64,000 nucleotides of DNA from Pyramidobacter sp. YE332 (GTDB lineage Bacteria; Synergistota; Synergistia; Synergistales; Dethiosulfovibrionaceae). The position numbers were made by a program, and so were the translations under genes. The stretch spans positions 434,001 to 498,000 of the forward strand of contig NZ_CP133038.1 of assembly GCF_033060595.1 (NCBI RefSeq), in the 5' to 3' direction. Under the pieces are notes generated by a model. The model saw only the letters and a list, made by a program, of their open reading frames with translations. It did not search any database and was not told where the DNA came from. Of this stretch, positions 1 to 64,000 are shown piece by piece. How positions within the stretch are numbered: position 1 is the first letter of the stretch; each line of letters starts with the position of its first letter.

Positions 1-550
1 TCTCGTCGGCTTGGCTCCGAGGCTGGTCAACACGTATCCGCACGAGCTGGACGGCGGGCGGCGGCAGCGAATCGGCATCGCGCGGGCGCTGGCGCTGAAT
101 CCCAAGTTCGTCGTCTGCGACGAGCCGGTGTCCGCGCTGGACGTTTCCATCCAGGCTCAGATTTTGAACCTCATGCAGGATCTGCAGGACCGGCTGGGGC
201 TGACGTACCTGTTCATCACCCACGATCTTTCCGTGGTGAAGTTTTTTTCCGACGACATTATCGTGATGTATCTGGGGCAGATGGTGGAAAAGGCGCCTTC
301 CGACCTGCTTTTCAAAAATCCGTTGCATCCTTATACGAAAGCGCTGCTTTCGGCGATCCCTGTCGCCGATCCCGATCTGCCCATGCAGAGGATTGCCTTG
401 TCGGGAGAGATTTCTTCGCCTGTCAATCCGCCGAAGGGCTGCCGCTTCGCCAAACGCTGTCCGTATGCCGAAGCCGCTTGTACGTCTGGAGATCTGACGC
501 TGGCGGAAGTCGAAGCGAATCATTTCGTTAGCTGCGTTAAAGTTGAGTAA
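1..550 (+). CDS. peptide ABC transporter ATP-binding protein, C-terminal part (window-truncated)
   Basis: This is the C-terminal ~180 residues of an OppF/DppF-type ATPase; the reading frame is open to the window edge, so the start lies outside. Visible are the ABC signature region ([16 protein letters not shown]), Walker B ([12 protein letters not shown]), the H-loop (FITHDLSVV), and the C-terminal oligopeptide-transporter domain with its Cys-containing [14 protein letters not shown] segment. It would energise import of peptides or similar solutes together with permeases upstream of the window and the binding protein at 639. It closely resembles the complete paralogue at 32166-33176, so it probably serves a parallel transport system. 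Confidence 0.93.
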
Positions 551-566
551 CATTTTCATTCAGGTT

Positions 567-585
567 AAAGGCCGTATCGGCTTTT
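567..585 (+). terminator. short hairpin between ATPase and binding-protein genes
   Basis: AAAGGCCG (567-574) pairs with CGGCTTTT (578-585) over a 3-nt loop and ends in a short U run. A second small hairpin (AAGCCG/CGGCTT) follows near 590-615. Read as a weak terminator or an mRNA-processing hairpin that would let the downstream binding protein be expressed at a different level. Confidence 0.35.
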
Positions 586-638
586 AATAAAGCCGTCAGC
601 CATAAGGTCCGGCTTAAAAATGAAAGGGGACGAAAAGA

Positions 639-2171
639 ATGAAGAACTTCAGCGGGAAACTTTTGGTTATCGCTCTTGGAGCGGTATTGGCCACGGCTTC
701 GGTGTTCTGCGCCGGCGCAGCGGCGGACGGAGCGGGGTACAAGGATACGATCGTTTGGGGACAGGGCGCCGACGTGACGTCCTTCGATCCGCACCAAGGC
801 AAGGAAACACCTGCGGTCACGGTCACCTGTCAGATTTTCGATACGCTGACGGCCGTCGATCCCGCAACCGGCGAAGTGAAGCCGCAGATCGCGGAAAGCT
901 GGGAACAGCTTGACGATACGACCTACGTCTTCCACATCAGGAAAGGGATCAAGTTCCACAACGGAAGCGAACTGACGGCCGCCGACGTCAAGTTCTCGCT
1001 CGACCGCGCCATCGCTTCCGCTTCCGTCTCTTACATCGTCGACTTCATCAAGGAAGTGAACGTGAAGGACGACTTTACGGTGCAAGTGGTCCTGCGCGCG
1101 CCGTACGCTCCCGCCCTGAGGAACCTTGCCGTTCCTTTCGCCGCGATCGTCTGCAAGGATGTCGTGGAGAAGGACGAGGAAGCTTTCAAGTTGCATCCCA
1201 TCGGTTCCGGGCCGTACAAGTTCGTCGAGTGGAAACCTGGCGATACGGTCAAGCTCGACGCCTTCGACGATTACATGGACGGCAGGCCGGCGACGCCTCA
1301 CCTTGTCATGAAAGTCGTTCCCGAGACGTCTCAGCGCTTGATCGCGCTCGAGACCGGCGATCTTGACATCTCCTACGATCTCGGCGTGAACGACGTCAAG
1401 AGAGGGCGCGACAACAAAGACCTTGTTATTTTGGAGGCCCCCAGCCTTTCCTGCTGGTACATCTCGATGAACATGAACAAGAAGCCTTTTGACGACCCGC
1501 GGGTGAGAGAAGCCGTTAATTATGCCATCGACCGTCAGCTCATCGTCGACACGATCATGTCCGGCAACGGGCAGGCCGCCGACGCCATCATCGCGCCGTC
1601 GGTCTTCGGATATTACCCTTCGGGCGTCTATGAATACAATCCGGAAAAGGCCAAGGCGCTCCTCAAGGACGCGGGATATGAAAACGGCTTCAAGACCACG
1701 CTCTGGGTCAACGACAACCAGTCCAGGATCGAGATCTGTCAGGCGGTCCAGGCCATGCTTTTGGATATCGGCATCGACTGCTCTGTCGAGGTCATGGAGT
1801 TCGGTTCGTTCATCCAGAAGACTACGGCTGGGGAACACGACATGGGCTTCTTCGGCTGGACGACCTCTACCCGCGACGCCGATTACACCTATTACTCACT
1901 TGAACATTCCAGCAAGCAGGGCGCTTCCGGCAACCGTTCGTTCGTCCACGATCCCGAGGTGGACAGGCTGGTCGAAAGCGGCAGAAGCATTTCCGATCCC
2001 GAGCAGAGGAGGACTATTTACAAAGACCTCGCGCTGCTGCTGAAAAAGATCAACAACAACGCGCCGATCTATTACTCCACCATCAACGTGGGCGCGCGGA
2101 AGGGAGTCGAAGGTTTCGTGATCGACCCGGTAGGTTATCACGAACTTAACGCCGTAAGAATTGCTCGATAA
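639..2171 (+). CDS. ABC transporter substrate-binding protein, peptide/SBP_bac_5 family
   Basis: Extracytoplasmic solute receptor of the DppA/OppA family (510 aa, normal length). An N-terminal signal peptide (about residues 1-27, ending near CAGAAA) precedes the mature domain. Family landmarks include the early FDPHQGKE segment, AESWEQLDDTTYVFHIRKGIKFHNG and the GSGPYKFVEW loop. No lipobox is obvious, so it is probably periplasmic. It follows a peptide-transporter ATPase and precedes two creatininase-like amidohydrolases. This suggests the imported ligand is an amide or peptide that those enzymes open; the ligand cannot be named from sequence. A shadow-free start at 639 follows an AAAGGGG-type Shine-Dalgarno. 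Confidence 0.93.
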   Translation: MKNFSGKLLVIALGAVLATASVFCAGAAADGAGYKDTIVWGQGADVTSFDPHQGKETPAVTVTCQIFDTLTAVDPATGEVKPQIAESWEQLDDTTYVFHIRKGIKFHNGSELTAADVKFSLDRAIASASVSYIVDFIKEVNVKDDFTVQVVLRAPYAPALRNLAVPFAAIVCKDVVEKDEEAFKLHPIGSGPYKFVEWKPGDTVKLDAFDDYMDGRPATPHLVMKVVPETSQRLIALETGDLDISYDLGVNDVKRGRDNKDLVILEAPSLSCWYISMNMNKKPFDDPRVREAVNYAIDRQLIVDTIMSGNGQAADAIIAPSVFGYYPSGVYEYNPEKAKALLKDAGYENGFKTTLWVNDNQSRIEICQAVQAMLLDIGIDCSVEVMEFGSFIQKTTAGEHDMGFFGWTTSTRDADYTYYSLEHSSKQGASGNRSFVHDPEVDRLVESGRSISDPEQRRTIYKDLALLLKKINNNAPIYYSTINVGARKGVEGFVIDPVGYHELNAVRIAR

Positions 2172-2260
2172 GATCGGACGATAACCGGGCGCAGCGTGTT
2201 TTGACGGGCCTGAAGGGCGTTCCGTTGCACGCTGCGCGCGCGGTTTTGCATATTGCGAGT

Positions 2261-2304
2261 GCGTCCCGTCTCCGGCGGAAGAGCGGGGAGACGGGACGCG
2301 ATTT
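2261..2304 (+). terminator. hairpin after the binding-protein gene
   Basis: GCGTCCCGTCTCC (2261-2273) pairs perfectly with GGAGACGGGACGC (2287-2299) and is followed by ATTTT. The weak U run and the close downstream gene suggest an intra-operon attenuator or transcript-stabilising hairpin more than a full stop. Confidence 0.55.
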
Positions 2305-2324
2305 TGGAGAAAGGAAGCGTCTGC

Positions 2325-3095
2325 ATGAGATTGGAACATATCGCCTGGCCCCGGGCGGAAAAATACTTTAAAGAGAACGACACCGTCCTCATCGCCGTGG
2401 GAAGCTGCGAATGCCACGGTCGGCACCTGCCCCTCGGCACGGACACGATCATTCCCAACAGGATCCTGGAGCTGATCGAGGAAAAAAGCGGCGTGTTGAT
2501 CGCCCCGACGATCCCCTACGGTTCCACCAGATCCCTGGCGTGCTATCCCGGCACCATCGACATCGGCGACGAACTGCTGTGCGGTTTGCTGGCGGCGGTG
2601 ATGGACAATTTTTACCGTCACGGAGCGAGACGGTTCGTGATCCTGAACGGACACGGCGGCAACATCAAGCCAATCGAAAACGTCGGTTTCGATTTCGAGA
2701 AGAGAGGCTGCCTCGTTGCGTTGCTCAACTGGTGGCTGATGGCGTGGGACATGAATCCCGCGTGGAAAGGCGGGCACGGCGGCGGCGAAGAGACGGCCGG
2801 CGTGATGGGCGTGGATCCTGATCTTGTAGATTGCAGCGAGATCGGCGGCCCGCTGGAATACATTCATCTTTCCGATCAATTCGAGACGACGGGCTTCCGG
2901 TCCGTCAAGTACAAAGGCGTCAATATCGAGATCCTCAGGCCCGTCGATCATGTGACCCCGAGCGGCGGCTGGATCGGCCCCGACCATCCTTCGACCGCGA
3001 CCGGGGAATGGGGCCGGGAAATGCTCCAAACCTGCGCCGATTACATCGTTGATTTCATGGAAGAGTTCAAAAAGCTTCCCCTTCCGGAAAAATAG
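2325..3095 (+). CDS. creatininase family protein (metal-dependent amidohydrolase)
   Basis: Cytoplasmic hydrolase of the creatininase/creatinine amidohydrolase superfamily, 256 aa. The binuclear metal site is recognisable: E29, H31 and D40 in the E-x-H-G-R-H-L-P-L-G-T-D motif, the NGHGGN loop near residue 108, and HGGGEET near 150. Members open cyclic or linear amides such as creatinine, or act in cofactor maturation (MftE-like), so the substrate is open. I chose the ATG at 2325 because it has GGAGAAAGG upstream and matches the N-terminus of the paralogue at 3223; a longer upstream frame lacks support. Tandem paralogue and an upstream peptide-type transporter imply a catabolic role. Confidence 0.88.
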   Translation: MRLEHIAWPRAEKYFKENDTVLIAVGSCECHGRHLPLGTDTIIPNRILELIEEKSGVLIAPTIPYGSTRSLACYPGTIDIGDELLCGLLAAVMDNFYRHGARRFVILNGHGGNIKPIENVGFDFEKRGCLVALLNWWLMAWDMNPAWKGGHGGGEETAGVMGVDPDLVDCSEIGGPLEYIHLSDQFETTGFRSVKYKGVNIEILRPVDHVTPSGGWIGPDHPSTATGEWGREMLQTCADYIVDFMEEFKKLPLPEK

Positions 3096-3136
3096 GATTT
3101 TGTCGGGAAGCCGGCGAGACGGCCGGCGCTCTTCAC

Positions 3137-3179
3137 AAAAAAAACGGAAGGCGCCCCTTCGGCAGAAGGGCGCCTTCCG
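3137..3179. terminator. hairpin between the tandem creatininase genes
   Basis: CGGAAGGCGCCCCTTC (3145-3160) pairs with GAAGGGCGCCTTCCG (3165-3179) with one bulged C. An A-run (3137-3144) lies upstream but no T-run follows, so it would terminate on the minus strand only; on the plus strand it may stabilise or separate the two messages. Confidence 0.4.
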
Positions 3180-3222
3180 CGGCGTGCGGACGTGACAATA
3201 ACCGAGAATAGAGGAAATCATC

Positions 3223-3981
3223 ATGAGACTGGAAAACATCACATGGCCCCGGGCCGAGCGCTATTTGAAAGAGGACGGTACGGTCATCATCGGCATCGGC
3301 AGCATCGAAAGCCATGGCCGGCACATGCCGCTGGGGACGGATACGCTGATCCCCGACAAACTCCTTGCCATGATCGAGGAAAAGACGGACGTGCTGATCG
3401 CGCCGACCATTCCCTACGGCGCGACGCAGTCCCTGAACGAGTACCCCGGTACGGTGGACATCGACAACGACGTCCTTTACAGGTACCTTCTCTGCGTCAT
3501 GGAGAGCCTGCGCCGCCACGGCGCCGGAAAGTTCCTGATCCTGAACGGCCACGGCGGCAACGTGAAACCCATTGAAAGAGCTGCCCTTGACATGGACAAG
3601 AAAGGCTGCCTCACGGCGGTGCTGAACTGGTGGCTGATGGCGTGGGACATGGAACCCGCCTGGAAGGGCGGCCACGGCGGCGGCGAAGAGACGGCCGCGA
3701 TTTTGGGCATCAACCCGGCCCTGGTCGATCGGAGCGAGATCGGCCCGGCGCTGAAACTTAACGACATCTCCGGCGCAATCAAAGCGACGGGATTTTACAG
3801 CGTCAGCTACAAGGGAGTGAGCTTCAACGTCCCCCGCCAGATCAGCAAGATCACCGACAGCGGCTGGATCGGCCCCGATCATCCCGGTACGGCCACGGAA
3901 GAATGGGGAAAGAAAATGCTGGCGGCCTGCGCCGATTACATCGCGGACCTAGCGGAGGAATTCAGAAAAGTCAAGGTGTGA
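3223..3981 (+). CDS. creatininase family protein, tandem paralogue
   Basis: A 252-aa paralogue of the preceding gene, similar along its whole length (both begin MRLE-x-I-x-WPRAE). Metal-binding signatures are intact: E29, H31, D40, the NGHGGN loop and HGGGEET. Conserved NWWLMAWDM and WIGPDHPGTA segments are shared with the neighbour. Tandem duplication with divergence suggests two related substrates or a hetero-oligomer; both ideas are inference. The start at 3223 follows AGAGGAAATC and is co-terminal with the paralogue's N-terminus. Confidence 0.88.
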   Translation: MRLENITWPRAERYLKEDGTVIIGIGSIESHGRHMPLGTDTLIPDKLLAMIEEKTDVLIAPTIPYGATQSLNEYPGTVDIDNDVLYRYLLCVMESLRRHGAGKFLILNGHGGNVKPIERAALDMDKKGCLTAVLNWWLMAWDMEPAWKGGHGGGEETAAILGINPALVDRSEIGPALKLNDISGAIKATGFYSVSYKGVSFNVPRQISKITDSGWIGPDHPGTATEEWGKKMLAACADYIADLAEEFRKVKV

Positions 3982-4029
3982 TCCCCGCGCCGACGCGGCC
4001 TGACTTTAATAACGAAGGAAGTGGCGAGC

Positions 4030-5046
4030 ATGAAACGAGCGAACGGCCTGTTCCCGCTGGAAGCGACCGTCGAAGAGGAGAACGGGCTTCTCGAAAGCCT
4101 GTGTCCCGAAGGAGGCCTGGCGTATCTCCTGTCCGGCCGGTGCGGGATCTATCACTGCCTGCTGGACATCGCGCGGTACGATAAAAAACGGGTGGCGTAC
4201 CTTCCTTTATATACCTGCGAGACCGTCGTGGCCCCCTTTGTCAAAGCTGGCTTTGCGCTGAAATTTTATCCGCTTGACCGGAACATGCGCCCCCTATTTT
4301 CCGAAGACGCGCTGGACGGCGTCAGCCTCGTTTCCGTTTGCGGCTATTACGGATTTTCCACCTTCGACAGGGATTTTGTGAGAAAGTGCAAGGCGCGCGG
4401 CCTCACCGTCATGGAAGACATGACGCATTCGGTCCTGTCCGCCGACGGACTTGACGAAAACTGCGATTACGCGGCGGGGAGCCTGCGCAAGTGGATGGGC
4501 GTCGCCTGCGGCGGCTTCGCGCTCAAGAGGCGGGGGCGGTTCGCCCGCGCGCCGATGCCGCCGCACCGGGAACATCTGAAGCTGAGATACGACGCCATAG
4601 AACGGGACGACATGGGACTCTTCTGGAAAGGGGAAATGATGCTGCGGCGGATCTTCGATGATTTCGGCAGCGACGATGAGTCGGTCTATCTGATGAAACA
4701 CGCCGATTTCCCATCGATTTGCAGAAAGCGGCGCGAGAACTACCGGACCCTTCTGGAAAACGTCAGGGAAAGCGAAAACCTCAAAGTCGTTTTCCCCGTT
4801 CTCGACGCCGGCGCCGTCCCCAGCCACTTCACGGTCTTCGCCGGCGAAAGGGAAAAAGTCCGGGCCGCCCTGCAGGCGCTGGACGTCAAGACTTCGGTCT
4901 ATTGGCCCCGGGGGCCTTTGATCGATCTGGACGGGCAGGAGGATACCCGCTACATATACGACCACGTGCTGAGCCTGCCCTGCGACCAGCGCTTTTCCAC
5001 GGAAGACATGAAATTCATCGCGGCGGCGCTGAATAGTTGCAGATAG
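4030..5046 (+). CDS. DegT/DnrJ-like PLP-dependent aminotransferase family protein
   Basis: A 338-aa protein with a fold-type I PLP layout like sugar aminotransferases (DegT/DnrJ/EryC1). Visible are SGRCGIYHCLLDIA near residue 35 (the helix cap that usually binds phosphate), ME-DMTHS (cofactor-ring region), and SLRKWMG, whose lysine is the probable Schiff-base residue. It is shorter than most DegT proteins (about 370-400 aa). It sits downstream of two creatininase genes, and the 3' end overlaps the convergent GntR gene by 32 bp. I chose ATG 4030 (preceded by GAAGGAAG) over GTG 4021. The substrate is unknown; a role in processing an amine released by the neighbours is speculative. Confidence 0.65.
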   Translation: MKRANGLFPLEATVEEENGLLESLCPEGGLAYLLSGRCGIYHCLLDIARYDKKRVAYLPLYTCETVVAPFVKAGFALKFYPLDRNMRPLFSEDALDGVSLVSVCGYYGFSTFDRDFVRKCKARGLTVMEDMTHSVLSADGLDENCDYAAGSLRKWMGVACGGFALKRRGRFARAPMPPHREHLKLRYDAIERDDMGLFWKGEMMLRRIFDDFGSDDESVYLMKHADFPSICRKRRENYRTLLENVRESENLKVVFPVLDAGAVPSHFTVFAGEREKVRAALQALDVKTSVYWPRGPLIDLDGQEDTRYIYDHVLSLPCDQRFSTEDMKFIAAALNSCR

Positions 5047-5755
5047 AGGCTTTCCTGGCTTCGTCCTCCAAATTTACGCGATAGATCTTTTCCCCAACGA
5101 TCAGGTAGTGCGCGTCGAGGCACAGGCAGGAATCTTTCAGATCGCCTTTCTTGAGAACCTCTAGGATGACCTTGTGGGCTTCGTAATTGTTCTTGTGGCC
5201 GACGGCGTACTTGTTGGCCGACGGCGCGTCGAAAACGTCCGCCCCCAGCTTGCGCGAATTCTTGACGGTCAAAAACATCGCGCCGTTGAGAGGGCTGAGC
5301 ATCTGCCACATCTTGGTCAGGCGCGACATCCGCCCCATGTCCACGATCTGGCGGTGGAACATCTCGTCGGCGGCGATGATCGCGGTCAGCGAATCGTCCT
5401 CGCAGGCCTTTTTCATCTGCCCCAGGGCGATCTCCATTTTCAGGACGGCCTCGTCGCTGCACTTCCCGCCGCACCGTTCCAGAGCGATCTTTTCAAGGCT
5501 CCCCCTCATGAAGAAAACTTCGTAAGCGTCTTTGGGCGAAAGGGTCGTGACCGAGCACCCCTTGTTGGTCTGATACTCCACAAGTCCTTCGAACGTCAGC
5601 GTCTTCAAGGCTTCGCGCACGGGGCCGCGGCTTACGCCCATTTCCCCGGCCACGTCCAGCTCCACGATCTTGTCGTTCGGCAGCAGCTCGCCGTTGAGGA
5701 TCTTGTTCCTCAGATAGATTTCGACTTTTTTCGATAAGGTGACTTTGGATTCCAT
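5015..5755 (-). CDS. GntR family transcriptional regulator, FadR/FCD subfamily
   Basis: A 246-aa regulator. The N-terminal winged helix (about residues 8-70) contains DKIVELDVAGEMGVSRGPVREALKTL, and the C-terminal FCD ligand domain has the family's metal-site pattern around ADEMFHRQIVD. FCD regulators usually respond to small carboxylates or amino acids. It is convergent with the cluster at 639-5046 and overlaps its last gene by 32 bp, so regulating that cluster is plausible but not shown. ATG 5755 is chosen since an AGAGAGG ribosome-binding site lies just upstream; the longer frame from 5779 has none. Confidence 0.9.
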   Translation of the reverse strand: MESKVTLSKKVEIYLRNKILNGELLPNDKIVELDVAGEMGVSRGPVREALKTLTFEGLVEYQTNKGCSVTTLSPKDAYEVFFMRGSLEKIALERCGGKCSDEAVLKMEIALGQMKKACEDDSLTAIIAADEMFHRQIVDMGRMSRLTKMWQMLSPLNGAMFLTVKNSRKLGADVFDAPSANKYAVGHKNNYEAHKVILEVLKKGDLKDSCLCLDAHYLIVGEKIYRVNLEDEARKASICNYSAPPR

Positions 5756-5771
5756 TCCGGCCTCTCTTGAA

Positions 5772-5849
5772 ATTGTCATTTTTTTTGCGGGATTGTTTGT
5801 AAGACGATCGCATTGTCATGAGTTTAGTTATTTTATGCATAATTGTCAA
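5772..5849 (-). promoter_or_regulatory. promoter of the GntR gene with three ATTGTCA-type repeats
   Basis: On the minus strand a consensus -35 TTGACA (5849-5844) and a -10 TAAACT (5826-5821) are separated by 17 bp. The octamer ATTGTCAT/A occurs three times in the same orientation (5772-5779, 5812-5819, 5842-5849), the last overlapping the -35 box. This is a plausible autoregulatory operator array. Confidence 0.5.
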
Positions 5850-6141
5850 TCGAAAAACTGTCCGAGCCTTGCCCGGATTTTCATGGAGAGGAAGCGAAGG
5901 GCGCGCGTTCGTTTTCCTCCATGACGCTCGTCGATCGGAGAAAAAAGCGGGAGCGAAAAGCTTCTTCGCGATGTTCCACGTGAAACGTTATGCCTCAAAC
6001 GTAGATTTTGTAACGGTTCTATTTATATACTTCAAAATTAATATGATAAATTCCCCTAAAAACTCGCCAGCCGCAAAGAAATGGGTCGACGCGCCTCTGG
6101 CCGCGGCGCTGCTTTTTTGACGGCCCTCTACGCGGGACATG
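5850..6141. other. intergenic region, no gene seen
   Basis: About 290 bases between the GntR promoter and the terminator at 6142. Apart from the parS-like site at 5972, it shows only AT-rich sequence (5995-6060) and short open frames without ribosome-binding sites or recognisable protein content. Confidence 0.5.
5972..5987. promoter_or_regulatory. parS-like chromosome partition site
   Basis: TGTTCCACGTGAAACG differs from the ParB-binding consensus TGTTNCACGTGAAACA only at the last base. It is intergenic, as known parS sites often are. Three further near-palindromic copies lie at 24901, 49406 and 55142. ParB would load here to organise origin segregation. Confidence 0.7.
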
Positions 6142-6197
6142 AAAAAATCGGGCGGAAGCCGGCGAAATCGTTCTCGTCGGCCTCCGCCCGATTTTTT
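6142..6197. terminator. bidirectional intrinsic terminator
   Basis: A long stem built from AATCGGGCGGAAGCCGGCG and CGTCGGCCTCCGCCCGATT is flanked by A6 on the left (6142-6147) and T6 on the right (6192-6197), so it can act on both strands. It ends the minus-strand ArsR-thioredoxin-permease operon. A further hairpin (CCGCGCCGG 6278-6286 with CCGGCGCGG 6298-6306) lies between it and the permease stop codon. Confidence 0.75.
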
Positions 6198-6341
6198 GTT
6201 GCAAAAATTTCGCCCGAAGCCCTCTGCGGCTCGCTTCGGAGATACGAACCGGCGAGAGCAGCGTCAGCCGCGTTGATCCGCGCCGGATTTCGACGTGCCG
6301 GCGCGGCATTTTCAACGCCGCTTTCTCATTGAAAGTCAGTA

Positions 6342-7337
6342 TCAGACGAACAGATTCCCGAACGCGTTGAAGCCGAAGCCGATCGCCATGATGCCCAGCG
6401 CGACGATGCCGGTGAAGACCGCCAGCAGCCTCGGCTTGACGGCCTGGCGCAGCATGACGAGCGACGGCAGCGACAGCGCCGTGACGGCCATCATGAACGA
6501 CAGCACCGTACCCAGCCCCGCGCCCTTGGCGTAAAGCGCCTCGGCGATCGGGATCGTGCCGAAGATGTCGGCGTACATGGGGATCCCCACGACGGTTGCC
6601 GCCACGACGGCGAGCGGATTGCCGCTGCCCAGCAGACTGACGACGAACTCGCGCGGCAGCCAGTTGTGGATCAGCGCGCCGATGCCGACGCCGATGAGAA
6701 TGTAGCGGAACACTTTTTTCAGCGTGAACAGCATCTGTCCCTTGGCGTAGGCGAGACGGTCGCGTACGCTCAGCTCCGGCGAGTCGAGGTCGGCGGCTCC
6801 GATCGACCTGACGAACGGTTCGACGTACTTTTCCATGCCCATACGGTCGAGCGCCGTGCCGCCGGCGACGGCCAGCGCGATGCCGACGGCCACGTAGGCG
6901 GCGGCAATGCGCGCGCCGAAGATGCTCGTCAGCAGGATCAGCGAGCCGAGATCGACGAGCGGCGACGAGATCAGGAACGAGAAGGTCACGCCCATGGGCA
7001 GTCCGGCGCTGGTGAAGCCGATGAACAACGGGATCGAAGAGCAGCTGCAAAACGGCGTTACCGTCCCCAGCAGGGCGCTGGCGGTGTTGGCCGCAAGGCC
7101 GTGCATGCGCCCGAGGATCCTTTTGGTGCGTTCGGGCGGGAAATAGCTCTGGATATAGGAAATGACGAAGATCAATATCGAGAGCAGAATGACGATCTTG
7201 GTCACGTCGAAGAAAAAGAACTGCAAACTGCCGCCCAGCCGCGTGGATGTGTCCACGCCGCAGGCCGTCAGCGCCCGGCTGGCGAGGTCGTTGAGCCAGC
7301 GCATGGCGAGAATCTGGTGCTGAATGAAATCCCACAT
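6342..7337 (-). CDS. UPF0718/ArsP-type permease
   Basis: A 331-aa inner-membrane protein with about eight hydrophobic segments. The family hallmark GTVTPFCSCSSIPLFIGF is present near residue 95, with its clustered cysteines, and a second half-repeat (AATVVGIPMYADIFGTIPIAE) follows near residue 250. The family (PF03773) includes ArsP, which exports trivalent organoarsenicals, and uncharacterised YraQ-like permeases. It is the third gene of a minus-strand operon with an ArsR regulator and a mini-thioredoxin, which supports a metal or metalloid detoxification role. The exact substrate cannot be told from sequence. Confidence 0.88.
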   Translation of the reverse strand: MWDFIQHQILAMRWLNDLASRALTACGVDTSTRLGGSLQFFFFDVTKIVILLSILIFVISYIQSYFPPERTKRILGRMHGLAANTASALLGTVTPFCSCSSIPLFIGFTSAGLPMGVTFSFLISSPLVDLGSLILLTSIFGARIAAAYVAVGIALAVAGGTALDRMGMEKYVEPFVRSIGAADLDSPELSVRDRLAYAKGQMLFTLKKVFRYILIGVGIGALIHNWLPREFVVSLLGSGNPLAVVAATVVGIPMYADIFGTIPIAEALYAKGAGLGTVLSFMMAVTALSLPSLVMLRQAVKPRLLAVFTGIVALGIMAIGFGFNAFGNLFV

Positions 7338-7360
7338 GGGAAAAGAAACATCCTTTCATG

Positions 7361-7404
7361 ACGTGAAGGGGCGGCGCGGAAAACGAAGCGCCGCCCCTTC
7401 ATGT
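7361..7404. other. strong hairpin between thioredoxin and permease genes
   Basis: ACGTGAAGGGGCGGCGC (7361-7377) pairs with GCGCCGCCCCTTCATGT (7388-7404). There is no U tract on either side. Within the minus-strand operon it may be an mRNA-stability or partial-attenuation element. Confidence 0.5.
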
Positions 7405-7413
7405 AAAACCGCG

Positions 7414-7656
7414 TTATCTGTATTTTTCCAGCAGCGCGGCGCAGGCCGCCGCGCTGGGGACGGAGCCTGCCAGAACGACCTTGCCGTCCACCGCGACCGC
7501 CGGCGTGCCGATGATGCCCATGGCCGTCATCTTTTTCAGATCGCCGACGAACTCGATCTGGGCGTCGAGCCCCAGCCGCGCTGCCGCCTTGCGCACGTTG
7601 TTCTCTGTCTCATGGCAACGGGCGCAGCCCATACCGAATATCTGGATCAGTTTCAT
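7414..7656 (-). CDS. thioredoxin-like small redox protein (mini-thioredoxin)
   Basis: An 80-aa protein of the redox-active disulfide protein 2 / TM0996-like thioredoxin family. The active site is C11-A-R-C14 within FGMGCARCHE, and the cis-proline loop is GIIGTPAVAVDGKVV near residue 50. It probably reduces or shuttles thiols in the cytoplasm. Its ATG overlaps the ArsR stop as ATGA, so the two are translationally coupled. Such proteins commonly accompany UPF0718 permeases and ArsR regulators, which suggests a joint metalloid or thiol-stress function. Confidence 0.88.
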   Translation of the reverse strand: MKLIQIFGMGCARCHETENNVRKAAARLGLDAQIEFVGDLKKMTAMGIIGTPAVAVDGKVVLAGSVPSAAACAALLEKYR

Positions 7657-8009
7657 CGAGTGTCCTCCTTGTGAAGGCCGCCGCAGCGGCATTGTCCATC
7701 CGTTCCGTCCGTTCCGGCGCGGGGCGTTCCCCCCAGCGCGCGGCGCACGCATTCCAGCGTGCCGGGCAGGCAGGTCAGTTTGAGCGAATAGTAGCTGTTG
7801 ACGCCGCGCTTTTCGACGCGCAGGACGTTTTTCCTCACCATCAGCGCCAGATGCTTGCTCACCGTGGTACGGTCCAGCGCCGGAAAAAGCTCCGCGATCT
7901 TGCAGGCGCACAGCTCTCCCTGAGCGAGCGCTTCGAGAATAAGCAGCCGTGCGGGATGGGCGACGGCCTTGAACACAGCGGCGCAACTTTTCAGGTCATC
8001 TTGATTCAT
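7653..8009 (-). CDS. ArsR family transcriptional repressor
   Basis: A 118-aa winged-helix repressor. FKAVAHPARLLILEAL (about 12-27) is the dimerisation and first-helix region. ELCACKIAELF carries the C-x-C pair typical of arsenic- or metal-sensing ArsR proteins, and RTTVSKHLALM is the recognition helix. The C-terminus has further cysteines (QCRCGG). ATG 8009 is preceded by AGGAGAACC; the longer frame starting at 8096 lacks a ribosome site and would run through the operator region. It heads the operon with the thioredoxin and permease genes and presumably represses it until a thiophilic ligand binds. Confidence 0.9.
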   Translation of the reverse strand: MNQDDLKSCAAVFKAVAHPARLLILEALAQGELCACKIAELFPALDRTTVSKHLALMVRKNVLRVEKRGVNSYYSLKLTCLPGTLECVRRALGGTPRAGTDGTDGQCRCGGLHKEDTR

Positions 8010-8033
8010 GAGGTTCTCCTTTCGTGACTGACG

Positions 8034-8049
8034 TTCACGTTTATGTGAA
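8034..8049. promoter_or_regulatory. candidate ArsR operator
   Basis: Inverted repeat TTCAC-N6-GTGAA lies 25-40 bases upstream of the arsR start, the usual place for an autoregulatory operator. Assigned from position and symmetry only. Confidence 0.35.
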
Positions 8050-8515
8050 ATAAGTGCCACGTGGCTTTCGCGCCACATATTGTAGCGTGAACTCAAAATT
8101 TTGCAAGGGACGACTCTTTACGGTTTTCCGTCCACGGACGGCCTATGGCGTCGCCGACGATTTCGTGTGACGCGGGAATAAAAACTGTCTCTGAGCAGCG
8201 CCGCGGGAAAATCTCTTTTTGCTTCAATAGTGTGAGTTGTATGACTCTAACTTACAAATCAAACAATGCCATGATTTCTTACTTTCAGCGCCTTAAAGAA
8301 AAATCTCAAGTGCGAATATTCGCACTTGTCGGTGTAGATTATTTCTAGTTTGATTACTATGATTCGCGGGGTTCTTGCTTGAAAAAAACGGACGGGTAAT
8401 TTATGATTATATTGTCTTAGAGGTAATATTATTTTACGGCGATTGAAGAAACTTGCGTCGGATTGATGTATCGATGTGGATGTAAAAAAAATCGCGCGCA
8501 CGAGAGGAGAATTTT
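8050..8515. other. intergenic region with a 22-bp perfect palindrome
   Basis: No convincing gene. The notable feature is a perfect 22-bp palindrome at 8307-8328 (half-site CAAGTGCGAAT and its complement), about 190 bases upstream of the lipoate ligase gene. A 67-codon frame at 8145-8348 has no ribosome site or protein-like composition and is not called. Confidence 0.5.
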
Positions 8516-9514
8516 ATGGACGTTGTCAGGGCCCGCCTGGTTCGCTCGCCGATGTGCAATCCGTGGAGAAATCTCGCCTGGGAAGAATATCTGACGAAAA
8601 ACTGCGCGGACGACGAAGCGATCTTTTATCTCTGGCAGAACGCCCATACCGTGGTGATCGGGCGCAATCAGAACGCCTGGGCCGAGTGCCGCGTCGAACT
8701 GATGGAGAAGGAAGGCGTGACGCTGGCCCGCCGTTCGACGGGCGGCGGCGCGGTCTATCACGACCTGGGCAATCTGAACTTCTCCTTCGTCGTGCCGCGC
8801 GGGCATTACGACATGACGCGGCAGCTCAACGTGATCCTGTCGGCGCTGCGGGCGCTGGGCGTGAACGCGGAGTTCACCGGGCGCAACGACCTGACCGTGG
8901 ACGGCCGCAAATTTTCCGGCAATGCCTATCAGCTGACGAGGCGCGTCGGGCTGCATCACGGCACGCTGCTGGTCGATTCCAACATGTCGGTGCTGCCGCG
9001 CTACCTCAACGTCGATCCCGAAAAGCTCAAGAGCAAGGGCGTCAAATCGGTGGCGTCCCGCGTCGTCAATCTGAAGGAAGCGGCCCCGTCGCTGACGGTG
9101 GAGAAGATGTACGCGCCGCTGGAAGAAGCCTTTCTGGCGGAGTACGGCGGCGATCGCGTGACGCGCGAAAACTCGCTGCCGGACGACGACCTGTACCGCG
9201 AACTGTACGCCCGTTACGGCAGTCGCGAGTGGCTGCTGGGGCGCTCGCCGCAGTGCGAGGCCGCGCTGCGCCGCCGTTTCGCCTGGGGCGGCGTGCAGCT
9301 GTGCTTCGACATCGAAGACGCCGCGGTGAAGGATCTGCGCGTCTTTTCCGACGCCATGGACGGCGAACTGATCCAGGCGGCGGAACGCTGCCTGGACGGA
9401 CAGGCTTTCGACTGGAACGTTTTGGCGGAAGCGCTGGAACGCGCGTTCCCGCAGCAGGCGGAAATGGGCGATCTGGCTGCGTGGTTCCGCGAGCATCCGG
9501 CGCTGCAGGCATAA
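8516..9514 (+). CDS. lplA: lipoate--protein ligase
   Basis: A 332-aa ATP-dependent ligase that activates free lipoate and attaches it to a lysine of lipoyl domains, here most likely GcvH. The catalytic domain shows RRSTGGGAVYHDLGN (nucleotide/lipoyl-AMP loop, near residue 73) and GRNDLTVDGRKFSGNA with the conserved lysine. Residues from about 240 form the C-terminal accessory domain of long LplA enzymes. Length fits E. coli LplA. It directly precedes the glycine cleavage operon in the same direction, which fits salvage lipoylation of the H protein. It is distinct from the LipM-type transferase at 39143. Confidence 0.93.
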   Translation: MDVVRARLVRSPMCNPWRNLAWEEYLTKNCADDEAIFYLWQNAHTVVIGRNQNAWAECRVELMEKEGVTLARRSTGGGAVYHDLGNLNFSFVVPRGHYDMTRQLNVILSALRALGVNAEFTGRNDLTVDGRKFSGNAYQLTRRVGLHHGTLLVDSNMSVLPRYLNVDPEKLKSKGVKSVASRVVNLKEAAPSLTVEKMYAPLEEAFLAEYGGDRVTRENSLPDDDLYRELYARYGSREWLLGRSPQCEAALRRRFAWGGVQLCFDIEDAAVKDLRVFSDAMDGELIQAAERCLDGQAFDWNVLAEALERAFPQQAEMGDLAAWFREHPALQA

Positions 9515-9605
9515 CGGCGCGGATTTCGGCGTATTTCAGTCCGCCCCTTGCGGACGGACGCGTTTTTTGTAAAAACAGGCATCCTTGTGGGTGCCGGGGA
9601 TTGGC

Positions 9606-9632
9606 GGCGCTGCCGCGCAGGCGGCGCCTTTT
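9606..9632 (+). terminator. terminator-like hairpin ahead of gcvT
   Basis: GGCGCTGCC (9606-9614) pairs with GGCGGCGCC (9620-9628) over a 5-nt loop, followed by TTTT, 22 bases before the gcvT start. A weaker hairpin (GTCCGC/GCGGAC, 9539-9555) with T6 at 9563 lies just after lplA. It may separate lplA from gcv or act as an attenuator. No glycine riboswitch was recognised. Confidence 0.45.
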
Positions 9633-9653
9633 GAGAAAGCAGGAGGTCAAAAG

Positions 9654-10760
9654 ATGAAGAGAACCCCGATGTACGAGTGCCACGTGGCCGCCGGCGGCCG
9701 CATGGTCGATTTCGGCGGCTGGGAGCTGCCGGTGCAGTACGAAGCGACGGGCATCAAGACCGAGCACCTGAACGTGCGTTCCAAGGCCGGTCTGTTCGAC
9801 GTTTCCCACATGGGCGAAGTGACGGTGGTCGGCCCCAGGGCCGAAGCCTGGATCTCCGGCCTCGTCACCAACGACGTGACGGAGATGCACGACGGACAGG
9901 TGCAGTACAACATCATGTGCACCCCCACGGGCGGCGTCGTCGACGACCTGCTGGTCTACCGCTACACCAGGGAGCGCTATCTGCTCGTCATCAACGCGGC
10001 GAACGTGGAGAAGGACTGGGCCTGGTTCAACGACCACCTGACCGACGGCGTGAAGATCGAGAACATCTCCATGCAGACGGCCGAAGTGGCGCTGCAGGGC
10101 CCCAACGCCGAGGCGATCCTCAGGAAGATTGTCGATTTCGATCCCGCGGCGCTGGAGTTCTTCCACTTCAAGGATCCCGTCGACGTGGGGGGCATCAAGG
10201 CCATCGTCAGCCGCACCGGCTACACCGGCGAGGACGGCTTCGAGATCTACGTGGACTGGAGCAAGGGCGCCGAGCTGTGGAACATCGTCATGGAGGCCGG
10301 CAAGGACCTCGGCCTGATGCCGATCGGCCTGGGCGCGCGCGACAGCCTTCGCTTCGAGGCCGGGCTGCCGCTGTGCGGGCAGGAATTCACCGACACGCTC
10401 GGACCGCTGGAAGCCGGATTCGGCTTCTTCGTCAAGGTCGACAAGGCGGGCGGCTTCATCGGCCAGCCGGTGCTCAAGCAGCAGAAGGCCGACGGCCTGA
10501 AGCGCAAGATCGTGGCCGCGAAGCTGATCGACAAGGGCGTGCCGCGCCACGAGATGGAAGTAGCCGACAAGGACGGCAATGTCATCGGCGTGGTCACCAC
10601 GGGCGGCTACGGCCCCTCGCTGGACGCCAACCTGGCCAACTGCCTTGTGAACGTGCCCGCGCCGGCTGTGGGCGAGAACCTGTGGATCGTGATCCGCGGC
10701 AAGGCCAAGAAGGCCGAAGTGGTGAAGAAGCCCTTCTACAAGAAGAGCTACAAGAAGTAA
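9654..10760 (+). CDS. gcvT: glycine cleavage system T protein (aminomethyltransferase)
   Basis: A 368-aa folate-dependent enzyme that transfers the methylene group from aminomethyl-lipoyl-GcvH to tetrahydrofolate and releases ammonia. Family landmarks: VDFGGWELPVQY near the N-terminus, LFDVSHMGE, YNIMCTPTGGVVDDLLVYR, the RTGYTGEDGFEIY segment near 185 and GLGARDSLRFEAGLPL near 225. ATG 9654 follows AGGAGGTC; the longer frame from 9585 reads through the upstream hairpin. It is the first gene of the gcvT-gcvH-gcvPA-gcvPB run. Confidence 0.96.
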   Translation: MKRTPMYECHVAAGGRMVDFGGWELPVQYEATGIKTEHLNVRSKAGLFDVSHMGEVTVVGPRAEAWISGLVTNDVTEMHDGQVQYNIMCTPTGGVVDDLLVYRYTRERYLLVINAANVEKDWAWFNDHLTDGVKIENISMQTAEVALQGPNAEAILRKIVDFDPAALEFFHFKDPVDVGGIKAIVSRTGYTGEDGFEIYVDWSKGAELWNIVMEAGKDLGLMPIGLGARDSLRFEAGLPLCGQEFTDTLGPLEAGFGFFVKVDKAGGFIGQPVLKQQKADGLKRKIVAAKLIDKGVPRHEMEVADKDGNVIGVVTTGGYGPSLDANLANCLVNVPAPAVGENLWIVIRGKAKKAEVVKKPFYKKSYKK

Positions 10761-10824
10761 CGCGGCGTTCGCGCTGAAAACGCATCGAGCGAATCAACAA
10801 AAATTTTTGAGGAGGATACTGACA

Positions 10825-11226
10825 ATGACGACCAAAGTTCTGCCTGAGCTGAAGTACACCAAGGACCACGAGTGGATCAAGATCGACGCCGACGGCTTCG
10901 GCCTGATGGGCATTACCGACCACGCGCAGCACGCCATGGGCGACCTCGTTTACATCGAGCTGCCCGACGTCGACCGCGAAGTGAAGGCTCACGAAGCCAC
11001 CGTGATCGCCGAGTCCGTCAAGGGCGCCAACGACGTGTTCGCCCCCGTGTCCGGCACGGTGGTGGAGGTCAACTCCGAGCTTGAGGACGCTCCCGAAAAA
11101 GTCAACGCCGATCCGTACGGCAGCTGGATGGTCAAGCTGAAGCCCGCCGACCTGAAGGAAATGGATAACCTGCTCGACGCCGCCGCCTATCAGGCGCTGG
11201 TGGAGAAGGAAGAAGCGGAGGCGTAG
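10825..11226 (+). CDS. gcvH: glycine cleavage system H protein
   Basis: A 133-aa lipoyl-carrier protein that shuttles the aminomethyl intermediate between P, T and L proteins. The lipoylated lysine is K66 in AESVKGAND, in the expected hairpin turn. The ATG at 10825 is preceded by a strong GAGGAGG site. It is the presumed substrate of both LplA (8516) and the LipM/LipS cassette (37229-39970) in this window. Length and spacing are standard. Confidence 0.97.
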   Translation: MTTKVLPELKYTKDHEWIKIDADGFGLMGITDHAQHAMGDLVYIELPDVDREVKAHEATVIAESVKGANDVFAPVSGTVVEVNSELEDAPEKVNADPYGSWMVKLKPADLKEMDNLLDAAAYQALVEKEEAEA

Positions 11227-11235
11227 TTCCGCTAC

Positions 11236-11285
11236 GGGAAGTCTCGTCCGGAGACAGGGCTGTCGCTTTCCGGACGAGATTTCCC
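11236..11285 (+). other. intra-operon hairpin gcvH-gcvPA
   Basis: GGGAAGTCTCGTCCGG (11236-11251) pairs with CCGGACGAGATTTCCC (11270-11285) with one G-U pair. No U tract follows, so it probably acts as a processing or stability element that lets gcvH be more abundant than the P protein. Confidence 0.5.
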
Positions 11286-11333
11286 GCCGGAAGACCGTGA
11301 TTTTTGAGCCGATCAATGGAGGTGTTCAACTTT

Positions 11334-12686
11334 ATGAGTCAATATATCCCCAACACCGAGGCTGATCGCCGCGCGATGCTCGACGTCATCGGCGTCGCGT
11401 CGATCGACGAACTGTTCTCGGATATTCCCGCTCAGGTCCGCCTGGCCAAGGCGCTCGACCTGCCCGAGGCGCTTTCCGAGCCTGAATTGGCGTGCCATCT
11501 GCGCGCGCTGTCGGGAAAGAACAAGAACCTTGACGAGCTGACCTGCTTCCTGGGCGCCGGCTCCTACGACCATTTCATCCCCGCCGCCGTCGATACGATC
11601 GTTTCGCGCGGCGAGTTCACCACCAGCTACACGCCCTACCAGCCGGAAGCGGCTCAGGGCACGCTGCAGGCCATCTTCGAGTACCAGACCATGGTCTGCG
11701 AGCTGACCGGCATGGAAGTCTCCAACGCTTCGATGTACGACGGCGCCACCGCCGCCGCCGAAGCGATGGTGATCGCGGCCGCCGAAACGCGCCGTTCGCG
11801 CCTGCTCGTATCGTGCAGCGTCAATCCTGAAACGGTCCGCGTGCTCGGCACCTACTGCTGGAGCCGCGGCTATGAACTGACCGTCCTGCCCTGCAAGAAT
11901 GGTCAGCTTGATCGCGAAGCCCTAAACGCCGAACTGTCCAAGGGCGACGTGGCGGCGTTGCTGTTGCAGACGCCCAGCTTCTTCGGCGTCGTCGAGGATC
12001 TGACCGGTCTGGCCGACGAGCTGCACGCCGCCAAGGCGCTGCTGATCGTCTCCACCGACCTGCTGGCGCTGGGCTGCCTCAAGGCTCCCGGCGAGTTCGG
12101 CGCGGACGTGGTCGTCGGCGACGGACAGAGCGTGGGCAGCAGCGTCAGCTTCGGCGGCCCCGCTTTCGGCTTTATGGCCGCCACGAAAAAACTGATGCGC
12201 AAGATGCCCGGCCGCATCGTCGGCCGGACCAAGGACGTCAAGGGGCGCAACTGCTACGTGCTCACCCTGCAGGCCCGCGAGCAGCACATCCGCCGCGAGA
12301 AGGCCACGTCGAACATCTGCTCCAATCAGAATCTGTGCATCGTCGCCGCCTCGGTCTATCTCAGTCTGATGGGGCCGCGGGGACTGCGCGAAGTGGACGA
12401 GCGGATCCTCGCCAAGACGGCCTACGCCGTGGACGCTCTGGTCAAGACCGGCAAGTTCCGTCCGGCTTTCGCCGGTGCTCCCGCGTTCCGCGAAGTCGTG
12501 CTGATCTGCGACGAACCGGTCGCCAGCCTCAACGCCCGCCTGCTCGAGGCCGGGATCCTCGGCGGCCTCGACCTCTCGAAGAGCCATCCCGAACTCGGCA
12601 ACGCCTGGCTGCTGGCTGTGACCGAACAGCGCACGAAGGAAGAAATCGACCGCCTTGTGTCGATCGCCGCAGGAGGTGACCGCTAA
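11334..12686 (+). CDS. gcvPA: glycine dehydrogenase (decarboxylating) subunit 1
   Basis: A 450-aa first subunit of the split P protein. It begins with the [18 protein letters not shown] motif typical of GcvPA and carries the [16 protein letters not shown] segment near residue 78 and the [16 protein letters not shown] motif. With GcvPB it decarboxylates glycine using PLP and passes the aminomethyl group to GcvH. ATG 11334 follows GGAGGTG. Its stop overlaps the gcvPB start as TAATG, indicating translational coupling. The split form is common in Firmicutes, Thermotogae and Synergistota. Confidence 0.96.
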
Positions 12687-14146
12687 TGCTCCGCCCTGTT
12701 GAATCTCTGTTCGAAGCCAGCCGTCCCGGCCGCGTCGGTTATTCGCTGCCCAGGCTCGACGTTCCCGCCGCGCCGGCGAACGCCCTTGGCGGCATGGCCC
12801 GCGCGGAAGCTCCCCGTCTGCCGGAGATGGCGGAAGTGGATGTGGTGCGCCACTTCACGCGCCTGTCCCATCTCAACTTCTCCGTCGACGAAGGATTCTA
12901 TCCGCTCGGTTCCTGCACCATGAAGTACAATCCCAAGATCAACGAAGCGGCCGCCCGTCTGCCCGGCTTCGCCCGCATCCACCCGCTGCAGCCGGAGAGC
13001 ACCGTACAGGGCGCGCTCGGCCTGATCCACGACCTGTCCGCGATGCTGGCGGAGATCACCGGCATGGCGGCCGTCACGCTGCAGCCGGCCGCCGGCGCTC
13101 ACGGCGAACAGACCGGCCTGATGCTGATCAAGAAGTACCACGAAGACCGCGGCGACCTCAAGCGCACCAAGATCATCGTCCCCGATTCGGCCCACGGCAC
13201 CAACCCCGCTTCGGCCACCGTCACCGGCTTCGAGCCGGTGGCCGTGCCTTCCGACAAGGACGGCATGGTCGACCTGAACGAGCTGGCCAAGCTGATGGAC
13301 GACACCGTGGCCGGGCTGATGCTGACCAACCCCAACACGCTGGGCATCTTCGAGAAGAACATCCTCGAACTGACCGACATGATCCACAAGGCCGGCGGCC
13401 TGTGCTACTACGACGGCGCCAACGCCAACGCCATCGTCGGTCAGGTGCGCCCCGGCGATATGGGCTTCGACGTGCTGCACCTCAACCTGCACAAGACCTT
13501 CAGCACGCCGCACGGCGGCGGCGGCCCCGGCGCGGGCGCGGTCGGCGTCAACGAGAAGCTGCTGCCCTATCTGCCCACGCCCATCGTGGTCCGCAAGGAC
13601 GGCGCCTATACGTTGGAGACGAAGGCCGAGCATCCCAAGAGCATCGGCAGCGTGCGCAGCTTCTACGGCAACTTCGGCGTGCTGGTGCGCGCCTACGCGT
13701 ACATCCGCAACCTCGGCGCCGCCGGGCTGAAGGAAGTTTCCGACATCGCCGTTCTGAACGCCAACTATCTGGCCGCGAAGATCGGGAAGTTCTACCCGCT
13801 CGCCGTCAACGGCTTCTGCAAGCACGAGTTCGTGGCCGACGGCAGCGAGCTCAAGCACGAGACCGGCGTGTCCACCATGGACGTCGCCAAAGGCCTGATC
13901 GACGCCGGCTATCATCCGCCCACGACCTACTTCCCGCTCATCGTCCACGAGGCGCTGATGATCGAGCCGACGGAGACCGAGTCCAAGGAAACGCTCGACG
14001 GCTTTGTCGACGCTCTGCAGAAGATCGTCGAAGAAGCCAAGGCCAAGGGCGCGGAAGAATTCCACGCCAAACCGCACAGCACCGTGATCGCGCGTCCCGA
14101 CGAAACCGAAGCGGCGCGCCATCCCGTTCTGCGCTGGCAGTTCTAA
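12686..14146 (+). CDS. gcvPB: glycine dehydrogenase (decarboxylating) subunit 2
   Basis: A 486-aa PLP-bearing subunit of glycine decarboxylase. The Schiff-base lysine lies in [16 protein letters not shown] near residue 271. The N-terminal [22 protein letters not shown] region (about 52-73) and [13 protein letters not shown] are conserved family elements. It shares one base with the gcvPA stop codon. Together GcvPA, GcvPB, T, H and L give the complete glycine cleavage system, which in an amino-acid fermenter yields CO2, ammonia, NADH and methylene-tetrahydrofolate. Confidence 0.96.
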
Positions 14147-14168
14147 TACCGGAATCAGACGTCAAAAC

Positions 14169-14241
14169 GCGAAGCGATCGCGCCGCGGGGGATTTTTCGC
14201 CACAGGCGGCTCCCCGCGGCGCGACCGCTTCGCATTTTTTT
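14169..14241 (+). terminator. strong intrinsic terminator after gcvPB
   Basis: A 22-bp stem: 14169-14190 (GCGAAGCGATCG...CGGGG) pairs with 14212-14233, followed by AT7. Since lpd starts 26 bases later in the same direction, this is probably a partial terminator, or lpd has its own promoter. Confidence 0.75.
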
Positions 14242-14267
14242 GACGAAAACAGAAGGAGAAAAAACAC

Positions 14268-15623
14268 ATGTATGATCTGATTGTCCTCGGCGGCGGCCCC
14301 GGCGGCACGCGCGCCGCGGAACTGGCGGCCCGTTGCGGCATGCAGGTCGCGCTCGTGGAAAAAGCCCACCTCGGCGGCACCTGCCTGAACCGCGGCTGCA
14401 TCCCCACCAAAGCGCTCTATTCCCACGTGATCGGCGGCAAGGGGCCGCGCGAGGGGCTGTGGGCGCGCCTCGAAGGCGTGATCGACACGCTGCGCAAGGG
14501 CAACGCCCAGCTGATGAAGATGGCCGGCGTCAAAGTGCTGCGCGGGACCGGCGTCGTCACCGAATGGGAAGGAACCAAAAAAATGACCGTCACTCACGAC
14601 GACGGTTCTGAGGAACAGATCGAAGGCAAGCGCCTGCTGATCGCCGTCGGCGCGCGTTCCGTGCGCCCCGAGTTCGCCGGCAACGACCTGCCGCAGGTGC
14701 TCACCGGCGACTGGGCCATCACCGACCCGCAGCTTTGGGATCCCGAACGCAACGCCGACGTGCGGACCGTGGCCGTGCTCGGCGCCGGCGTGATCGCGCT
14801 GGAAATGGGCATGATCCTGCAGGGGCTGGGGAAAAAAGTGATCCTGCTCAAGCACTCCGACCAGATCCTGCGCCGCCTCGACGGCGACGTCAAGAAAAAA
14901 GTTGCGCTGGCCGTCAAGCGCCGCAAGACCATCGTCAAAGACTACGTGCGCCTCACCGAAGCCGTACCCGACGGCGACGGACTGATCCTGCGCGGCACGT
15001 CGAAAGACGAACCGTTCGAGGAGCGCTGCGACCGCCTCATCGTCGGCTCCAGCATGACGCCGATCCTCGAAGGCTACGGTCTGGAAAACAGCGGCGTGAA
15101 GATCGAAAAAGGCTGCCTCGCCGTGGACGCGCAGATGCGCGCCTCCGTCGACGGCGTCTGGGCCATCGGCGACTGTACCGGCGGCGCCATGCTGGCGCAC
15201 CTGGCCGAGTATCAGGCGCTGGCGGCCGTCAGCAGCATGACCGGCGGCGAGTACGCCGTCAACCTCGACGCCCTGCCCGCCTGCGTCTTCATTGAGCCGG
15301 AAGTCGGCACCGTCGGCCTTACCGAGGAAGAAGCCAAATCCCGCGGCATCGATTACGTGACCTCGCGCGCCTACTTCGCCGCCAACGGCATGGCGCTGGC
15401 CATGGGGGAGGGCGACGGCTTCGTCAAAGTCGTTGCGCGCAAGGCCGACGGCGTGCTGCTGGGCGTGCACATCATGGGGCCGGAAGCGGCGTCGCTGCTG
15501 GGCGAAGCGGCGCTGGCCGTGTCCAAGGGGCTGACCGCGCGCGACGTGGCCTATTCCATCCACGCGCATCCCACGTTGTGCGAGTGCTTCCGCGACGCCT
15601 GCCTGAGGATCGTCGAGGGCTAA
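14268..15623 (+). CDS. lpdA: dihydrolipoyl dehydrogenase (glycine cleavage L protein)
   Basis: A 451-aa FAD-dependent disulfide oxidoreductase that reoxidises dihydrolipoyl-GcvH with NAD. The FAD-binding GGGPGGTRAAELAARCG starts the protein. The redox disulfide is C39-LNRG-C44, the second nucleotide site is VLGAGVIALEMG near 176, VDGVWAIGDCTGG marks the FAD ribityl loop, and the C-terminal HAHPTLCECF carries the His of the His-Glu dyad. AGAAGGAGAAA precedes the ATG. Its place right after gcvPB identifies it as the L protein of this system. Confidence 0.95.
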   Translation: MYDLIVLGGGPGGTRAAELAARCGMQVALVEKAHLGGTCLNRGCIPTKALYSHVIGGKGPREGLWARLEGVIDTLRKGNAQLMKMAGVKVLRGTGVVTEWEGTKKMTVTHDDGSEEQIEGKRLLIAVGARSVRPEFAGNDLPQVLTGDWAITDPQLWDPERNADVRTVAVLGAGVIALEMGMILQGLGKKVILLKHSDQILRRLDGDVKKKVALAVKRRKTIVKDYVRLTEAVPDGDGLILRGTSKDEPFEERCDRLIVGSSMTPILEGYGLENSGVKIEKGCLAVDAQMRASVDGVWAIGDCTGGAMLAHLAEYQALAAVSSMTGGEYAVNLDALPACVFIEPEVGTVGLTEEEAKSRGIDYVTSRAYFAANGMALAMGEGDGFVKVVARKADGVLLGVHIMGPEAASLLGEAALAVSKGLTARDVAYSIHAHPTLCECFRDACLRIVEG

Positions 15624-15624
15624 G

Positions 15625-16347
15625 ATGACGCCGAACGTCCCGCTGCTGTTGCTGCCGGGACTGGCCGGCGGCGCGGACTGCTGGGGCCAGCCGTTCCTCG
15701 CCGCCCTGCGGCGGGCCGGCGCGACCCCGCTGCTTTACGCGCCGCCGCGGGATTATTCGTTCGCCCGCGCCGTCGCCGCGGCCGCCGCGCAGATCGAACG
15801 GCGCGGCGCTCCCTGCGCCGTGCTGGGCTGGTCCATGGGCGCGGAAGTCGCCCTGCGTCTGGCGCTGGAACGCCCGGAGCTTGTCGCCTCGCTCGTGCTG
15901 TGCGCCGCCTGCGCCGACCAACCGGCGTCGGCGCAGCGGAACGCCGCGCTGCGCGAACTGCTCGAAGCGCCGTGGCCGCGCTGGCACAAACTGCTGATGC
16001 GGGCCGTCATGCCCCAGTTCCTGCGTGAGCGCCCCGCCGCGGCGCTGAACTTTATGCGCCTGACGGCCGCGCGCCGGACGCCGGACGACGCGCTCCTGTG
16101 GAACGCCCAGCGCGAAGCGCTGAAAGCCGCGCCCCCGCTGAACCCCGTCCTGCCGCGAATCAAACAGCCGGCGCTGGTCTGCGCCGGGGAACACGATCTC
16201 CTGTTCCCGCCGGAAGAAGTCGAAAAACTCGCCGCCGCCCTGCCGGACGCGCGCTTCCGCCTCTTCCCAGCCGGTCACGCCGTCATGTACGACTGCCCCG
16301 AAGAATTGGCCCAAACGATCGCCGCGTTCTTGGCCGCTGTGGTATGA
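15625..16347 (+). CDS. alpha/beta hydrolase (BioH-like)
   Basis: A 240-aa alpha/beta hydrolase starting one base after the lpd stop. The nucleophile elbow is GWSMG (Ser near residue 73), the acid is in CAGEHDLLFPPEE (about 192) and the His in FPAGHAVMYDCPEEL (about 215). The lid region resembles BioH/pimeloyl-ACP methylester esterases, but I see no biotin genes nearby. It may be a carboxylesterase linked to acyl or lipoyl metabolism by its position in the gcv-lpd operon; this is inference. Confidence 0.8.
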   Translation: MTPNVPLLLLPGLAGGADCWGQPFLAALRRAGATPLLYAPPRDYSFARAVAAAAAQIERRGAPCAVLGWSMGAEVALRLALERPELVASLVLCAACADQPASAQRNAALRELLEAPWPRWHKLLMRAVMPQFLRERPAAALNFMRLTAARRTPDDALLWNAQREALKAAPPLNPVLPRIKQPALVCAGEHDLLFPPEEVEKLAAALPDARFRLFPAGHAVMYDCPEELAQTIAAFLAAVV

Positions 16348-16398
16348 TCGATGGTATCATGAAAGCGCAAAACGCCGGAAGGAAGAGGGGACGCAAGG

Positions 16399-16941
16399 AT
16401 GAACGACGTTGACGAAAAAAGCCTGCGCAACGCCCGCCGTCTTTATGAGAGCGGTGACGTCGATCATGTCGAGGTCGGTACCGTCGCGGGGCTGCGGCGG
16501 ATCCACGAGGCCCTGTTCGGCGGGTTGTACGATTTCGCCGGGCAGATCCGCACGTGCAACATTTCCAGGGGCAATTTCCGCTTCGCCAACTGTCTTTATT
16601 TGCAAGAAGCGCTCCGCGCCATTGAAAAAATGCCCGAAAACTCTTTCGAAGAGATCGTCGCCAAGTACGTGGAGATGAACGTCGCTCACCCGTTTATGGA
16701 GGGCAACGGGCGCGCCATGCGCATCTGGCTCGATCTGATGCTCAGGAAAAAACTGCGCCGCGTCGTCGACTGGCAGAACGTCGACAAAGCCCTCTATCTT
16801 CAGGCCATGGAGCGCAGCCCCGTCAACGACTTGGAGCTGCGCTGCCTCCTTCTGCCCAACCTTACCGATCGCATCGACGACCGCGAAGTCATCTTCAAGG
16901 GCCTCGAACAGTCCTACTGGTACGAAGGGCATCGTCGTTAA
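16399..16941 (+). CDS. fic: class III Fic protein (protein adenylyltransferase)
   Basis: A 180-aa Fic-domain protein. The core motif HPFMEGNGR is at residues 97-105 (catalytic H97, phosphate-binding N103 and R105), with the beta-hairpin flap near 48-60 ([12 protein letters not shown]). The C-terminal S172-Y-W-Y-E176-G177 matches the (S/T)-x-x-x-E-(G/N) inhibitory helix of class III Fic proteins such as Neisseria NmFic, in which the enzyme self-inhibits as an oligomer. No antitoxin gene is adjacent, as expected for class III. It would AMPylate a bacterial target (DNA gyrase and topoisomerase IV are known targets elsewhere). The gene ends at a strong terminator. Confidence 0.9.
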
Positions 16942-16944
16942 AAA

Positions 16945-16992
16945 ACGTCTCGCGCCGGACATTCGCGAATGTCCGGCGCGAGACGTTTTTTT
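16945..16992. terminator. bidirectional terminator between fic and the rnf operon
   Basis: A perfect palindromic stem from 16945 to 16986 (ACGTCTCGCGCCGGACATTCG and its complement) is flanked by A-run and T7. It serves the convergent fic gene and the minus-strand rnf operon. Confidence 0.9.
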
Positions 16993-17012
16993 GTTCTTTG
17001 ACGACGCGGATA

Positions 17013-17843
17013 TTACGCTACCGACGCCGGCGGCACGACGACGGGCTTGGCCTTGGAATTGTTGATGGCGTGCACGGGGCACTTGGAGGCGCAGAGGCCG
17101 CAGTTGATGCAGTTGCTCGGGTCGATGACGGCGAGAGCGCCTTTCATGGAGATGGTCTGCTTGGGACAGACTTTCACGCACATCTGGCAGCCGATGCAGC
17201 CGATCGTGCAGACTTTGCGCACGAAAGCGCCGGGCATGGGGTTGCTGCAGGCGACGTGGACCGTTTTCTTTTTGGGGACCATGGCGATGATGCCGCGCGG
17301 GCAGGCTTCGACGCAGGCTTTACAGCCCACGCACTTGTCGCGGTCGACTTTGGCGACGCCGTTTATGACGTGGATGGCGTCGAACTTGCAGGCTTTGACG
17401 CAGGTGCCGAAACCCATGCAGGCGAAAGCGCAGGAGGTGGGGCCGCGCCCCGGCACGACGGAAGCGCTCTGGCAGTCGCCGATGCCCAGATAAACGCAGT
17501 CTTTGTGTGTCTTGTCGAAGATCCCCTGGCAGCGCACGAAGGCGACTTCGGGCTCGGCGCCATCGGCGGAGACGCCCATGATCTCGGCGATTTTTTCCGC
17601 CACGGGGGCGCCGCCGACGACGCACTTGTTCAGCGCGCAGGCGCCGAGGACGCAGCCTTCGGCGTAGCCGTCGCAGCCGGGATAGCCGCAGCCGCCGCAA
17701 TTGGCGCCGGGAAGCGCGGCGCGGATCTTGATCTGGCGCGGATCGACGGCGACGGCGAACTTTTTGGAAGCGAAGGCGAGCAGGCAGCCGAAGACGACGC
17801 CCAGCCCGCCCATGACGAACATGGGGTAAACGATGGCAGTCAT
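17013..17843 (-). CDS. rnfB: Rnf electron transport complex subunit B
   Basis: A 276-aa iron-sulfur subunit. One N-terminal membrane helix is followed by a C-x2-C-x4-C-type cluster site (GANCGGCGYPGCDGYAEGC) and by ferredoxin-like motifs CAFACMGFGTCVKAC, CVGCKACVEACPRG, CIGCQMCVKVCPKQ and CINCGLCASKCPVH. It receives electrons from reduced ferredoxin. ATG 17843 is chosen because AGGTGA precedes it; GTG 17852 directly abuts the rnfA stop. It is the last gene of the rnfCDGEAB operon and ends at the bidirectional terminator. Confidence 0.95.
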   Translation of the reverse strand: MTAIVYPMFVMGGLGVVFGCLLAFASKKFAVAVDPRQIKIRAALPGANCGGCGYPGCDGYAEGCVLGACALNKCVVGGAPVAEKIAEIMGVSADGAEPEVAFVRCQGIFDKTHKDCVYLGIGDCQSASVVPGRGPTSCAFACMGFGTCVKACKFDAIHVINGVAKVDRDKCVGCKACVEACPRGIIAMVPKKKTVHVACSNPMPGAFVRKVCTIGCIGCQMCVKVCPKQTISMKGALAVIDPSNCINCGLCASKCPVHAINNSKAKPVVVPPASVA

Positions 17844-17852
17844 GGCTGTCAC

Positions 17853-18431
17853 CTACTTGACCAGGCCGCTGAAGCCCATGAAGGCGATGGACATCAGCCC
17901 GGCGGTGATGAGCGCGATCGGCAGGCCGCGCATGCAGCGGGGCATTTCCGCGTTCAGCTCGATCTTCTCGCGGATGCCGGCCATCATCACGATCGCCAGC
18001 ATGTAGCCGACGGCGGTGCCGAAGGCGTTGACGACGGCGGTGAGCAGGTCGTACTTCTCGTTCATGTTGATCACGGCCACGCCGAGCACGGCGCAGTTGG
18101 TGGTGATCAGCGGCAGGAAGATGCCCAGCGACTTGTACAGCGCCGGCATTATTTTCTTCATGACGATCTCGACGAACTGCACGAGCGCGGCGATGATGAG
18201 GATGAAGGCCAGCGTGTAGAGATATTCGAGGCCGAGCGGCACGAGCAGGAAGTTGTAGGCCAGCCAGGTCATCACCGACGAGAAGGTGATCACGAACACC
18301 ACGGCCAGTCCCATGCCCCTGGCCGTCTCCAGTTTGCCGGAAACGCCGAGGAACGGGCAGCAGCCGAGGAAGCGCATGAAAACGATGTTGTTGACGAAGA
18401 TGGAGCTGATCAGCAGACCCAGCAGATTCAT
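17853..18431 (-). CDS. rnfA: Rnf electron transport complex subunit A
   Basis: A 192-aa integral membrane protein with six predicted helices, of the RnfA/NqrE family. FMRFLGCCPFLGVSG near residue 18 and ITTNCAVLGVAVINM near 100 are hallmark cysteine-bearing half-helix motifs that in RnfA/RnfE (NqrE/NqrD) hold a membrane-embedded [2Fe-2S] cluster. The start overlaps the rnfE stop by 4 nt. Confidence 0.95.
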   Translation of the reverse strand: MNLLGLLISSIFVNNIVFMRFLGCCPFLGVSGKLETARGMGLAVVFVITFSSVMTWLAYNFLLVPLGLEYLYTLAFILIIAALVQFVEIVMKKIMPALYKSLGIFLPLITTNCAVLGVAVINMNEKYDLLTAVVNAFGTAVGYMLAIVMMAGIREKIELNAEMPRCMRGLPIALITAGLMSIAFMGFSGLVK

Positions 18432-19159
18432 TTGCCCTCACCGTCCTTTTTCGCGGCGCAGTCCGTCTTGCGGCACGCGCCCGCCAGCGCGCAGCCGCTG
18501 CACGAACCGAGTTCGGCCCAGCCGTCGTAAGCGGGTTCGGCCAGAGGCGCGCGACTTTTCAGTTCCTTGCGGATTTTGAGCTGATGCATGACGGCCATGA
18601 GCACGCCCAGCACGATGAAGCCGCCCGGAGCGAGGATAGCCAGCAGCGCGGGCTGGTAGAAACCGGGCGCGAAAACTTGGACGCCGAAGACCGCGCCGGC
18701 GCCGATCAGCTCGCGGATGGCGCCGATGACGATGAGCGCCAGCGTGAAACCGAGCCCCATGCCCAGACCGTCGCAGGCCGAAGCGAAGACGCCGTTTTTG
18801 GAGGCGAACGCTTCGGCGCGCGCGAGAATGATGCAGTTGACGACGATCAGCGGGATGAAGATGCCCAGCGCCTTGTCCAGCGCCGGGAAATAGGCGGCGA
18901 TGACCAGCTGCAGCACGGTGACGAATCCGGCGATGACGACGATGAACGAGGGGATGCGGATCTCGTCGGGGATGGCGCGCCGCAGCGCCGAGATCGCCAC
19001 GTTGGAGCCGATCAGCACGGCCGTGGCGGCCAGCCCCATGCTGAGGCCGTTCATGGCGCTGGACGTGACGGCGATGGTCGGGCACATGCCGAGCACGAGG
19101 ACGAAGATCGGGTTTTCGGCGAAAAGGCCGTTGATGATGGTTTTGAGAGGATTGCCCAT
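18428..19159 (-). CDS. rnfE: Rnf electron transport complex subunit E
   Basis: A 243-aa membrane subunit (RnfE/NqrD family), paired with RnfA. Conserved VLVLGMCPTIAVTSSAMNG near residue 20 and IVVNCIILARAEAFA near 105 supply the cysteines for the intramembrane cluster. Compared with most RnfE (about 200-220 aa) it has a longer C-terminal tail containing four cysteines (SCSGCALAGACRKTDC), which might bind a metal or an additional cluster; that is conjecture. Confidence 0.94.
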   Translation of the reverse strand: MGNPLKTIINGLFAENPIFVLVLGMCPTIAVTSSAMNGLSMGLAATAVLIGSNVAISALRRAIPDEIRIPSFIVVIAGFVTVLQLVIAAYFPALDKALGIFIPLIVVNCIILARAEAFASKNGVFASACDGLGMGLGFTLALIVIGAIRELIGAGAVFGVQVFAPGFYQPALLAILAPGGFIVLGVLMAVMHQLKIRKELKSRAPLAEPAYDGWAELGSCSGCALAGACRKTDCAAKKDGEGK

Positions 19160-19160
19160 T

Positions 19161-19733
19161 TTACTTTGCCTCCTCTTTTTTCAGATGGTTTTTCCAGTAA
19201 GTGCGCGCGGCGTTGACGGCGTCGGTGACGGCGCGCGACGTGATCGTGGCGCCGGAAATGGCCTGGATCTGGTCGCCGTTCTCGGGCGGCGTCTTGGTAA
19301 CCTGCAGATCGCCGTCGGCCAGCCGCCCGTGGAACTGCCCGGCGAACGCGGGCTCGGAAGCGCGGGCGCCGAGGCCGGGCGTCTCGCTGGACTCGAGAAT
19401 CGCGATGTCCGTGACGCGGCCTTCGGCGTCGATGCCGCAGACCAGCGTCATCAGGCCGCCGAAACCCTTGGGCGTGAGCGTGAAATTGTAGCCGAGCGTT
19501 TTGCCGCCGCCGGAACCGGAGAAGATCTCGGCGATAATGCCGGCGTCGGTTTTGAGCGCCACGGGCGTGAAGTTTTTCGCGCCGGGCAGCGTCGCCGCCA
19601 GCGCGTCGTTTTTCTGACGGACGCGTTGGGCGGCGATGGAGCCGCTGGTGATGTTCTGCACGGCGCCGAGGAGCAACCCCGTGACGGCCGTGATCGCGAA
19701 CAGGATCGAACCGAGCTTAGCGATTTTTGGCAT
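19161..19733 (-). CDS. rnfG: Rnf electron transport complex subunit G
   Basis: A 190-aa subunit with an N-terminal membrane anchor and a periplasmic FMN-binding domain. The covalent flavinylation motif S-G-A-T is in AISGATITSRAVTDAV near residue 165, where the Thr is linked to FMN through phosphate by ApbE-type transferases. No apbE gene is in this window. The 5' end overlaps rnfD by 17 bp. Confidence 0.94.
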   Translation of the reverse strand: MPKIAKLGSILFAITAVTGLLLGAVQNITSGSIAAQRVRQKNDALAATLPGAKNFTPVALKTDAGIIAEIFSGSGGGKTLGYNFTLTPKGFGGLMTLVCGIDAEGRVTDIAILESSETPGLGARASEPAFAGQFHGRLADGDLQVTKTPPENGDQIQAISGATITSRAVTDAVNAARTYWKNHLKKEEAK

Positions 19734-20655
19734 GGCTCTTCACCTCTCCGAAAATGCGCGGCTTGGTGGCGCGGTCGATCAGCGGCACCAGCAGGTTCAT
19801 GATCAGGATCGAATAGGAGACGCCCTCGGGATAGCCGCCCCACGTGCGGATCACCGCTGTGAGCAGGCCGCAGCCGGCGGCGAAGACGATCTGCCCCTTG
19901 AGCGTGATCGGCGACGTCGTGTAGTCGGTGGCCATGAAAATGGCGCCGAGGAACAGACCGCCGGACAAAATCTCCGCCAGCGGCGCCGCCGGACGGCCGA
20001 AAACCGTGCACAGCACGGCGACGACGGCGACGTAGACCGCCGGAACCTGCCATTTGATAATATCTTTCCAGAGCAGCACGGCGAATCCGATCAGCAGCGC
20101 CAGCGTGCAGCTCTCGCCGATGCAGCCGCCCGTCCTGCCGAGGAACAGATCGAGATACGAGGGCAGGGCGCTCACGTCGCCGGATTTCATCAGCGCCAGC
20201 GGCGTGGCCGCGGAAACGCCGTCCAGCGTCCAGGTCGTCATCGGTACCGGCCAGCTGGCCAGCATCATGGCGCGTCCGGCCAGCGCCGGGTTGACGATGT
20301 TGCCGCCGAGGCCGCCGTAAAACTGTTTGACGACGATGATCGCGAACAGCGAACCGCCGACCGCCATCCAGTAGGGGATCGTGGGCGGCAGGTTGTAGGC
20401 CAGCAGCAGCCCCGTGACGGCCGCCGAGCCGTCGCTCACCGTGACCGCGCGGCCCGTGCACTTCTGCCAGAAATATTCGCAGAAGACGCAGGCGAGCACG
20501 CACACCGCCATCACCGCCGCGGCGCGCGCGCCGTAGCGGACGACGCCCATGACGCCGGCGGGAACCAGCGCCGCCAGCACCCAGGCCATGATCTGCGGCG
20601 TCGTCAGACCGGCGTGGGCGTGGGGAGAACTTGAAACGACCAGCTTATGATCCAT
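19717..20655 (-). CDS. rnfD: Rnf electron transport complex subunit D
   Basis: A 312-aa membrane subunit (RnfD/NqrB family) with about nine or ten helices. The flavin-bearing threonine is likely that of CIGESCTLALLIGFA near residue 195. GGNIVNPALAGRAMML is a conserved loop. The ATG shares a base with the rnfC stop (TAATG). The same frame stays open far upstream through rnfC, giving a spurious 754-codon frame; the start is fixed by the coupling and by alignment of the SSPHAHAGLTTPQIM N-terminus with the family. Confidence 0.94.
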   Translation of the reverse strand: MDHKLVVSSSPHAHAGLTTPQIMAWVLAALVPAGVMGVVRYGARAAAVMAVCVLACVFCEYFWQKCTGRAVTVSDGSAAVTGLLLAYNLPPTIPYWMAVGGSLFAIIVVKQFYGGLGGNIVNPALAGRAMMLASWPVPMTTWTLDGVSAATPLALMKSGDVSALPSYLDLFLGRTGGCIGESCTLALLIGFAVLLWKDIIKWQVPAVYVAVVAVLCTVFGRPAAPLAEILSGGLFLGAIFMATDYTTSPITLKGQIVFAAGCGLLTAVIRTWGGYPEGVSYSILIMNLLVPLIDRATKPRIFGEVKSHAKNR

Positions 20656-21998
20656 TATTTCCCCGCCGCCTTTCTCTTTTTGCGCTGCGCCATGACGAAG
20701 CTCTTGCCGTCGCGGCAGCTCTGCGTCAGCGGCCGGCAGGCCGGGCACACGTAGGTGCAGCTGCCGCACTCGATGCAGTTCATGCCGCCTTCGGTTTCGA
20801 AGCGCTCGTATTCTTTGCCGAGCACCAGCGAATCCAGCGCGCTGGGCACCAGCCCCATCGGGCAGGCGTCGACGCAGCGGCCGCAGTGCAGGCAGGCCGT
20901 AGCGCGTCTGAGCATCGTCGATCGCGCCGTCAGCGCCAGAACGCCGGAAGTGCCCTTGACGGCGGGAACGTCGAGCGAGCGCATCGACATGCCCATCATC
21001 GGGCCGCCGGCCAACACCTTGACGGGCGCTTCCTTGAAGCCGCCGCAGAAATCCACGAGCTCCCGAATGGAAGTGCCCAGCGGGATGCGCACGTTCTTCG
21101 GTTCGGCGATCGCGTCGCCGGTGACGGTGACGACGCGCTCCGTCGACGGTTCGCCGAGGGCGATGGCGCGCCAGCACTGCTGCACGGTGCGCACGTTGGC
21201 GACGATGCAGCCCACGTCGGCCGGCAGCGCCGTGACGACGTACTCCTGTCCCGTCAGCGCCTCGATCAGCATCTTTTCGGAACCCTGCGGATATTTGACG
21301 GTGAGCGGCTGCACGCGCACGTTCTTCGCCCCCAGGCGCGCGACCGACTCGGACAGCGCTGCGATCGCCTCGGGCTTGTTGTTCTCCACGGCGATCACGC
21401 CCTCGGCCTCGGGGAAGAGACGCAGCAACAGCGCCGTGCCTTTGACGATCTCGTCGGTCGCTTCCATCATCAGGCGGAAGTCGCAGTTCAGATACGGTTC
21501 GCATTCGGCGCCGTTGACGATGAACCACTTTATTTTGTCCTGAGGCGGCGGCGCGAACTTGACGGCCGCCGGGAACGTGGCGCCGCCGAAGCCGACGATG
21601 CCCGCCTCGCGGATGCGCGCGAGATATTCTTTGGGATCGCAGTTCTCGTAATCGGGCAGCGGCGCCCAGCGTCCGTCTTTCTCGTAAAGGCCGTCGTTTT
21701 CCACGACCACGCAGGTGTCGAACGTGCCGGGCACGGTTGGGCGAGGTCCCACTTCTTTCACCGTTCCGGAGACGCTCGAGAGCACCGGCGCGGAAACGAA
21801 CGCATCGGCGCTGCCCAGCGGCGTGCCGACTTTGACTTTGTCCCCCTTGGCGACGACGGGCGCGTTCGGCGCGCCGATGTGCTGCGACATCGGAAACGTC
21901 AGATTGCCTGTGGGCAGATACGGTTCGATCTGCTTGTCCCGCGTCAGATCCTTGTTTTGAGGCGGATGCACGCCGCCCCAAAAAGTAGGAAATCCCAT
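20655..21998 (-). CDS. rnfC: Rnf electron transport complex subunit C
   Basis: A 447-aa NADH-interacting subunit, first gene of the operon. It has the N-terminal TFWGGVHPPQNK motif, a Rossmann-like FMN/NADH-binding core (GIVGFGGATFPAAVKF near 120) and two C-terminal [4Fe-4S] sites, CLHCGRCVDACPMGL and CIECGSCTYVCPAC. ATG 21998 is preceded by GGGGGAAAG; longer frames upstream are AT-rich non-coding. The complex couples ferredoxin oxidation with NAD to Na+ or H+ export, an energy source for amino-acid fermenters. Confidence 0.95.
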   Translation of the reverse strand: MGFPTFWGGVHPPQNKDLTRDKQIEPYLPTGNLTFPMSQHIGAPNAPVVAKGDKVKVGTPLGSADAFVSAPVLSSVSGTVKEVGPRPTVPGTFDTCVVVENDGLYEKDGRWAPLPDYENCDPKEYLARIREAGIVGFGGATFPAAVKFAPPPQDKIKWFIVNGAECEPYLNCDFRLMMEATDEIVKGTALLLRLFPEAEGVIAVENNKPEAIAALSESVARLGAKNVRVQPLTVKYPQGSEKMLIEALTGQEYVVTALPADVGCIVANVRTVQQCWRAIALGEPSTERVVTVTGDAIAEPKNVRIPLGTSIRELVDFCGGFKEAPVKVLAGGPMMGMSMRSLDVPAVKGTSGVLALTARSTMLRRATACLHCGRCVDACPMGLVPSALDSLVLGKEYERFETEGGMNCIECGSCTYVCPACRPLTQSCRDGKSFVMAQRKKRKAAGK

Positions 21999-22267
21999 AA
22001 ATCTTTCCCCCTTTTGCCTTTTCCGACAGCCGCTGAGTCTGTCGGATCGACGTATTTTGTATACGCGGATCAATTCGTTTTTAATGATAGCATTTTTTAT
22101 GGAAAACAAAAGATTGATGAAGCAAGAAACATGTAAATTATACTTGAAAATATAATAATGTGAATGAAGGCGCAAAGATTCTATAAAAAAGCGCCCGTCA
22201 GCGCGGCGAAACTCCATCACGCTTCATGCGTCTTCCTGCGGCGCGTGGAGCCCCGCAAAGGGCAGAA
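21999..22267. other. rnf upstream region
   Basis: Holds the presumed rnf promoter on the minus strand. TATCAT (near 22090) is a -10 candidate, with only a weak -35 17 bp further up. A hairpin CCGACAG/CTGTCGG (22023-22045) lies in the presumed leader just ahead of the rnfC ribosome site. Otherwise the sequence is AT-rich, without a gene. Confidence 0.4.
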
Positions 22268-22305
22268 CAAAAGCCGGGATCCCGAGCGTTGGCGGGATCC
22301 CGGCT
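22267..22305 (-). terminator. intrinsic terminator of the MerR gene
   Basis: AGCCGGGATCCCG (22272-22284) pairs with CGGGATCCCGGCT (22293-22305). Read on the minus strand it is followed by TTTTGTT, directly after the merR stop. Confidence 0.75.
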
Positions 22306-22313
22306 GATATTCT

Positions 22314-22754
22314 TCATAAAAGTTTTCCGGACGGATCGCAGGCGCAGGGCGGCATTTTCAGTTTTTCGCCGCCGCGGTGGATCTTTTCCGTGCCGGCTTC
22401 GACGGCGGTCCGGTAATAGTGGCATTTATAGTTGATGAAATCGAGCACGGCCTGATCCTCCCTGAGCTGCCGCTCCATGGCCTGACGACGGCGTTCGAAC
22501 AGTTCGAGGCGCTGCCGCAGCGAGGCGTCGCCCTCTTTCAGCAGCTGGATGAAACGGCCGATCTCCTTCAGCGGCATATGGGCCTTTTTCAGCCAGATCA
22601 CGGTTTTCAGCGTTTCGATATCGTGTTCCGAGAACACGCGATAGCCCGATCTTTTGCGCTCGAGGGAAGGCAGCAGCCCCTCCTTGTCGTAGTACCGGAT
22701 CGTGCTGATGGGGATGTTCAGCATTTGCGCCGCCTCTTTGATCGAATACTCCAT
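22314..22754 (-). CDS. MerR family transcriptional regulator
   Basis: A 146-aa regulator. The N-terminal winged helix begins YSIKEAAQMLNIPISTIRYYDKEGLLP, followed by the second wing RKRSGYRVFSEHDIE and a long dimerisation coiled coil (about 75-120). The C-terminus is short and has C-x-C (PPCACDPSG), and a Cys-His pair lies at YKCHYY. ATG 22754 is favoured over GTG 22763 by the AGGGTGAG site upstream. Its own promoter carries the classic MerR operator (see 22794). It is divergent from an MFS transporter, a likely target, though this is inference. Confidence 0.9.
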   Translation of the reverse strand: MEYSIKEAAQMLNIPISTIRYYDKEGLLPSLERKRSGYRVFSEHDIETLKTVIWLKKAHMPLKEIGRFIQLLKEGDASLRQRLELFERRRQAMERQLREDQAVLDFINYKCHYYRTAVEAGTEKIHRGGEKLKMPPCACDPSGKLL

Positions 22755-22793
22755 GGCTCTCACCCTGCTCTCACGTAATATGACAACGATGAT

Positions 22794-22824
22794 AATCTAA
22801 CATTGAAGTGGGCTTCAATGTCAA
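22794..22824 (-). promoter_or_regulatory. MerR-type promoter with 19-bp spacer and palindromic operator
   Basis: Minus-strand -35 TTGACA (22824-22819) and -10 TAGATT (22799-22794) are 19 bp apart, too long for normal RNA polymerase use. The spacer holds the perfect inverted repeat CATTGAAG-N4-CTTCAATG (22801-22820). This is the standard geometry for MerR activators, which untwist the over-long spacer. Confidence 0.8.
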
Positions 22825-22831
22825 GAGCCGT

Positions 22832-22924
22832 TCAGACGGCGCCGCCCCGCACGGGCAGGTCGACGACGCGGGTGCTGATCTCCGGATTGCCCTCGTCGGG
22901 GGTTCTCCTCAAACTGTTCTGGAT
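22832..22924 (-). pseudogene. possible C-terminal gene remnant
   Basis: A ~30-codon minus-strand stretch ending in TGA at 22832-22834 reads as protein-like sequence (TPDEGNPEISTRVVDLPVRG) but is closed upstream by an in-frame TAG at 22925-22927. It may be the decayed tail of a lost gene. The family was not recognised. Confidence 0.25.
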
Positions 22925-22981
22925 CTATTAAAATACGGGCGTGAACGCGTAAAAAATTTTTCTCGAAAGCCGTGAGTCTTC

Positions 22982-24271
22982 GTGAATGAGGGAGTCGATG
23001 AAAACAAGGATCTGAAGCGCGCCGCGCTGTCGTTCATCGTGCTGATGGGCGTCGTCAGCCTCTTTTCGGACATGACGCACGAGGGCGGCAAGAGCATTCT
23101 CGGCGCTTATCTGAGCCTGACGGGAGCGTCGGCGGCGGTCGTGGGGTTCGTTTCCGGCTTCGGCGAACTGGTCGGGTATTCGCTGCGCTGCGCGACGGGA
23201 CGTCTGGCCGACCGCACGAAGAGATATTGGCTGCTGACGATCGTCGGCTACGCCGTGGATCTTCTCGCCGTGCCGGCGCTGGCGCTGGTCCCCGAAAACG
23301 GCTGGCTCTGGGCGGCGGCGCTGATCGTCGTGGAACGCGCCGGCAAGGCCGTCAAGAAGCCCGCCAAGGACACGCTGCTGTCCTTTGCCGCCGCGCAGAA
23401 CGGCGTGGGGCGGAGCTTCGCGCTGCAGGAGTTTCTCGACCAGCTGGGGGCGTTTTTGGGGCCTGTGGCGCTGTTCGCCGTGATGTACTTCAAAGGTTCC
23501 GGCGACAGCCTTACCGATTACCGCCGCTGTTTCGCGCTGCTGGCCGTGCCGGCGTTGGTCACGATGGGGCTGCTGCTGGCGGCGCGCCGGCTCTTTCCGC
23601 AGCCGGAGAATTTCGAACCGGATACGAAAAAAGCTGCCGTCGGAAATTTTGCTTCCGGAAAGAAATTCACGCTTTATATCGCCGGAATCAGTTTATTCGC
23701 GCTGGGCTTCATGGATTTCGCGATGATCTCCATGCACGTCTCGCGGCGCGGCTTGATGTCGCCGGGCGCATTGCCGCTGCTTTACGCCGCGGCGATGGGC
23801 GTCGACGCGGCGGCGGCGCTTGCTTTCGGCTGGCTTTACGACCGCCGGGGCATGAAGGCGCTGGCGCTGTCGGCGCTGCTGACGGCGCCTTTCAGCGCGT
23901 TGATTTTCCTGCTGCCGGGTGGCGTGGCGCTGTACGTCGGCGCGGCGCTGTGGGGCGCCGGCATGGGGGCACAGGAATCGATCCTCAAGGCGGCGGTGGC
24001 GACGTTGGTTCCCAAGGAGCGCCGCAGCTCGGGCTACGGTTCGTTCCAGACGGCGTTCGGCGTCTGCCTGTTCGCGGGCGGCTGGCTGATGGGCTGTCTG
24101 TACGACCGCTCTCCGGCGGGCATGGCGATCTTCTCCATGTCGGCCGAACTGGGCGCGGCCGCGCTTTTTGGCGTACGGCGCGGCCGGAGCGGGGCGGCGA
24201 AGGAAAAACCGCCGCGTAAACGCGCCGGAACCGGCAGGCAATCCCCGGAGAGCGCGGACGCCGTGCTATAA
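22982..24271 (+). CDS. MFS transporter
   Basis: A 429-aa major facilitator protein with about 12 hydrophobic helices. The loop 2-3 signature appears as GRLADRTKRYW near residue 77 and is echoed in the second half as GWLYDRRGMKALA near 283. The GTG at 22982 is the only in-frame initiator close to the conserved N-terminus; an ATG at 22986 is in another frame. Divergent from the MerR gene, so it may be an efflux pump induced by the same effector. The basic C-terminal tail (about 400-429) is cytoplasmic. Confidence 0.85.
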   Translation: MNEGVDENKDLKRAALSFIVLMGVVSLFSDMTHEGGKSILGAYLSLTGASAAVVGFVSGFGELVGYSLRCATGRLADRTKRYWLLTIVGYAVDLLAVPALALVPENGWLWAAALIVVERAGKAVKKPAKDTLLSFAAAQNGVGRSFALQEFLDQLGAFLGPVALFAVMYFKGSGDSLTDYRRCFALLAVPALVTMGLLLAARRLFPQPENFEPDTKKAAVGNFASGKKFTLYIAGISLFALGFMDFAMISMHVSRRGLMSPGALPLLYAAAMGVDAAAALAFGWLYDRRGMKALALSALLTAPFSALIFLLPGGVALYVGAALWGAGMGAQESILKAAVATLVPKERRSSGYGSFQTAFGVCLFAGGWLMGCLYDRSPAGMAIFSMSAELGAAALFGVRRGRSGAAKEKPPRKRAGTGRQSPESADAVL

Positions 24272-24343
24272 TGTGCTTGAACTCAGCCGGCGGATTCGCG
24301 CGGCTGCGAAGAAACGATATTCGAAAAAGCTGGAGGAAAAAAC

Positions 24344-24856
24344 ATGAAGCGCACGTTGTTGTCGTTTTTGGGATTGTCGGCGCTCTGCGCTATGCTGGCC
24401 GCGACGGCGAACGCGGCTTCACGGGATTTGCCCCCGTTTTCGGAGTACAAGCCGGCGGGGGAAAATGCGCCGGCCGCGAACCGCGCCGAACCGCTCGTGC
24501 GCGCGCAGTGGGCGAAAGACGTCCCGGCCGGGATCTCCGTCTGCGGCGAGTTTGTCGCCGGCAGTTCGGAACCGCAGGCCAAGATCCTCTTTTCGGCCGA
24601 TCGCGCCGTAAAAGACTTCAAGGTGCTGGCGTTGGCGTTTGAGAGCGTGGACGAAAACGGAAAAGTCTCGTTCGCGGTCAAGGAATTGTATCGGCTCGAC
24701 CAGCTCGCGCCGGAACATCCTCTGGCGGTCGTGACGACGTTTTTCGGCGACCTGCCCAACAACGGCTTCTCTTACGTCGGCGAGGACGGCGCGACGCGGA
24801 ACTTCGCCGTCAACGTGAGCGGCGAGGACGGTTCGCTGGTGCTGACGGAGTTCTGA
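24344..24856 (+). CDS. secreted hypothetical protein
   Basis: A 170-aa protein with a clear signal peptide (MKRTLLSFLGLSALCAMLAA, cleavage near ATANA-AS). The mature part has a single cysteine (ISVCGEF), alternating charged and hydrophobic segments and no repeats. I do not recognise the family. A GGAGGAAAAA site precedes the ATG. It follows the MFS gene by 72 bp and may be co-transcribed with it. Probably periplasmic. Confidence 0.75.
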   Translation: MKRTLLSFLGLSALCAMLAATANAASRDLPPFSEYKPAGENAPAANRAEPLVRAQWAKDVPAGISVCGEFVAGSSEPQAKILFSADRAVKDFKVLALAFESVDENGKVSFAVKELYRLDQLAPEHPLAVVTTFFGDLPNNGFSYVGEDGATRNFAVNVSGEDGSLVLTEF

Positions 24857-24900
24857 TATTTCCGGGAGCCCGCCGCGCGAGAAAGACGTGCCGACCGCCA

Positions 24901-24916
24901 TGTTCCACGTGGAACA
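24901..24916. promoter_or_regulatory. parS-like site (perfect palindrome)
   Basis: TGTTCCACGTGGAACA, a perfect 16-bp palindrome. It differs from the parS consensus TGTTNCACGTGAAACA at one position. Intergenic, 45 bases after a stop codon. Confidence 0.7.
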
Positions 24917-24951
24917 CGGCCTATGAAAAATCCCTGAGGCTTCAGTTGATA

Positions 24952-25259
24952 TGCTCCCTCTATGAGAGACAGTGAAAAGAGAAAAACACTGTAATCATAG
25001 GGGGAGCATTGTTATGGCACACAAGCAAAGAATATCCGTAAGAGGAACGGTCGAGATCATTCGAGAGTGTCTCGGCAGCGAGCAAGGCATAGGCGAAGGT
25101 ACAAGAGAAATCGGAGTAGGTAATAAACCTCTGTGCAGTTGGATCAGAAGCTCTATAAAAAGGGAGCAGAAGGGCACATTCAGCTTTATGCACGTTATAC
25201 CGTGCCCAAAGGGGCGTTTCACAGTCAATAGAGCTGATGAAAAACTTGCGGCCATGTGA
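24952..25259 (+). pseudogene. insertion-sequence remnant, IS3-like transposase N-terminus
   Basis: An 82-codon frame from ATG 25014 (GGGGGAG upstream) encodes a helix-turn-helix segment (VEIIRECLGSEQGIGEGTREIG, then LCSWIRSS) resembling the start of IS3-family OrfA. It then degenerates. The left boundary carries an inverted repeat TGCTCCCTCTATGA (24952-24965) / TCATAGGGGGAGCA (24995-25008). No catalytic DDE part follows. The stretch 24917-25341 otherwise holds only the promoter region of the next operon. Confidence 0.5.
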
Positions 25260-25341
25260 TTATGATGTTATAATCATATGCAATTCACGGAGATCCATGG
25301 TCAAATTCAGAGTTTTTGTAGTGCGATATGGAGGCTGTCAG

Positions 25342-26067
25342 ATGCTGTTGATGAAAGAGATGAACTTTGTCGATTACCGTGCCGAGGTTGCCAAAACTCG
25401 CGCGATAATTCTTCCGGTTGGCGCGTTCGAGGTCTGGGGGCCTCATCTCCCCGTCGGTGCCGATACGCTGGTGGCCGAAGAGATCGCCAATCGTATTTCC
25501 GAAAAGATTGGCTGGGTCGTCGGCCCTTCGGTTCCCGTCGGCTATTCGGAAAGTCTTTTTGCGCCTGAAGGCGGTACTATTACGGTTCGTCCCGAATCGC
25601 TGCGCAATTATCTTTATGACATTGTCGAGAGCCTTGTGGAAACGGGAGTGAACCGTTTCTGCTTTGTTGCCCCGCATCTGGGCAACGTGTCCGTTATTAC
25701 CGAGATCGCCACGCACCTGCGCCGTACCAGGAACGTGAAGTGCTGTCTGATCGACTGGTGGCGGATCATCCAGCCCATTTGCAGGGGCATTCTCAAGTAT
25801 GACGGCCGTCCCGCCCATGCTCATGCCGCTGAGGCCGGCACCTCCACGTTTATGTATCTGCGCCCCGACCTGGTCAAGACCGAGCGCTTGAAGGACGTGG
25901 GGCTTGCCGCCAACGAATATCCCGATATTCCTCAGTTTGTTCCCTTTGTGGAAACGTATCCCGAGGCCCACGTAGGGGATCCCACGCCGGCCAGCGCGGA
26001 GAAAGGCGAACAGATCGTCGGCAAAACAGTGGAACGTGTGGTCGAGTTCCTCAAGCAATGGCGTTAA
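25342..26067 (+). CDS. creatininase family protein with altered metal site
   Basis: A 241-aa creatininase-superfamily protein. The motif reads E30-V-W32-G-P-H-L-P-V-G-A-D41, so E and D ligands remain but the family's first histidine (H36 in Pseudomonas creatininase) is tryptophan. The later loop is APHLGN instead of NGHGGN, and HAHAAEAGTS replaces HGGGEET. It may bind one metal, bind differently, or be a non-canonical enzyme. ATG 25342 has GGAGG at a good distance; the longer frame runs into the IS remnant. First gene of an eight-gene operon with nitrilase, RraA-like and peptide ABC genes. Confidence 0.85.
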   Translation: MLLMKEMNFVDYRAEVAKTRAIILPVGAFEVWGPHLPVGADTLVAEEIANRISEKIGWVVGPSVPVGYSESLFAPEGGTITVRPESLRNYLYDIVESLVETGVNRFCFVAPHLGNVSVITEIATHLRRTRNVKCCLIDWWRIIQPICRGILKYDGRPAHAHAAEAGTSTFMYLRPDLVKTERLKDVGLAANEYPDIPQFVPFVETYPEAHVGDPTPASAEKGEQIVGKTVERVVEFLKQWR

Positions 26068-26094
26068 AGCAGCACAAAGGAGATTGCGAAACAG

Positions 26095-26919
26095 ATGAGA
26101 AAATACCTGATGGCCGTGATTCAAATGGATACGCGCGACAATAAAGACGCCAATCTGAAGGCTGCCTGTGACTTTATCGACGAGGCGGCGTCCAAAGGCG
26201 CGAAGTTTGTCTCTTTCCCGGAAGTTTTCAATGTGATCGACGAGGGGCAGGAGGCGCCTGAACTTGTTCCCGAAGGGCGGACGATTTCCCTGATGGCCGA
26301 AAAAGCCCGCCGGCATAATCTCTGGATCCATTGCGGCAGCATCGCCGAAGTGAACCCGGAGGGCGACCGCAAGTTCAACACGACCGCCGTGTTGAATCCC
26401 CGGGGAGAAATGGTTGCCAAATACCGTAAGCTTCACACGTTCGACATCACGCTCCCCGATGGCAGCGTGGCTGAGGAATCGGCCCGCATCAAGCCCGGCC
26501 GGGAGATGGTGACGGTGGGCACGGAAATGGGCTGTCTCGGGCTGTCGATCTGCTACGATATCCGTTTTCCCGAGCTGTACCGTTATCTGGCCCTGCATGG
26601 CGCTCAGATCCTGTTCGCGCCGGCCAACTTCCGCATGGCGACGGGAAAGGATCACTGGGAAGCGCTCCTGCGCGCCCGCGCTATCGAGAACACCTGTTAC
26701 GTGGTGGCGGCCGGGCAGTACGGCAAAAAACACGGAACGTCCGATTCCTTCGGCGGCAGCATGATCATCGACCCGTGGGGAACGGTTGTCGCCCGCGCCT
26801 CCGAAGGCGCCGGCTTCGCCGTCGGCGAGATCGACCTCGAGTATCTCGACAAGGTGCGCGCGCATCTGCCGTCGTTGAAAAATCGCCGTGCCGACGTGTA
26901 TGACACGGTCAGGAAGTAG
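26095..26919 (+). CDS. carbon-nitrogen hydrolase (nitrilase superfamily)
   Basis: A 274-aa C-N hydrolase with the full triad: E43 (SFPEVF), K112 (YRKLHTFD) and C153 (SICYDIRFPE). It resembles the Nit/omega-amidase branch, which hydrolyses small amides such as deaminated glutathione or alpha-keto acid amides. The tail LPSLKNRRADVY is typical of this branch. It lies 27 bp after the creatininase-like gene and 9 bp before the RraA-like gene, so it probably acts on an amide produced or imported by this operon. Confidence 0.9.
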   Translation: MRKYLMAVIQMDTRDNKDANLKAACDFIDEAASKGAKFVSFPEVFNVIDEGQEAPELVPEGRTISLMAEKARRHNLWIHCGSIAEVNPEGDRKFNTTAVLNPRGEMVAKYRKLHTFDITLPDGSVAEESARIKPGREMVTVGTEMGCLGLSICYDIRFPELYRYLALHGAQILFAPANFRMATGKDHWEALLRARAIENTCYVVAAGQYGKKHGTSDSFGGSMIIDPWGTVVARASEGAGFAVGEIDLEYLDKVRAHLPSLKNRRADVYDTVRK

Positions 26920-26928
26920 GCGCCTGCC

Positions 26929-27600
26929 ATGGAATGGACGCCCGAACTGGTAAAGCGTTTTATGGGCACCGATCCGGCGACTTACGGACATTTTCCCGGC
27001 GTCAGCTTCATGATGCCGCGCATCAAACCGGTCAGCCGTTCGATGAAAATGGTCGGCCCCGCTTACACGGCGCGCATCCTCGGCAAGGATTCCTGCGCCA
27101 TGTATAAGGCCATTCAGGAGGCTCCCGGAGGCTCTGTGCTGGTCGTCGATCGCGCCGGCGACGAAGTTTTTGCCTGTGTCGGGGAAATGGTGGCGCGCAA
27201 CGCCCGGGCTCTCGGTCTGGCAGGGATCGTCATCGACGGTCCGGCGACCGATTCGGTCTGGATCGACCGTATGGGGTTCCCCGTGTTCTGCGCCGGCATC
27301 TCGGCAGCGACGACCAACGTCTGGGGGCTCTCGGGGCAGTACGACATTCCCGTCAATTGCGGCGGCGCCGTCGTGCATCCCGGCGATATCGTTTTTGGCG
27401 ACGCCGACGGCGTGATCGTGATGCCGCCCGATAACTGCGAAGCGTACTTGGCCAAAGCCGAAGCGGCGGCGCTGCGAGAAGCGAAGATGCGCGAGGACTT
27501 TGCTGATGGAAAATTTCCGCTGCGCAGCGTCGATCCTCTTATCGAGGCGAACATGGAACAGATTGTCGCCGATATTCGTTCCGGCACGAAGAAGCTGTAG
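26929..27600 (+). CDS. RraA-like family protein (HMG/CHA aldolase-type)
   Basis: A 223-aa member of the RraA / 4-hydroxy-4-methyl-2-oxoglutarate aldolase family. Landmarks: GDEVFACVGEMVARNARALGLAG, then VIDGPATDSVWI, FPVFCAGISA and PVNCGGAVVHPGDIVFGDADGVIVMP. In characterised aldolases the loop before the Asp carries a catalytic Arg (R-D); here it is T-D, so aldolase activity is doubtful or modified. Context suggests a lyase or decarboxylase step following amide hydrolysis; this is inference. Confidence 0.85.
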   Translation: MEWTPELVKRFMGTDPATYGHFPGVSFMMPRIKPVSRSMKMVGPAYTARILGKDSCAMYKAIQEAPGGSVLVVDRAGDEVFACVGEMVARNARALGLAGIVIDGPATDSVWIDRMGFPVFCAGISAATTNVWGLSGQYDIPVNCGGAVVHPGDIVFGDADGVIVMPPDNCEAYLAKAEAAALREAKMREDFADGKFPLRSVDPLIEANMEQIVADIRSGTKKL

Positions 27601-27680
27601 CCTTTGCGCCTCTGCGGCGGGGAGCGGCCCTGCGGCCGCGGATTGAATCTCATCATATTTGTTCGGCAGGAGGAAAAATC

Positions 27681-29168
27681 ATGAAAAAACTTTTCGCAAT
27701 GGTTCTGTGCGTCGCGTCCCTGTCGGGACTGTGCGCTGCGTCTGCCCCCGCGGCTTTCAAGGACACGATCACGATGGTGAATGAGTTGGAGCCGGACACG
27801 CTGGACCCGCGGCGCGGCAACGGCATTTCCAACAACATCGTCATGACGCTGATCTACGACTCGCTGGTGGATCTTGACCGCGAGGGCAAAGAGATTCCCC
27901 GTCTGGCGACGAGCTGGGAGTTCATCGACGGCACGCACCTGAGGATGCATCTGCGCCGCGACGTGGTGTTTTCCAACGGATACCCGCTGACTGCCGAGGA
28001 CGTCCTCTTCAGCCTGGGGCGCACCAAGGACGATTCCACTTCTTATTCGACGATGATCTGGTACGACGAGAAAAACTCCAAAGCCGAAGATCCCTACACA
28101 GTGGTCCTGGCCATGCATCAGCCTTACGCTCCCGTGTTCAACGTGCTGGCCAGCGGACGCTGCTGGATCGGCTGCAAGAAAGCCATGGAGGAGATGGGCG
28201 AAAAGGATTATGCCCGAGCGCCCGTCGGTTCCGGCGCTTATAAGTTGGTCAAGTGGACCAACGGCGCCAGCATGCTGTTTGAGCGGAACGAAAAATATTG
28301 GGGTACGCCGGCGAAGACCAAAAATGTCCTGCTCAAATTCGTCCCCGAGCCCGCTTCCCGCGTGATCGAGCTGGAGACCGGCGCCGCCGACTTCGCGTTC
28401 TACATCAACGGATCCGACATCGACCGCGTCAACGCGATCGACGGCTGCCACGTCGAATCGGGACGTTCCGAAAAATATTATCTGATCACGATGGCCATGA
28501 ACCACCCGATTCTGTCGAATCAGAAAGTCCGTCACGCCCTGTCGTATGCCGTTGACATTCCCGCTTTGGCCGACGCGGCCTTCGACGGTCACGCTCACGC
28601 CATGACGGGCGTATATCCCTCCATCGTCGAGGGCTGGAAGGATATGGGCGGCTGGGAATACAACCCGGAGAAAGCCAAGCAGCTTCTGGCCGAGGCCGGC
28701 TATCCCAACGGCTTCGACGTCGAGCTGCACCTTCTGCCCGAGGCGCTGTATCAGCGGATGGGCGAGATCGTTCAGGCGTACTGGGCAGCCGTCGGCGTGA
28801 ACGCTCGCATCGAACAGAGCGCCCTGGCGACCCGCGAGGCGCAGGGGCCTTGGGAGGCCTCGATCCGCACGGCGACGGCCAACGAGATCTCCAATATCCT
28901 CATCATTTACGAGAAAGAGTTCGGTTCGCGCCTGGCTCCCAACGACATGAAACTCGACGGCATGCTCAAAAAGTTGAAGACGTTGTACGATCGGGAGGAA
29001 CGGAAGGTCCTGCTCGGCGAGATCCAGGATTATCTCTATGAGAAACGCTATTCCATTCCCTTTGCCGAAGCCGACACGATCTTTGGCGTCAGCGACAAGA
29101 TCAAAAACTTCGTCATGCCTACGACGATCTTCCGCGTCAACGTCAAGGACTGGGAAGTCGAAGAATAG
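27681..29168 (+). CDS. ABC transporter substrate-binding protein, peptide/SBP_bac_5 family
   Basis: A 495-aa periplasmic receptor with a signal peptide (MKKLFAMVLCVASLSGLCAA, cleavage near ASAPA). The family core is visible: ELEPDTLDPRRGN, LATSWEFIDGTHLRMHLRRDVVFSNG, and GSGAYKLVKW near 190. It is related to but clearly diverged from the receptor at 639. AGGAGGAAAAATC precedes the ATG. It is followed by a hairpin and then all four membrane and ATPase subunits, so this is a complete importer; the ligand is unknown. Confidence 0.93.
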   Translation: MKKLFAMVLCVASLSGLCAASAPAAFKDTITMVNELEPDTLDPRRGNGISNNIVMTLIYDSLVDLDREGKEIPRLATSWEFIDGTHLRMHLRRDVVFSNGYPLTAEDVLFSLGRTKDDSTSYSTMIWYDEKNSKAEDPYTVVLAMHQPYAPVFNVLASGRCWIGCKKAMEEMGEKDYARAPVGSGAYKLVKWTNGASMLFERNEKYWGTPAKTKNVLLKFVPEPASRVIELETGAADFAFYINGSDIDRVNAIDGCHVESGRSEKYYLITMAMNHPILSNQKVRHALSYAVDIPALADAAFDGHAHAMTGVYPSIVEGWKDMGGWEYNPEKAKQLLAEAGYPNGFDVELHLLPEALYQRMGEIVQAYWAAVGVNARIEQSALATREAQGPWEASIRTATANEISNILIIYEKEFGSRLAPNDMKLDGMLKKLKTLYDREERKVLLGEIQDYLYEKRYSIPFAEADTIFGVSDKIKNFVMPTTIFRVNVKDWEVEE

Positions 29169-29201
29169 CATTCGCGTCTCGTCTTCACGCGCCATGATTG
29201 G

Positions 29202-29237
29202 GCAGCCGGACTCTTCCGAAGGATCCGGCTGCTTTTT
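29202..29237 (+). terminator. attenuator hairpin after the binding-protein gene
   Basis: GCAGCCGGA (29202-29210) pairs with TCCGGCTGC (29224-29232), followed by T5. Placed between receptor and permease genes, it likely makes the receptor more abundant than the rest of the transporter. Confidence 0.75.
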
Positions 29238-29274
29238 AGAATGAGTGTTTCACGAGGAAGGGGAAATCCGGCGT

Positions 29275-30249
29275 ATGCTCAAATTCATCGGCAAACGCGT
29301 CCTGATGATGGTTCCGGTCATGCTGGGCGTCGTGCTGCTGGTCTTCAGCATGATGTACTTTTCTCCCGGAAAGCCTGAGGATTACATCCTCGGTGACATG
29401 GCGACCGTAGAGGACAAGGCAAAATTCCGGGCTGAAAACGGCTTGAACGATCCATTCATCATCCAGTATTTCAACTATATCAGGAAAGCCCTGACGGGGG
29501 ATCTGGGCATTTCCTACACGACGAAGCAGCCTGTGGTCACCGAGATCATGAGCCGCTTCCCGACCACGTTTCAGCTGGCTTTTTTCAGCACGTTGATCGC
29601 GGTGGCTCTGGGGATTGTCACCGGCATTGTTTCGGCGGTCAAACAGTATACTGTGTGGGACAATATCTGCCGCGTGCTGGCCATGATCGGCGTGTCCATG
29701 CCGAATTTCTGGCAGGGCCTGCTGCTGATCATTCTCTTTTCGGTTGTTCTGAAGTGGTTTCCGTCGTCGGGATTCAGCAGCTGGAAACATGTGGTGCTTC
29801 CGGCGCTGACCATCGGTACTTCCTCGGCGGCGGCCGTGATGCGCATGACCCGTTCCAGCATGCTGGAGGCCATCCGTCAGGATTATGTGCGCACGGCTCG
29901 TTCCAAAGGACAGTCTGAAGTGAAAGTCGTCTGGCATCACGCCTTCCGCAACGCGATCATTCCCGTCATGACGGTGGTGGGCGTCAACTTCGGCAAGATG
30001 TTGGGCGGCGCGGCGATCAGCGAGGTCGTTTTCGCCATCCCCGGCCTGGGGAACCTGATCATCGGCGCCATCAAGGTGAAGAACGCGCCGCTGGTCCAGG
30101 GAGGCATCATGTTCATCGCTCTGGCCATGTCGGTCGTCAATCTGATCGTCGACGTGCTTTACGCTTACGTGGATCCGCGCATCCGTTCGCAATATCTGAA
30201 GCCGCGGCGGTCGCGTCTCGGCAGGAAATCGGCAAAGGGGGGAGCGTAG
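29275..30249 (+). CDS. peptide ABC transporter permease (DppB-type)
   Basis: A 324-aa permease of the DppB/OppB family with six helices. N-terminal MLKFIGKRVLMMVPVMLG is typical, as is the coupling EAA loop around RTARSKGQSEVKVVWHHAFRNAIIPV near residue 210 that docks on the ATPase. ATG 29275 is preceded by GAGGAAGGGG. It abuts the DppC gene directly (stop at 30249, next start 30250). Confidence 0.93.
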   Translation: MLKFIGKRVLMMVPVMLGVVLLVFSMMYFSPGKPEDYILGDMATVEDKAKFRAENGLNDPFIIQYFNYIRKALTGDLGISYTTKQPVVTEIMSRFPTTFQLAFFSTLIAVALGIVTGIVSAVKQYTVWDNICRVLAMIGVSMPNFWQGLLLIILFSVVLKWFPSSGFSSWKHVVLPALTIGTSSAAAVMRMTRSSMLEAIRQDYVRTARSKGQSEVKVVWHHAFRNAIIPVMTVVGVNFGKMLGGAAISEVVFAIPGLGNLIIGAIKVKNAPLVQGGIMFIALAMSVVNLIVDVLYAYVDPRIRSQYLKPRRSRLGRKSAKGGA

Positions 30250-31161
30250 ATGTCAGGGATCGAGAACAAAACAGCGGCGTTCGAAGATCTCGCCGGACTC
30301 GAAGAAATCTCCATCAGCAGCCGCGGACAGCTGAAAGACATTTGCAGACGCTTCCTGAAGAATCGAGCCGCCGTGCTCGGCCTGGTCATCATCGTCATCC
30401 TCGTCGTCTGCGCTCTGTTTCCCGGTCAGATCAGCGGATTCGATTATGCTCGCCCCAACCTTCGCATGCGTTATCTGCCGTTGTCGGCGGAGCACTGGAT
30501 GGGGACCGACGAGCTGGGGCGCGATATCTTTACCCGCGTGATCTGGGGCTGCCGCACGTCTCTGACGATCGGACTGAGCTCGGTCGTGATCGCCTGCGTC
30601 ATTGGCACGGCGGTGGGCTGTGTGGCTGGATTTTACGGCGGTTGGCTTGACAACGTGCTGATGCGCTGCATCGACGTGCTGCTGGCGGTTCCCAACTTGT
30701 TGCTGGGCATCTCCATCGTGGCCGCGCTGGGGAACAGCATTCCCAACCTGATCCTGGCCATCGGTCTGGGGCTGATGTCGAGTTTTGCGCGCGTCACCCG
30801 CTCGGCCGTGATCACGGTACGCGGCGAGCAGTATATCGAAGCGGCCCGTTCCACGGGGGCCTCAAATCTGCGCATCATCTGGAAATATGTGCTGCCGAAC
30901 GCCATGGCGCCGATCATCGTCCAGGTGTCCATGGGCATCGCGACGGCGATTCTGACCATTTCCGGTCTGAGCTTCATCGGTTTGGGAGTGCCGGCGCCGA
31001 CGCCCGAGTGGGGCGGCATGCTTTCCACCGGCCGTCAGTTCATCCGCGACCACTGGAACCTGATCACGTTCCCCGGAGTGGCCATCATGATCACGGTGTT
31101 CGCCTTCAACCTGTTCGGCGACGGTCTGCGCGACGCGCTGGATCCCCGTTTGAAATCCTGA
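30250..31161 (+). CDS. peptide ABC transporter permease (DppC-type)
   Basis: A 303-aa partner permease (DppC/OppC family). It has the N-terminal OppC segment (RRFLKNRAAVLGLVIIVI, about 34-51), WMGTDELGRDIFTRVIWG near 82, and the EAA loop EAARSTGASNLRIIWKYVLPNA near 197. Six transmembrane segments are expected. The gene starts immediately after the DppB stop. Confidence 0.94.
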   Translation: MSGIENKTAAFEDLAGLEEISISSRGQLKDICRRFLKNRAAVLGLVIIVILVVCALFPGQISGFDYARPNLRMRYLPLSAEHWMGTDELGRDIFTRVIWGCRTSLTIGLSSVVIACVIGTAVGCVAGFYGGWLDNVLMRCIDVLLAVPNLLLGISIVAALGNSIPNLILAIGLGLMSSFARVTRSAVITVRGEQYIEAARSTGASNLRIIWKYVLPNAMAPIIVQVSMGIATAILTISGLSFIGLGVPAPTPEWGGMLSTGRQFIRDHWNLITFPGVAIMITVFAFNLFGDGLRDALDPRLKS

Positions 31162-31179
31162 TGAGCGGAGGCCGACACG

Positions 31180-32163
31180 ATGAGTGAAAACGACAAGAAC
31201 CTCCTTGAAGTCAGAGATCTGACGATTCATTATTTCGTCGATAAAACGGTGGTCAAAGCGGTCAACGGCATCAGTTTTGCCCTGGCGCAGGGAGAATCTC
31301 TCGGCCTGGTCGGCGAAACCGGCGCCGGGAAAACCACGACGGCTCTCGGCATTATGCGTTTGGTCCCCAATCCTCCCGGGCGTATCGTCGGCGGCTCTAT
31401 CCTCTACAAAGGGGAGGATCTCTGCAAGAAATCCGAAGAGGAGATGCGCAAGATCCGCGGTCACGAGATCTCCATGATCTTTCAGGATCCGATGACGGCG
31501 CTGAACCCCGTACTGACCGTCGGCGACCAGATCGCCGAGGTCATCGGCCTGCACCGGAAGATCGCCAGGAAGGAAGCGCTGCGCAAGGCCATGGAAATGA
31601 TGGAAATGGTCGGCATCGAGGGCGGACGCTGCCACGAATATCCCCATCAGTTTTCCGGCGGCATGCAGCAGCGCATTGTCATCGCCATTGCGCTGGCCTG
31701 CAATCCTTCGCTGCTGCTGGCCGACGAGCCGACGACGGCGCTGGATGTGACGATCCAGGAACAGGTGCTGCACCTCATCGAAACGCTCAAGAAGCGTTTC
31801 GGCACGTCGTTGGTGCTGATCACCCATGATCTTGGCGTTGTGGCCGAAGTCTGCGATCGAGTGGGCATTGTCTACGCCGGAAACATCGTGGAGTACGGCA
31901 CGCTGGAGCATATCTACAACCATACGTCGCATCCCTATACGCAGGGACTGTTCGGCTCGATCCCCAACTTCGACAAAAAAGTTCGCCGCCTCAAACCGAT
32001 CGCCGGTCTGATGCCCGACCCCGCCAACCTGCCCGACGGATGCGTATTCGCCGCCCGTTGTCCGGAGGCGAGGGAATCCTGCCGTCACGGCGTCATTTCC
32101 AACGTGGAGATCGCCCCCGGCCATTTCGTGCGTTGCCTGAACTTTGCGGGCAGAGGGGAGTAG
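31180..32163 (+). CDS. peptide ABC transporter ATP-binding protein (DppD-type)
   Basis: A 327-aa ATPase with Walker A GETGAGKTT (near residue 45), Q-loop FQDPMTALNP, signature FSGGMQQR and Walker B LLLADEPTTALD. The C-terminal OppD/DppD extension includes LPDGCVFAARCPEARESC, a Cys-rich segment that in related ATPases holds an iron-sulfur cluster. It pairs with the DppF-type ATPase two bases downstream. Confidence 0.94.
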   Translation: MSENDKNLLEVRDLTIHYFVDKTVVKAVNGISFALAQGESLGLVGETGAGKTTTALGIMRLVPNPPGRIVGGSILYKGEDLCKKSEEEMRKIRGHEISMIFQDPMTALNPVLTVGDQIAEVIGLHRKIARKEALRKAMEMMEMVGIEGGRCHEYPHQFSGGMQQRIVIAIALACNPSLLLADEPTTALDVTIQEQVLHLIETLKKRFGTSLVLITHDLGVVAEVCDRVGIVYAGNIVEYGTLEHIYNHTSHPYTQGLFGSIPNFDKKVRRLKPIAGLMPDPANLPDGCVFAARCPEARESCRHGVISNVEIAPGHFVRCLNFAGRGE

Positions 32164-32165
32164 CC

Positions 32166-33176
32166 ATGTCTGCGATCCTTGAAGTCGTCGATCTGAGAAA
32201 GTATTTCGAGACGCCCCGCGGTCTGCTGCACGCCGTGGACGGCGTGTCCTTTGCCATCGAACGGGGCAAGACTCTCGGCGTCGTGGGCGAATCGGGCTGC
32301 GGCAAATCCACGTTGGGGCGTACCGTGATCCATTTGCAGGAACCGACATCCGGCACGATCGTCTTTGAAGGGCGGGACATCAGCCGCGTTGACGAACATC
32401 GGCTCAAAGATCTGCGCGAAGACATGCAGATGATTTTTCAGGATCCCTTTTCGTCGTTGAACCCGCGCATGTCCGTCGGCCAGCTGATCGCCGAGCCTCT
32501 GCTGATCTATAAGAAACACGGAACTGAGCGCGAACTGGCGCGTCACGTCGCCCGACTGATGGATACCGTCGGCCTGGCGCGCCGTCTGGCGAACTCGTAT
32601 CCCCACGAGCTCGACGGCGGACGCCGGCAGCGCATCGGAGTCGCCCGCGCCCTGGCGCTGGAACCGAAGTTCATCGTCTGCGACGAGCCCGTGTCGGCGT
32701 TGGACGTGTCCATTCAGGCGCAGATCATCAACCTGATGCAGGATCTTCAGGAAGCCATGAACCTCACCTATATGTTCATCACCCACGACATGTCGGTGGT
32801 CCGCCATGTTTCCGACGATATCATGGTCATGTATCTGGGCAGCATGGTGGAGTTTGCCGATTCGGAAGAAATGTTCAACGTCCGTCTGCATCCCTACACG
32901 CAGGCCTTGCTGGCCGCCGTCCCCATACCGGTGATCGGAGCGAAGAAGGAGCGCTCGTTGCTGAAAGGCGAGATCACCTCGCCTGTCGGGCTCGGCGACG
33001 GATGTCGTTTTGCGAAACGCTGTCCTCATGCCGAGGATCGCTGCTTTCGGGAAACGCCCAGGCTCGACGAGCTCCGCCCGCGCCACTTTGTCGCCTGCCA
33101 CCGGGCGCGGCAAATCAATCGGCTGAGTTTAGACAAGCGTTTGGAGCTTAGACCGGAAAGGCTGGACTTTTCGTAA
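32166..33176 (+). CDS. peptide ABC transporter ATP-binding protein (DppF-type)
   Basis: A 336-aa ATPase: Walker A GESGCGKST near residue 41, FQDPFSSLNPRMSVG, signature [15 protein letters not shown], Walker [13 protein letters not shown] and the C-terminal [14 protein letters not shown] motif. ATG 32166 follows GGGGAG at the end of dppD; a longer frame from 32040 lies inside dppD. It is a near-copy of the truncated ATPase at the left edge of the window. Last gene of the transporter operon, which ends at the 20-bp terminator at 33191. Confidence 0.94.
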   Translation: MSAILEVVDLRKYFETPRGLLHAVDGVSFAIERGKTLGVVGESGCGKSTLGRTVIHLQEPTSGTIVFEGRDISRVDEHRLKDLREDMQMIFQDPFSSLNPRMSVGQLIAEPLLIYKKHGTERELARHVARLMDTVGLARRLANSYPHELDGGRRQRIGVARALALEPKFIVCDEPVSALDVSIQAQIINLMQDLQEAMNLTYMFITHDMSVVRHVSDDIMVMYLGSMVEFADSEEMFNVRLHPYTQALLAAVPIPVIGAKKERSLLKGEITSPVGLGDGCRFAKRCPHAEDRCFRETPRLDELRPRHFVACHRARQINRLSLDKRLELRPERLDFS

Positions 33177-33190
33177 AACTTTGTAAATAA

Positions 33191-33238
33191 CTGTTGGGAT
33201 GGCGTAAACGTGACCGTTTGCGCCATCCCAACAGTTTT
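33191..33238 (+). terminator. strong intrinsic terminator of the ABC operon
   Basis: CTGTTGGGATGGCGTAAACG (33191-33210) pairs with 33215-33234 (one G-U pair) over a 4-nt loop, followed by TTTT. Confidence 0.85.
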
Positions 33239-33283
33239 AAGGCGTGCTTTATGCGTGCCGGCAGAATGCCCGGATTACGAGCG

Positions 33284-34003
33284 TCAATAGTTAAGCGTGG
33301 AATCCATCTCGTATTCCCATTTTTCAGTAAAAACGTATTGATTGCTCACCCACACGGCTTTCCCCTGGTTGTCGGAGAAGAAACGACGAACTCTTAGAAC
33401 CGGCGTGTGTTCAGCGACCTGCAAATAATCCGTGATCTTTTTAGGCGGGATACGAACGGCAAGTTTCTCGTGAACGCGGCAGATCATGGTGTTGAATTTA
33501 GAGGTCAGCATCTCCTTCATGGAGATAAAATCTCCTGCCGCTTTGAAAATGGAGAGGTCAAAACGCTGCGGAAGATAATGTTCAAAGACGAAGACGGGGG
33601 TTTCTTCGATACATTGGCTGCGGATCAAATAAGTCGTTTGCTCCTTTTTGCCCAAATTCAGGAAGGTTTGGATGTCCCGATCGTGCGGGACCTTCAGGGA
33701 GATCTCCAGCGTTTGGGTTGAAAGCCGGTCCCAATACTGCTCATACACGTTCACAAAGCCTGTGGCGGTAAACCAAGGGTGCGTGCGCACCTGCTTGGTG
33801 ACAAAAGTCCCCTTGCCTTGGAGGCGGAGAACGAGCCCTTCGTTTTCGAGCGCCCCCAGAGCCTGTCGTACCGGGGCGCGGCTGGTGCCGTAAATTTTCT
33901 CGAGATCGGCCTCCGTCGGCAGCATTGCCCCCGGCTTATAGAGTCCTTCGCAGATCTTGTACTGTAAATCGCGATAAATTTGATAATAAAGAGGTATAGT
34001 CAT
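33284..34003 (-). CDS. GntR family transcriptional regulator, HutC/UTRA subfamily
   Basis: A 239-aa regulator. The N-terminal winged helix contains LYYQIYRDLQYKICEGLYKPGAMLPTEADLEKIYGTSRAPVRQAL; the rest is a UTRA ligand domain (about 95-235). HutC-type regulators sense small metabolites such as urocanate or amino-sugar phosphates. It is convergent with the eight-gene operon upstream, so it may control it, as the FCD-type GntR at 5015 may control the sister cluster. GGAGA lies just upstream of the ATG at 34003. No clear operator was found. Confidence 0.9.
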   Translation of the reverse strand: MTIPLYYQIYRDLQYKICEGLYKPGAMLPTEADLEKIYGTSRAPVRQALGALENEGLVLRLQGKGTFVTKQVRTHPWFTATGFVNVYEQYWDRLSTQTLEISLKVPHDRDIQTFLNLGKKEQTTYLIRSQCIEETPVFVFEHYLPQRFDLSIFKAAGDFISMKEMLTSKFNTMICRVHEKLAVRIPPKKITDYLQVAEHTPVLRVRRFFSDNQGKAVWVSNQYVFTEKWEYEMDSTLNY

Positions 34004-34105
34004 TTCATTGTCTCCAGAAGTGTGCGATAGTTTCCCCTCTCATTATCGATTTTTGAAATAATAAGTCGGGGCCTCAACTGACGTGTCGCTGTTCAGTGAT
34101 AATGT

Positions 34106-34205
34106 CATGCTGTTTCTTTATTGATTCGGGTCGAACTCAAGACGCTGCGAGGAAAATCCACAAAGCGAACGGCGCAGCTCGCTTCGCGGGGTTCCCGCGC
34201 GGCCC
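34106..34205. repeat. degenerate copy of the dispersed inverted-repeat element
   Basis: The block CTGCGAGGAAAATCCACAAAG near 34144-34164 closely matches the inner part of the element at 36999 (CTGCGAGGGAGATTCACAAAG), and the left edge (near 34109) resembles its terminal repeat. The right half appears lost next to the end of the following gene. Confidence 0.4.
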
Positions 34206-34574
34206 TCAGCGCTGCGTCCGGTCCAGTTCGGTCCAGCCGAAATCCGCCGCTTCGGGCTGCCAGCGCAGCAACAGCGAGGAATCGGCAAGGTGCACGACGG
34301 CCCAGCACGGCGCGACGAAACAGAGTTGGGCGTTTCCGGGCAGATCGGGCCGGGCCGCGCGCAGAGACTTCTCCAGCGCCGCGCGGTTCAGGCGGTCATT
34401 CCATCGTGGTTCGGGAGCCATCAGGCGCATCCGCGCCGCCAGTTCGGCGGAATCGCGCGTCACTTTGCCGCTGCGGGCGACGACGCCCCAGAGGACGACG
34501 GTGCAGACGACGAGCGCCAGCGCGGCCGCGAGCGCCATGACCTTCGCCGACGGGCCGAGAGGATTGGGCTTCAT
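34206..34574 (-). CDS. hypothetical membrane-anchored protein
   Basis: A 122-aa protein with one N-terminal transmembrane helix (about residues 11-32, VMALAAALALVVCTVVLWG) and a short soluble domain with two cysteines (LCFVAPCWAVVHL) near residues 85-90. Family not recognised. It begins at the base before the rlmN stop codon, so it is co-transcribed with rlmN and probably translationally coupled. The last codons border a degenerate repeat. Confidence 0.65.
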   Translation of the reverse strand: MKPNPLGPSAKVMALAAALALVVCTVVLWGVVARSGKVTRDSAELAARMRLMAPEPRWNDRLNRAALEKSLRAARPDLPGNAQLCFVAPCWAVVHLADSSLLLRWQPEAADFGWTELDRTQR

Positions 34575-35648
34575 TTAACTGACCGTCTTGCCGCGCAGCT
34601 GGCCGCAGGCGGCGTCGATGTCGGTCCCATGCTCCTTGCGCACTTCGCACTCCACGTTCAGCTCTTTGAGGATCTTCATGAACGGCGCGATGCGGCTGGC
34701 CGAAGGGCGGGCGAATCTCGTGCCGGCCACGGGGTTGTAGGGGATCAGGTTCACGTAGACCTGCAGGTTCGAGAACAGCGTCGCCAGCTCGTAAGCGCAG
34801 TCCGGCGTGTCGTTGACGTTCTTGAGCATGACGTACTCGATGGTGAGGCGCACGCCGGTCTTCTGCTGCCAGTATTCGAGCGCGCTGAACACGGCGCCGA
34901 GCGGGAAGCGCTCGTTCACGGGCATGATGCGCGATCTCAGCTCGTTGTTGGGCGCGTGCAGCGACAGGCACAGGTAGATGTCCAGCCCTTCGTCGGCGAG
35001 GCGGCGGATGCCCTCGGGGATGCCGGACGTGGAGATGGTGACGTGCCGCACGCTCAAGCCCCGCATCTTCGGCTCGAGGAACATGCGCACGGCTTTGACG
35101 ACGTTCTCGTAATTGAGCAGCGGCTCGCCCATGCCCATGAAGACGACGTTGTTGATATCGTGCCCGACGTCGGACTCCATGGCGGCGAAATGCGAGACGA
35201 TCTCGCCGGCGCTGAGGTTGCGCCTGAAGCCCTGCTGCCCCGTGGCGCAGAACTCGCAGCGCAGCGGACAGCCGACCTGCGAGGAGATGCAAGCCGTGTA
35301 GTGGTTGCCGTGGTCCATCAGCACCGACTCGACGTACTCGCCGTCGTCGAGCCGCCATAAGTACTTGCGCGTGCCGTCGGCGGCCGTCTGCCGCTTGGCC
35401 AGTTTCGGCAGCCGGATCTCCAGCAGCTCGGGCAGACGCTCGCGCAGCGCTTTGGACAGGTTGGTCATGGCGCCGAAGCTGAAAACTTTCTTCTTGTAGA
35501 TCCACTGGCACAGCTGATCGGCCGTGTAGCGCGGCATGTCCAGCTCTTCCTGCACGAAACGCTCCCAGTCGGCCAGCGTCATCTCGAAAGCGCTGCGCTT
35601 CGCCGCGGCTTCGGGCGCGTTCGTCACGTTCAGTTCGTCGTTTTCCAT
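34575..35648 (-). CDS. rlmN: 23S rRNA (adenine(2503)-C(2))-methyltransferase
   Basis: A 357-aa radical SAM enzyme that methylates A2503 of 23S rRNA (and A37 of some tRNAs). The cluster motif is C127-PLR-C131-EF-C134, followed by ATGQQGFRRNLSAGEI. GMGEPLLNYENV (about 173) and the SLHAPNNELRSRIMPVN segment are conserved. C-terminal cysteines (near 335 and 350) include the methyl-carrying one. Length is normal. A GGGAAAGAAA ribosome site precedes the ATG. Confidence 0.96.
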   Translation of the reverse strand: MENDELNVTNAPEAAAKRSAFEMTLADWERFVQEELDMPRYTADQLCQWIYKKKVFSFGAMTNLSKALRERLPELLEIRLPKLAKRQTAADGTRKYLWRLDDGEYVESVLMDHGNHYTACISSQVGCPLRCEFCATGQQGFRRNLSAGEIVSHFAAMESDVGHDINNVVFMGMGEPLLNYENVVKAVRMFLEPKMRGLSVRHVTISTSGIPEGIRRLADEGLDIYLCLSLHAPNNELRSRIMPVNERFPLGAVFSALEYWQQKTGVRLTIEYVMLKNVNDTPDCAYELATLFSNLQVYVNLIPYNPVAGTRFARPSASRIAPFMKILKELNVECEVRKEHGTDIDAACGQLRGKTVS

Positions 35649-35776
35649 TTTCTTTCCCTTTTCCTTTCATGAAGGCCGGCGCTTCCCCAAACGGCAAAGC
35701 GCCGCCCGGCCTTTCGATTACGAAAAGCATAACAGTTTTATTCCCCGCTGACAAGGCCGCCGTTCGGCGCGCAAAG

Positions 35777-35797
35777 AAAAAGACGCCCGAGGGCGTC
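35777..35797 (-). terminator. intrinsic terminator of the aminotransferase gene
   Basis: GACGCC-CGAG-GGCGTC (35782-35797) is followed on the minus strand by TTTTT, nine bases after the stop codon of the gene at 35806. Confidence 0.75.
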
Positions 35798-35805
35798 CTC
35801 TCGCT

Positions 35806-36897
35806 CTATTGCCCCGCGTCGATCCGTTCCATGGCCGTCAGGACTTTTTCGAGGCGAGGCCCGATAGGCACGCGCAGGCGCGCCGCGTTGCGCCCCGCAA
35901 AGCCTTCGCAGGAGACGGCACGCACGCCGCGGCGGGCGAACTCGCGCGCCAGGTCGACGTTCGAGTCGGCGTGGACGACCATGCAGATCGCCACGCTGTC
36001 GGTCGTATGCGCGAAAGAAAGATGCCGCCACGGCCGCATCAGGCTTTTTTTCGCGGCGGCGGTGCGGGCGCGCAGCTCGTCCAGGAACTCCGGTTCGCTC
36101 AACGCGGCGGCGGCCACGCGGCGCGAGAGCGACGACACGGCATAGGGATTGGAAAGGGTGTTCGCCGCCGCGGCCAGCTTGGGAGGCAGGAGCAGGTAGC
36201 CGGCGCGCAGCCCCGCCAGCCCGAATCCCTTGGAGAAGGAACGGGCGACGAGCAGGTTGTCGTACGCGTCGAACAGGCTCACGGCCGAACGCCCGCGCGG
36301 CACGTAATCGCCGTAGGCTTCATCGACGAGCACACAGACGTTCGCCTCCCGCGCCGCGGCGAGGATCTCCTCGAGCGCGGCGGGCGGGACCGCCTGTCCC
36401 GTCGGATTGTTGGGATTGTCGAACGCCGCCAGCTTGAAGCGCGGCGACAGCGCCGCCGCAAAACGCGCGGCGCTGAAACGGTAATCCTCCTCCGCTTTCA
36501 GCGGCACCGTCTCAAAAAAGCCGCCGTGCAGACGCACGTCGGCGCCGTACTCGAAAAACAGCGAAGCGCCGCCCAGCACGCGGTCGCCCGGTTCCAGAAA
36601 CAGCCGGTTGACGAGATACAGACTGCTGACGGAGCCTTCGGTGAGGACGATGTTCTCGTTTCCCAGCGCGGCATGATCCTTCCAATAGGCGGCGATCGCC
36701 TCCTTCAGTCCGTTGGCGTGGGGATACGGCGCGCACATGTTGAAATCGAGCGCCGCGAAGGCTCGGCGCGCCGCCGGCGAAGCCAGTTCGACGTTAACGC
36801 CTTCGCCGCAGTCCACTTCGCAGGGCGGCGTTTCCGTTCCGAGCGCGTAGCTGACGCGGGGCTGGTTTCTGACGGCGCGGGTGATGCGATATTCCAT
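35806..36897 (-). CDS. class I/II aminotransferase, histidinol-phosphate aminotransferase-like
   Basis: A 363-aa fold-type I PLP enzyme resembling HisC and threonine-phosphate decarboxylases. PHANGLKEAIAAYW near residue 60, FDNPNNPTGQAVPP near 160, VDEAYGDYVPRG near 190 and the Schiff-base lysine in ARSFSKGFGLAGLRAGYLL near 217 are visible. A C-terminal Arg (RVPIG) could bind a carboxylate or phosphate. No his genes are nearby, so the substrate may be another amino acid. ATG 36897 follows GGAGGAC; the longer frame is not supported. Confidence 0.88.
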   Translation of the reverse strand: MEYRITRAVRNQPRVSYALGTETPPCEVDCGEGVNVELASPAARRAFAALDFNMCAPYPHANGLKEAIAAYWKDHAALGNENIVLTEGSVSSLYLVNRLFLEPGDRVLGGASLFFEYGADVRLHGGFFETVPLKAEEDYRFSAARFAAALSPRFKLAAFDNPNNPTGQAVPPAALEEILAAAREANVCVLVDEAYGDYVPRGRSAVSLFDAYDNLLVARSFSKGFGLAGLRAGYLLLPPKLAAAANTLSNPYAVSSLSRRVAAAALSEPEFLDELRARTAAAKKSLMRPWRHLSFAHTTDSVAICMVVHADSNVDLAREFARRGVRAVSCEGFAGRNAARLRVPIGPRLEKVLTAMERIDAGQ

Positions 36898-36927
36898 GGC
36901 GTCCTCCTGAAAAACGTTGATGTGCAC

Positions 36928-36996
36928 ATTATAGTACGGCGCCGACGGAAATCAAAAACGTTCCGCCGGATCATACGTGACCGCCAGCGGAACGTT
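36928..36996 (-). promoter_or_regulatory. promoter of the aminotransferase gene with an upstream insulating terminator
   Basis: Minus-strand -10 TATAAT (36933-36928) and -35 TTTGAT (36956-36951) are 17 bp apart. Immediately upstream a hairpin AACGTTCCGC (36957-36966) / GCGGAACGTT (36987-36996) followed by TTTGATT can stop incoming minus-strand transcription. Confidence 0.55.
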
Positions 36997-36998
36997 CA

Positions 36999-37159
36999 AT
37001 ACCCATTTCTCGGGCAAAAAGCCGGACACGAGGGCGCTGCGAGGGAGATTCACAAAGAGAGCCGCGCGGACCGCGCGGCAGTCGAGGTAGTTCTGGGCGA
37101 GTGAACTTCCTCGCAGCACCCGGAAAACTATGTTGACGCTTTCTATCAAGAATCAGTAT
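36999..37159. repeat. dispersed inverted-repeat (MITE-like) element, copy A
   Basis: About 161 bp. The left end ATACCCATTTCTCGGGCAAA and the right end (complement) ATACTGATTCTTGATAGAAA form imperfect terminal repeats. The interior has a second inverted repeat, GGGCGCTGCGAGG near 37032 against CCTCGCAGCACCC near 37109. The whole architecture recurs at 40064-40184. No open frame. Right end carries TTGACG-N18-TATGAG, a possible outward promoter. Confidence 0.65.
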
Positions 37160-37178
37160 GAGAGGAGAACGGCCGTGC

Positions 37179-37184
37179 TATAAT
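37179..37184 (+). promoter_or_regulatory. -10 box ahead of the lip cassette
   Basis: A consensus TATAAT lies about 45 bases upstream of the first lip gene, just outside repeat copy A. The matching -35 is not clear at the normal distance. The stretch 36898-37228 contains no gene. Confidence 0.4.
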
Positions 37185-37228
37185 AAATAAAATGTTTCTG
37201 CAGAGATATGACTGAAAGGAACGCCGCC

Positions 37229-38128
37229 ATGACCGCCGACGAATTGACAAGACTTTCGCTAAAAGCAAGGGCCGCGGTCGAGCGCGCTTGGAACACGGCC
37301 CGCTCGCATTTTCCGCCGCAGCTGATCTGCGATCGTCCCGGCTCCACGCTCGCCGTTTCGCTTACAGGCGCGAAGTGCGCTCTCAACTGCGCTCACTGCG
37401 GTGGGCACTACCTCGAGGGGATGACTCCAATTGAAAAAATTGAAGCGGCTCTCGCGACGGGGCGCTATACCAGCTGTCTCCTTTCGGGCGGATGCACGCC
37501 GGCCGGCAAGGTTGAAGTCGCCCGCCAGGAAAAACTCGTAATGCGGCTTAAGAGCCGCGGGCTGAAAATCAACGTGCACGCCGGCCTCATCAGCCAGGCC
37601 GAGATCGACGTTTTAGCGCCGCTCGCCGATCGGATCTCATTCGATATGGTGACTGACGATCGGACTATCCGTGATGTATTTGGTCTGACGCGTACCGGAG
37701 ATGATTATATTGATACTTATCGCCGGCTGCGCGCCGCTGGAGCCCGGGTCGTCCCTCACATTTGCGTCGGCCTCTGGGGCGGTCAGGTGCGTGGCGAGTA
37801 CGACGCGCTGCGCGTGCTCGCCGAACTTGGCGCTGACGCGCTGGTCTTTATCGTTCTCATACCGACCCCCGGCACGGCTTTTGCCGACCGCCAGCCGCCT
37901 CCGCTTGAGGATGTCGCGAACGTCTTTGCCCGCGCGCGGGAACTGTTCCCGCGCCAATCGATCAATCTTGGATGCATGCGTCCGGCAGGACGCTACAGAG
38001 CCGAACTTGACACGCTTGCCGTCGCCAGCGGTCTCAACCGTCTTGTGAATCCCACGCCGCCGGCGCTGCGCCTGGCGCGCTCGCTCGGCCTTAAGCTCAT
38101 TGACCGGAAGGAGTGCTGCGTATTGTGA
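37229..38128 (+). CDS. radical SAM protein, LipS1/LipS2-type lipoyl synthase component
   Basis: A 299-aa radical SAM protein with the cluster motif C50-ALN-C54-AH-C57. LLSGGCTPAGKV near 85 is a likely SAM-contact loop. It is coupled by GTGA overlap to a second radical SAM gene and then to a LipM octanoyltransferase. That trio matches the two-protein lipoyl synthase (LipS1 plus LipS2) known from Thermococcus and from genome surveys, in which the pair inserts the two sulfurs into octanoyl-lysine. Which partner this is I cannot say from sequence. ATG 37229 is favoured over 37208 because AAAGGAA lies between them. Confidence 0.78.
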   Translation: MTADELTRLSLKARAAVERAWNTARSHFPPQLICDRPGSTLAVSLTGAKCALNCAHCGGHYLEGMTPIEKIEAALATGRYTSCLLSGGCTPAGKVEVARQEKLVMRLKSRGLKINVHAGLISQAEIDVLAPLADRISFDMVTDDRTIRDVFGLTRTGDDYIDTYRRLRAAGARVVPHICVGLWGGQVRGEYDALRVLAELGADALVFIVLIPTPGTAFADRQPPPLEDVANVFARARELFPRQSINLGCMRPAGRYRAELDTLAVASGLNRLVNPTPPALRLARSLGLKLIDRKECCVL

Positions 38129-39162
38129 AGATACGTCTGTCAATCGGCACCGCGGCTGCCCTTGGTCTTGCGCGTCTTAAATCCGACGCGCTTCCCACCA
38201 CAGCGTATCTGATGGATACGGGCGGCAGATGCGCGCACAATTGCGCGTTCTGCGCTCAGGCGCGAGAGGCCGAAACTGGAGAAGATCATCTCTCAAGGGT
38301 TATCTGGCCGGTTTATGACTTAGGAGACGTTCTCAGCGGCCTTATCACCGCCGCTCGAGGCGGGACTATTCGCCGTGCGTGTATTCAGGTTACCCTGAAC
38401 GCCGGTTCCTTTGAGCGCACCCTCGTTATTCTCAAAGCCGTGACGAACGCAGTATCGCTCCCCGTCAGCGTCTCGACCAATATCACCTCCGCCAGCCAGG
38501 TCGATCGACTGATGGGAAGCGGGGCGGCGCGAGTAAGCATTGCGCTTGACGCCGCTACTCAATCCCTTCATGATCAGGTGAAAGGCACGGGCTACGCTCG
38601 CAAGGTCCAACTCCTGACCGAGTGCGCGAGGCGCTACCCCGGCCGAATCACCACGCACTTCATCGTCGGTCTTGGAGAGTCGGAGGAAGACGTGATCGCC
38701 GCGATACAAAACATGCACGACCTGAATGTCACCGTGGGGCTTTTCGCCTTCACGCCTCTGCGCGGCACGCGCATGGCGAAGTGCCCGCCCCCCGAGGCCG
38801 GACGCTACCGTCGCGTTCAGCTGGCAAACTGGTTGATCAAAACGAAACGTCGGCGCGTTTCCGACATGTCTTTTTCGAATGGGCGACTCTCTGGCATTGA
38901 CGGAGACATAAAAGAACTGCTGTCAGTCCTATCCTCCGGCGAAGCGTTTGAGACGGCGGGATGCCGCGACTGCAACCGTCCTTACTACAACGAAAATCCC
39001 GGACACGGCGTGATGTACAACTACCCTCGCCCGCTGAAAAACTCAGAGGTCATCCAGGCCTTGAAAGAAACGCATTTATTTGCTCAGACAGACCTGAACG
39101 ATCTGACGCCCGTCACCGGCAAGGAAACAAGGAGGTGCCCTCATGAAATGGCGATTCATTGA
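38125..39162 (+). CDS. radical SAM protein, LipS1/LipS2-type lipoyl synthase component (second)
   Basis: A 345-aa radical SAM protein resembling biotin/lipoyl synthases. The cluster motif is C35-AHN-C39-AF-C42. HFIVGLGESEEDVIAAI near 180 is typical of the biotin-synthase-like branch. A C-terminal GCRDCNRPYYNENPG (near 285) supplies further cysteines that could hold the auxiliary, sulfur-donating cluster. GTG 38125 is chosen: it follows GGAAGGAG and overlaps the previous stop as GTGA. It overlaps lipM by 20 bp. No canonical lipA or lipB lies in the window. Confidence 0.8.
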   Translation: MKIRLSIGTAAALGLARLKSDALPTTAYLMDTGGRCAHNCAFCAQAREAETGEDHLSRVIWPVYDLGDVLSGLITAARGGTIRRACIQVTLNAGSFERTLVILKAVTNAVSLPVSVSTNITSASQVDRLMGSGAARVSIALDAATQSLHDQVKGTGYARKVQLLTECARRYPGRITTHFIVGLGESEEDVIAAIQNMHDLNVTVGLFAFTPLRGTRMAKCPPPEAGRYRRVQLANWLIKTKRRRVSDMSFSNGRLSGIDGDIKELLSVLSSGEAFETAGCRDCNRPYYNENPGHGVMYNYPRPLKNSEVIQALKETHLFAQTDLNDLTPVTGKETRRCPHEMAIH

Positions 39163-39970
39163 TACCGAAATCCATTCGGGCGCGTGGAACATGGCGATCG
39201 ACGAGGCCGTTATGACCTGTTGCGCCGCCGGACGCGTGCCGCCGACTCTTCGTTTTTACCGTTGGGGGCCTCCTGCGCTCACGCTGGGGTATTTTCAAAA
39301 GGCCGAACGCGACGTGAACTTCGACGCCTGCGCTCATCTCGGCATCGACGTCGTGCGCCGTCTCACCGGCGGCCGCGCCGTTCTTCACGATCAAGAATTG
39401 ACCTACAGCATCGTTATGCCTCATGAGGGGTGCCCGTTGCCCGACAGCATCACTGACTCGTATCGCGTGCTCTCCAGAGGACTGGCCGAAGGCTTTCGGA
39501 TACTCGATTTGCCCGTAACGATGAGTCATCCGGCGCCGAGAAGCGGTAAACCGGGAAGTTCCGCGGCCTGCTTCGACGCCCTTTCGGTCTGGGAGCTTGA
39601 AGCGGACGGCAAAAAAATTGTTGGGAGCGCCCAAGCCCGTCGCTTTGGCTCCGTACTCCAGCATGGTTCAGTGCTCAACGACCTGAATCCGGAGATGCTT
39701 TTTGCAACCATGAAGGACGAAAACCCTCGGAGATTGGAACGGGCCAAGGCGACGTTTCTTGAAAAAGCGACGAGTATACGCCATCTCACTGGCCGCCCGC
39801 TTCCGTGGAACGAGCTCTTTGACGCGTTCAAAGAAGGCTTCTTCATCGCGTTGGAGCGCGATCTGGACGCTCATTTCGTGGAAGACGACTTGACTGACGA
39901 CGAGCTTTCGTTGGCGGAGGACCTGATCGAAAATAAATACGCGACGCGCGATTGGAACCATCGCCGCTAA
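39143..39970 (+). CDS. lipM: octanoyl-[ACP]:protein N-octanoyltransferase LipM
   Basis: A 275-aa member of the biotin/lipoate A/B ligase superfamily that follows Bacillus LipM along its length: WRFIDTEI at the start, LRFYRWGPPALTLGYFQ, RRLTGGRAVLHDQELTYS near 72, and SSAACFDALS with the thioester-forming C143. The invariant lysine is in GKKIVGSAQ (about 158). LipM moves octanoate from acyl carrier protein to GcvH, making the substrate for the LipS pair. Lack of the LplA C-terminal domain separates it from the ligase at 8516. A strong AAGGAGGTG site precedes the ATG. Confidence 0.9.
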   Translation: MKWRFIDTEIHSGAWNMAIDEAVMTCCAAGRVPPTLRFYRWGPPALTLGYFQKAERDVNFDACAHLGIDVVRRLTGGRAVLHDQELTYSIVMPHEGCPLPDSITDSYRVLSRGLAEGFRILDLPVTMSHPAPRSGKPGSSAACFDALSVWELEADGKKIVGSAQARRFGSVLQHGSVLNDLNPEMLFATMKDENPRRLERAKATFLEKATSIRHLTGRPLPWNELFDAFKEGFFIALERDLDAHFVEDDLTDDELSLAEDLIENKYATRDWNHRR

Positions 39971-40021
39971 ACGCATGAAGCGCCGCATTCCCCAACGCAG
40001 GGAATGCGGCGCTTCATGCGT
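39971..40021 (+). terminator. long hairpin after lipM
   Basis: A perfect 22-bp stem: 39971-39992 (ACGCATGAAGCGCC...) pairs with 40000-40021 over a 7-nt loop. No U tract follows, so termination would be imperfect. It closes the lip cassette. Confidence 0.6.
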
Positions 40022-40063
40022 ATCAGATCCAGTTCAGTTGAAATGCAGGTGCAGCGCGCTTTG

Positions 40064-40184
40064 ATACTATTTCTTGATCGAAAAAGCCGAACACGAGGGC
40101 GCTGCGCGGCAGTTCCGAGCGGCTGAACTCCCTCGCAGCGCCTAAAAACCCATCCTAACACTTTCTATCAGGAATCAGCGTTAT
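40064..40184. repeat. dispersed inverted-repeat (MITE-like) element, copy B
   Basis: About 121 bp with ends ATACTATTTCTTGATCGAAA and, inverted, ATAACGCTGATTCCTGATAG. The interior ACACGAGGGCGCTGCG and CCTCGCAGCGCC match copy A (36999-37159). The two copies bracket the lipS-lipS-lipM cassette. The rest of 39971-40274 holds the lipM hairpin and the promoter at 40213. Confidence 0.65.
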
Positions 40185-40212
40185 GTACAGAAATTTATTT
40201 TTGAAATGATGA

Positions 40213-40242
40213 TTGACCTTTTAGCTCAAATGAGACTATAAT
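40213..40242 (+). promoter_or_regulatory. promoter of the LarA-like gene
   Basis: TTGACC (40213-40218) and TATAAT (40237-40242), 18 bp apart, about 30 bases upstream of the start codon. Confidence 0.65.
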
Positions 40243-40274
40243 GAGACAAAATTTTCTGTCGCAAGGAGTCCGCC

Positions 40275-41537
40275 ATGAAAACTTACGAGGTGAAGATGGG
40301 TCGCGGCGTGCAGCGCTGGCAGAGCCCGTATGACTATATCGTCCCGCAGCCGCGCGGCCGCGGCCTGTGCGGCGCGTCGTGCTCCGTCGAGGAGGCGCTT
40401 GACCGCCCCATCGGTTCTCCCTCGCTGGAAGAACTGGCGAAAGACTCCCGCCGCATCGCCATCGTCGTGCCCGACGTCACGCGCGGCTGGTGCCGCGCCC
40501 CCGAGATGAACGCGGCGGTAAGAAAACGCCTTGCCGTCAACAAATCGGCCGAGGTGACGTGGATCGTCGCCACGGGACAGCACCGCGCCGTGGAAGAGCG
40601 GGACAAAGAACTGGTCTTCGGCGGCGCGATGATGTCCGGCGACCGCTGGCTCAGCCACGACTGCGAAGACGTCGTGGACACGGGGCTGGTCACGCCGCTG
40701 GGCACGCCGGTCACGCTCGATCCGGCCTTCGTCGCCGCCGATCTGGCGGTGCTGGTGGGCGGCATCACGTTCCACGACATGGCCGGCTTTTCGGGCGGGC
40801 GCAAGATGATCATGCCCGGCGTTTCCGGACGCCTTTCGATCGTCAAAAATCACAACCACTGTCTCAAAGACGGCGGACTGAATCCCGCCACCGACAGCGG
40901 CCTGCTGGAACACAACCCGATGGCGCAGGATCAGCGCGCTTACGCCGATCTGGCGCTGCGCGGCAAAAAATGCTTCGTCCTCAACACGATCGCCGACAGC
41001 GTGGGCGAGCCGGCGGCGTGGGTGGCGGGCGACATCTGGCAGGCGTGGGAGGCGGGCTGCCAGACGAGCCGTTCCTTCGCCTCGCTGTGGATCCCGCGCC
41101 GGGCGGCGCGCGCCGTCTCTTCCTGCGGCGGCTTTCCGCTGGATCTCGATCTTTACCAGGCCACCAAGGCGCTGTTTTCGCCGCTGGCGGCCCTGGAGCC
41201 CGGGGCGCCGATCGTGCTGGTCGCCGATCTGGAAGACAGCCTCGGCCCCGGCGATTTCGAGGCCTCGCTGCGCAGTTCGCTGCACGACGCGTCGGCCTTT
41301 ATGCGCCACATGGAAACGGCGTTCACGATCCCCGGCTACATCGCCCTGCGCACCGTGCTGGAAATGCGGGGACGCCCCGCGGCTCTGGTGACTTCGCGCG
41401 AGAACGTGCCTTTTCCCGGGCAGGTTTTCCGCGACATGCAGTCGGCCGAAAGGTGGCTGCAGGAACAGTCGGGAATGAACGGCCTGTCGATCCTGGTCCC
41501 CAGCGGCAACGCCGTCCACGTCCTCGCCGCGGAATAA
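40275..41537 (+). CDS. nickel-dependent lactate racemase family protein (LarA-like)
   Basis: A 420-aa protein of the LarA/DUF2088 family. Residues equivalent to the LarA active site keep the family spacing: H103 (ATGQHR), H167 (GGITFHDMAGFSGGRK), K177 and H193. In Lactobacillus LarA these are H108, H174, K184 (linked to the nickel-pincer cofactor) and H200. VVPDVTRGW near 64 is the usual DVTRP-type motif. No larB, larC or larE genes are adjacent, so cofactor supply must come from elsewhere. LarA relatives racemise or epimerise various 2-hydroxyacids, so lactate is not certain. Confidence 0.85.
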   Translation: MKTYEVKMGRGVQRWQSPYDYIVPQPRGRGLCGASCSVEEALDRPIGSPSLEELAKDSRRIAIVVPDVTRGWCRAPEMNAAVRKRLAVNKSAEVTWIVATGQHRAVEERDKELVFGGAMMSGDRWLSHDCEDVVDTGLVTPLGTPVTLDPAFVAADLAVLVGGITFHDMAGFSGGRKMIMPGVSGRLSIVKNHNHCLKDGGLNPATDSGLLEHNPMAQDQRAYADLALRGKKCFVLNTIADSVGEPAAWVAGDIWQAWEAGCQTSRSFASLWIPRRAARAVSSCGGFPLDLDLYQATKALFSPLAALEPGAPIVLVADLEDSLGPGDFEASLRSSLHDASAFMRHMETAFTIPGYIALRTVLEMRGRPAALVTSRENVPFPGQVFRDMQSAERWLQEQSGMNGLSILVPSGNAVHVLAAE

Positions 41538-41548
41538 GCGCGGGAACG

Positions 41549-41597
41549 ACGAGTGCGGATGACTGGCGCACGATCCAGCCATCCGCACTCGTTTTTT
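41549..41597 (+). terminator. intrinsic terminator after the LarA-like gene
   Basis: ACGAGTGCGGATG (41549-41561) pairs with CATCCGCACTCGT (41580-41592), with extra inner pairing, followed by T6. Confidence 0.85.
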
Positions 41598-41702
41598 GCT
41601 GACGGGGCGCGCCGTGTCCCGGGGACGGGGCGGCGCTCATGCGCTCTTTACGGGGCGCGCTTTTTCGACAGGCGTCCGGGCGCCGGGCCTCCGCCGCCGG
41701 TT

Positions 41703-42302
41703 TCACTGGCCGCCGGTCGGCGTTCGTTCGGCGGCGATCTTCGCTTCGGCGAAGCGGAGCGCGGCGGCGTAGCTTTCCCGATCGGGACAATAGACGCGCA
41801 TCAACGTGCCGCGTTTCCCCTTGAGCAGGAGGACGCGCAGGGAACGCAGCTCGGCGGCGCGGGTGACGTCGCCCCAGCCGACGTGTTTTTCGACGCTGCG
41901 CGCGGAGAACGGCGGCGGCTCGATCGGATAGCAGAGGCAGTGGAGCGCTTTGCGCGACAGCGCTTTGGGATAGCACTTGAGGTTGTCGCAGTGCGCCCCT
42001 GTGCGGTCGAAGCGGTAGAGCGCGGCGTAGCGGTTGCGCATGACGAGAAAACAGACGACCGCGTAGAAGATCGCGAGCAGGACGCAGAAGTCGAAGGCGA
42101 CGATGGCGCCGCTCCATACGTGGGCGGCGGTAACGAATCCGTCGAAGTAAAACTGCGCGGCAAGCAGCACCAGCCAGGCGAGCAGGAAGGCGACCACGAG
42201 GATCGAAGCGAAGTCGAGCAGGATCAGCGGATTGGAACCGACCGGCACGCCGACGCGCCAGCTCAGCTCCGGTTCCTGCCGTTTCGTGACGGGAGAAGGC
42301 AT
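41703..42302 (-). CDS. hypothetical membrane protein
   Basis: A 199-aa protein with two long hydrophobic segments (about residues 27-50 and 64-86) in the N-terminal half and a soluble C-terminal domain of about 110 residues (cysteine-rich stretch AHCDNLKCYPKALSRKALHCLCYPIE near 103-128). The layout resembles small YcxB/PH-like membrane proteins, but I cannot assign a family. It stands alone, facing the LarA-like gene. The codon use and composition look normal for the region. Confidence 0.65.
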   Translation of the reverse strand: MPSPVTKRQEPELSWRVGVPVGSNPLILLDFASILVVAFLLAWLVLLAAQFYFDGFVTAAHVWSGAIVAFDFCVLLAIFYAVVCFLVMRNRYAALYRFDRTGAHCDNLKCYPKALSRKALHCLCYPIEPPPFSARSVEKHVGWGDVTRAAELRSLRVLLLKGKRGTLMRVYCPDRESYAAALRFAEAKIAAERTPTGGQ

Positions 42303-42741
42303 TTTTTTATTGAGCCCCTTTTTCTGAAAGATAAACCCCCGCGCGGCAAAAAATCCTGCCGCGGGGGCTTTTTTGTCAAGCGTCCACGGGCACTGTAATG
42401 CTATTTCTCAATTAATAAGGATGGGCGCCCTGCAAACTCTGTTAATGCTTTTTGTCAAAAATAGTATAACACAGCCGCCCGTCCCTTTCCACGCAAGAGC
42501 GTCGCCCGGCAAAAGGAAGCCGGATTTTTTCGCTTTTTCAAAGAACGGGCAAAATAAATCAGGTAAGGTCAATGCCTTAAATCGCAAAATTTGCGCGAGC
42601 GCTTCCTTTTTGAGGAAAGTCCGTACGTCGGGAACGGCCGGAGCCGACGGATGGGGGCGCTGCCGAGCGGCGAATGTGGTATGATAAATTGCCTCCGCGT
42701 GGGGGCGCAAATTCTTTTACAGAGGAAACGGAACTTTGATC
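42303..42741. other. intergenic region with orphan hairpin and repeat copy C
   Basis: A hairpin (CCCCCGCGCGGCA 42336-42348 with TGCCGCGGGGG 42357-42367, then CT6) reads as a plus-strand terminator with no obvious gene before it. Repeat copy C follows (42398-42470). The remaining sequence to 42741 is the upstream region of the EamA gene; no further gene is seen. Confidence 0.5.
42398..42470. repeat. short copy C of the dispersed element
   Basis: Ends AATGCTATTTCTCAA and, inverted, ATACTATTTTTGACAAAAAG resemble the terminal repeats of copies A and B. The inner segment CTGCAAACTCTGTTAATGCT matches the right end of copy D (near 60227). Confidence 0.5.
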
Positions 42742-43601
42742 ATGGGCAGACACTATCTTGCGGTCCTGACGGCCGTCGTTTTTTGGGGAGCTTCGTTCAT
42801 TGTCACGGCGATCGCCTACCGGACCATCGCGCCGCTGCAGCTGGGGCTGGTGCGCTCCGCGCTGGCGGCGCTGCTTTTTGCCGGTTGCAGGGCTGTGACG
42901 GGCGGCCGGCGAACAAGGATCTGCCGGCAATCGCTCTGAGCGGTTTTTTCGGCGTGACGCTCTATTTCTCCTTTCAGAATCTGGGGCTCGACATGACCTC
43001 GTCGTCGCACGCGGCGCTGATCGTGGCTTCCTATCCGGCGATCACGGTGCTGATGGAGTGCGCCGCGCGCCGAAGGATGCCGCCGCTGCGTCAGGTCGTC
43101 GGGATCCTCGTCGCCATCGCGGGAGTGGCGCTGCTGACGGGCGCGGCGGTGTCGCGGGGCCCGCGGGAGGCTCTGGGCAACTGGCTGCTGATCTCCACGG
43201 GCATCGCCTGGGGATTCTACAATCTGATCACTCAGAAGGTGGCGGTTCGCTATCCTGCGTCGATGCTGACGGCCTGGCAGATGCTCTTCGGCGCGCTCTT
43301 TTTCGTGCCGTTCGCCGCGTTCGAGGGGCGTCCCTGGATCATGCCGACGGTCTCGTCGGGGGCGGCGATCCTCTTTCTGGGCGTGTGCTGTTCGCTGCTG
43401 TCTTATCTGTTCTACAATTATTCGCTGACGGGGCTTTCGGCGTCTGCGGCGGCGGCGCTGCTGAATCTGGTGCCGGTGGTGGGCATCGTCTGTTCCTGCC
43501 TGGTGCTTCATGAAGCGGTTTCCGCGCGGCAGATCCTCGGCGGGCTGGTGATCGTCGCCGGGGTGTGGCTCAGTTCCGCCGCGGCGAAATCTACAGGCTG
43601 A
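42742..43601 (+). pseudogene. EamA/DMT family transporter, single-base frameshift
   Basis: A drug/metabolite transporter with ten predicted helices, split into two frames. The first frame (MGRHYLAVLTAVVFWGASF...) runs from 42742 to about 42902; the continuation (ANKDLPAIALSGFFGVTLYF...) is in a different frame and runs to 43601. One base is missing near 42901-42906 in a G/C-rich run. The two EamA halves are otherwise intact (286 aa if restored), so this is a recent lesion or a base-call error. It is followed at 26 bp by a PucR-type regulator. Confidence 0.75.
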
Positions 43602-43626
43602 AGCGGCGGTCAAGGGGGAGAGGGAA

Positions 43627-45261
43627 ATGGTTGTAACCGTACGGGACATTCTCAACATGCCCGAGTTCAAGGGCTTTCGCCTGCTGGGCGGAGCCGGCGG
43701 GCTGGGGCGCGAGGTGCTGCGCACGACGGTGGGCGACGCGCCGGACTGCTATAAATGGTCGCAGGGCGGCGAGTTCGTGATCACCTCGGGCTATCCGTTC
43801 CGCGATCCGGAAAACGTGGAACAGCTGATCCGCGGTTGCTGCGAGTCCGGCACGGCGGCCCTGGGCATCAAACTGGGGCGTTACATCGACAGGCTGCCGC
43901 CGCAGGCGCTGGCATTGGCCGATAAAATCGGTTATCCGCTGATCTCCATCCCGCTGGAAATGCCCTTCGCCGAGATCCTCCATCCCGTACAGTCGCGCGT
44001 CATCAGCGATCAGGCGCATCTGCTCCGCTATTCAAGCACCGTGCAGAAGGCCTTTTTCGACCTGAACGTGCAGTGCGCGAGCCTCGAGGATCTGCTGGAA
44101 ACGCTGCGCAATTTCACTCATCTCAACCTGGCGCTGCGCTGTACGGAAAGTTCTTTCGACCGTCTCTGCGCCGACGCAGGCCCTTTCCGGGAAGCGCTGG
44201 CGTCGCTGCCGCTGCCGGAAGTGCTGAAGCGCTATCCGTGGGAGAAAATCGCCCTCTGCGGCGAGTCCGCTTCCGCCTGGCTCGTTTTCGACGCGGAGCC
44301 GTCCCGGCTGCGCGAGTCCTGGAACGAGATCCCCATCACCCAGGCCAAGGGCGCGCTGCTGCTGTTCTTCCAGCGCTGGAGCTCGGGCGCGCAGGTGGAG
44401 CGGCGTTACCGCAACGAGTTCGTCATGGACATCCTCATGAACAACCTGCGCCTCAAGGACGAAGTGTGGAACCGCGCCCGTTCGTTCGGCTGGGATCTGG
44501 GCGGCGCCAAGAAAGTCGTGGTCTGCGACATCGACGACTACAAGAACCGCCTCACCCGCGCCATGGCCGCCGGGCAGGGGCCGGCCGTCCTCGAAGAGTC
44601 GAAGGGGCGCATCTTCGCCGTCTGCCGCGAGTTCATCGGCCGCATGGAAAAGCACGTGCCCTACGCGGAGATGAGCGACTCGGCCGCGTTTATCCTTTCC
44701 TCGCGGGGAATCTTCGAGGAAGAGCAGCGCCAGTTGGAATGCATTTTGACGCCGATGATGGAGCAGATCGCCGCGCAGACGGGCTTTTCCGTCACCGTGG
44801 GCGTCAGCGGCCGCTGCGGCGACGTGTTTCTCTGCTGGAAGGGCTACAATCAGGCGCGCACGGCGCTGGAGCTGACGCGGCGGACGGCCGGCGGCAACCG
44901 CATCGCCTGGTGGAACCGTATGGGAGCGCCGCGCGTGCTCTGTACGACGCTTCAGAATCCGGCGGCGCGGGAATTCGTCGAGGCGCAGCTGGGGCCGCTG
45001 CTGCGCTGCGACGCAGAAAAAAAGGAAGACACGCTGCGGCGCACGCTGGAAACGATGATCGCCTGCAACTGGAGCGTGAAGAAGAGCGCCGCGGCGCTGG
45101 GGCTTCATTACAATACGCTCAAATACCGATGGGGAAAGATCTGCTCCCTGCTGAGCGAGGATTTTTCCAGCAGCGAAAGCCGTTTCTGCGCGGAACTGGC
45201 GCTGAAGATGAAACAGATGGACGATTTTAGTGAAGAATCTTTGTCTGATAAGTTCATTTAG
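43627..45261 (+). CDS. PucR family transcriptional regulator
   Basis: A 544-aa regulator. The N-terminal PucR domain (VTVRDILNMPEFKGFRLLGGAGGLGREV...GEFVITSGYPF, about 1-125) is the ligand-sensing module of purine- and amino-acid-catabolic regulators. The C-terminal PucR-type helix-turn-helix includes NWSVKKSAAALGLHYNTLKYRWGKI near 480-510. It precedes two membrane proteins and two M20D amidohydrolases on the same strand, its likely targets, separated by a 160-bp gap that would hold their promoter. Confidence 0.9.
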   Translation: MVVTVRDILNMPEFKGFRLLGGAGGLGREVLRTTVGDAPDCYKWSQGGEFVITSGYPFRDPENVEQLIRGCCESGTAALGIKLGRYIDRLPPQALALADKIGYPLISIPLEMPFAEILHPVQSRVISDQAHLLRYSSTVQKAFFDLNVQCASLEDLLETLRNFTHLNLALRCTESSFDRLCADAGPFREALASLPLPEVLKRYPWEKIALCGESASAWLVFDAEPSRLRESWNEIPITQAKGALLLFFQRWSSGAQVERRYRNEFVMDILMNNLRLKDEVWNRARSFGWDLGGAKKVVVCDIDDYKNRLTRAMAAGQGPAVLEESKGRIFAVCREFIGRMEKHVPYAEMSDSAAFILSSRGIFEEEQRQLECILTPMMEQIAAQTGFSVTVGVSGRCGDVFLCWKGYNQARTALELTRRTAGGNRIAWWNRMGAPRVLCTTLQNPAAREFVEAQLGPLLRCDAEKKEDTLRRTLETMIACNWSVKKSAAALGLHYNTLKYRWGKICSLLSEDFSSSESRFCAELALKMKQMDDFSEESLSDKFI

Positions 45262-45428
45262 ACGAGAATCACTGTTTCGGGAACGGAATATTAAAATTTC
45301 ATGATCGTTTTTCGTCGTGAAATAACGATGAAAAGAAAAACAAGAATTTGGATAATGGTCTCGGCGCTCGAAAGTCATGCTTTCGCGGCGCGGAGATCAT
45401 TTTTATTCTTTAATGGGGAGGTCTTGTG

Positions 45429-46175
45429 ATGCCGCAGGAAGTTTTTCAGGTTGCAAACAACGCGGTGGTGTGGTTCCTCTGCTTTATCGTCGTAGCGGTG
45501 GCGCTGATCCAGTCGCTGCTCTACATCCGTCTGTCGCTGAAGGCGGCCGACGCGATCGGTTTCGAGCGGCGCAACGTGTACAAGGGGTTGTGGACGGGCG
45601 CGGTCTCGTCGGTGGGGCCGTCGTTCGCGGTGTTCCTCGTCATGGTCGGCCTGATCAGCGCCGTGGGCGCGCCGATCGCATGGCTGCGCTGTTCGATCAT
45701 CGGCTCGGCGCCGATCGAGATGACGGGGGCGATGCTGGGCGCTCAGGCGTACGGCGTCGAACTCAACTCGGCCCAATACGATCTCAACGCGCTGGCCGCC
45801 TCGTGGTGGACGATGTCGGTGAACGGCATCGGCTGGCTGATCGTGGCCGCGGTGCTGACGCCCCATCTGGAAAAGGTGCGCGCCAAGTTTGGCGGCGGCG
45901 ACGCCCGCTGGCTGGTGCTCATCGCCGTGGCGGCGACGACCGGCTGTTACGGCTACCTCAGCGCCGACACGATCGGCAAGGCGCTGCGCAATTACCGCAA
46001 GGCGCTCGCCGCGGGCGGCTCGGGCACGACGCCGCTGCAGCCGATGATCGCCACGATTGCGGCCGGCATCGCCATGGCGATCCTGATCCGCGTCTCGAAA
46101 AAACGTCCCAAGCTGCGCGAGTACAATCTCGGTCTGGCCATGCTGGCCGGCATGATCGTGGCTACGTTCTTTTAA
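45429..46175 (+). CDS. DUF5058-type integral membrane protein
   Basis: A 248-aa membrane protein with about five or six helices and a conserved-looking GAVSSVGPSFAVFLVMVGLISAVGAPIAWLR segment near residues 55-85. I recognise it as DUF5058-like; the function is not established. ATG 45429 lies 8 bp after GGGGAGG. With the next gene it may form a two-subunit carrier for the substrate of the M20D hydrolases that follow, which is inference from gene order. Confidence 0.7.
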   Translation: MPQEVFQVANNAVVWFLCFIVVAVALIQSLLYIRLSLKAADAIGFERRNVYKGLWTGAVSSVGPSFAVFLVMVGLISAVGAPIAWLRCSIIGSAPIEMTGAMLGAQAYGVELNSAQYDLNALAASWWTMSVNGIGWLIVAAVLTPHLEKVRAKFGGGDARWLVLIAVAATTGCYGYLSADTIGKALRNYRKALAAGGSGTTPLQPMIATIAAGIAMAILIRVSKKRPKLREYNLGLAMLAGMIVATFF

Positions 46176-46199
46176 TCGCAGGAAGAGAGGGGAAAACTC

Positions 46200-46883
46200 A
46201 TGTCTGACAAACTTTCGGCTTTCGGCGGCGTGTGGAACCGTCCGGCCCGCGGCATCGGCGTGACGACGCTGTGGATCGTGATCGTGGCCTGCTTCTTCCC
46301 GAACCTGTATCTCTATCTCGTTCACGGCGCGTGGCCCGGCTGGGGCGCGGCGTTCCAGGCCTGGCTGATGATCGTCTCGATCTGCGGCGCCGTGTACTTC
46401 ATCGAACCGATCTCCTACTTCCCTGTGCTTGGCGAAGTGGGCATCTACATCGCCTTCCTGACGGGCAACATCGGCAATCTGCGCGTGCCCTGCTCGGCGG
46501 CGGCGCAGGAAGCTGTCGGCACCGAGAGCGGTTCGCCCGAGGCGTTGATCGTCTCCACCGTGGGGCTGACGGGCTCGGTGGTCGTCAACCTGTTCTTCGT
46601 CACGCTGGCGGCGGTGGCGGGCGCTTCGGTGCTCTCCGTGCTGCCCGCGGGCATCGTCTCGGCGTTCAAGAGCTGCGCCGTGCCGGCGGTCTTCGGCGCC
46701 ATGTTCGTTTCCTGCGTCATTAAGGAACCGCTGCTGGCCGTTCCCGGCATCGGCATCCCCGGGCTGCTTTTCGCCAGCGGCAGGCCGGCGCTGCAACATC
46801 CGGCCACGCTGATCCTCGGTGCGGTGTTCGGCACGATCATCACGGCGCGGGTGCTTTACAAAGCCGGCATCATCAAGAAGTAA
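46200..46883 (+). CDS. hypothetical integral membrane protein, partner of the DUF5058 gene
   Basis: A 227-aa membrane protein with about six helices. A charged-poor core and conserved-looking TGNIGNLRVPCSAAAQEAVGTE (about 96-118), which might be a substrate or ion-binding loop. Family not recognised. It starts 24 bp after the DUF5058 stop with AGGAAGAGAGG upstream and is followed 64 bp later by the first amidohydrolase. The consistent order PucR, membrane pair, M20D pair argues for one catabolic operon. Confidence 0.65.
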   Translation: MSDKLSAFGGVWNRPARGIGVTTLWIVIVACFFPNLYLYLVHGAWPGWGAAFQAWLMIVSICGAVYFIEPISYFPVLGEVGIYIAFLTGNIGNLRVPCSAAAQEAVGTESGSPEALIVSTVGLTGSVVVNLFFVTLAAVAGASVLSVLPAGIVSAFKSCAVPAVFGAMFVSCVIKEPLLAVPGIGIPGLLFASGRPALQHPATLILGAVFGTIITARVLYKAGIIKK

Positions 46884-46947
46884 ATTTGCCGTTCCGCCTG
46901 TCCGTCCCGGGCAGGCGGAATTTCATGAAAACAAAGGAGAGTACGCA

Positions 46948-48141
46948 ATGGACACTGTTTTGAACGAGGCTCAGGCGCTCCAGGAGCGGATCCGCGGCTG
47001 GCGGCGCGAGCTCCACGCCTTCCCCGAAGTCGGGCTGGAGACGCCGTGGACCGAGGACTATCTCTGCCGCCAGCTCGACGCCATGGGGGCCGAATACCGC
47101 CGCGGCGTGGGCGGGCACGGCGTCGCCGCCGTGGTCAGGGGAGAACTGCCGGGCCGTTGCCTGATGTTCCGCTGCGACTGCGACGGTCTGCCGATCCGCG
47201 AGGAGTCGGGCGAATCGTTCTCGTCGCAGAACGAAAACATGCACGCCTGCGGGCACGACGCCCACAGCGCCATGGGGCTGGGCGCCGTCAAACTGCTGCT
47301 GGCGCGCCGGCGCAAACTGAACGGCGCGGTCAAGGTGCTGTTCCAGCCCGCCGAAGAGATCGGCGCGGGCGCGAAGGCGATGATGGCCGGCGGCTGCCTT
47401 GAAGATCCAACGCCCGACGCGGCGTTTGCGATCCACGTGTCGATGGGATCGGGCGAAAACAAAAAAGCCGGTTCCTTCCATTTTATCAAAGGCGCGGCGC
47501 TGGCCTGCATGGACAAGTTCGAGATCGATCTGACGGGCAAGGGCAGCCACGGCGCCATCCCCGAGATGTCGCGCGATCCCGTCGTGGCGGCGGAACGGAT
47601 CGTCACCGGAGTGCAGACCATCGTCAGCCGCAACGCCTGCCCGATGTGCCCCTCGGTCGTCTCCGTGTGCCAGTTCGAGGCCGGCGAGACGTCCAACGTC
47701 ATCCCCGAGACGGCCCGTCTGGTGGGCACGGCGCGCACGCTGTGGCCGCAGACGCGCGACCTGATCGAGCGGCGCTTGGGCGAGATCGCCCGCCTGACGG
47801 CGGAGAGCATGGGCGTGAAAGCCGGCGTGAAATACACGCGCGGCGCGCCGCCCTTGCTGAACGACGAAAAGGTGATCGGCGCGGCGCAAAAGACGGCGGC
47901 GGCCCTGTTCGGCGGCGAAAACGCGCTGTTCGTGAACGAGCCGATGCTGGCCGGCGACGATTTCGCCTTTTACACGGAACATGTTCCCGGCGCCATGGCG
48001 TTCCTCGTCGTGCCGCCGCCCGACGGACCCGCGTACAACATGCACAACTGCCATTTCCGCATCGACGACCGCTGGCTGTGGCGCGGCACGGCGCTGTTCG
48101 CGGCGCTGGCGCTCGAGTGGCTTGCGAAGGAGGGCGAATGA
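46948..48141 (+). CDS. M20D family amidohydrolase
   Basis: A 397-aa zinc amidohydrolase of the hippurate hydrolase / N-acyl-amino-acid amidohydrolase (peptidase M20D) family. Metal-binding motifs: FRCDCDGLPI near 73, HACGHDAHSAMGLG near 105 and FQPAEEIGAGAKAM near 140 with the catalytic Glu pair; a final His is in YNMHNCHFRIDD. ATG 46948 follows AAAGGAGAG; the longer frame has no site. It acts on N-acylated amino acids or amide-capped peptides in the cytoplasm. Paralogue of the next gene. Confidence 0.93.
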   Translation: MDTVLNEAQALQERIRGWRRELHAFPEVGLETPWTEDYLCRQLDAMGAEYRRGVGGHGVAAVVRGELPGRCLMFRCDCDGLPIREESGESFSSQNENMHACGHDAHSAMGLGAVKLLLARRRKLNGAVKVLFQPAEEIGAGAKAMMAGGCLEDPTPDAAFAIHVSMGSGENKKAGSFHFIKGAALACMDKFEIDLTGKGSHGAIPEMSRDPVVAAERIVTGVQTIVSRNACPMCPSVVSVCQFEAGETSNVIPETARLVGTARTLWPQTRDLIERRLGEIARLTAESMGVKAGVKYTRGAPPLLNDEKVIGAAQKTAAALFGGENALFVNEPMLAGDDFAFYTEHVPGAMAFLVVPPPDGPAYNMHNCHFRIDDRWLWRGTALFAALALEWLAKEGE

Positions 48142-48142
48142 C

Positions 48143-49333
48143 ATGAAAACGATCCTTGACGAAGCGAAAGAGCTCAGTTCCCAGATCGTCGCCTGGCGGC
48201 GCGAGCTGCACCAGTTCCCCGAGCTGGGGCTGGAAACTCCCCAGACCGAAGCCTACATCTGCGCGGCGCTCGATTCGCTCGGCGTGCCGTACCGCAAAGG
48301 CGTGGGCGGTCACGGCGTCGTCGCCCTGATCGAAGGGCGTCCCGGCAAGTGCTTCACCTGGCGCGCCGACTGCGACGGCCTGCCTGTCGTGGAACAGACG
48401 CCGGTGGACTACGCCTCGAAAAACGGCTGCATGCACGCCTGCGGCCACGACACGCACGCCGCCATGGCGCTGGGCGCGGCATCCCTGCTGATGAAACACA
48501 AAGACGAACTGAACGGCACGGTGAAGATCCTCTTCCAGCCCGGCGAGGAGACCGGCAACGGCGCCAACGCCATGATCGCCGACGGCTGCCTCGAGAATCC
48601 GCACACCGATTTCATCGTCGGCCTTCACGCCGGTTCCATCGCGCCGCACGACTGGCCGGCGGGCACGTTCGGATTCTATCCCGGCGCGTTCATGTCCTTC
48701 CTCGACAGCTGGCAGTGCACCATCACCGGCAAGGGCGGTCACGGCGCCTTCCCGTCGCTGGCCGTCGATCCCGTGCTGATCGCCGCCCGCGTCATCGACG
48801 CCTGGCAGAGCCTCGTCAGCCGCGAACAGAGCGCCACGAAGCCGATGGTCCTGTCGGTCTGCAAGGTGCGCACGCCCGGCGCGGCCTTCAACATCATCCC
48901 CGACACCTGCGTGATGAACGGTACGGCCCGCGCCCTTTCCGAGGAGGAGCGCTGCCGCATCGAAGAGCGCATGAGGAACATGGCGGAGCTGATCGCCGAG
49001 GCGTCGGGCGCCACGGCCGAGCTGGTCTGGACGCGCGGCGCCGCCAATCTGGTCAACGATCCGGCGGCGACCGAAGAAGTCGTCGCCATCGGGCGCGAAC
49101 TCTTCGGCGACGAAGCCTTCCTGCGCGTGCCGCTGCCCACCACGGGCGGCGAGGATTTCGCCGGCTATCTGCTCAAGGGGCCGGGAACCTTCCTGCTCAT
49201 GTACACGCCCTCGTCCCACGGCCCCACGCCGCAGCACAGCCCGCGCTTCGAGATCGACGACGGCATCCTCTGGCGCGGCGCCGCCATGGCCGCCGGCAGC
49301 GCCATGACGTGGCTGGCGCGCCACGGCCGCTGA
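48143..49333 (+). CDS. M20D family amidohydrolase, tandem paralogue
   Basis: A 396-aa paralogue starting one base after the previous stop (GGAGGG upstream). The catalytic and metal motifs are intact: WRADCDGLPV, HACGHDTHAAMALGAA and FQPGEETGNGANAM. Overall similarity with its neighbour is high at the N-terminus (both WRRELH-x-FPE-x-GLETP) and lower in the lid domain, suggesting two related substrates. It ends at a bidirectional terminator. Confidence 0.93.
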   Translation: MKTILDEAKELSSQIVAWRRELHQFPELGLETPQTEAYICAALDSLGVPYRKGVGGHGVVALIEGRPGKCFTWRADCDGLPVVEQTPVDYASKNGCMHACGHDTHAAMALGAASLLMKHKDELNGTVKILFQPGEETGNGANAMIADGCLENPHTDFIVGLHAGSIAPHDWPAGTFGFYPGAFMSFLDSWQCTITGKGGHGAFPSLAVDPVLIAARVIDAWQSLVSREQSATKPMVLSVCKVRTPGAAFNIIPDTCVMNGTARALSEEERCRIEERMRNMAELIAEASGATAELVWTRGAANLVNDPAATEEVVAIGRELFGDEAFLRVPLPTTGGEDFAGYLLKGPGTFLLMYTPSSHGPTPQHSPRFEIDDGILWRGAAMAAGSAMTWLARHGR

Positions 49334-49347
49334 GATTCCGCGGCGAC

Positions 49348-49395
49348 AAAAAAACGGTTCTTCGGCATGACGAACGCCGGAGAACCGTTTTTTTT
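49348..49395. terminator. bidirectional terminator between convergent genes
   Basis: A stem of A7-CGGTTCTTCGG (49348-49365) and CCGGAGAACCG-T8 (49377-49395), with one G-U pair. Serves the M20D operon and the minus-strand TSUP gene. Confidence 0.85.
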
Positions 49396-49405
49396 CGAGA
49401 ACGAA

Positions 49406-49421
49406 TGTTCCACGTGGAACA
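49406..49421. promoter_or_regulatory. parS-like site (perfect palindrome)
   Basis: TGTTCCACGTGGAACA, identical to the site at 24901. Intergenic, between a terminator and the 3' end of the TSUP gene. Confidence 0.7.
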
Positions 49422-49473
49422 ACCGATCGAGAGCGCAGCGCGGAAGCGCTTTCGGGCGGGGGATGATTTTTTC

Positions 49474-50199
49474 TCACTTGAAGAGCATCAGGAGCCCGGA
49501 GGCGATCAGATAGCCGTAGACGAGCAGGCGCAGGCGCTTGGGGTCGAGGCGGCGGAAGATTTTCCCGCCGATCCAGGCGCCCAGCAGCAGCGAAACGAGG
49601 ACGAGCCCGTACGCGCGGAGCGTGGCGGCGGTAAAGGCCCCGTTGCGCCAACGCATAAACGTGGTGATGCAGGCGGTGAAGCAAAAATGAGCGTTCAGCG
49701 AGGCGCGGTATTCGTCGTTGCTGTCGGTGGCGGCCAGCAGGTAGAGGGCCATGGGCGGCCCGCCGACGGAGAAGAGCCCCGAGAGCGCGCCGGCCAGCGC
49801 GCCGGCGATGGCTCCGTTGCGCGGCGTCGGCCTGATGCGGAGGCGGCCGCTGAAGAAGATCGAATAAACGCCCAGCGCGACCAGCGCGGCGCCGAGACTG
49901 CGAACCATGAACCCGTCGGCGGCGCCGGCGGAAAGCTGCACCGACAGAGCCGCAAAAACCAGCGCCGTCACAGCGCAGGGCAGCACGGTCTTCCAACGGA
50001 TGTACCTGAAGCTGCTGGCGGCGACGAAAACGGCCGTCGTCGAGCCGCACAGGCCGGAGAGGGCGACCGCTTGCGCGTAGGGGAAGAGGTAGGGCAGCCG
50101 CGACATGTTCACCGGCCCGTAGCCGAAACCGCAGACGGCCTGGATGACCGCGCCGATCAGGCTGACCGAGAAGGCTGCGGCGAAAGTGAGAGGCGGCAT
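49474..50199 (-). CDS. TSUP family transporter (TauE/SafE)
   Basis: A 241-aa membrane protein with about seven helices. The two TauE/SafE half-repeats are visible, with the conserved IQAVCGFGYGPVNM near the start and LSGLFSVGGPPMALYLLAAT near 137. Family members export or import sulfonates, sulfite or other organic anions. AGTGAGAGG precedes the ATG. A damaged paralogue lies immediately upstream at 50319-50898, so the pair arose by duplication. Confidence 0.9.
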   Translation of the reverse strand: MPPLTFAAAFSVSLIGAVIQAVCGFGYGPVNMSRLPYLFPYAQAVALSGLCGSTTAVFVAASSFRYIRWKTVLPCAVTALVFAALSVQLSAGAADGFMVRSLGAALVALGVYSIFFSGRLRIRPTPRNGAIAGALAGALSGLFSVGGPPMALYLLAATDSNDEYRASLNAHFCFTACITTFMRWRNGAFTAATLRAYGLVLVSLLLGAWIGGKIFRRLDPKRLRLLVYGYLIASGLLMLFK

Positions 50200-50318
50200 G
50201 AAGAAAACTCCTTTTCAATGGGGGAATGTATCCACTTTACGCTTTCCGGCGCGCCTTTTCAAGCGCGAAAAAAACAAAGGCCGCTTTCCGCGGGGCGGTC
50301 CCCGCCGGCGCTCGGAAC

Positions 50319-50898
50319 TCAGCGGAAGAGCAGCAGCGCGCCGGAGAAGATCAGGTAAGCGTAAACTATTTTGCGCAGCTTCGCCCCGTCGAGTTTGTGG
50401 AAGACTTTGTTGCCGACGAGAATGCTCAGCCCGACGGCGGCGGCCAGCAGCAGCCAGACCCGCAGCACCTGCGCCGTGATGATGCCGTTGCGCCAGCGCG
50501 CCGGCGATGCAGCCGTTGAACGGCGACGCCTTGATGCGGATCCGGCCGCTGAAGAACACCGAATATACGCCCAGAGCGATGAGGATGACGCCCAGCGAAC
50601 GAGTGAGCGCCTTTTCGGCGGCGCCGACGGAAAGATAGACCGACAGGCTGGAAAAGATCATCCCGCAGATCAGGCACGGCACCAGCTTTTTCCAGCTGAT
50701 GAAGCGGTACGTATTGGACAGCAGCAGCAGATCGATCGTCAGCCCGCAGAGAGTGACCACCGATACGGACTGCATGTAGGGCATCAGGTAAGGCCAGACC
50801 GACATGGCCACGGCGCCGAGCCCGAAGCCGCAGACGGTGTTGATGATCCCGCCGGCGGCCGCGGAGCTCATCAAAAGCGCGAGGGTGAGGACATTCAT
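50319..50898 (-). pseudogene. TSUP family transporter with internal deletion and frameshift
   Basis: The N-terminal part (MNVLTLALLMSSAAAGG... to FNGCIAGALA, about 135 aa) and a C-terminal part in another frame (RNGIITAQVLRVWLLLAAA... to IFSGALLLFR) both match the intact paralogue at 49474. About 45-50 residues between them, including the SVGGPP core, are missing. The join sits on CGCTGGCG, a sequence expected on both sides of the gap, which points to a microhomology deletion. Non-functional as a transporter. Confidence 0.8.
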
Positions 50899-51203
50899 GG
50901 CAGGTCTCCGTTTCTGGGTGATTTCCCGCTTACTCTACTCCTGAAAAACGATTTGTTCAAGGATTTTCGCGCGAAACGTCGCTCGGGCGGCGGCCGCGGC
51001 CCCGCCGCCCCGAAAGGCGGGAGCTTCCGCGGGCCCTCCGCCGACTCCCTCGGCGGCGCGCTTTGCGATGAAAAATCCGCGCCGCGACGAATACAATTCG
51101 TTATCTTTACGCGGGGGGGGGGGATGTTAAACTTGTAAACGTCAAAAGACAACATATCGTACGCCGCTCCATGCGGCGTGCCACACAAAGGAGGCGGATC
51201 GGG
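50899..51203. other. adhesin upstream region
   Basis: GC-rich sequence with small hairpins (for example CCGCCG-N7-CGGCGG near 51040), then an AT-richer promoter region containing the G11 tract. No gene is seen in either strand. Confidence 0.5.
51101..51133 (+). promoter_or_regulatory. promoter candidate with an 11-base G tract (phase-variable)
   Basis: A run of eleven G (51113-51123) lies 80 bases before the adhesin start. It falls between a -35-like TTTACG (51106-51111) and a -10-like TAAACT (51128-51133), giving a 16-bp spacer that would change with each slipped G. The boxes are weak matches; the tract itself is certain. Confidence 0.55.
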
Positions 51204-51440
51204 ATGAAAACGAAGGGAAAATTCTGCGCCGCGCGGGCGCTTCTGGCTCTGGCGCTGGCGGTCACGACAGCGGAAGCCGGCTGGGGCATCGTGACGGGAG
51301 ACCAGCTGCAGATCGGCAGCGCCGCCCTTCCGGGCGTGGGCGCGCTCGTCGTGATCGGCTCCGACTCGCAGGCGACCGGCGCTGACGCCATCGCGATGGG
51401 GAAGGGGACGGCCGCCATCGGTTTCTCTTCCATCGCGATG

Positions 51441-51995
51441 GGACAGCAAACGACCGCCAGCGGCGGCTCTTCCACTGCGATGGGAGGGGAAACGACCGCC
51501 AGCGGCGACTATTCCACCGCCATGGGATGGAAAACGGCCGCCAGCGGCGACTATTCCACCGCCATGGGAGGGGAAACAACCGCCAGCGGTTTCTCTTCCA
51601 CCGCGATGGGACAGCAAACGACCGCCAGCGGCGACTATTCCACCGCGATGGGGAGTTACACGATCGCCAGCGGCGACTATTCTACCGCGATGGGAGGGGA
51701 AACGATCGCCAGCGGCGACTATTCTACCGCGATGGGATGGAAAACGACTGCCAACAGCCAGTTTTCTACCGCGATGGGATGGAAAACGACCGCCAGCGGA
51801 GACTATTCCACCGCGATGGGAGGGGAAACGACCGCCAGCGGCGGCTCTTCCACCGCGATGGGATGGAGAACGACCGCCAGCGGCGACTCTTCCACCGCGA
51901 TGGGATGGAGAACGACCGCCAGCAGCCAGTTTTCCACCGCGATGGGACAGCAAACGACCGCCAGCGGCAGCTCTTCCACCGCGATGGGGGGGAAA
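51441..51995 (+). repeat. 42-bp tandem repeats encoding YadA head motifs
   Basis: Thirteen consecutive 42-bp units (51441-51986) plus a partial one, each encoding a 14-residue head repeat such as GETTASGDYSTAMG. Unit types (GET, WKT, QQT, SYT) recur in mosaic order, showing gene conversion or slippage. Three further units follow the IS (about 53336-53463). Confidence 0.9.
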
Positions 51996-53335
51996 CAGGG
52001 CAATCGCTTACGAAAATCCACTCGAGGAAATTGCCATTAAGCTCACGAGAAGAAGAAAGCCGCAACGCAGAAAAGTAAGTTCATCCCAAGAAAGCCTCCC
52101 TGCGGTAGAATACAAAGAAACACCGAAAACGCCCCAAAACACCGACAGGAGGCACGAGAATGAACCAGACATTTCTGGAACTGCTGGCAGAAATTGAAGA
52201 TTTCCGCACAGGCAACGCGATCCACTATCGGCTCCAGGATATCCTTCTGGTCAGCGTGCTGGCCGTGATCTGTAACATGGATACCTATACGGAAATGGCC
52301 ATGTTTGCCGATCATCAGAAGAAATATCTGGCGCCGTTCTGCGACTTCCGCCACGGCACCCCTTCTCACGATACCTTTGGCAAGGTGTTGAGCCGCCTCG
52401 ATCCCCGTGTGTTGTCCGAACGCTTCAACGCCTGGATGAGCGAGCTGTACGTCCACCTGGGCAAGCTGGCGGAGTCAGGAGGCATGACCGTCGCCATCGA
52501 CGGCAAGACCATATGCCGCAGCGGCAGTTCCGAACAGAAAGCCAGTCACGTGCTCACCGCTTTTGCCAGTCGGGCGCAGCTGGTCCTCGGTCAGATCAAG
52601 ACCGACGAGAAGAGCAACGAGATCACGGCCATCCCCGAACTGCTGGATCTCTTTCAGGTCAAAGACACCGTCGTCACCATCGACGCCATGGGGACGCAGA
52701 AGGACATCGCCGCTAAGATCATCGAAAAGGGCGGAGATTACGTCCTCGCCGTCAAAGGCAATCAGAAGAAACTGCACGACGACATCATCTGGCACCTGCG
52801 CAGCGAAGCGCAGGACACAAGCACAAGAGAACTCAAAGCCAAAGGACAGTATGCCAGCACCCTGGAGAAGGATCATGGGCGCATCGAGAGAAGAGAATGT
52901 TACCTCTCCAACGACCTGAGCTGGTTCGAAGGACTTGAAGGCTGGCGAGGCATCACGGGCGTCGCCTGGATCCACAACACCCGGAACGTCGATAACAAGA
53001 CCAGCACTGAAGACCATTACTTCATCTACAGCCTGAAAGGAGCCCGGGCGCAAGACCTTCTGCGCATCAAGAGAGAGCACTGGGCGATCGAGAACAACTT
53101 ACACTGGATGCTGGACATGGCCTTCAGGGAGGATGACTGTCGGGCGAGAGCGAAGAACGCGGCGGAAGTGATGAACATTCTGCGAAAACTTGCTTTGCAG
53201 ATGCTGAAGACCTGTGAAACGTGCAAATGCGGGATGAGGAGCAAGCGCAAGCTCTGCGGGCTTGGCGTCCCTACGGCTCTGCAGGTCCTGGGACTGGTGC
53301 CGACGGGCTTGCTTATTTCGTAAGCGATTGCCCTG
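51996..53335 (+). mobile_element. ISAs1-family insertion sequence, complete
   Basis: A 1340-bp element with perfect 20-bp terminal inverted repeats CAGGGCAATCGCTTACGAAA (51996-52015; complement at 53316-53335) and a 9-bp target duplication GGGGGGAAA (51987-51995 and 53336-53344). It encodes one transposase. Intact ends and gene suggest a recent, possibly still mobile insertion. Confidence 0.92.
52160..53323 (+). CDS. ISAs1 family transposase
   Basis: A 387-aa DDE transposase. The N-terminal [26 protein letters not shown] matches the H-repeat-associated/ISAs1 domain. Catalytic acidic residues are expected in [14 protein letters not shown] (about 111), [15 protein letters not shown] (about 173) and the C-terminal [21 protein letters not shown] (about 312-332). 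The gene is intact and ends inside the right terminal repeat. AGGAGGCACGAG precedes the ATG. Confidence 0.94.
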
Positions 53336-55044
53336 GGGGGGAAACGACCGCCAGCGGCATATATTCCACCGCGATGGGGAAGGGGACGACCGCCAGCGGT
53401 TTCGCTTCCACCGCGATGGGGCAGTGGGCGACCGCCAGCGGCGACGCTTCCGCCGCGATGGGGTACGCTTCGCAGGCGAAAGGCAGAAACTCCCTGGCCG
53501 CGTCGGGCGGCGTCACTGAGGGAACGGCGGAAAACTCCCTCGCCGCGGGCTGGGGCGCCCACGCCAAACTGGCCGGTTCCGTCGCCCTCGGCAGCTTCGC
53601 CACCGCGGACACCCCCGCCGGGGAAACGGCCTTTTTGGCCGGCGGGCAGACGGAGCCGGCCTGGAAATCGACGCACAACGCCGTCGCCGTGGGCAACCGG
53701 ACGCCGTACAGCTATACTTATACCGACCTGAACGGCAATCCCGTTACGGAAACCGTGCCGGCCGCCAGCCGCCAGATCACCGGCGTGGCAGGCGGCACGC
53801 ACGGCACCGACGCCGTCAACATCGCCCAGCTCAAACGCGGCCTCTCGTTCCGCGCCTTCGACTCGAACGGCGCGCTCCTGGGCGCGCTGGACATGGAAAG
53901 CGCCGCGGCCGCCCCGGCCTTCAGGGCCGGCGAAGGACTGAAACTGACCGTCGACGGCCAGACCCTCGTCCTCGAACTCGACGGCGCCGGCGGCTCCTGG
54001 AACCTCGACACCAAGCCCGGCGCGCAGCCCCCGGCCGCCGTCAATCCCAACGACACGGTGACGTTCACCAGCGGCGACAACATCGCCATCACCCGCGACG
54101 ACAAAAACGTCACCATCGCCACGAAAGCCGACGCGAACTTCAACAGCGTCACGGCGAACGCCTTTACGGCCGGTGGCGCCTCGATCACCGACAACGGCCT
54201 CGTCATTGAAAACGGCCCCTCAGTCACCAGGGCCGGCATCGACGCCGGAAACAAAAAGATCGCCAACGTCGCCAAAGGAGAAGTCAGCCAGACCAGCGCC
54301 GACGCCATCAACGGCTCGCAGCTCTGGGGCGTCTCGTCGAGCGTTGCCGGCCGCTTCGGCGGCGGCTCCACGGTCAATTCCGACGGCTCGATCAGCGCGC
54401 CTGCCTACACCATCCGCGGCGGCACATACCATAACGTCGGCGACGCCCTCAGCGCCGCAGACACCGAATTCACCAACATCTACAACAATTTCGGCAGCGT
54501 CTACGAACAGATGGGCGAACTGCGAAGCGACGTCAAGAACGTCGGCGCGCTGAGCTCCGCGCTCTCCGGGCTGAAACCGATCCAGTACGATCCCGTCAGG
54601 CCCAGCCAGATCATGGCCAGGTTCGGCAACTACCGCGACACGTGGGCGCTGGCGCTGGGCGTGGCGCATTACGTCAGGGAAGACTTCATGGTCCACGCCG
54701 GCGTGTCGATTACCCACCACGGCGAATCGATGGCCAACGCCGGGCTGACGTGGAAGATCGGCAAGAAGGAAGACAAGGACGCGATCCCGGCGCGTTACCG
54801 CAAGGGCCCGATCGGCAGCGTCTACGTGATGCAGAAGGAAAACGCCGAACTTGCAGGCCCAGGTGGCCTCGATGGAGCACGAGATGGCGGAGATGAAGGC
54901 TTCGCAGGCTCAGGAAATTGCGGAACTGAAGGCTTCGCAGGCTCGCCAACAGGCCGAACTGAAAGCGCGCATGGCGGAACTGGAACGCCTGCTGCGCGCC
55001 TCGGGGAGGGCCCGGTAGGCGGGGAAAGCATAAGAAATCATATG

Positions 55045-55084
55045 AAAGGCGCGGACTGGATTTGTCTCCCAGTCCGCGCCTTTT
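55045..55084 (+). terminator. intrinsic terminator of the adhesin gene
   Basis: AAAGGCGCGGACTGG (55045-55059) pairs with CCAGTCCGCGCCTTT (55069-55083), ending in TTTT. Confidence 0.85.
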
Positions 55085-55141
55085 CGTTTGTTTTATGACC
55101 GCCGCGGCGGAGCGCGTTTTTTTCAACGTTTCATGAGTCCA

Positions 55142-55157
55142 TGTTCCATGTGGAACA
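55142..55157. promoter_or_regulatory. parS-like site (one central change)
   Basis: TGTTCCATGTGGAACA matches the palindromic variant at 24901 and 49406 except for one central base. Intergenic, between convergent genes. Confidence 0.55.
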
Positions 55158-55222
55158 TTTTCTTTCGGCCGCGGAAAAGGAGGCGCTGCTCTTTCGGCGT
55201 TTCGTTCCGGAAAAACGCGGTT

Positions 55223-56848
55223 CTAGCGGCGGTAGACGATCTCGCCGCCGATCACGGTCGCTGCGGGCAGGATCTCGCGGATCTGCGCGATCGGGCAGGC
55301 GAAGATGTCGCGGTCGAGCACGGCCAGGTCGGCGACGAAGCCGGGCTTGAGGCGTCCCTTGTCGCGCTCGTGGAACTCGAGATAGGCGCTGCCGGCCGTG
55401 TAGGCGTCGATCGCCGTCTCGACGTCGACTTTTTCCCGCGGGAACCAGCCGCCTTCGGGCCGGCCGAGGCGGTCCGTGCGGGCGACGGCGGAGCAGATGC
55501 AGGGGAACGGGTTGCAGTCTTCGACCGGCGCGTCGGTGCCGTAGCCGACGGGGATGCCGAGCGCGGCGGCCGTGCCGAAGGCGTAGGACGTGCTCGCCAG
55601 CTCCGCGCCGCAGCGGGACTCGGCGATGTGCATGTCGTAGTCGAGGAAAATGGGCTGATAGGCGACGCAGAGGCCGTCCGCGGCGATGCGTTCGAGCAGC
55701 GGGCGGTCGGTGATCTGGCAGTGGTTGACGATGTGGCGCAGCGGGTTTTTCCCGCCGTCTGTGACGCGCTCGTAGCAGGCGACCGTGTCGGCGATGGCCT
55801 GATCGCCGATGGCGTGGGTGATGACCTGCACGCCGGCGTCGCGGGCGGCCCGGCAGAAGCGGTCCATTTCCTCGTTGGAGAGCGTTTCCACGCCGCGGTT
55901 GCCGGGGTCGTCGCGGTAATCGCGGCTCATTTTGGCGCTGCGGCCGCCCAGCGAGCCGTCCTTGAAGAGCTTGAGCGGGCCGATCTCGACGTGGGCGGCG
56001 GGGTCGTGGTATTTTTCGCGCGCACCGCCGCGCAGAAATTCTTCGAAGTCGCCGACGCCGCGAAAGGTCATCTGGTGGCGGTAGCGCAGCGTCGTGCGGC
56101 CGCCGGCGTGGGCGCGGGTGACGATCTCCATCAGCGTGCCGGCCGGCACGGGGACGAAGCCGGCGTCATTCGACTGTACGCTGGTGAGTCCGTGGGCGAC
56201 GGCGTAATCGGCGGCTTTGACGAACATGTCTTCGTATTCGGCCGCCGACTTGGGCGGGATCAGCCGGTTGGCATGGACGACGGCCTGCTCCTTGAAGACG
56301 CCACTGGGGAAGCCGTCGGCTTCCAGCTCGAACTCCCCGTTTTCGTACTGCGGCGAATTTTTGCCGAGGCCGAGCATCTCGATGGCTCTGGTGTTGACGG
56401 CGGCGATGTGGCGGCAGACGCGCTCGACGATCACGGGGATGTCGGTGGAGATTTGGTCGAGGTCGTGGCGGTTGGGCAGGCGCTTTTCGCCTTCGTCGAA
56501 AAGGTCCTGGTTCCAGCCGATGCCGGCGACGCCGTGGCGGCACAGCTCGGGATGCTCGGCGAGGAAGCGCCGGCCGCGCGCGACGATCTCGCCGACAGAA
56601 CGCGCGCCGTTCAGCCGCAGCTGCGACATTTCCATGCCGACGCCGAGCAGGTGCATGTGGCTGTCGTTGAGGCCGGGGATCACCGCGCGCCCTTCGCAGT
56701 CGAGGATCTCCGCGCCGCGCCCGGCGGCCGATCTGATCTCGTCGTCGCGTCCGACGAGGCGGATCACGCCGTCTTCGGCGTAAAGCGCCTGAGCGAAACG
56801 GCCGCGCTCCACGTAGATTTTCCCGTTGACAAGGGCGAATTTTTTCAT
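55223..56848 (-). CDS. amidohydrolase family protein (YtcJ-like)
   Basis: A 541-aa amidohydrolase of the Amidohydro_3/YtcJ type. The metal site starts at VIPGLNDSHMHLLGVG near residue 56 (H-x-H). KLFKDGSLGGRSAKMS near 290, VITHAIGDQAIADTVACYERV near 335 (His ligand), HIVNHCQITDRP near 370 and YGTDAPVEDCNPF near 470 (Asp) are conserved. Members hydrolyse N-acyl or cyclic amides. It lies downstream of an APC permease and a paralogous amidohydrolase, which suggests uptake and cytoplasmic hydrolysis of a related compound. Confidence 0.92.
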   Translation of the reverse strand: MKKFALVNGKIYVERGRFAQALYAEDGVIRLVGRDDEIRSAAGRGAEILDCEGRAVIPGLNDSHMHLLGVGMEMSQLRLNGARSVGEIVARGRRFLAEHPELCRHGVAGIGWNQDLFDEGEKRLPNRHDLDQISTDIPVIVERVCRHIAAVNTRAIEMLGLGKNSPQYENGEFELEADGFPSGVFKEQAVVHANRLIPPKSAAEYEDMFVKAADYAVAHGLTSVQSNDAGFVPVPAGTLMEIVTRAHAGGRTTLRYRHQMTFRGVGDFEEFLRGGAREKYHDPAAHVEIGPLKLFKDGSLGGRSAKMSRDYRDDPGNRGVETLSNEEMDRFCRAARDAGVQVITHAIGDQAIADTVACYERVTDGGKNPLRHIVNHCQITDRPLLERIAADGLCVAYQPIFLDYDMHIAESRCGAELASTSYAFGTAAALGIPVGYGTDAPVEDCNPFPCICSAVARTDRLGRPEGGWFPREKVDVETAIDAYTAGSAYLEFHERDKGRLKPGFVADLAVLDRDIFACPIAQIREILPAATVIGGEIVYRR

Positions 56849-56890
56849 TTTTCTCGTACCTCCGATGGAGCGCTCCGCTCCGTTGCGAAA

Positions 56891-56929
56891 GCGCCGCGGA
56901 ACAGGACGGGCCGCCCTGCTCCGCGGCGC
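56891..56929. other. hairpin between permease and amidohydrolase genes
   Basis: GCGCCGCGGA (56891-56900) pairs with TCCGCGGCGC (56920-56929), with further inner pairing. On the minus strand it is followed only by TTTC, so termination would be weak. Confidence 0.45.
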
Positions 56930-56951
56930 GGTTTTTCGGCCGTGCGGAAGC

Positions 56952-58328
56952 TTACCGCTGTTCTTCCCTTTTGTTCCTGTAGCCGAAGTAGAAATAGACG
57001 CAGGCCGCGATGCAGGGGATGGAGAGCCCGGTGACGCAGGTGACGGGGTCGTTGACCAGCGTGTTGACCATCATGCCGAAGTTGATCAGCAGCGTCAGGC
57101 AGACGGTGAAGGCGCCGCCCCACACCTTGTAGGGACGCTCGAGGTCGGGCAGCTTTTTGCGCAGCACCAGCACGGCGGCGATGATCAGCACGTTGATGAG
57201 CATCGAGCCAAAGACCACCAGGTTGGTGAGCTGGTCGAGGCTGCGCACCCAGATGTAGGCGATGGAGATGACGCACTGGCAGAGGATGGGCGCCGTGGGG
57301 ACCTTGTAGGCGGGGTGCAGTTTGCCGAACGAGCGGAAGAAGTGGCCTTCCTTGGCCATGGCGTAGTAGTTGCGCGGGAAGGCGATGACCATGCCGTTGA
57401 TAGAGCCGAGCATGGAGACGACCATGCCCACGGTGACGAGAATGCCGCCGGCGCCGCCCAGCAGGCGCAGGGCGACTTCGGTGCCCAGATAGAGCTTTTT
57501 CGCCTCGATCATGGCGCGCATTTCGGCCAGGGGCAGCACGCGGTAAATGGCGTAGTTGAACAGCATGTAGAGCACGGCGATGCCGGAGATGGAGATGATC
57601 AGCGACAGCGGCAGGTTGCGCTTGGGGTCCCTGATCTCCTCGGTGACGGCGTTGAGGTTCGTCCAGCCCTCGTAGGCCCACAGCGTCGCCAGTGTGGCGA
57701 AGCCGATCATGTTCAGCACCTTGGAGAACGGCACCGGCCCGTCCATGGGCGTGAAGGAAAGGTCGGGCGAGACGTCGCCCATGAAAAGCGCCGAACCCAT
57801 GATGATGAAGATGGGGATCAGCTTGGCGACCATCGTGACGTTCTGCAGCACGGAGCCGCGCTTGATGCCGAAGCAGTTGTAGGCCGTAAAGGCGATCAGG
57901 ATGGCGGAAGCGGCGACCTGCGCCGCCACGCCGCCGAGGCCGAACATGGCCGTCAGCGCCACCGCGCCCGCGGCCAGCGAAGCGGGGCCGGTCAAAAGCC
58001 AGCTGTTGAAGCCACTGATGAAGCCGACCAGCGGGTGGTAGGCCGTGTTCAGGTACACCGTGACGCCGCCGGCCTTGGGGATCATCGCCCCCAGTTCGGC
58101 GAAGCACAGGCCGCCCAGCAGCGAAATGACGCCGCCCACGAACCAGCACAGCAGCGCCAGCCCGAGGCTGAAGCCGGCCCGCTGCAAAACGTAGGAGCCG
58201 AGATAGAAGATGCCGCCGCCGATCATGATGCCGCCGAGGATGCTGACGCCGCCGAACAGCGTGATTTCGCGCTTGAACTCCGTCTTTTCGGAACTGAGCT
58301 GAGAAACGAGATTCTGATTGTCCGCCAT
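56952..58328 (-). CDS. APC family amino acid permease
   Basis: A 458-aa transporter with 12 predicted helices. The first helix carries the GGVSILGGIMIGGGIFYLG motif (about 27-45), the unwound substrate-binding segment of APC carriers. PKAGGVTVYLNTAYHPLVGFISGFNSWLL near 85 and WAYEGWTNLNAVTEEIRDPKRNLP near 200 are further family landmarks. It probably imports an amino acid or acyl-amino acid used by the flanking YtcJ-like enzymes. Confidence 0.92.
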   Translation of the reverse strand: MADNQNLVSQLSSEKTEFKREITLFGGVSILGGIMIGGGIFYLGSYVLQRAGFSLGLALLCWFVGGVISLLGGLCFAELGAMIPKAGGVTVYLNTAYHPLVGFISGFNSWLLTGPASLAAGAVALTAMFGLGGVAAQVAASAILIAFTAYNCFGIKRGSVLQNVTMVAKLIPIFIIMGSALFMGDVSPDLSFTPMDGPVPFSKVLNMIGFATLATLWAYEGWTNLNAVTEEIRDPKRNLPLSLIISISGIAVLYMLFNYAIYRVLPLAEMRAMIEAKKLYLGTEVALRLLGGAGGILVTVGMVVSMLGSINGMVIAFPRNYYAMAKEGHFFRSFGKLHPAYKVPTAPILCQCVISIAYIWVRSLDQLTNLVVFGSMLINVLIIAAVLVLRKKLPDLERPYKVWGGAFTVCLTLLINFGMMVNTLVNDPVTCVTGLSIPCIAACVYFYFGYRNKREEQR

Positions 58329-58380
58329 TTTTTTTGTTTTTCCCCCTGAGAAAAGTCGTTTTATCCGCGTGCGCGGCCCC

Positions 58381-60011
58381 TTAAAACACTTTTTCGCCGC
58401 CGATATACGTCGCCGTGACCTTGGCGGCGAGGATGTCGCGCTCCGGGCATTTCAGCAGGTCGCGGTCCACCGTGATGAAGTCGGCGTACATGCCGGGCTT
58501 GATCTTGCCCTTCACGTCCTCGTCGCGCGTCGCCCAGGCCCCCGCCGCCGTGTAGCCGTACAGCGCCTGCTCGCGGCTGAGGATCTGCCGCGGCAAAAAC
58601 GGCCCTTCGCCGTTCAGGTCGCGGCTGGTGACCGCGCAGTACAGGCCGCGCATGGGATTGAAGTCTTCCACCGGCGCGTCGGTGCCGAACGGCGCGTGCA
58701 CGCCCGATTCGATGTAATCCTTCCAGGCGTAAGAAGTGCTTCCCAGCTCTTTGCCGACGCGGTCGAAGACGATGTGCATGTCGTAGTCAATGAAGACCGG
58801 CTGGATAAAGGCGATCGCGTCGAGTTCCCTGAAGCGCTCCACCTGGCGCCGGTCGGTGATCTGGCAGTGAACGACGCCGTGGCGCGGGTGCACATAGGGC
58901 ATTGCCTTGCGGGCGCGCTCGATGGCGCCAAGCGCCATCTCCATGGCGCCGTCGCCGATGGCGTGCATGGCCACGGGCATGTTGTTCTCGTGCGCCTTCA
59001 GCACCAGCGCGTCGAGTTCTTCCTGCGTGTAGGTCGGCAGGCCGCGCGTCGAGGAATCGTCGGCGTAGGGCCTGCGCATGTAGGCCGTGCGCGCCCCGAG
59101 CGAGCCGTCGGTGAGCAGCTTGACCGTGGAGATCTTGAAGCTGCGGTTGCCGTAGCTGTCGTCGAATCCCTTGCGGTCGAAGAACTCATCGATCTCGGCC
59201 TTGGTGGGCAGCAGCGCCTGCTCCCCCCAGCGCACCTTGAGCCGCCCGTCCTCCGAGGCATCGCGCAGCAGGCGCATCATCTCGTAAGCGCAGCCGTCGG
59301 GCGTGTACTTGAAGTCGTCCGACTGGATGCTGGTGATGCCGCAGGCGAACAGATCCTTCTGGCAGGCCAGCACCATGTCCAGCAGCGTCTCCAAATCGGG
59401 CGCCGGCAGGTTGGCCTTGATGTTGTCGACGATATGTTCCTTGACGACGCCGTCGGGCGAGCCGTCGGGATTTTTCCCGGCGAACTCTCCCATCTTTTCC
59501 GCCGCGGCCCTGTCCAGCCCTACCAGCTCCATGGCCCTGGAGTTGAGCGCGCCGACGTGGAAGCACGTGCGCATGACCAGCAGCGGATAGTCCGCCGTCA
59601 CGGCGTCGAGATCGGCCGCCGTGGGATAACGCTTCTCGTCGGTAAAATAGTCGTGGTTCCAGCCCTCGCCGAGCAGCCACAGCCCCGAGGACGGATCGTA
59701 CTTCTCCAGCCCCTTTTTCATGCGCTCGACGACCTCGCCGACGGACTTCGTCCCCCGCAGGTCGACCGAGCCCAATTTGGACTTGGCGTAATGCAGGAAG
59801 TGCATGTGGCTGTCGTTGAAGCCGGGCATCAAAAACGCCCCGCCGCAGTCCAGCACTTCGAGTTCCTTTTGCGGATGCTCCTTCAGATAGGCCTCGGCCC
59901 CCTGTCGCTGCCCACGTACGCGAAGAAATCCCCGACGACGACCGCCGAATCGGCGGCCGGGTTCTCGCGGTCCATGGTGGCGATCGCCGCGTTGCGGATC
60001 CATAACGACAT
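58381..60011 (-). pseudogene. amidohydrolase family protein (YtcJ-like), frameshifted near the N-terminus
   Basis: A paralogue of the gene at 55223. From ATG 60011 the frame reads MSLWIRNAAIATMDRENPAADS... and then needs one extra base within a five-base C run (59898-59902, plus strand) to join the main frame AEAYLKEHPQKELEVLDCGG, which runs to 58381. Metal motifs in the main frame are intact (FNDSHMHFLHYAK, MPVAMHAIGDGAMEM, PFGTDAPVEDFNP). Restored length is about 543 aa. It may be a sequencing artefact, a slippage-controlled gene or early decay. Confidence 0.8.
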
Positions 60012-60111
60012 GCAAACACCCCGTCTCGTTTGTATGATACCGTCAGCTTTTGACGGCCGCTTTTCAGTTATTAAAATTTTTATGTGGCGCTTTGGGATTG
60101 TAACAATGCTA

Positions 60112-60264
60112 CCTCACGGTGTCAACGTGAGGATTCAGCCCAGGAATCAAAGTTGGGGAAAGATGTTTTTCAACTCCGGCAGAGTCGGAAAAATGTTTCG
60201 GCGCGCGGCGGCACTCCGCAGCGCTCTGCAAACTATATTGGTGCTTTTTATCAAGAAATAGGAT
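60112..60264. repeat. partial copy D of the dispersed element plus a palindrome
   Basis: CCTCACG (60112-60118) and CGTGAGG (60126-60132) form a hairpin. The right end CTGCAAACTATATTGGTGCT...TTATCAAGAAATAG (about 60226-60260) matches the terminal repeats of copies B and C. It abuts the thiD stop codon. The left end was not resolved. Confidence 0.4.
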
Positions 60265-61059
60265 TCAGTCCGCTTCTCTGACGGCCCAGGCGTGGTCGAG
60301 CGGCCCCGAGCCGCGCCCGAGATCCAGTCCGGCCCGCAGCGCGTCGGTGACGTAGGCTTTGGCGCGGCGCACGCTTTCTTCGACGCTGCGCCCCATAGCG
60401 AGATGGCAGGCGATGGCCGACGAGAGCGTGCAGCCCGTGCCGTGAGTGTTGGGGTTGTCCAGGCGCGGCGAATTCAGCCAGACGAGACGTCCTTCGCTGA
60501 GGAGCAGGTCGTCGGCGCAGTCGGTCAGATGGCCGCCCTTGATCAGCACGGCGCCGCCCAGGCCGGCGGCGAGGCGCCGCGCCGCCCGTTCCATGTCGCC
60601 GTGATCGGCGATGGCGAAGCCGCAGAGTGCTTCCGCCTCGGGGATGTTGGGCGTGATCACCGTCCCCAATGGCAGCAGTTCGCCGCGCAGCGCGCCGGTC
60701 GCGTCTTCGTCGAGCAGGCGCGAGCCGCTGGTGGCGACCATGACGGGGTCGACGACGACGTTGCGCGCGCCGAAAGCCTTGAGCCGGGCGGCGATGGTCG
60801 AGATGATGGCGGCGCTGGACACCATGCCGATTTTCACGGCGTCGGGGCGGATGTCGTCGAAGACGCAGTCGATCTGCTGCGCCACGAATTCCGGCGAAGC
60901 TTCGAGCACGCCGAAGACGCCGGTGGTGTTCTGGGCGGTCAGCGCCGTGATCGCGCTCATACCGTACACCTTGTGGGCCGCCATGGTCTTGAGGTCGGCC
61001 TGGATGCCGGCGCCGCCCGAGCAGTCGGAACCGGCGATCGTGAGGACTTTGTATATCAT
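60265..61059 (-). CDS. thiD: bifunctional hydroxymethylpyrimidine kinase/phosphomethylpyrimidine kinase
   Basis: A 264-aa ribokinase-fold enzyme that phosphorylates HMP to HMP-P and HMP-PP for thiamine synthesis. LTIAGSDCSGGAGIQADLKT opens the protein, VDPVMVATSGSRLL is near 105, and the anion-hole/catalytic motif NTHGTGCTLSSAIA near 208 is intact. ATG 61059 follows AGGAGTCTTTCC-type sequence. It is the second gene of the riboswitch-controlled thiE-thiD operon. Confidence 0.95.
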   Translation of the reverse strand: MIYKVLTIAGSDCSGGAGIQADLKTMAAHKVYGMSAITALTAQNTTGVFGVLEASPEFVAQQIDCVFDDIRPDAVKIGMVSSAAIISTIAARLKAFGARNVVVDPVMVATSGSRLLDEDATGALRGELLPLGTVITPNIPEAEALCGFAIADHGDMERAARRLAAGLGGAVLIKGGHLTDCADDLLLSEGRLVWLNSPRLDNPNTHGTGCTLSSAIACHLAMGRSVEESVRRAKAYVTDALRAGLDLGRGSGPLDHAWAVREAD

Positions 61060-61085
61060 CGGAAAGACTCCTTTGCGAAAAAATT

Positions 61086-61727
61086 TCAGGCGCCGAAGAT
61101 TTCGTCGGCGAGGCGGCGCAGGCGACGCGCCGACGCTTCGACGTCGGGGGCGGCGAAGAGCGCCGAGACGACGGCCGCGCCGCACAGCCCCGTGCCTTTC
61201 AGCCGCGGCAGATTGTCCGCCGTGATGCCGCCGATGCCCACGACGGGAATGGAGACGGCGGCGGCGATGCGTTTCAGCTCGTCGAGCGAAAGCGCGGCAG
61301 TGGCGGCCTTGGTATCGGTCGGAAACAGCGCCCCCGAGCCGAGGTAGTCGGCGCCGCCCCGTTCGGCCGCGACGGCTTCCGCGACGTTGTGAGCCGAGAC
61401 GCCGATGATTTTGCGCGGCCCGAGCCGCAGGCGCGCCGCGCGCGGATCCGCGTCGTCCTGTCCGAGGTGGACGCCGTCGGCGCCGCAGGCCAGCGCGATC
61501 TCGACGCGGTCGTTGACGATCAGCGGCGCGTTGTATCTTTTCACGACGGATCCGATCGCCAGCGCTTCGGCCAGAAAAAGGCCGTCGGGCAGGTCCTTCT
61601 CGCGCAGCTGCACCATCGTGGCGCCGCCGCGCAGCGCCTCTTCCACGGCCTGTGCCAGCGTCTTCGTCCCCAGCCAGCGGCGGTCGGTGACGGCGTAGAG
61701 GCGCAGCGATTCTCTTGAGCAGTTCAT
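61086..61727 (-). CDS. thiE: thiamine-phosphate synthase
   Basis: A 213-aa TIM-barrel enzyme that joins HMP-PP and the thiazole phosphate. Typical motifs: GGATMVQLREKDLP near residue 34, VDGVHLGQDDADPR-type near 88 (here GADGVHLGQDDAD), YLGSGALFPTDTKA near 130 and VVGIGGITADNLP near 160. No thiC, thiG or other de novo genes are in the window, so the operon may serve salvage. Regulated by the TPP riboswitch upstream. Confidence 0.95.
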   Translation of the reverse strand: MNCSRESLRLYAVTDRRWLGTKTLAQAVEEALRGGATMVQLREKDLPDGLFLAEALAIGSVVKRYNAPLIVNDRVEIALACGADGVHLGQDDADPRAARLRLGPRKIIGVSAHNVAEAVAAERGGADYLGSGALFPTDTKAATAALSLDELKRIAAAVSIPVVGIGGITADNLPRLKGTGLCGAAVVSALFAAPDVEASARRLRRLADEIFGA

Positions 61728-61795
61728 GAGTTTCCCTTCTTTCCATCAGAGGTGTTCACCAGAGGCGTTCGTCGCGGGGCGATTCTCGCCGCAGA

Positions 61796-61842
61796 AAAAT
61801 GACGGGGGAGAGCCTGCGCGCCGGTTCTCCCCCGTCATTTTT
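61796..61842 (-). terminator. riboswitch expression-platform terminator
   Basis: A long stem, AAAAATGACGGGGGAG (61796-61811) against CTCCCCCGTCATTTTT (61828-61842), gives a U-tailed terminator on the minus strand between the TPP aptamer and thiE. When TPP is bound it would cut transcription. Confidence 0.85.
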
Positions 61843-61849
61843 CAGAAAG

Positions 61850-61936
61850 CGCTTCCTTCGCCGGCATGATCCCGTATCAGGTTCAAAGGGTCGAGGCCGT
61901 GCGGCCTCCTCTCAGCCCGCCTGTGCGGACTCCCCT
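61850..61936 (-). ncRNA. TPP riboswitch (THI element)
   Basis: On the minus strand the conserved thi-box blocks are present in order: GGGAGTCC..., GGGCTGAGAGG, then GACCCTTTGAACCTGAT and ACGGGATCATGCCGGCGAAGGAAGC-type sequence (read as separate blocks). These are the pyrimidine- and pyrophosphate-sensor helices. Followed by the terminator at 61796 and the thiE-thiD genes. Confidence 0.95.
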
Positions 61937-61983
61937 GCGTGATGGAACTCCCGTTTGAAATTATAATCCCTGCGGCGCCCGCG

Positions 61984-62628
61984 TCAAGCGCGCAGCATTT
62001 CTTCCAGACGGCCGTCCTGCCACAGCGCGACGAGCGTGCCGTGGGCGACAGCCACCGAGCTTTCTCGGCCGGTGAATTCGTTGCTGACGGCGAGGGCGAC
62101 GGAACTTTCCAGCACGGCGTCCGTCAGTTCGTATTTGAGGCCCCGCAGCGTGACGCCGCAAGCCGGCTCGCTCAGGCAGAACAGCGAGAGGTAGCCGCGA
62201 TGCGCGGCGCTGAAGCGCAGCTCGCCGTCGGTCAGCGCTGTGGCGGTCTCGTTTTCTCCGGCCAAAAAGCCGCGCGCGCCGCGGCGCGAAAGGTACATCA
62301 GCGTCTGCAGGTTGGCGAGCGTGTGCGCCAGTCGACCGCCAAGTCCCCCCAGCAGGACGAAACGCTCGCAGCCGCGCGCCAGTCCTTCCTTGACGGCGAG
62401 CGCCATGTCGGTGTCGTCCTTGACGGGAGCGCAGCGCACGACGTTGCGGTGTTCGGGCACATAACCCAGCGAGTCGAAGTCGCCCAGCACCATGTCGATT
62501 GGCGCGCCGCGGCGGCGCAGCGATTCATAGCCGCCGTCGGCCGCGATCACATAATCGCCGGGCAGCGGCGCGAAAGCGGGGGCGTAGAACTCGCCGGCTC
62601 CCGCGATCCAGCAGACGGACTTATTCAT
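61984..62628 (-). CDS. thiN: thiamine diphosphokinase
   Basis: A 214-aa thiamine pyrophosphokinase that converts thiamine to TPP. Motifs: VIAADGGYESL near 28, DMVLGDFDSLG near 45, KDDTDMALAVKEGL near 70 and GGLGGRLAHTLANLQTL near 93, then the C-terminal beta domain. Its start overlaps the stop of the upstream lytic transglycosylase gene by 8 bp, so they are co-transcribed rather than with thiE. It gives the cell a salvage route to the riboswitch ligand. Confidence 0.94.
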   Translation of the reverse strand: MNKSVCWIAGAGEFYAPAFAPLPGDYVIAADGGYESLRRRGAPIDMVLGDFDSLGYVPEHRNVVRCAPVKDDTDMALAVKEGLARGCERFVLLGGLGGRLAHTLANLQTLMYLSRRGARGFLAGENETATALTDGELRFSAAHRGYLSLFCLSEPACGVTLRGLKYELTDAVLESSVALAVSNEFTGRESSVAVAHGTLVALWQDGRLEEMLRA

Positions 62629-64000
62629 GGACGGGCGGCGTCTGATCGCCGGGGGTCGCCTTCCGGGCGGCTTCGCGCTTCTCTTTCTGCTTGGCGTAGA
62701 AGTCGCCGTAGAGCTTTTTGTACACTTCGTAGTTGCCGAGGACTTTTTTGACGTAATCGTTGGTCTCGCGGAAGGGAACTCCTTCCATCCAGGCGTCCTG
62801 TTCCCAGCCGCCGCGCTCGGCGTTCCACTTGTTCACGTTGCCGCCACCGGCGTTGTAGGCCGATACGGCCCAGTCGAGGCGCTTGAAGCGGGCGATCAGG
62901 CCGCCGATGTGCGACGCGCCCATGGCGATGTTGTCGGAGGGATTGTAGGAGCTGTACTTTTTCAGGCCGATCTTTTTGGCTTCGCCGGCCGCCGTGGCCG
63001 GCATGAGCTGCATCAGGCCGGCCGCGCCCACCCAGCTGGTGGCGCGGGGATCGAACGAGCTTTCCTGCTTCATGATCGACCAAATCAGGAGCGGATCGAC
63101 GCCGAACTTTTCGGCCTGCGCCTCGACGGCGGCGCGGTAGGGACGCGGGTAGACGAGCTCCAGCAGGGAGCGGGGGATCTCGCGGCCTTTCAGTTTGCTC
63201 TCGATGGCGCCGTGCAGGTCGGCGTACGCCTGCCCCTCGAGGCCGAGCCAGCGGGCCAGCTGGGAGCGGCGCATCCGGCTGGGCAGATCGTTTCTGCCGG
63301 TCAGCAGCATGCGGGCGTGGGTCATGAAGCCCCAGCGTTCCAGTTCGCTCGCGGGCGCGGGGGCGAGGTCCTTCGGCAGCGGCGCGTCGGCGATTTTGAG
63401 CGAGCCGCCGTCGAAGGCCATAAAGCTGTAGATGCTCAGGGCGTGGTCGTCTCCCAGTTCTTTCTCGTATTTTTCCGCTTCGCCGGCGCGCCCCAGATCG
63501 TTCAGCGCTCTGACGTGCCAGTAGAGCAGGCGGGCGGCGCTCAGGTCGCCGGGGTGAGCGGCCGAAAGTTTCCAGTTTTTCAGCGCCGTCTCGTAATCTT
63601 TGCGGCAGAAAGCGTCCCAGCCTTTGCCCCAGATCAGCGCGTTCGCGCGCGTCCCGTCGGGAAAGCGTTCGATGTAGTCGTCGCGCGCTTCCTCGGCTTT
63701 GCTCCAGCGGCTGGTGGCCAGCGAATAGAGCGCCGACGCGGCGCGGAACGCGTCTTTGTCGCCGGAGGCCTTGAGCAGGGCGGCCAGCGCCGCTTTTTCC
63801 GCCGGGCCGCCGATCATCAGCGACAGGCGCGAGAGCGAGCGGGGCACGTAATCGCCGTCTTTTTTGAAAACGAGCTTCTCGAAAAGCGGCGCGGCCAGCG
63901 GCGGCTTCCCCAGGCGCTGCCAGCACATGGCCAGATAATAAGTCCCCGACTCGCCGTAAGCGCCGCCCCATTTGAGCTGACTCAGGAACTTGACGCCGTC
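62621..64000 (-). CDS. lytic transglycosylase (SLT/Slt70-like), window-truncated
   Basis: The frame is open to the window edge, so the N-terminus lies outside. About 460 residues are visible. An alpha-helical, TPR-like region (about 300 residues) precedes the catalytic domain: PLLIWSIMKQESSFDPRATSWVGAAGLMQLMPATA (catalytic Glu in KQESSF), IAMGASHIGGLIARF and VSAYNAGGGNVNKW. This is the Slt70 arrangement. It cleaves peptidoglycan glycan strands to 1,6-anhydromuramyl products in the periplasm. The signal peptide would be outside the window. It overlaps thiN by 8 bp. Confidence 0.92.
   Translation of the reverse strand, partial: DGVKFLSQLKWGGAYGESGTYYLAMCWQRLGKPPLAAPLFEKLVFKKDGDYVPRSLSRLSLMIGGPAEKAALAALLKASGDKDAFRAASALYSLATSRWSKAEEARDDYIERFPDGTRANALIWGKGWDAFCRKDYETALKNWKLSAAHPGDLSAARLLYWHVRALNDLGRAGEAEKYEKELGDDHALSIYSFMAFDGGSLKIADAPLPKDLAPAPASELERWGFMTHARMLLTGRNDLPSRMRRSQLARWLGLEGQAYADLHGAIESKLKGREIPRSLLELVYPRPYRAAVEAQAEKFGVDPLLIWSIMKQESSFDPRATSWVGAAGLMQLMPATAAGEAKKIGLKKYSSYNPSDNIAMGASHIGGLIARFKRLDWAVSAYNAGGGNVNKWNAERGGWEQDAWMEGVPFRETNDYVKKVLGNYEVYKKLYGDFYAKQKEKREAARKATPGDQTPPVHE

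Follow-up and report, generated by a model that had tools for sequence, protein, structure and literature searches.

Three overlapping genes on the plus strand of a Pyramidobacter genome encode LipS1, LipS2, and a LipM-type protein. They occupy positions 37229 to 39970 of the window, the 64,000-nucleotide stretch analyzed here, which corresponds to positions 434001 to 498000 of contig 1 in a 2.80-Mb assembly that is 97.5% complete. Judged from sequence, it is highly likely that the trio is a translationally coupled cassette for de novo lipoyl assembly, in which LipM would octanoylate GcvH and LipS2 and LipS1 would insert the sulfurs, standing in for LipB and LipA. A preliminary description of the window had proposed two overlapping radical SAM genes followed by a LipM-type gene, and the open frames confirm this layout.

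We infer a pathway, from donor and acceptor to GcvH specificity, octanoyl transfer, sulfur insertion, and reaction order, that would begin with octanoyl-ACP giving up its octanoyl group to Cys143 of LipM, from which the group would move to GcvH (10807 to 11226) at its lipoyl lysine. LipS2 would then insert the first sulfur at C8 and LipS1 the second at C6, an order taken from the Thermococcus kodakarensis enzymes (PMC9585515). Each synthase subunit is predicted to carry a radical-SAM cluster and an auxiliary [4Fe-4S] cluster, the latter being the likely sulfur source. Free lipoate would be salvaged by two LplAs, whose genes lie in the gcv operon and at a 2-oxoacid dehydrogenase locus.

Gene layout and the radical SAM pair

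The probable start of lipS1 (37229 to 38128), the gene for the predicted C6 subunit, is ATG 37229 rather than ATG 37208 of a longer open frame (37208 to 38128), since the former is preceded by GAAAGGA at a distance of about 8 nt. The gene for the predicted C8 subunit, lipS2 (38113 to 39162), likely starts at GTG 38125, which overlaps the LipS1 stop as GTGA. The predicted octanoyl-ACP:GcvH octanoyltransferase gene, lipM (39143 to 39970), appears to begin at ATG 39143, within a 20-nt overlap with lipS2 and with GGAGG upstream. This spacing suggests that the trio is translationally coupled, and its order is kept in two other genera at 56 to 72% identity. Counted from these starts, the CxxxCxxC motif occupies residues 50 to 57 of LipS1, as first described, and residues 36 to 43 of LipS2, where the original placement at 35 to 42 was off by one; in the longer frames the motifs lie at residues 57 to 64 and 40 to 47. 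An Rfam search returned no match at the cassette. Elsewhere in the window, the same database identified a TPP riboswitch on the minus strand (61836 to 61946; RF00059, 59.4 bits). Directly downstream of the cassette is a lactate-racemase-like gene with LarA N- and C-terminal domains (40275 to 41537, plus strand).

NCBI curated equivalog models, each with its own cut-off, place both radical SAM proteins within the LipS families rather than with LipA or BioB, as had been anticipated. LipS1 scored 291.5 bits against NF053742 (LipS1 equivalog; cut-off, 230; E value, 7e-87), and LipS2 scored 353.5 bits against NF053743 (LipS2 equivalog; cut-off, 270; E value, 9e-106), family matches that are far beyond chance. 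The LipA model TIGR00510 (cut-off, 310) gave LipS2 only 23.6 bits and listed no match for LipS1.

Residue conservation was assessed in an alignment of 10 homologs, those of the window and of nine other Synergistota genomes. Invariant in all 10 LipS1 proteins, numbered from ATG 37208, are C57/C61/C64, H184, C256, C303, and C304, corresponding to C27/31/34, H159, C230, C276, and C277 of T. kodakarensis; H63 and H124 are invariant too. The LipS2 alignment has exactly seven invariant Cys/His columns (10/10), C40, C44, C47, C90, H182, C284, and C287, corresponding to C39/43/46, C85, H178, C276, and C279. These equivalences were set by motif order and spacing. Mutagenesis showed seven Cys/His residues in each T. 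kodakarensis protein to be important (PMC9585515), and all of these cluster residues have counterparts here. While the two systems share both proteins, the T. kodakarensis genes are unclustered and partnered by the ligase LplAB (PMC9585515), in contrast to the clustering with lipM seen here. The LipS1/LipS2 pair is thus very probably the lipoyl synthase, in place of LipA.

The third protein as a candidate octanoyltransferase

The LipM-type protein consists of a single LplA-B_cat domain (PF21948, 126 bits), with neither LplB nor the C-terminal accessory domain (Lip_prot_lig_C). The cysteine in SSAACFDALS, singled out in the preliminary description, is present as Cys143, in a loop ahead of the GKKIxGSAQ strand, and we take it to be the equivalent of the catalytic cysteine in Bacillus subtilis LipM. 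An inserted loop of about 15 to 20 residues with (S/G)ACFDALS was found in all four proteins of the LipM set (window, G116, G115, and G110) and in none of 16 other aligned proteins, which comprised seven ligase-type LplAs, two bipartite LplAs, six LipB-type proteins, and one divergent member. The alignment also has TGGRAVLHD in the LipM set where ligases and bipartite LplA have GGG. A bipartite LplA in the sister family (G014) has a cysteine in the Cys143 column without the loop, so the cysteine alone is not diagnostic of LipM.

An AlphaFold model of LipM has the LplA/LipB fold (pLDDT, 87), with low confidence in the Cys143 loop (residues 132 to 146). Among solved structures it comes closest to the archaeal bipartite LplA ligases of Thermoplasma, and entries including 2p5i (Bacillus halodurans BH3822) and 2qhs (LipB) rank behind them. 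With ligases as its nearest structural neighbors, LipM is best described as a putative transferase. The best NCBIfam model was likewise the bipartite LplA large subunit, NF053750, at 146 bits, far under its cut-off of 480; this low score is weak by itself because the bipartite LplA of G015 also reaches just 224 bits. Membership in NF053750 also calls for an LplB partner gene, and the genome search found no free lplB. Tanabe et al. (2023; PMC10332631) propose that LipM derives from archaeal LplAB through loss of LplB, and the archaeal structural neighbors fit such an origin. The missing accessory domain and the Cys143 loop fit an octanoyltransferase, and the initial LipM assignment gains support from the loop, the absence of LplB, and the minimal relative described below.

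Lipoylation genes in the host and its relatives

Genome-wide searches extended the earlier report that no lipA or lipB is visible in the window. The only TIGR00510 match was LipS2 itself, at 19 bits, and lipB was absent; both searches gave matches in control genomes. The genome encodes three PF21948 proteins: an LplA ahead of gcvT, a second LplA at 1.788 Mb, and LipM, leaving no LipL candidate among them. It has no free-standing lplB, because both PF10437 matches sit inside the two-domain LplAs. The first of these (8516 to 9514; TIGR00545, 339 bits, cut-off 280; PF21948 plus PF10437) had been proposed as the salvage route and is indeed a two-domain lipoate-protein ligase, but it is one of two, the second adjoining genes for E2 and for an E3 that carries a lipoyl domain, close to E1 genes that are only a few genes further on. 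This 2-oxoacid dehydrogenase cluster is predicted to be another lipoylation target.

A complete glycine cleavage operon stands alongside, as was described. Downstream of lplA, all on the plus strand, are gcvT (9585 to 10760; NF001567, 421 bits, cut-off 300), gcvH (10807 to 11226; NF002270, 161 bits, cut-off 117), gcvPA (11304 to 12686; NF001696, 612 bits, cut-off 364), gcvPB (12686 to 14146; NF003346, 747 bits, cut-off 441), and a gene for a dihydrolipoyl-dehydrogenase-type flavoprotein (14268 to 15623), whose best match, TIGR01350 at 337 bits, is below the cut-off of 409. The predicted acceptor GcvH has the lipoyl-lysine motif ESVKGAND and is the single GcvH found in the genome.

LipS2 scored above cut-off in 10 of 188 Synergistota genomes. 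LipS1 adjoins LipS2 in all 10, as does an attachment enzyme, which is LipM in five and LplA with a free-standing LplB in the other five. In the window's family (G000, G118, G116, G115, and G110), LipS2 is followed by LipM, while in five genomes of a sister family (G011 and G013 to G016) LplA and a small free-standing LplB adjoin LipS1 in the order lplB-lplA-lipS1-lipS2. A contig scan returned one locus, in Pyramidobacter sp. C12-8, with the same gene order and a LipS2 99% identical.

LipA matches above cut-off came from 15 of the 188 genomes, and a few others gave fragments or scores close to the cut-off. Three sister-family genomes (G014, G015, and G016) carry lipA and a LipB-type gene in addition to LplAB-LipS1/S2; the lipA match of G015 falls into two segments (C1:76522-77154 and 74738-74947) separated by about 1.6 kb, suggestive of an interrupted gene. 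Two lipA matches above cut-off each contain one in-frame stop, TAG in G036 (C18:41903-42745) and TGA in G152 (C162:2328-3176), which may point to decay of LipA in other Synergistota or to errors of assembly.

Coupling of LipM to LipS1/LipS2 is best supported by the genome of one relative (G115), a single 1.68-Mb contig that is 99% complete, with a syntenic trio and a gcv operon. Genome searches there found LipM as the sole PF21948 protein, GcvH as the sole lipoyl acceptor, LipS1/LipS2 as the sole lipoyl synthase, and no PF10437 or LipA match; the single other Biotin_lipoyl match is a biotin carrier (EAMKMEN). With no other candidates, LipM and LipS1/LipS2 would be left for GcvH lipoylation, if any occurs.

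These data bear on what else the trio might do. The third protein could instead be an ATP-dependent, single-domain LplA-like lipoate/octanoate:protein ligase, with LipS1 and LipS2 using octanoate from the surroundings. We regard this as improbable even though its closest profile and folds are those of bipartite LplA catalytic subunits, the sister family uses lplB-lplA-lipS1-lipS2 in the same role, and the LplA-like protein of sulfur oxidizers, described as single-domain, is a ligase (PMC6067878): the cassette has no lplB, none was found in G115, the Cys loop and GGR change are missing from every ligase compared, and the genome already holds two full LplAs. Far more remote is a role for the radical SAM pair in inserting sulfur for biotin or for some other pathway than that of lipoate. 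Proteins of this kind used to be annotated as biotin synthases (PMC9585515), and the pair does show weak similarity to the BioB model TIGR00433, at 40 and 55 bits, but these scores fall far short of its cut-off of 225 while both proteins pass the LipS cut-offs, and an LplA- or LipM-type gene is adjacent in 10/10 genomes.

One variant is compatible with the preferred assignment of LipM as an octanoyltransferase: the enzyme would be general, octanoylating E2/E3 lipoyl domains as well as GcvH. The genome encodes such domains and no spare PF21948 protein to act as LipL, and broader LipM specificity is suggested in PMC10332631 for bacteria with LipM and LipA but no LipL. We nevertheless consider it unlikely, since the E2/E3 cluster has its own adjacent LplA and G115 keeps LipM with GcvH as the sole acceptor found.

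Descent of the cassette and relation to known systems

The cassette is missing from another genome of the same genus (G117, 98% complete), which retains the gcv operon and LplA. Absent as a block is the counterpart of window positions 36991 to 40180 on the plus strand. The G117 sequence on one side of the junction (G117:C8; L098:6642-6648) matches 32001 to 36990 and that on the other matches 40181 onward, at about 93% identity, and the aminotransferase gene from one flank stands directly beside the larA-like gene from the other. G116 and G118 have the trio together with its near flanks. Presence of the whole cassette therefore varies within the genus, and the G117 junction is clean, holding no copy of the repeat described below. 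Lipoylation in G117 presumably relies on salvage.

Identity of the trio proteins is 69 to 72% to G115 and 56 to 61% to G110, and that of the gcv proteins is 60 to 79% and 52 to 64%, respectively. Because the trio has diverged like the gcv proteins, descent within the family accompanied by recurrent loss is plausible and fits as well as recent horizontal transfer. Transfer was considered because third-position GC in the trio (0.65 to 0.68) is below that of its neighbors (0.83 to 0.92); other window genes are lower still, and the low values may be compatible with a transferred trio.

A dispersed intergenic palindromic repeat of about 150 bp, REP/MITE-like, with the form GGGCGCTGCGAGGGAG...CTCCCTCGCAGCGCCC and a TTTCTATCAAGAATCAGTAT-like tail, occurs at window positions 37015 to 37163 and 40075 to 40186, where two equally oriented copies bracket the cassette. 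Partial copies lie at 34129 to 34177, 42425 to 42471, and 60217 to 60265, and the repeat is also found at L010:6772-6919, L009:895-1038, and L016:304-448; one copy precedes the second lplA. A 149-bp element shared upstream of lipS1 and the second lplA was considered as a common lipoate regulator and rejected, because it is this dispersed repeat, with copies elsewhere. The direct orientation of the flanking copies raised the idea of repeat-mediated deletion in G117, which is unproven, with no copy at the G117 junction.

The combination of a bacterial transferase with an archaeal-type synthase, put forward in the preliminary description as a hybrid, is supported, but it is not a discovery, because LipM with LipS1/LipS2 has been reported for Synergistota. 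In Tanabe et al. (2023; PMC10332631), the combination is noted by co-occurrence in Synergistota, Thermotogota, Schekmanbacteria, and some archaea; members of these three bacterial phyla have lipS1/S2 with lipM and no ligase, and LipS1/S2 are inferred to act on transferase-octanoylated proteins. The enzyme types, phylum, and proposed division of labor are the same here, but this Pyramidobacter genome has two LplA ligases, and the genus is not named in that article's main text. The lplAB arrangements it mentions in Synergistota match the sister family described above. The article also describes lipS1-sLpl(AB)-lipS2-lipT cassettes of sulfur oxidizers, which similarly set the LipS pair beside an attachment enzyme but have a ligase, the target LbpA, and lipT, encoding the proposed electron donor, where the present cassette has LipM, GcvH as predicted target, and no lipT. 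B. subtilis shares a LipM-type octanoyltransferase with GcvH as first acceptor but uses LipA and LipL (PMC6067878), whereas Pyramidobacter has LipS1/LipS2 and no LipL candidate. Our literature search found only genome co-occurrence for LipM with LipS1/LipS2 (PMC10332631, as consulted) and no laboratory test of the combination; a search on Pyramidobacter and lipoic acid returned nothing relevant.

The Pyramidobacter trio is a further case of a published combination, more cleanly arranged and accompanied by two salvage ligases. The present analysis contributes the contiguous overlapping trio, the minimal relative G115, the cassette-minus G117, and the lplB-lplA-lipS1-lipS2 order of the sister family. 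We tentatively raise, as possible though doubtful, a split of lipoylation by target across the genus with no LipL relay, in which GcvH would be modified de novo through LipM and LipS1/LipS2 and the 2-oxoacid dehydrogenase would rely on its adjacent LplA and scavenged lipoate; cassette loss as in G117 would then turn a lipoate maker into an auxotroph. Together with G115, in which GcvH and these enzymes are the whole lipoate system found, the trio makes the pathway directly testable, and G117 would offer a natural prediction on lipoate auxotrophy.

Follow-up and report, generated by a model that had tools for sequence, protein, structure and literature searches.

In the genome of Pyramidobacter sp. 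YE332, an unusually long poly-G run lies directly in front of a gene for a YadA-like adhesin, raising the question of whether it acts as a phase-variation switch of the corresponding promoter. Within the window, that is, the whole stretch of 64,000 nucleotides analysed here, a divergently transcribed gene for a TauE/SafE-type permease (50215..50898, – strand) is separated by 305 bp from the adhesin start, and this gap contains the predicted promoter. Its core on the + strand consists of TTTACG (51106–51111), a single C (51112), eleven G (51113–51123), ATGT (51124–51127) and TAAACT (51128–51133). Re-reading these positions gave the same result as the first-pass annotation, which had placed G11 between TTTACG and TAAACT with a spacer of 16 bp. 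The tract had also been described as much longer than any other homopolymer noticed there, and it is indeed the longest of the window and the one G/C run exceeding 7 nucleotides, with A/T runs reaching a maximum of 8. The next-longest G/C runs are two G7 (51986–51992 and 53335–53341), both largely overlapping the target-site-duplication copies of one insertion sequence. For G/C runs of at least 11 nucleotides, Markov models of orders 1–5 predict 0.002–0.03 occurrences per 64 kb, and extrapolation of the observed run lengths gives 0.0003–0.001 for the 64-kb window. In the 2.8-Mb genome, one other such run is found, G13 at C1:1271142-1271154, which forms part of another copy of this promoter.

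Judged by the sigma-70 consensus, the hexamers of the window promoter are weak, each matching at 4/6 positions (8/12 for the pair), and the pair is absent from the list produced by a standard sigma-70 consensus scan. Hence, the promoter assignment rests on a family of copies. This family first surfaced when the upstream region was used as query in a DNA search, giving short secondary matches centred on the tract. When searching for the pattern (A/T/C)ATCTTTAC(G/A)C followed by G5–G13, nine matches were obtained in the window genome (G000), seven in the conspecific strain C12-8 and one in a sister species (G002), together referred to as the 17 copies in the following. A second G002 copy with an interrupted tract was added by a profile search. 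At the nine places in the 2.8-Mb genome, a 22-bp box, A..A.ACAAT.AG..ATCTTTACRC, is followed by G5–G13 and a TATGNT-like –10 hexamer. The window version of this conserved upstream box, which is common to all nine copies in the genome, is AATACAATTCGTTATCTTTACGC (51090..51112, + strand). None of the nine departs from TATCTTTACGCGGGGG at more than one position, and the next matches show 3 mismatches and occur at about the frequency of a reversed control. Throughout the 17 listed copies, TTTAC is invariant and the –35 and –10 hexamers, assigned by sequence alone, enclose the homopolymer (17/17). On the 3' side of the tract, a short T(A/G)TGA-like stretch precedes the –10 hexamer, which reads TATGAT, TATGTT, TATGCT, TAAGCT, TAAACT or TAGTGT.

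Conservation is confined to the 22 bp before the tract and the –10 region. Among 8 copies, mean pairwise identity amounts to 0.96 in the last 10 bases before the tract and 0.70 in the preceding 12, and drops to 0.30–0.36 upstream of the box. About 16 bp of the box lie upstream of the –35 hexamer, which suggests a bound activator, and the box probably represents an activator site plus the –35 hexamer. The region downstream of the promoter is less uniform. In the window, a hairpin with a 9-pair stem is predicted in the 5' leader (51159..51181, + strand), between the expected transcription start at about 51140 and the ribosome-binding site GGAGG (51190..51194, + strand). Similar GC-rich hairpins are found in some copies and are absent from others, and a known RNA element in the leader was dropped from consideration, the Rfam search with the window leader being without match.

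Every one of the nine G000 copies precedes a YadA-type adhesin ORF, facing the same way and located about 80–265 bp ahead of the likely start. The module is thereby found at 9 of the 17 adhesin loci of the genome encoding the YadA anchor (PF03895). At the remaining eight anchor loci, C10 is present upstream (2502099), G8 in the coding sequence near the start codon (1679302), G7 at –54 (1368996) and G6 in the coding start (2345664), while nothing notable was seen at the other four. Of the 7 runs of at least 9 G in the genome, 5 lie at 5' ends of adhesin genes. Behind the module, the adhesins at 228350, 1116019, 1271150, 1585845 and 1985937 are intact in G000, and four of the nine are interrupted, these being the window adhesin, 278385 and 779343, both broken by the same IS5-like element, and 2326140, which has a frame break.

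With TTTACR as –35 hexamer, the spacers of the 17 copies are 8, 11, 11, 12, 13, 14, 14, 15 (four copies), 16 (five copies) and 18 bp long. Several copies have spacers of 11–14 bp, far from optimal, and would either be silent or rely on a different –10 hexamer, such as the TATGAT located 5 bp nearer at 228350. In the G002 ortholog of copy 1271150 (C1:271744), the tract is broken up (CGCGGAGAGAGGGATGA), leaving TTTACG and TATGAT at a distance of exactly 17 bp. By its sequence, such an interrupted tract should not slip easily.

The first-pass annotation had proposed comparing tract lengths among isolates, and this comparison, made between two assemblies of one species (G000 versus C12-8), revealed unequal lengths in 4 of 7 orthologous pairs, namely 11/6 (window), 6/9, 8/9, 13/9, 10/10, 9/9 and 5/5, as read from assemblies, in which homopolymers are error-prone. 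As control, G/C runs of 4–6 in the same G000/C12-8 window alignment (55.8 kb) were unequal in 2 of 348 cases. Large G/C changes of 3–5 units were seen at promoter tracts. The strains are also unequal in all three A/T runs of 8 in the aligned window. Instability is thus a general feature of long runs, as expected from slippage, and changes in the length of long homopolymers are in part a neutral property. In C12-8, the ortholog of the window promoter has G6 and has also lost GC and A beside the tract, and since neighbouring bases were removed as well, this change is not pure slippage. The resulting 8-bp spacer predicts that the promoter is off in C12-8.

Taken together, the window tract is very probably part of a poly-G spacer phase-variation promoter of the porA type, representing a module shared by an adhesin family in the Synergistota. 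The earlier suggestion that the spacer of the adhesin promoter acts as a slippage switch gains strong support from the nine copies, the length differences between strains and the interrupted copy at 17 bp. A sigma-70-like housekeeping promoter would be operating, with poly-G forming most of the spacer between TTTACR and TATGNT. Slipped-strand mispairing during replication would add or remove G residues and so move the spacer through and away from a working length of about 17 bp, raising or lowering transcription of the downstream adhesin gene and giving graded ON and OFF states. The invariant box beside the –35 hexamer probably binds a shared activator acting on the whole set. Because at least nine genes for trimeric autotransporters are preceded by this module, each cell would carry its own combination of adhesins, each expressed at a high or low level. 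As a whole, this combination of spacer slippage with an activator shared by the set is the best explanation of the locus, and we consider it likely with good confidence.

The tract might alternatively function as in the Bordetella fim promoters by setting the distance and helical phase between an activator and the –10 hexamer, with TTTACR belonging to the site bound by that activator. This would still be phase variation, is not exclusive of the spacer model and appears possible, albeit not probable. The extension of the box, the most invariant part, beyond the –35 hexamer would fit such an arrangement, as would the spacers of many copies, which are too short for ordinary sigma-70 use, and in B. 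pertussis a fim box together with a C-stretch governs a set of fimbrial genes (PMC1891110). However, a –35 hexamer seems recognisable, with –35-like TTTACR in every copy, TTTACA matching the consensus at 5/6 positions at three loci and TTGACA being found in the order's other family; moreover, the spacer of the interrupted copy is exactly that expected for sigma-70. Spacer-shift and activator-distance mechanisms can also operate together, as reported for the tpr genes of T. pallidum with CRP and poly-G (PMC7864442). A regulatory role would be dispensable altogether if the promoters had been duplicated with their adhesin genes and the G runs had since drifted without effect. Copies 278385, 779343 and 2326140 do share long flanks, showing duplication with the gene, and the differences in other long homopolymers between strains point in the same direction. 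Yet, the flanks of the other copies are unrelated, while box and long G tract persist, long G runs are rare elsewhere in the genome, and the tract occupies the most sensitive position of a promoter. Neutral instability is hence an improbable account of the module.

Even less can be said for promoter inversion, or for a small mobile element with the G run at one of its ends by chance. A weak inverted repeat surrounds the core in a few A-type copies (10/12 matches at 779343), but in most copies shuffled sequences yield 12-mer dyads as good as the best real ones, each of the 17 copies faces its gene in the same direction, and neither target duplications nor shared outer ends of a mobile element were seen. 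With one orientation throughout and no significant flanking dyad in most copies, the inverton is largely refuted, and the whole idea is extremely unlikely. Finally, G11 might be a sequencing artefact, as lengths of homopolymers are error-prone. This is very unlikely, since orthologous G tracts are present in two independent assemblies, that of C12-8 deriving from high-coverage short reads, so that uncertainty is limited to the exact number of G residues.

Phase variation by homopolymers in promoters is known mainly from mucosal pathogens, i.e., Neisseria, Moraxella, Bordetella and Treponema. Closest to the poly-G spacer promoter proposed here is porA of Neisseria meningitidis, as portrayed in the passages of the sources dealing with this gene: poly-G is located between –35 and –10, as in the Pyramidobacter module, with a spacer optimum of 17 bp (PMC3639595, PMC7864442), and tracts of 11, 10 and 9 G result in graded surface expression (PMC3639595). 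On the other hand, porA is a single porin gene, and these passages describe no paralogous promoter set sharing a box. The nearest adhesin parallel is uspA1 of Moraxella catarrhalis 195ME, where a G(n) tract is likewise found upstream of a trimeric autotransporter adhesin gene and changes its transcript level, 8–10 G giving low and 11–12 G high levels (PMC7302503). The likeness concerns the upstream G(n), and uspA1 is one adhesin gene compared to nine with a common box in Pyramidobacter. In Treponema pallidum, the passages on tpr promoters report poly-G of variable length for tprE/G/J, tprF/I and tprL, with a CRP homolog acting jointly with tract length on tprE/G/J (PMC7864442). Here, too, a paralogous family of outer-membrane proteins is concerned, albeit an unrelated one from another phylum, and the resemblance as described lies in the promoter poly-G. 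In Bordetella fim2, fim3 and fimX, a promoter box adjoins a homopolymer whose length affects transcription (PMC1891110). Paralogous surface genes sharing a box next to a homopolymer are also what is observed in Pyramidobacter, with the 22-bp box and G tract in front of nine adhesin genes. The fim genes differ by having a C-stretch, by encoding fimbrial subunits and by the model of a varying distance between activator and –10. The fim promoters are not known to have a spacer with a clear –35 hexamer. In the open literature, to which the search was confined, no paper on phase variation in Pyramidobacter was found.

Beyond the species and its sister, the profile search gave no copy in the family's other two genera or in three further Pyramidobacter genomes, and only four weak hits in the order. 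Two of these four look like genuine poly-G spacer promoters, that in G121 is less certain, and that in G112 is unconvincing. The two promoters, from two genomes of another family, read AAGTAATCTTGACA-G15-CATG-TATAAT and AAGTAATCTTGACA-G13-ATAGGG-TAGAAT, have TTGACA in the –35 place and precede secreted or lipoprotein-like ORFs. With E-values of only about 0.001–0.002 per genome over 151 genomes, the shared upstream letters need caution, and it is the near-perfect hexamers around the tracts that count more. As no further long-tract copies were present among the loci examined when 41 genomes of the other genus were searched, use of the module across adhesins seems to be confined to Pyramidobacter. 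A Bacteroidales match from the pattern scan was dismissed as chance, having G6 only and no recognisable –10.

In the strain carrying G11, the window adhesin itself is split. Its N-terminal part (51204..52040, + strand) shows a signal-like N-terminus and YadA head repeats (PF05658 YadA_head, 8.6e-54) and is truncated by a 1.34-kb insertion sequence (51996..53335, + strand) with inverted ends of about 20 bp (CAGGGCAATCGCTTACGAAA) and a 9-bp target duplication (GGGGGGAAA), encoding an ISAs1-like transposase (52160-53323, + strand; DDE_Tnp_1 with DDE_Tnp_1_assoc). Head, stalk and membrane anchor follow in the C-terminal part (53336..55098, + strand; PF05662, PF05658 and PF03895). Hence, head repeats, coiled stalk and YadA anchor are all matched, spread over two ORFs, and due to this split the switch in the window is probably left with no working adhesin product to control in this strain. 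The C12-8 ortholog, in contrast, is a single ORF of 730 aa with the same start and a PF03895 anchor match at the locus.

Further homopolymer runs and adhesin copies outside the module were also noted. At adhesin 1679302 (G000:C1 at about 1686800, – strand; also G003:C120:8438), a G tract lies in the first codons, with G8 and a closed frame in G000 versus G11 and an open frame in C12-8, likely representing a coding-frame switch. The C10 run is located about 140 bp upstream of adhesin 2502099 (G000:C1:2497292), and the ortholog in G001 (C128) also has C10. In this genome, from a sister species lacking the shared box, ACATATCT-G9-TATGACTT is found 62 bp before an adhesin-like ORF (G001:C33:912), a possible independent poly-G promoter. 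A shorter adhesin region, MAENTRIYRNRQRKAG..., is present in three near-identical copies (G000:C1 at about 8500, 2735000 and 2761000), which are apparently recent duplications, and no G/C run of at least 6 was found in the upstream stretches examined. Apart from adhesin genes, a G9/G10 run (C on the gene strand) occurs at the 3' end of a tRNA-Leu (AAG) gene (G000:C1:1344766), being nine long in G001 and ten in G000 and G002. In mutS (G000:C1:1479434-1481788, – strand), G6 compared to G7 in C12-8 leads to a frameshift replacing the C-terminal end (815 versus 860 aa); G001, G002 and G004 have no G run at that place. Two readings of this G6 come into question, an error of the assembly or a slippery site specific to the species within a gene for mismatch repair. 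A far-reaching version of the phase-variation reading, a coordinated combinatorial adhesin code in which nine one-box switches under one regulator, the coding-frame switch at 1679302 and a slippage rate switchable via mutS would act together, seems rather unlikely.

While the kind of switch is already known, its host phylum, the Synergistota, and the sharing of a single module by a family of adhesins are new. The module covers roughly half of the trimeric adhesins encoded by this gut and oral anaerobe, which has been little studied, and the interrupted-tract copy as well as the other-family copies with TTGACA and TATAAT make the spacer model directly testable. If confirmed, the poly-G spacer promoter would predict that the cells of one clone differ strongly in their surface adhesins, would explain differences between strains without gene loss and would provide a ready list of loci for read-out from metagenome reads.
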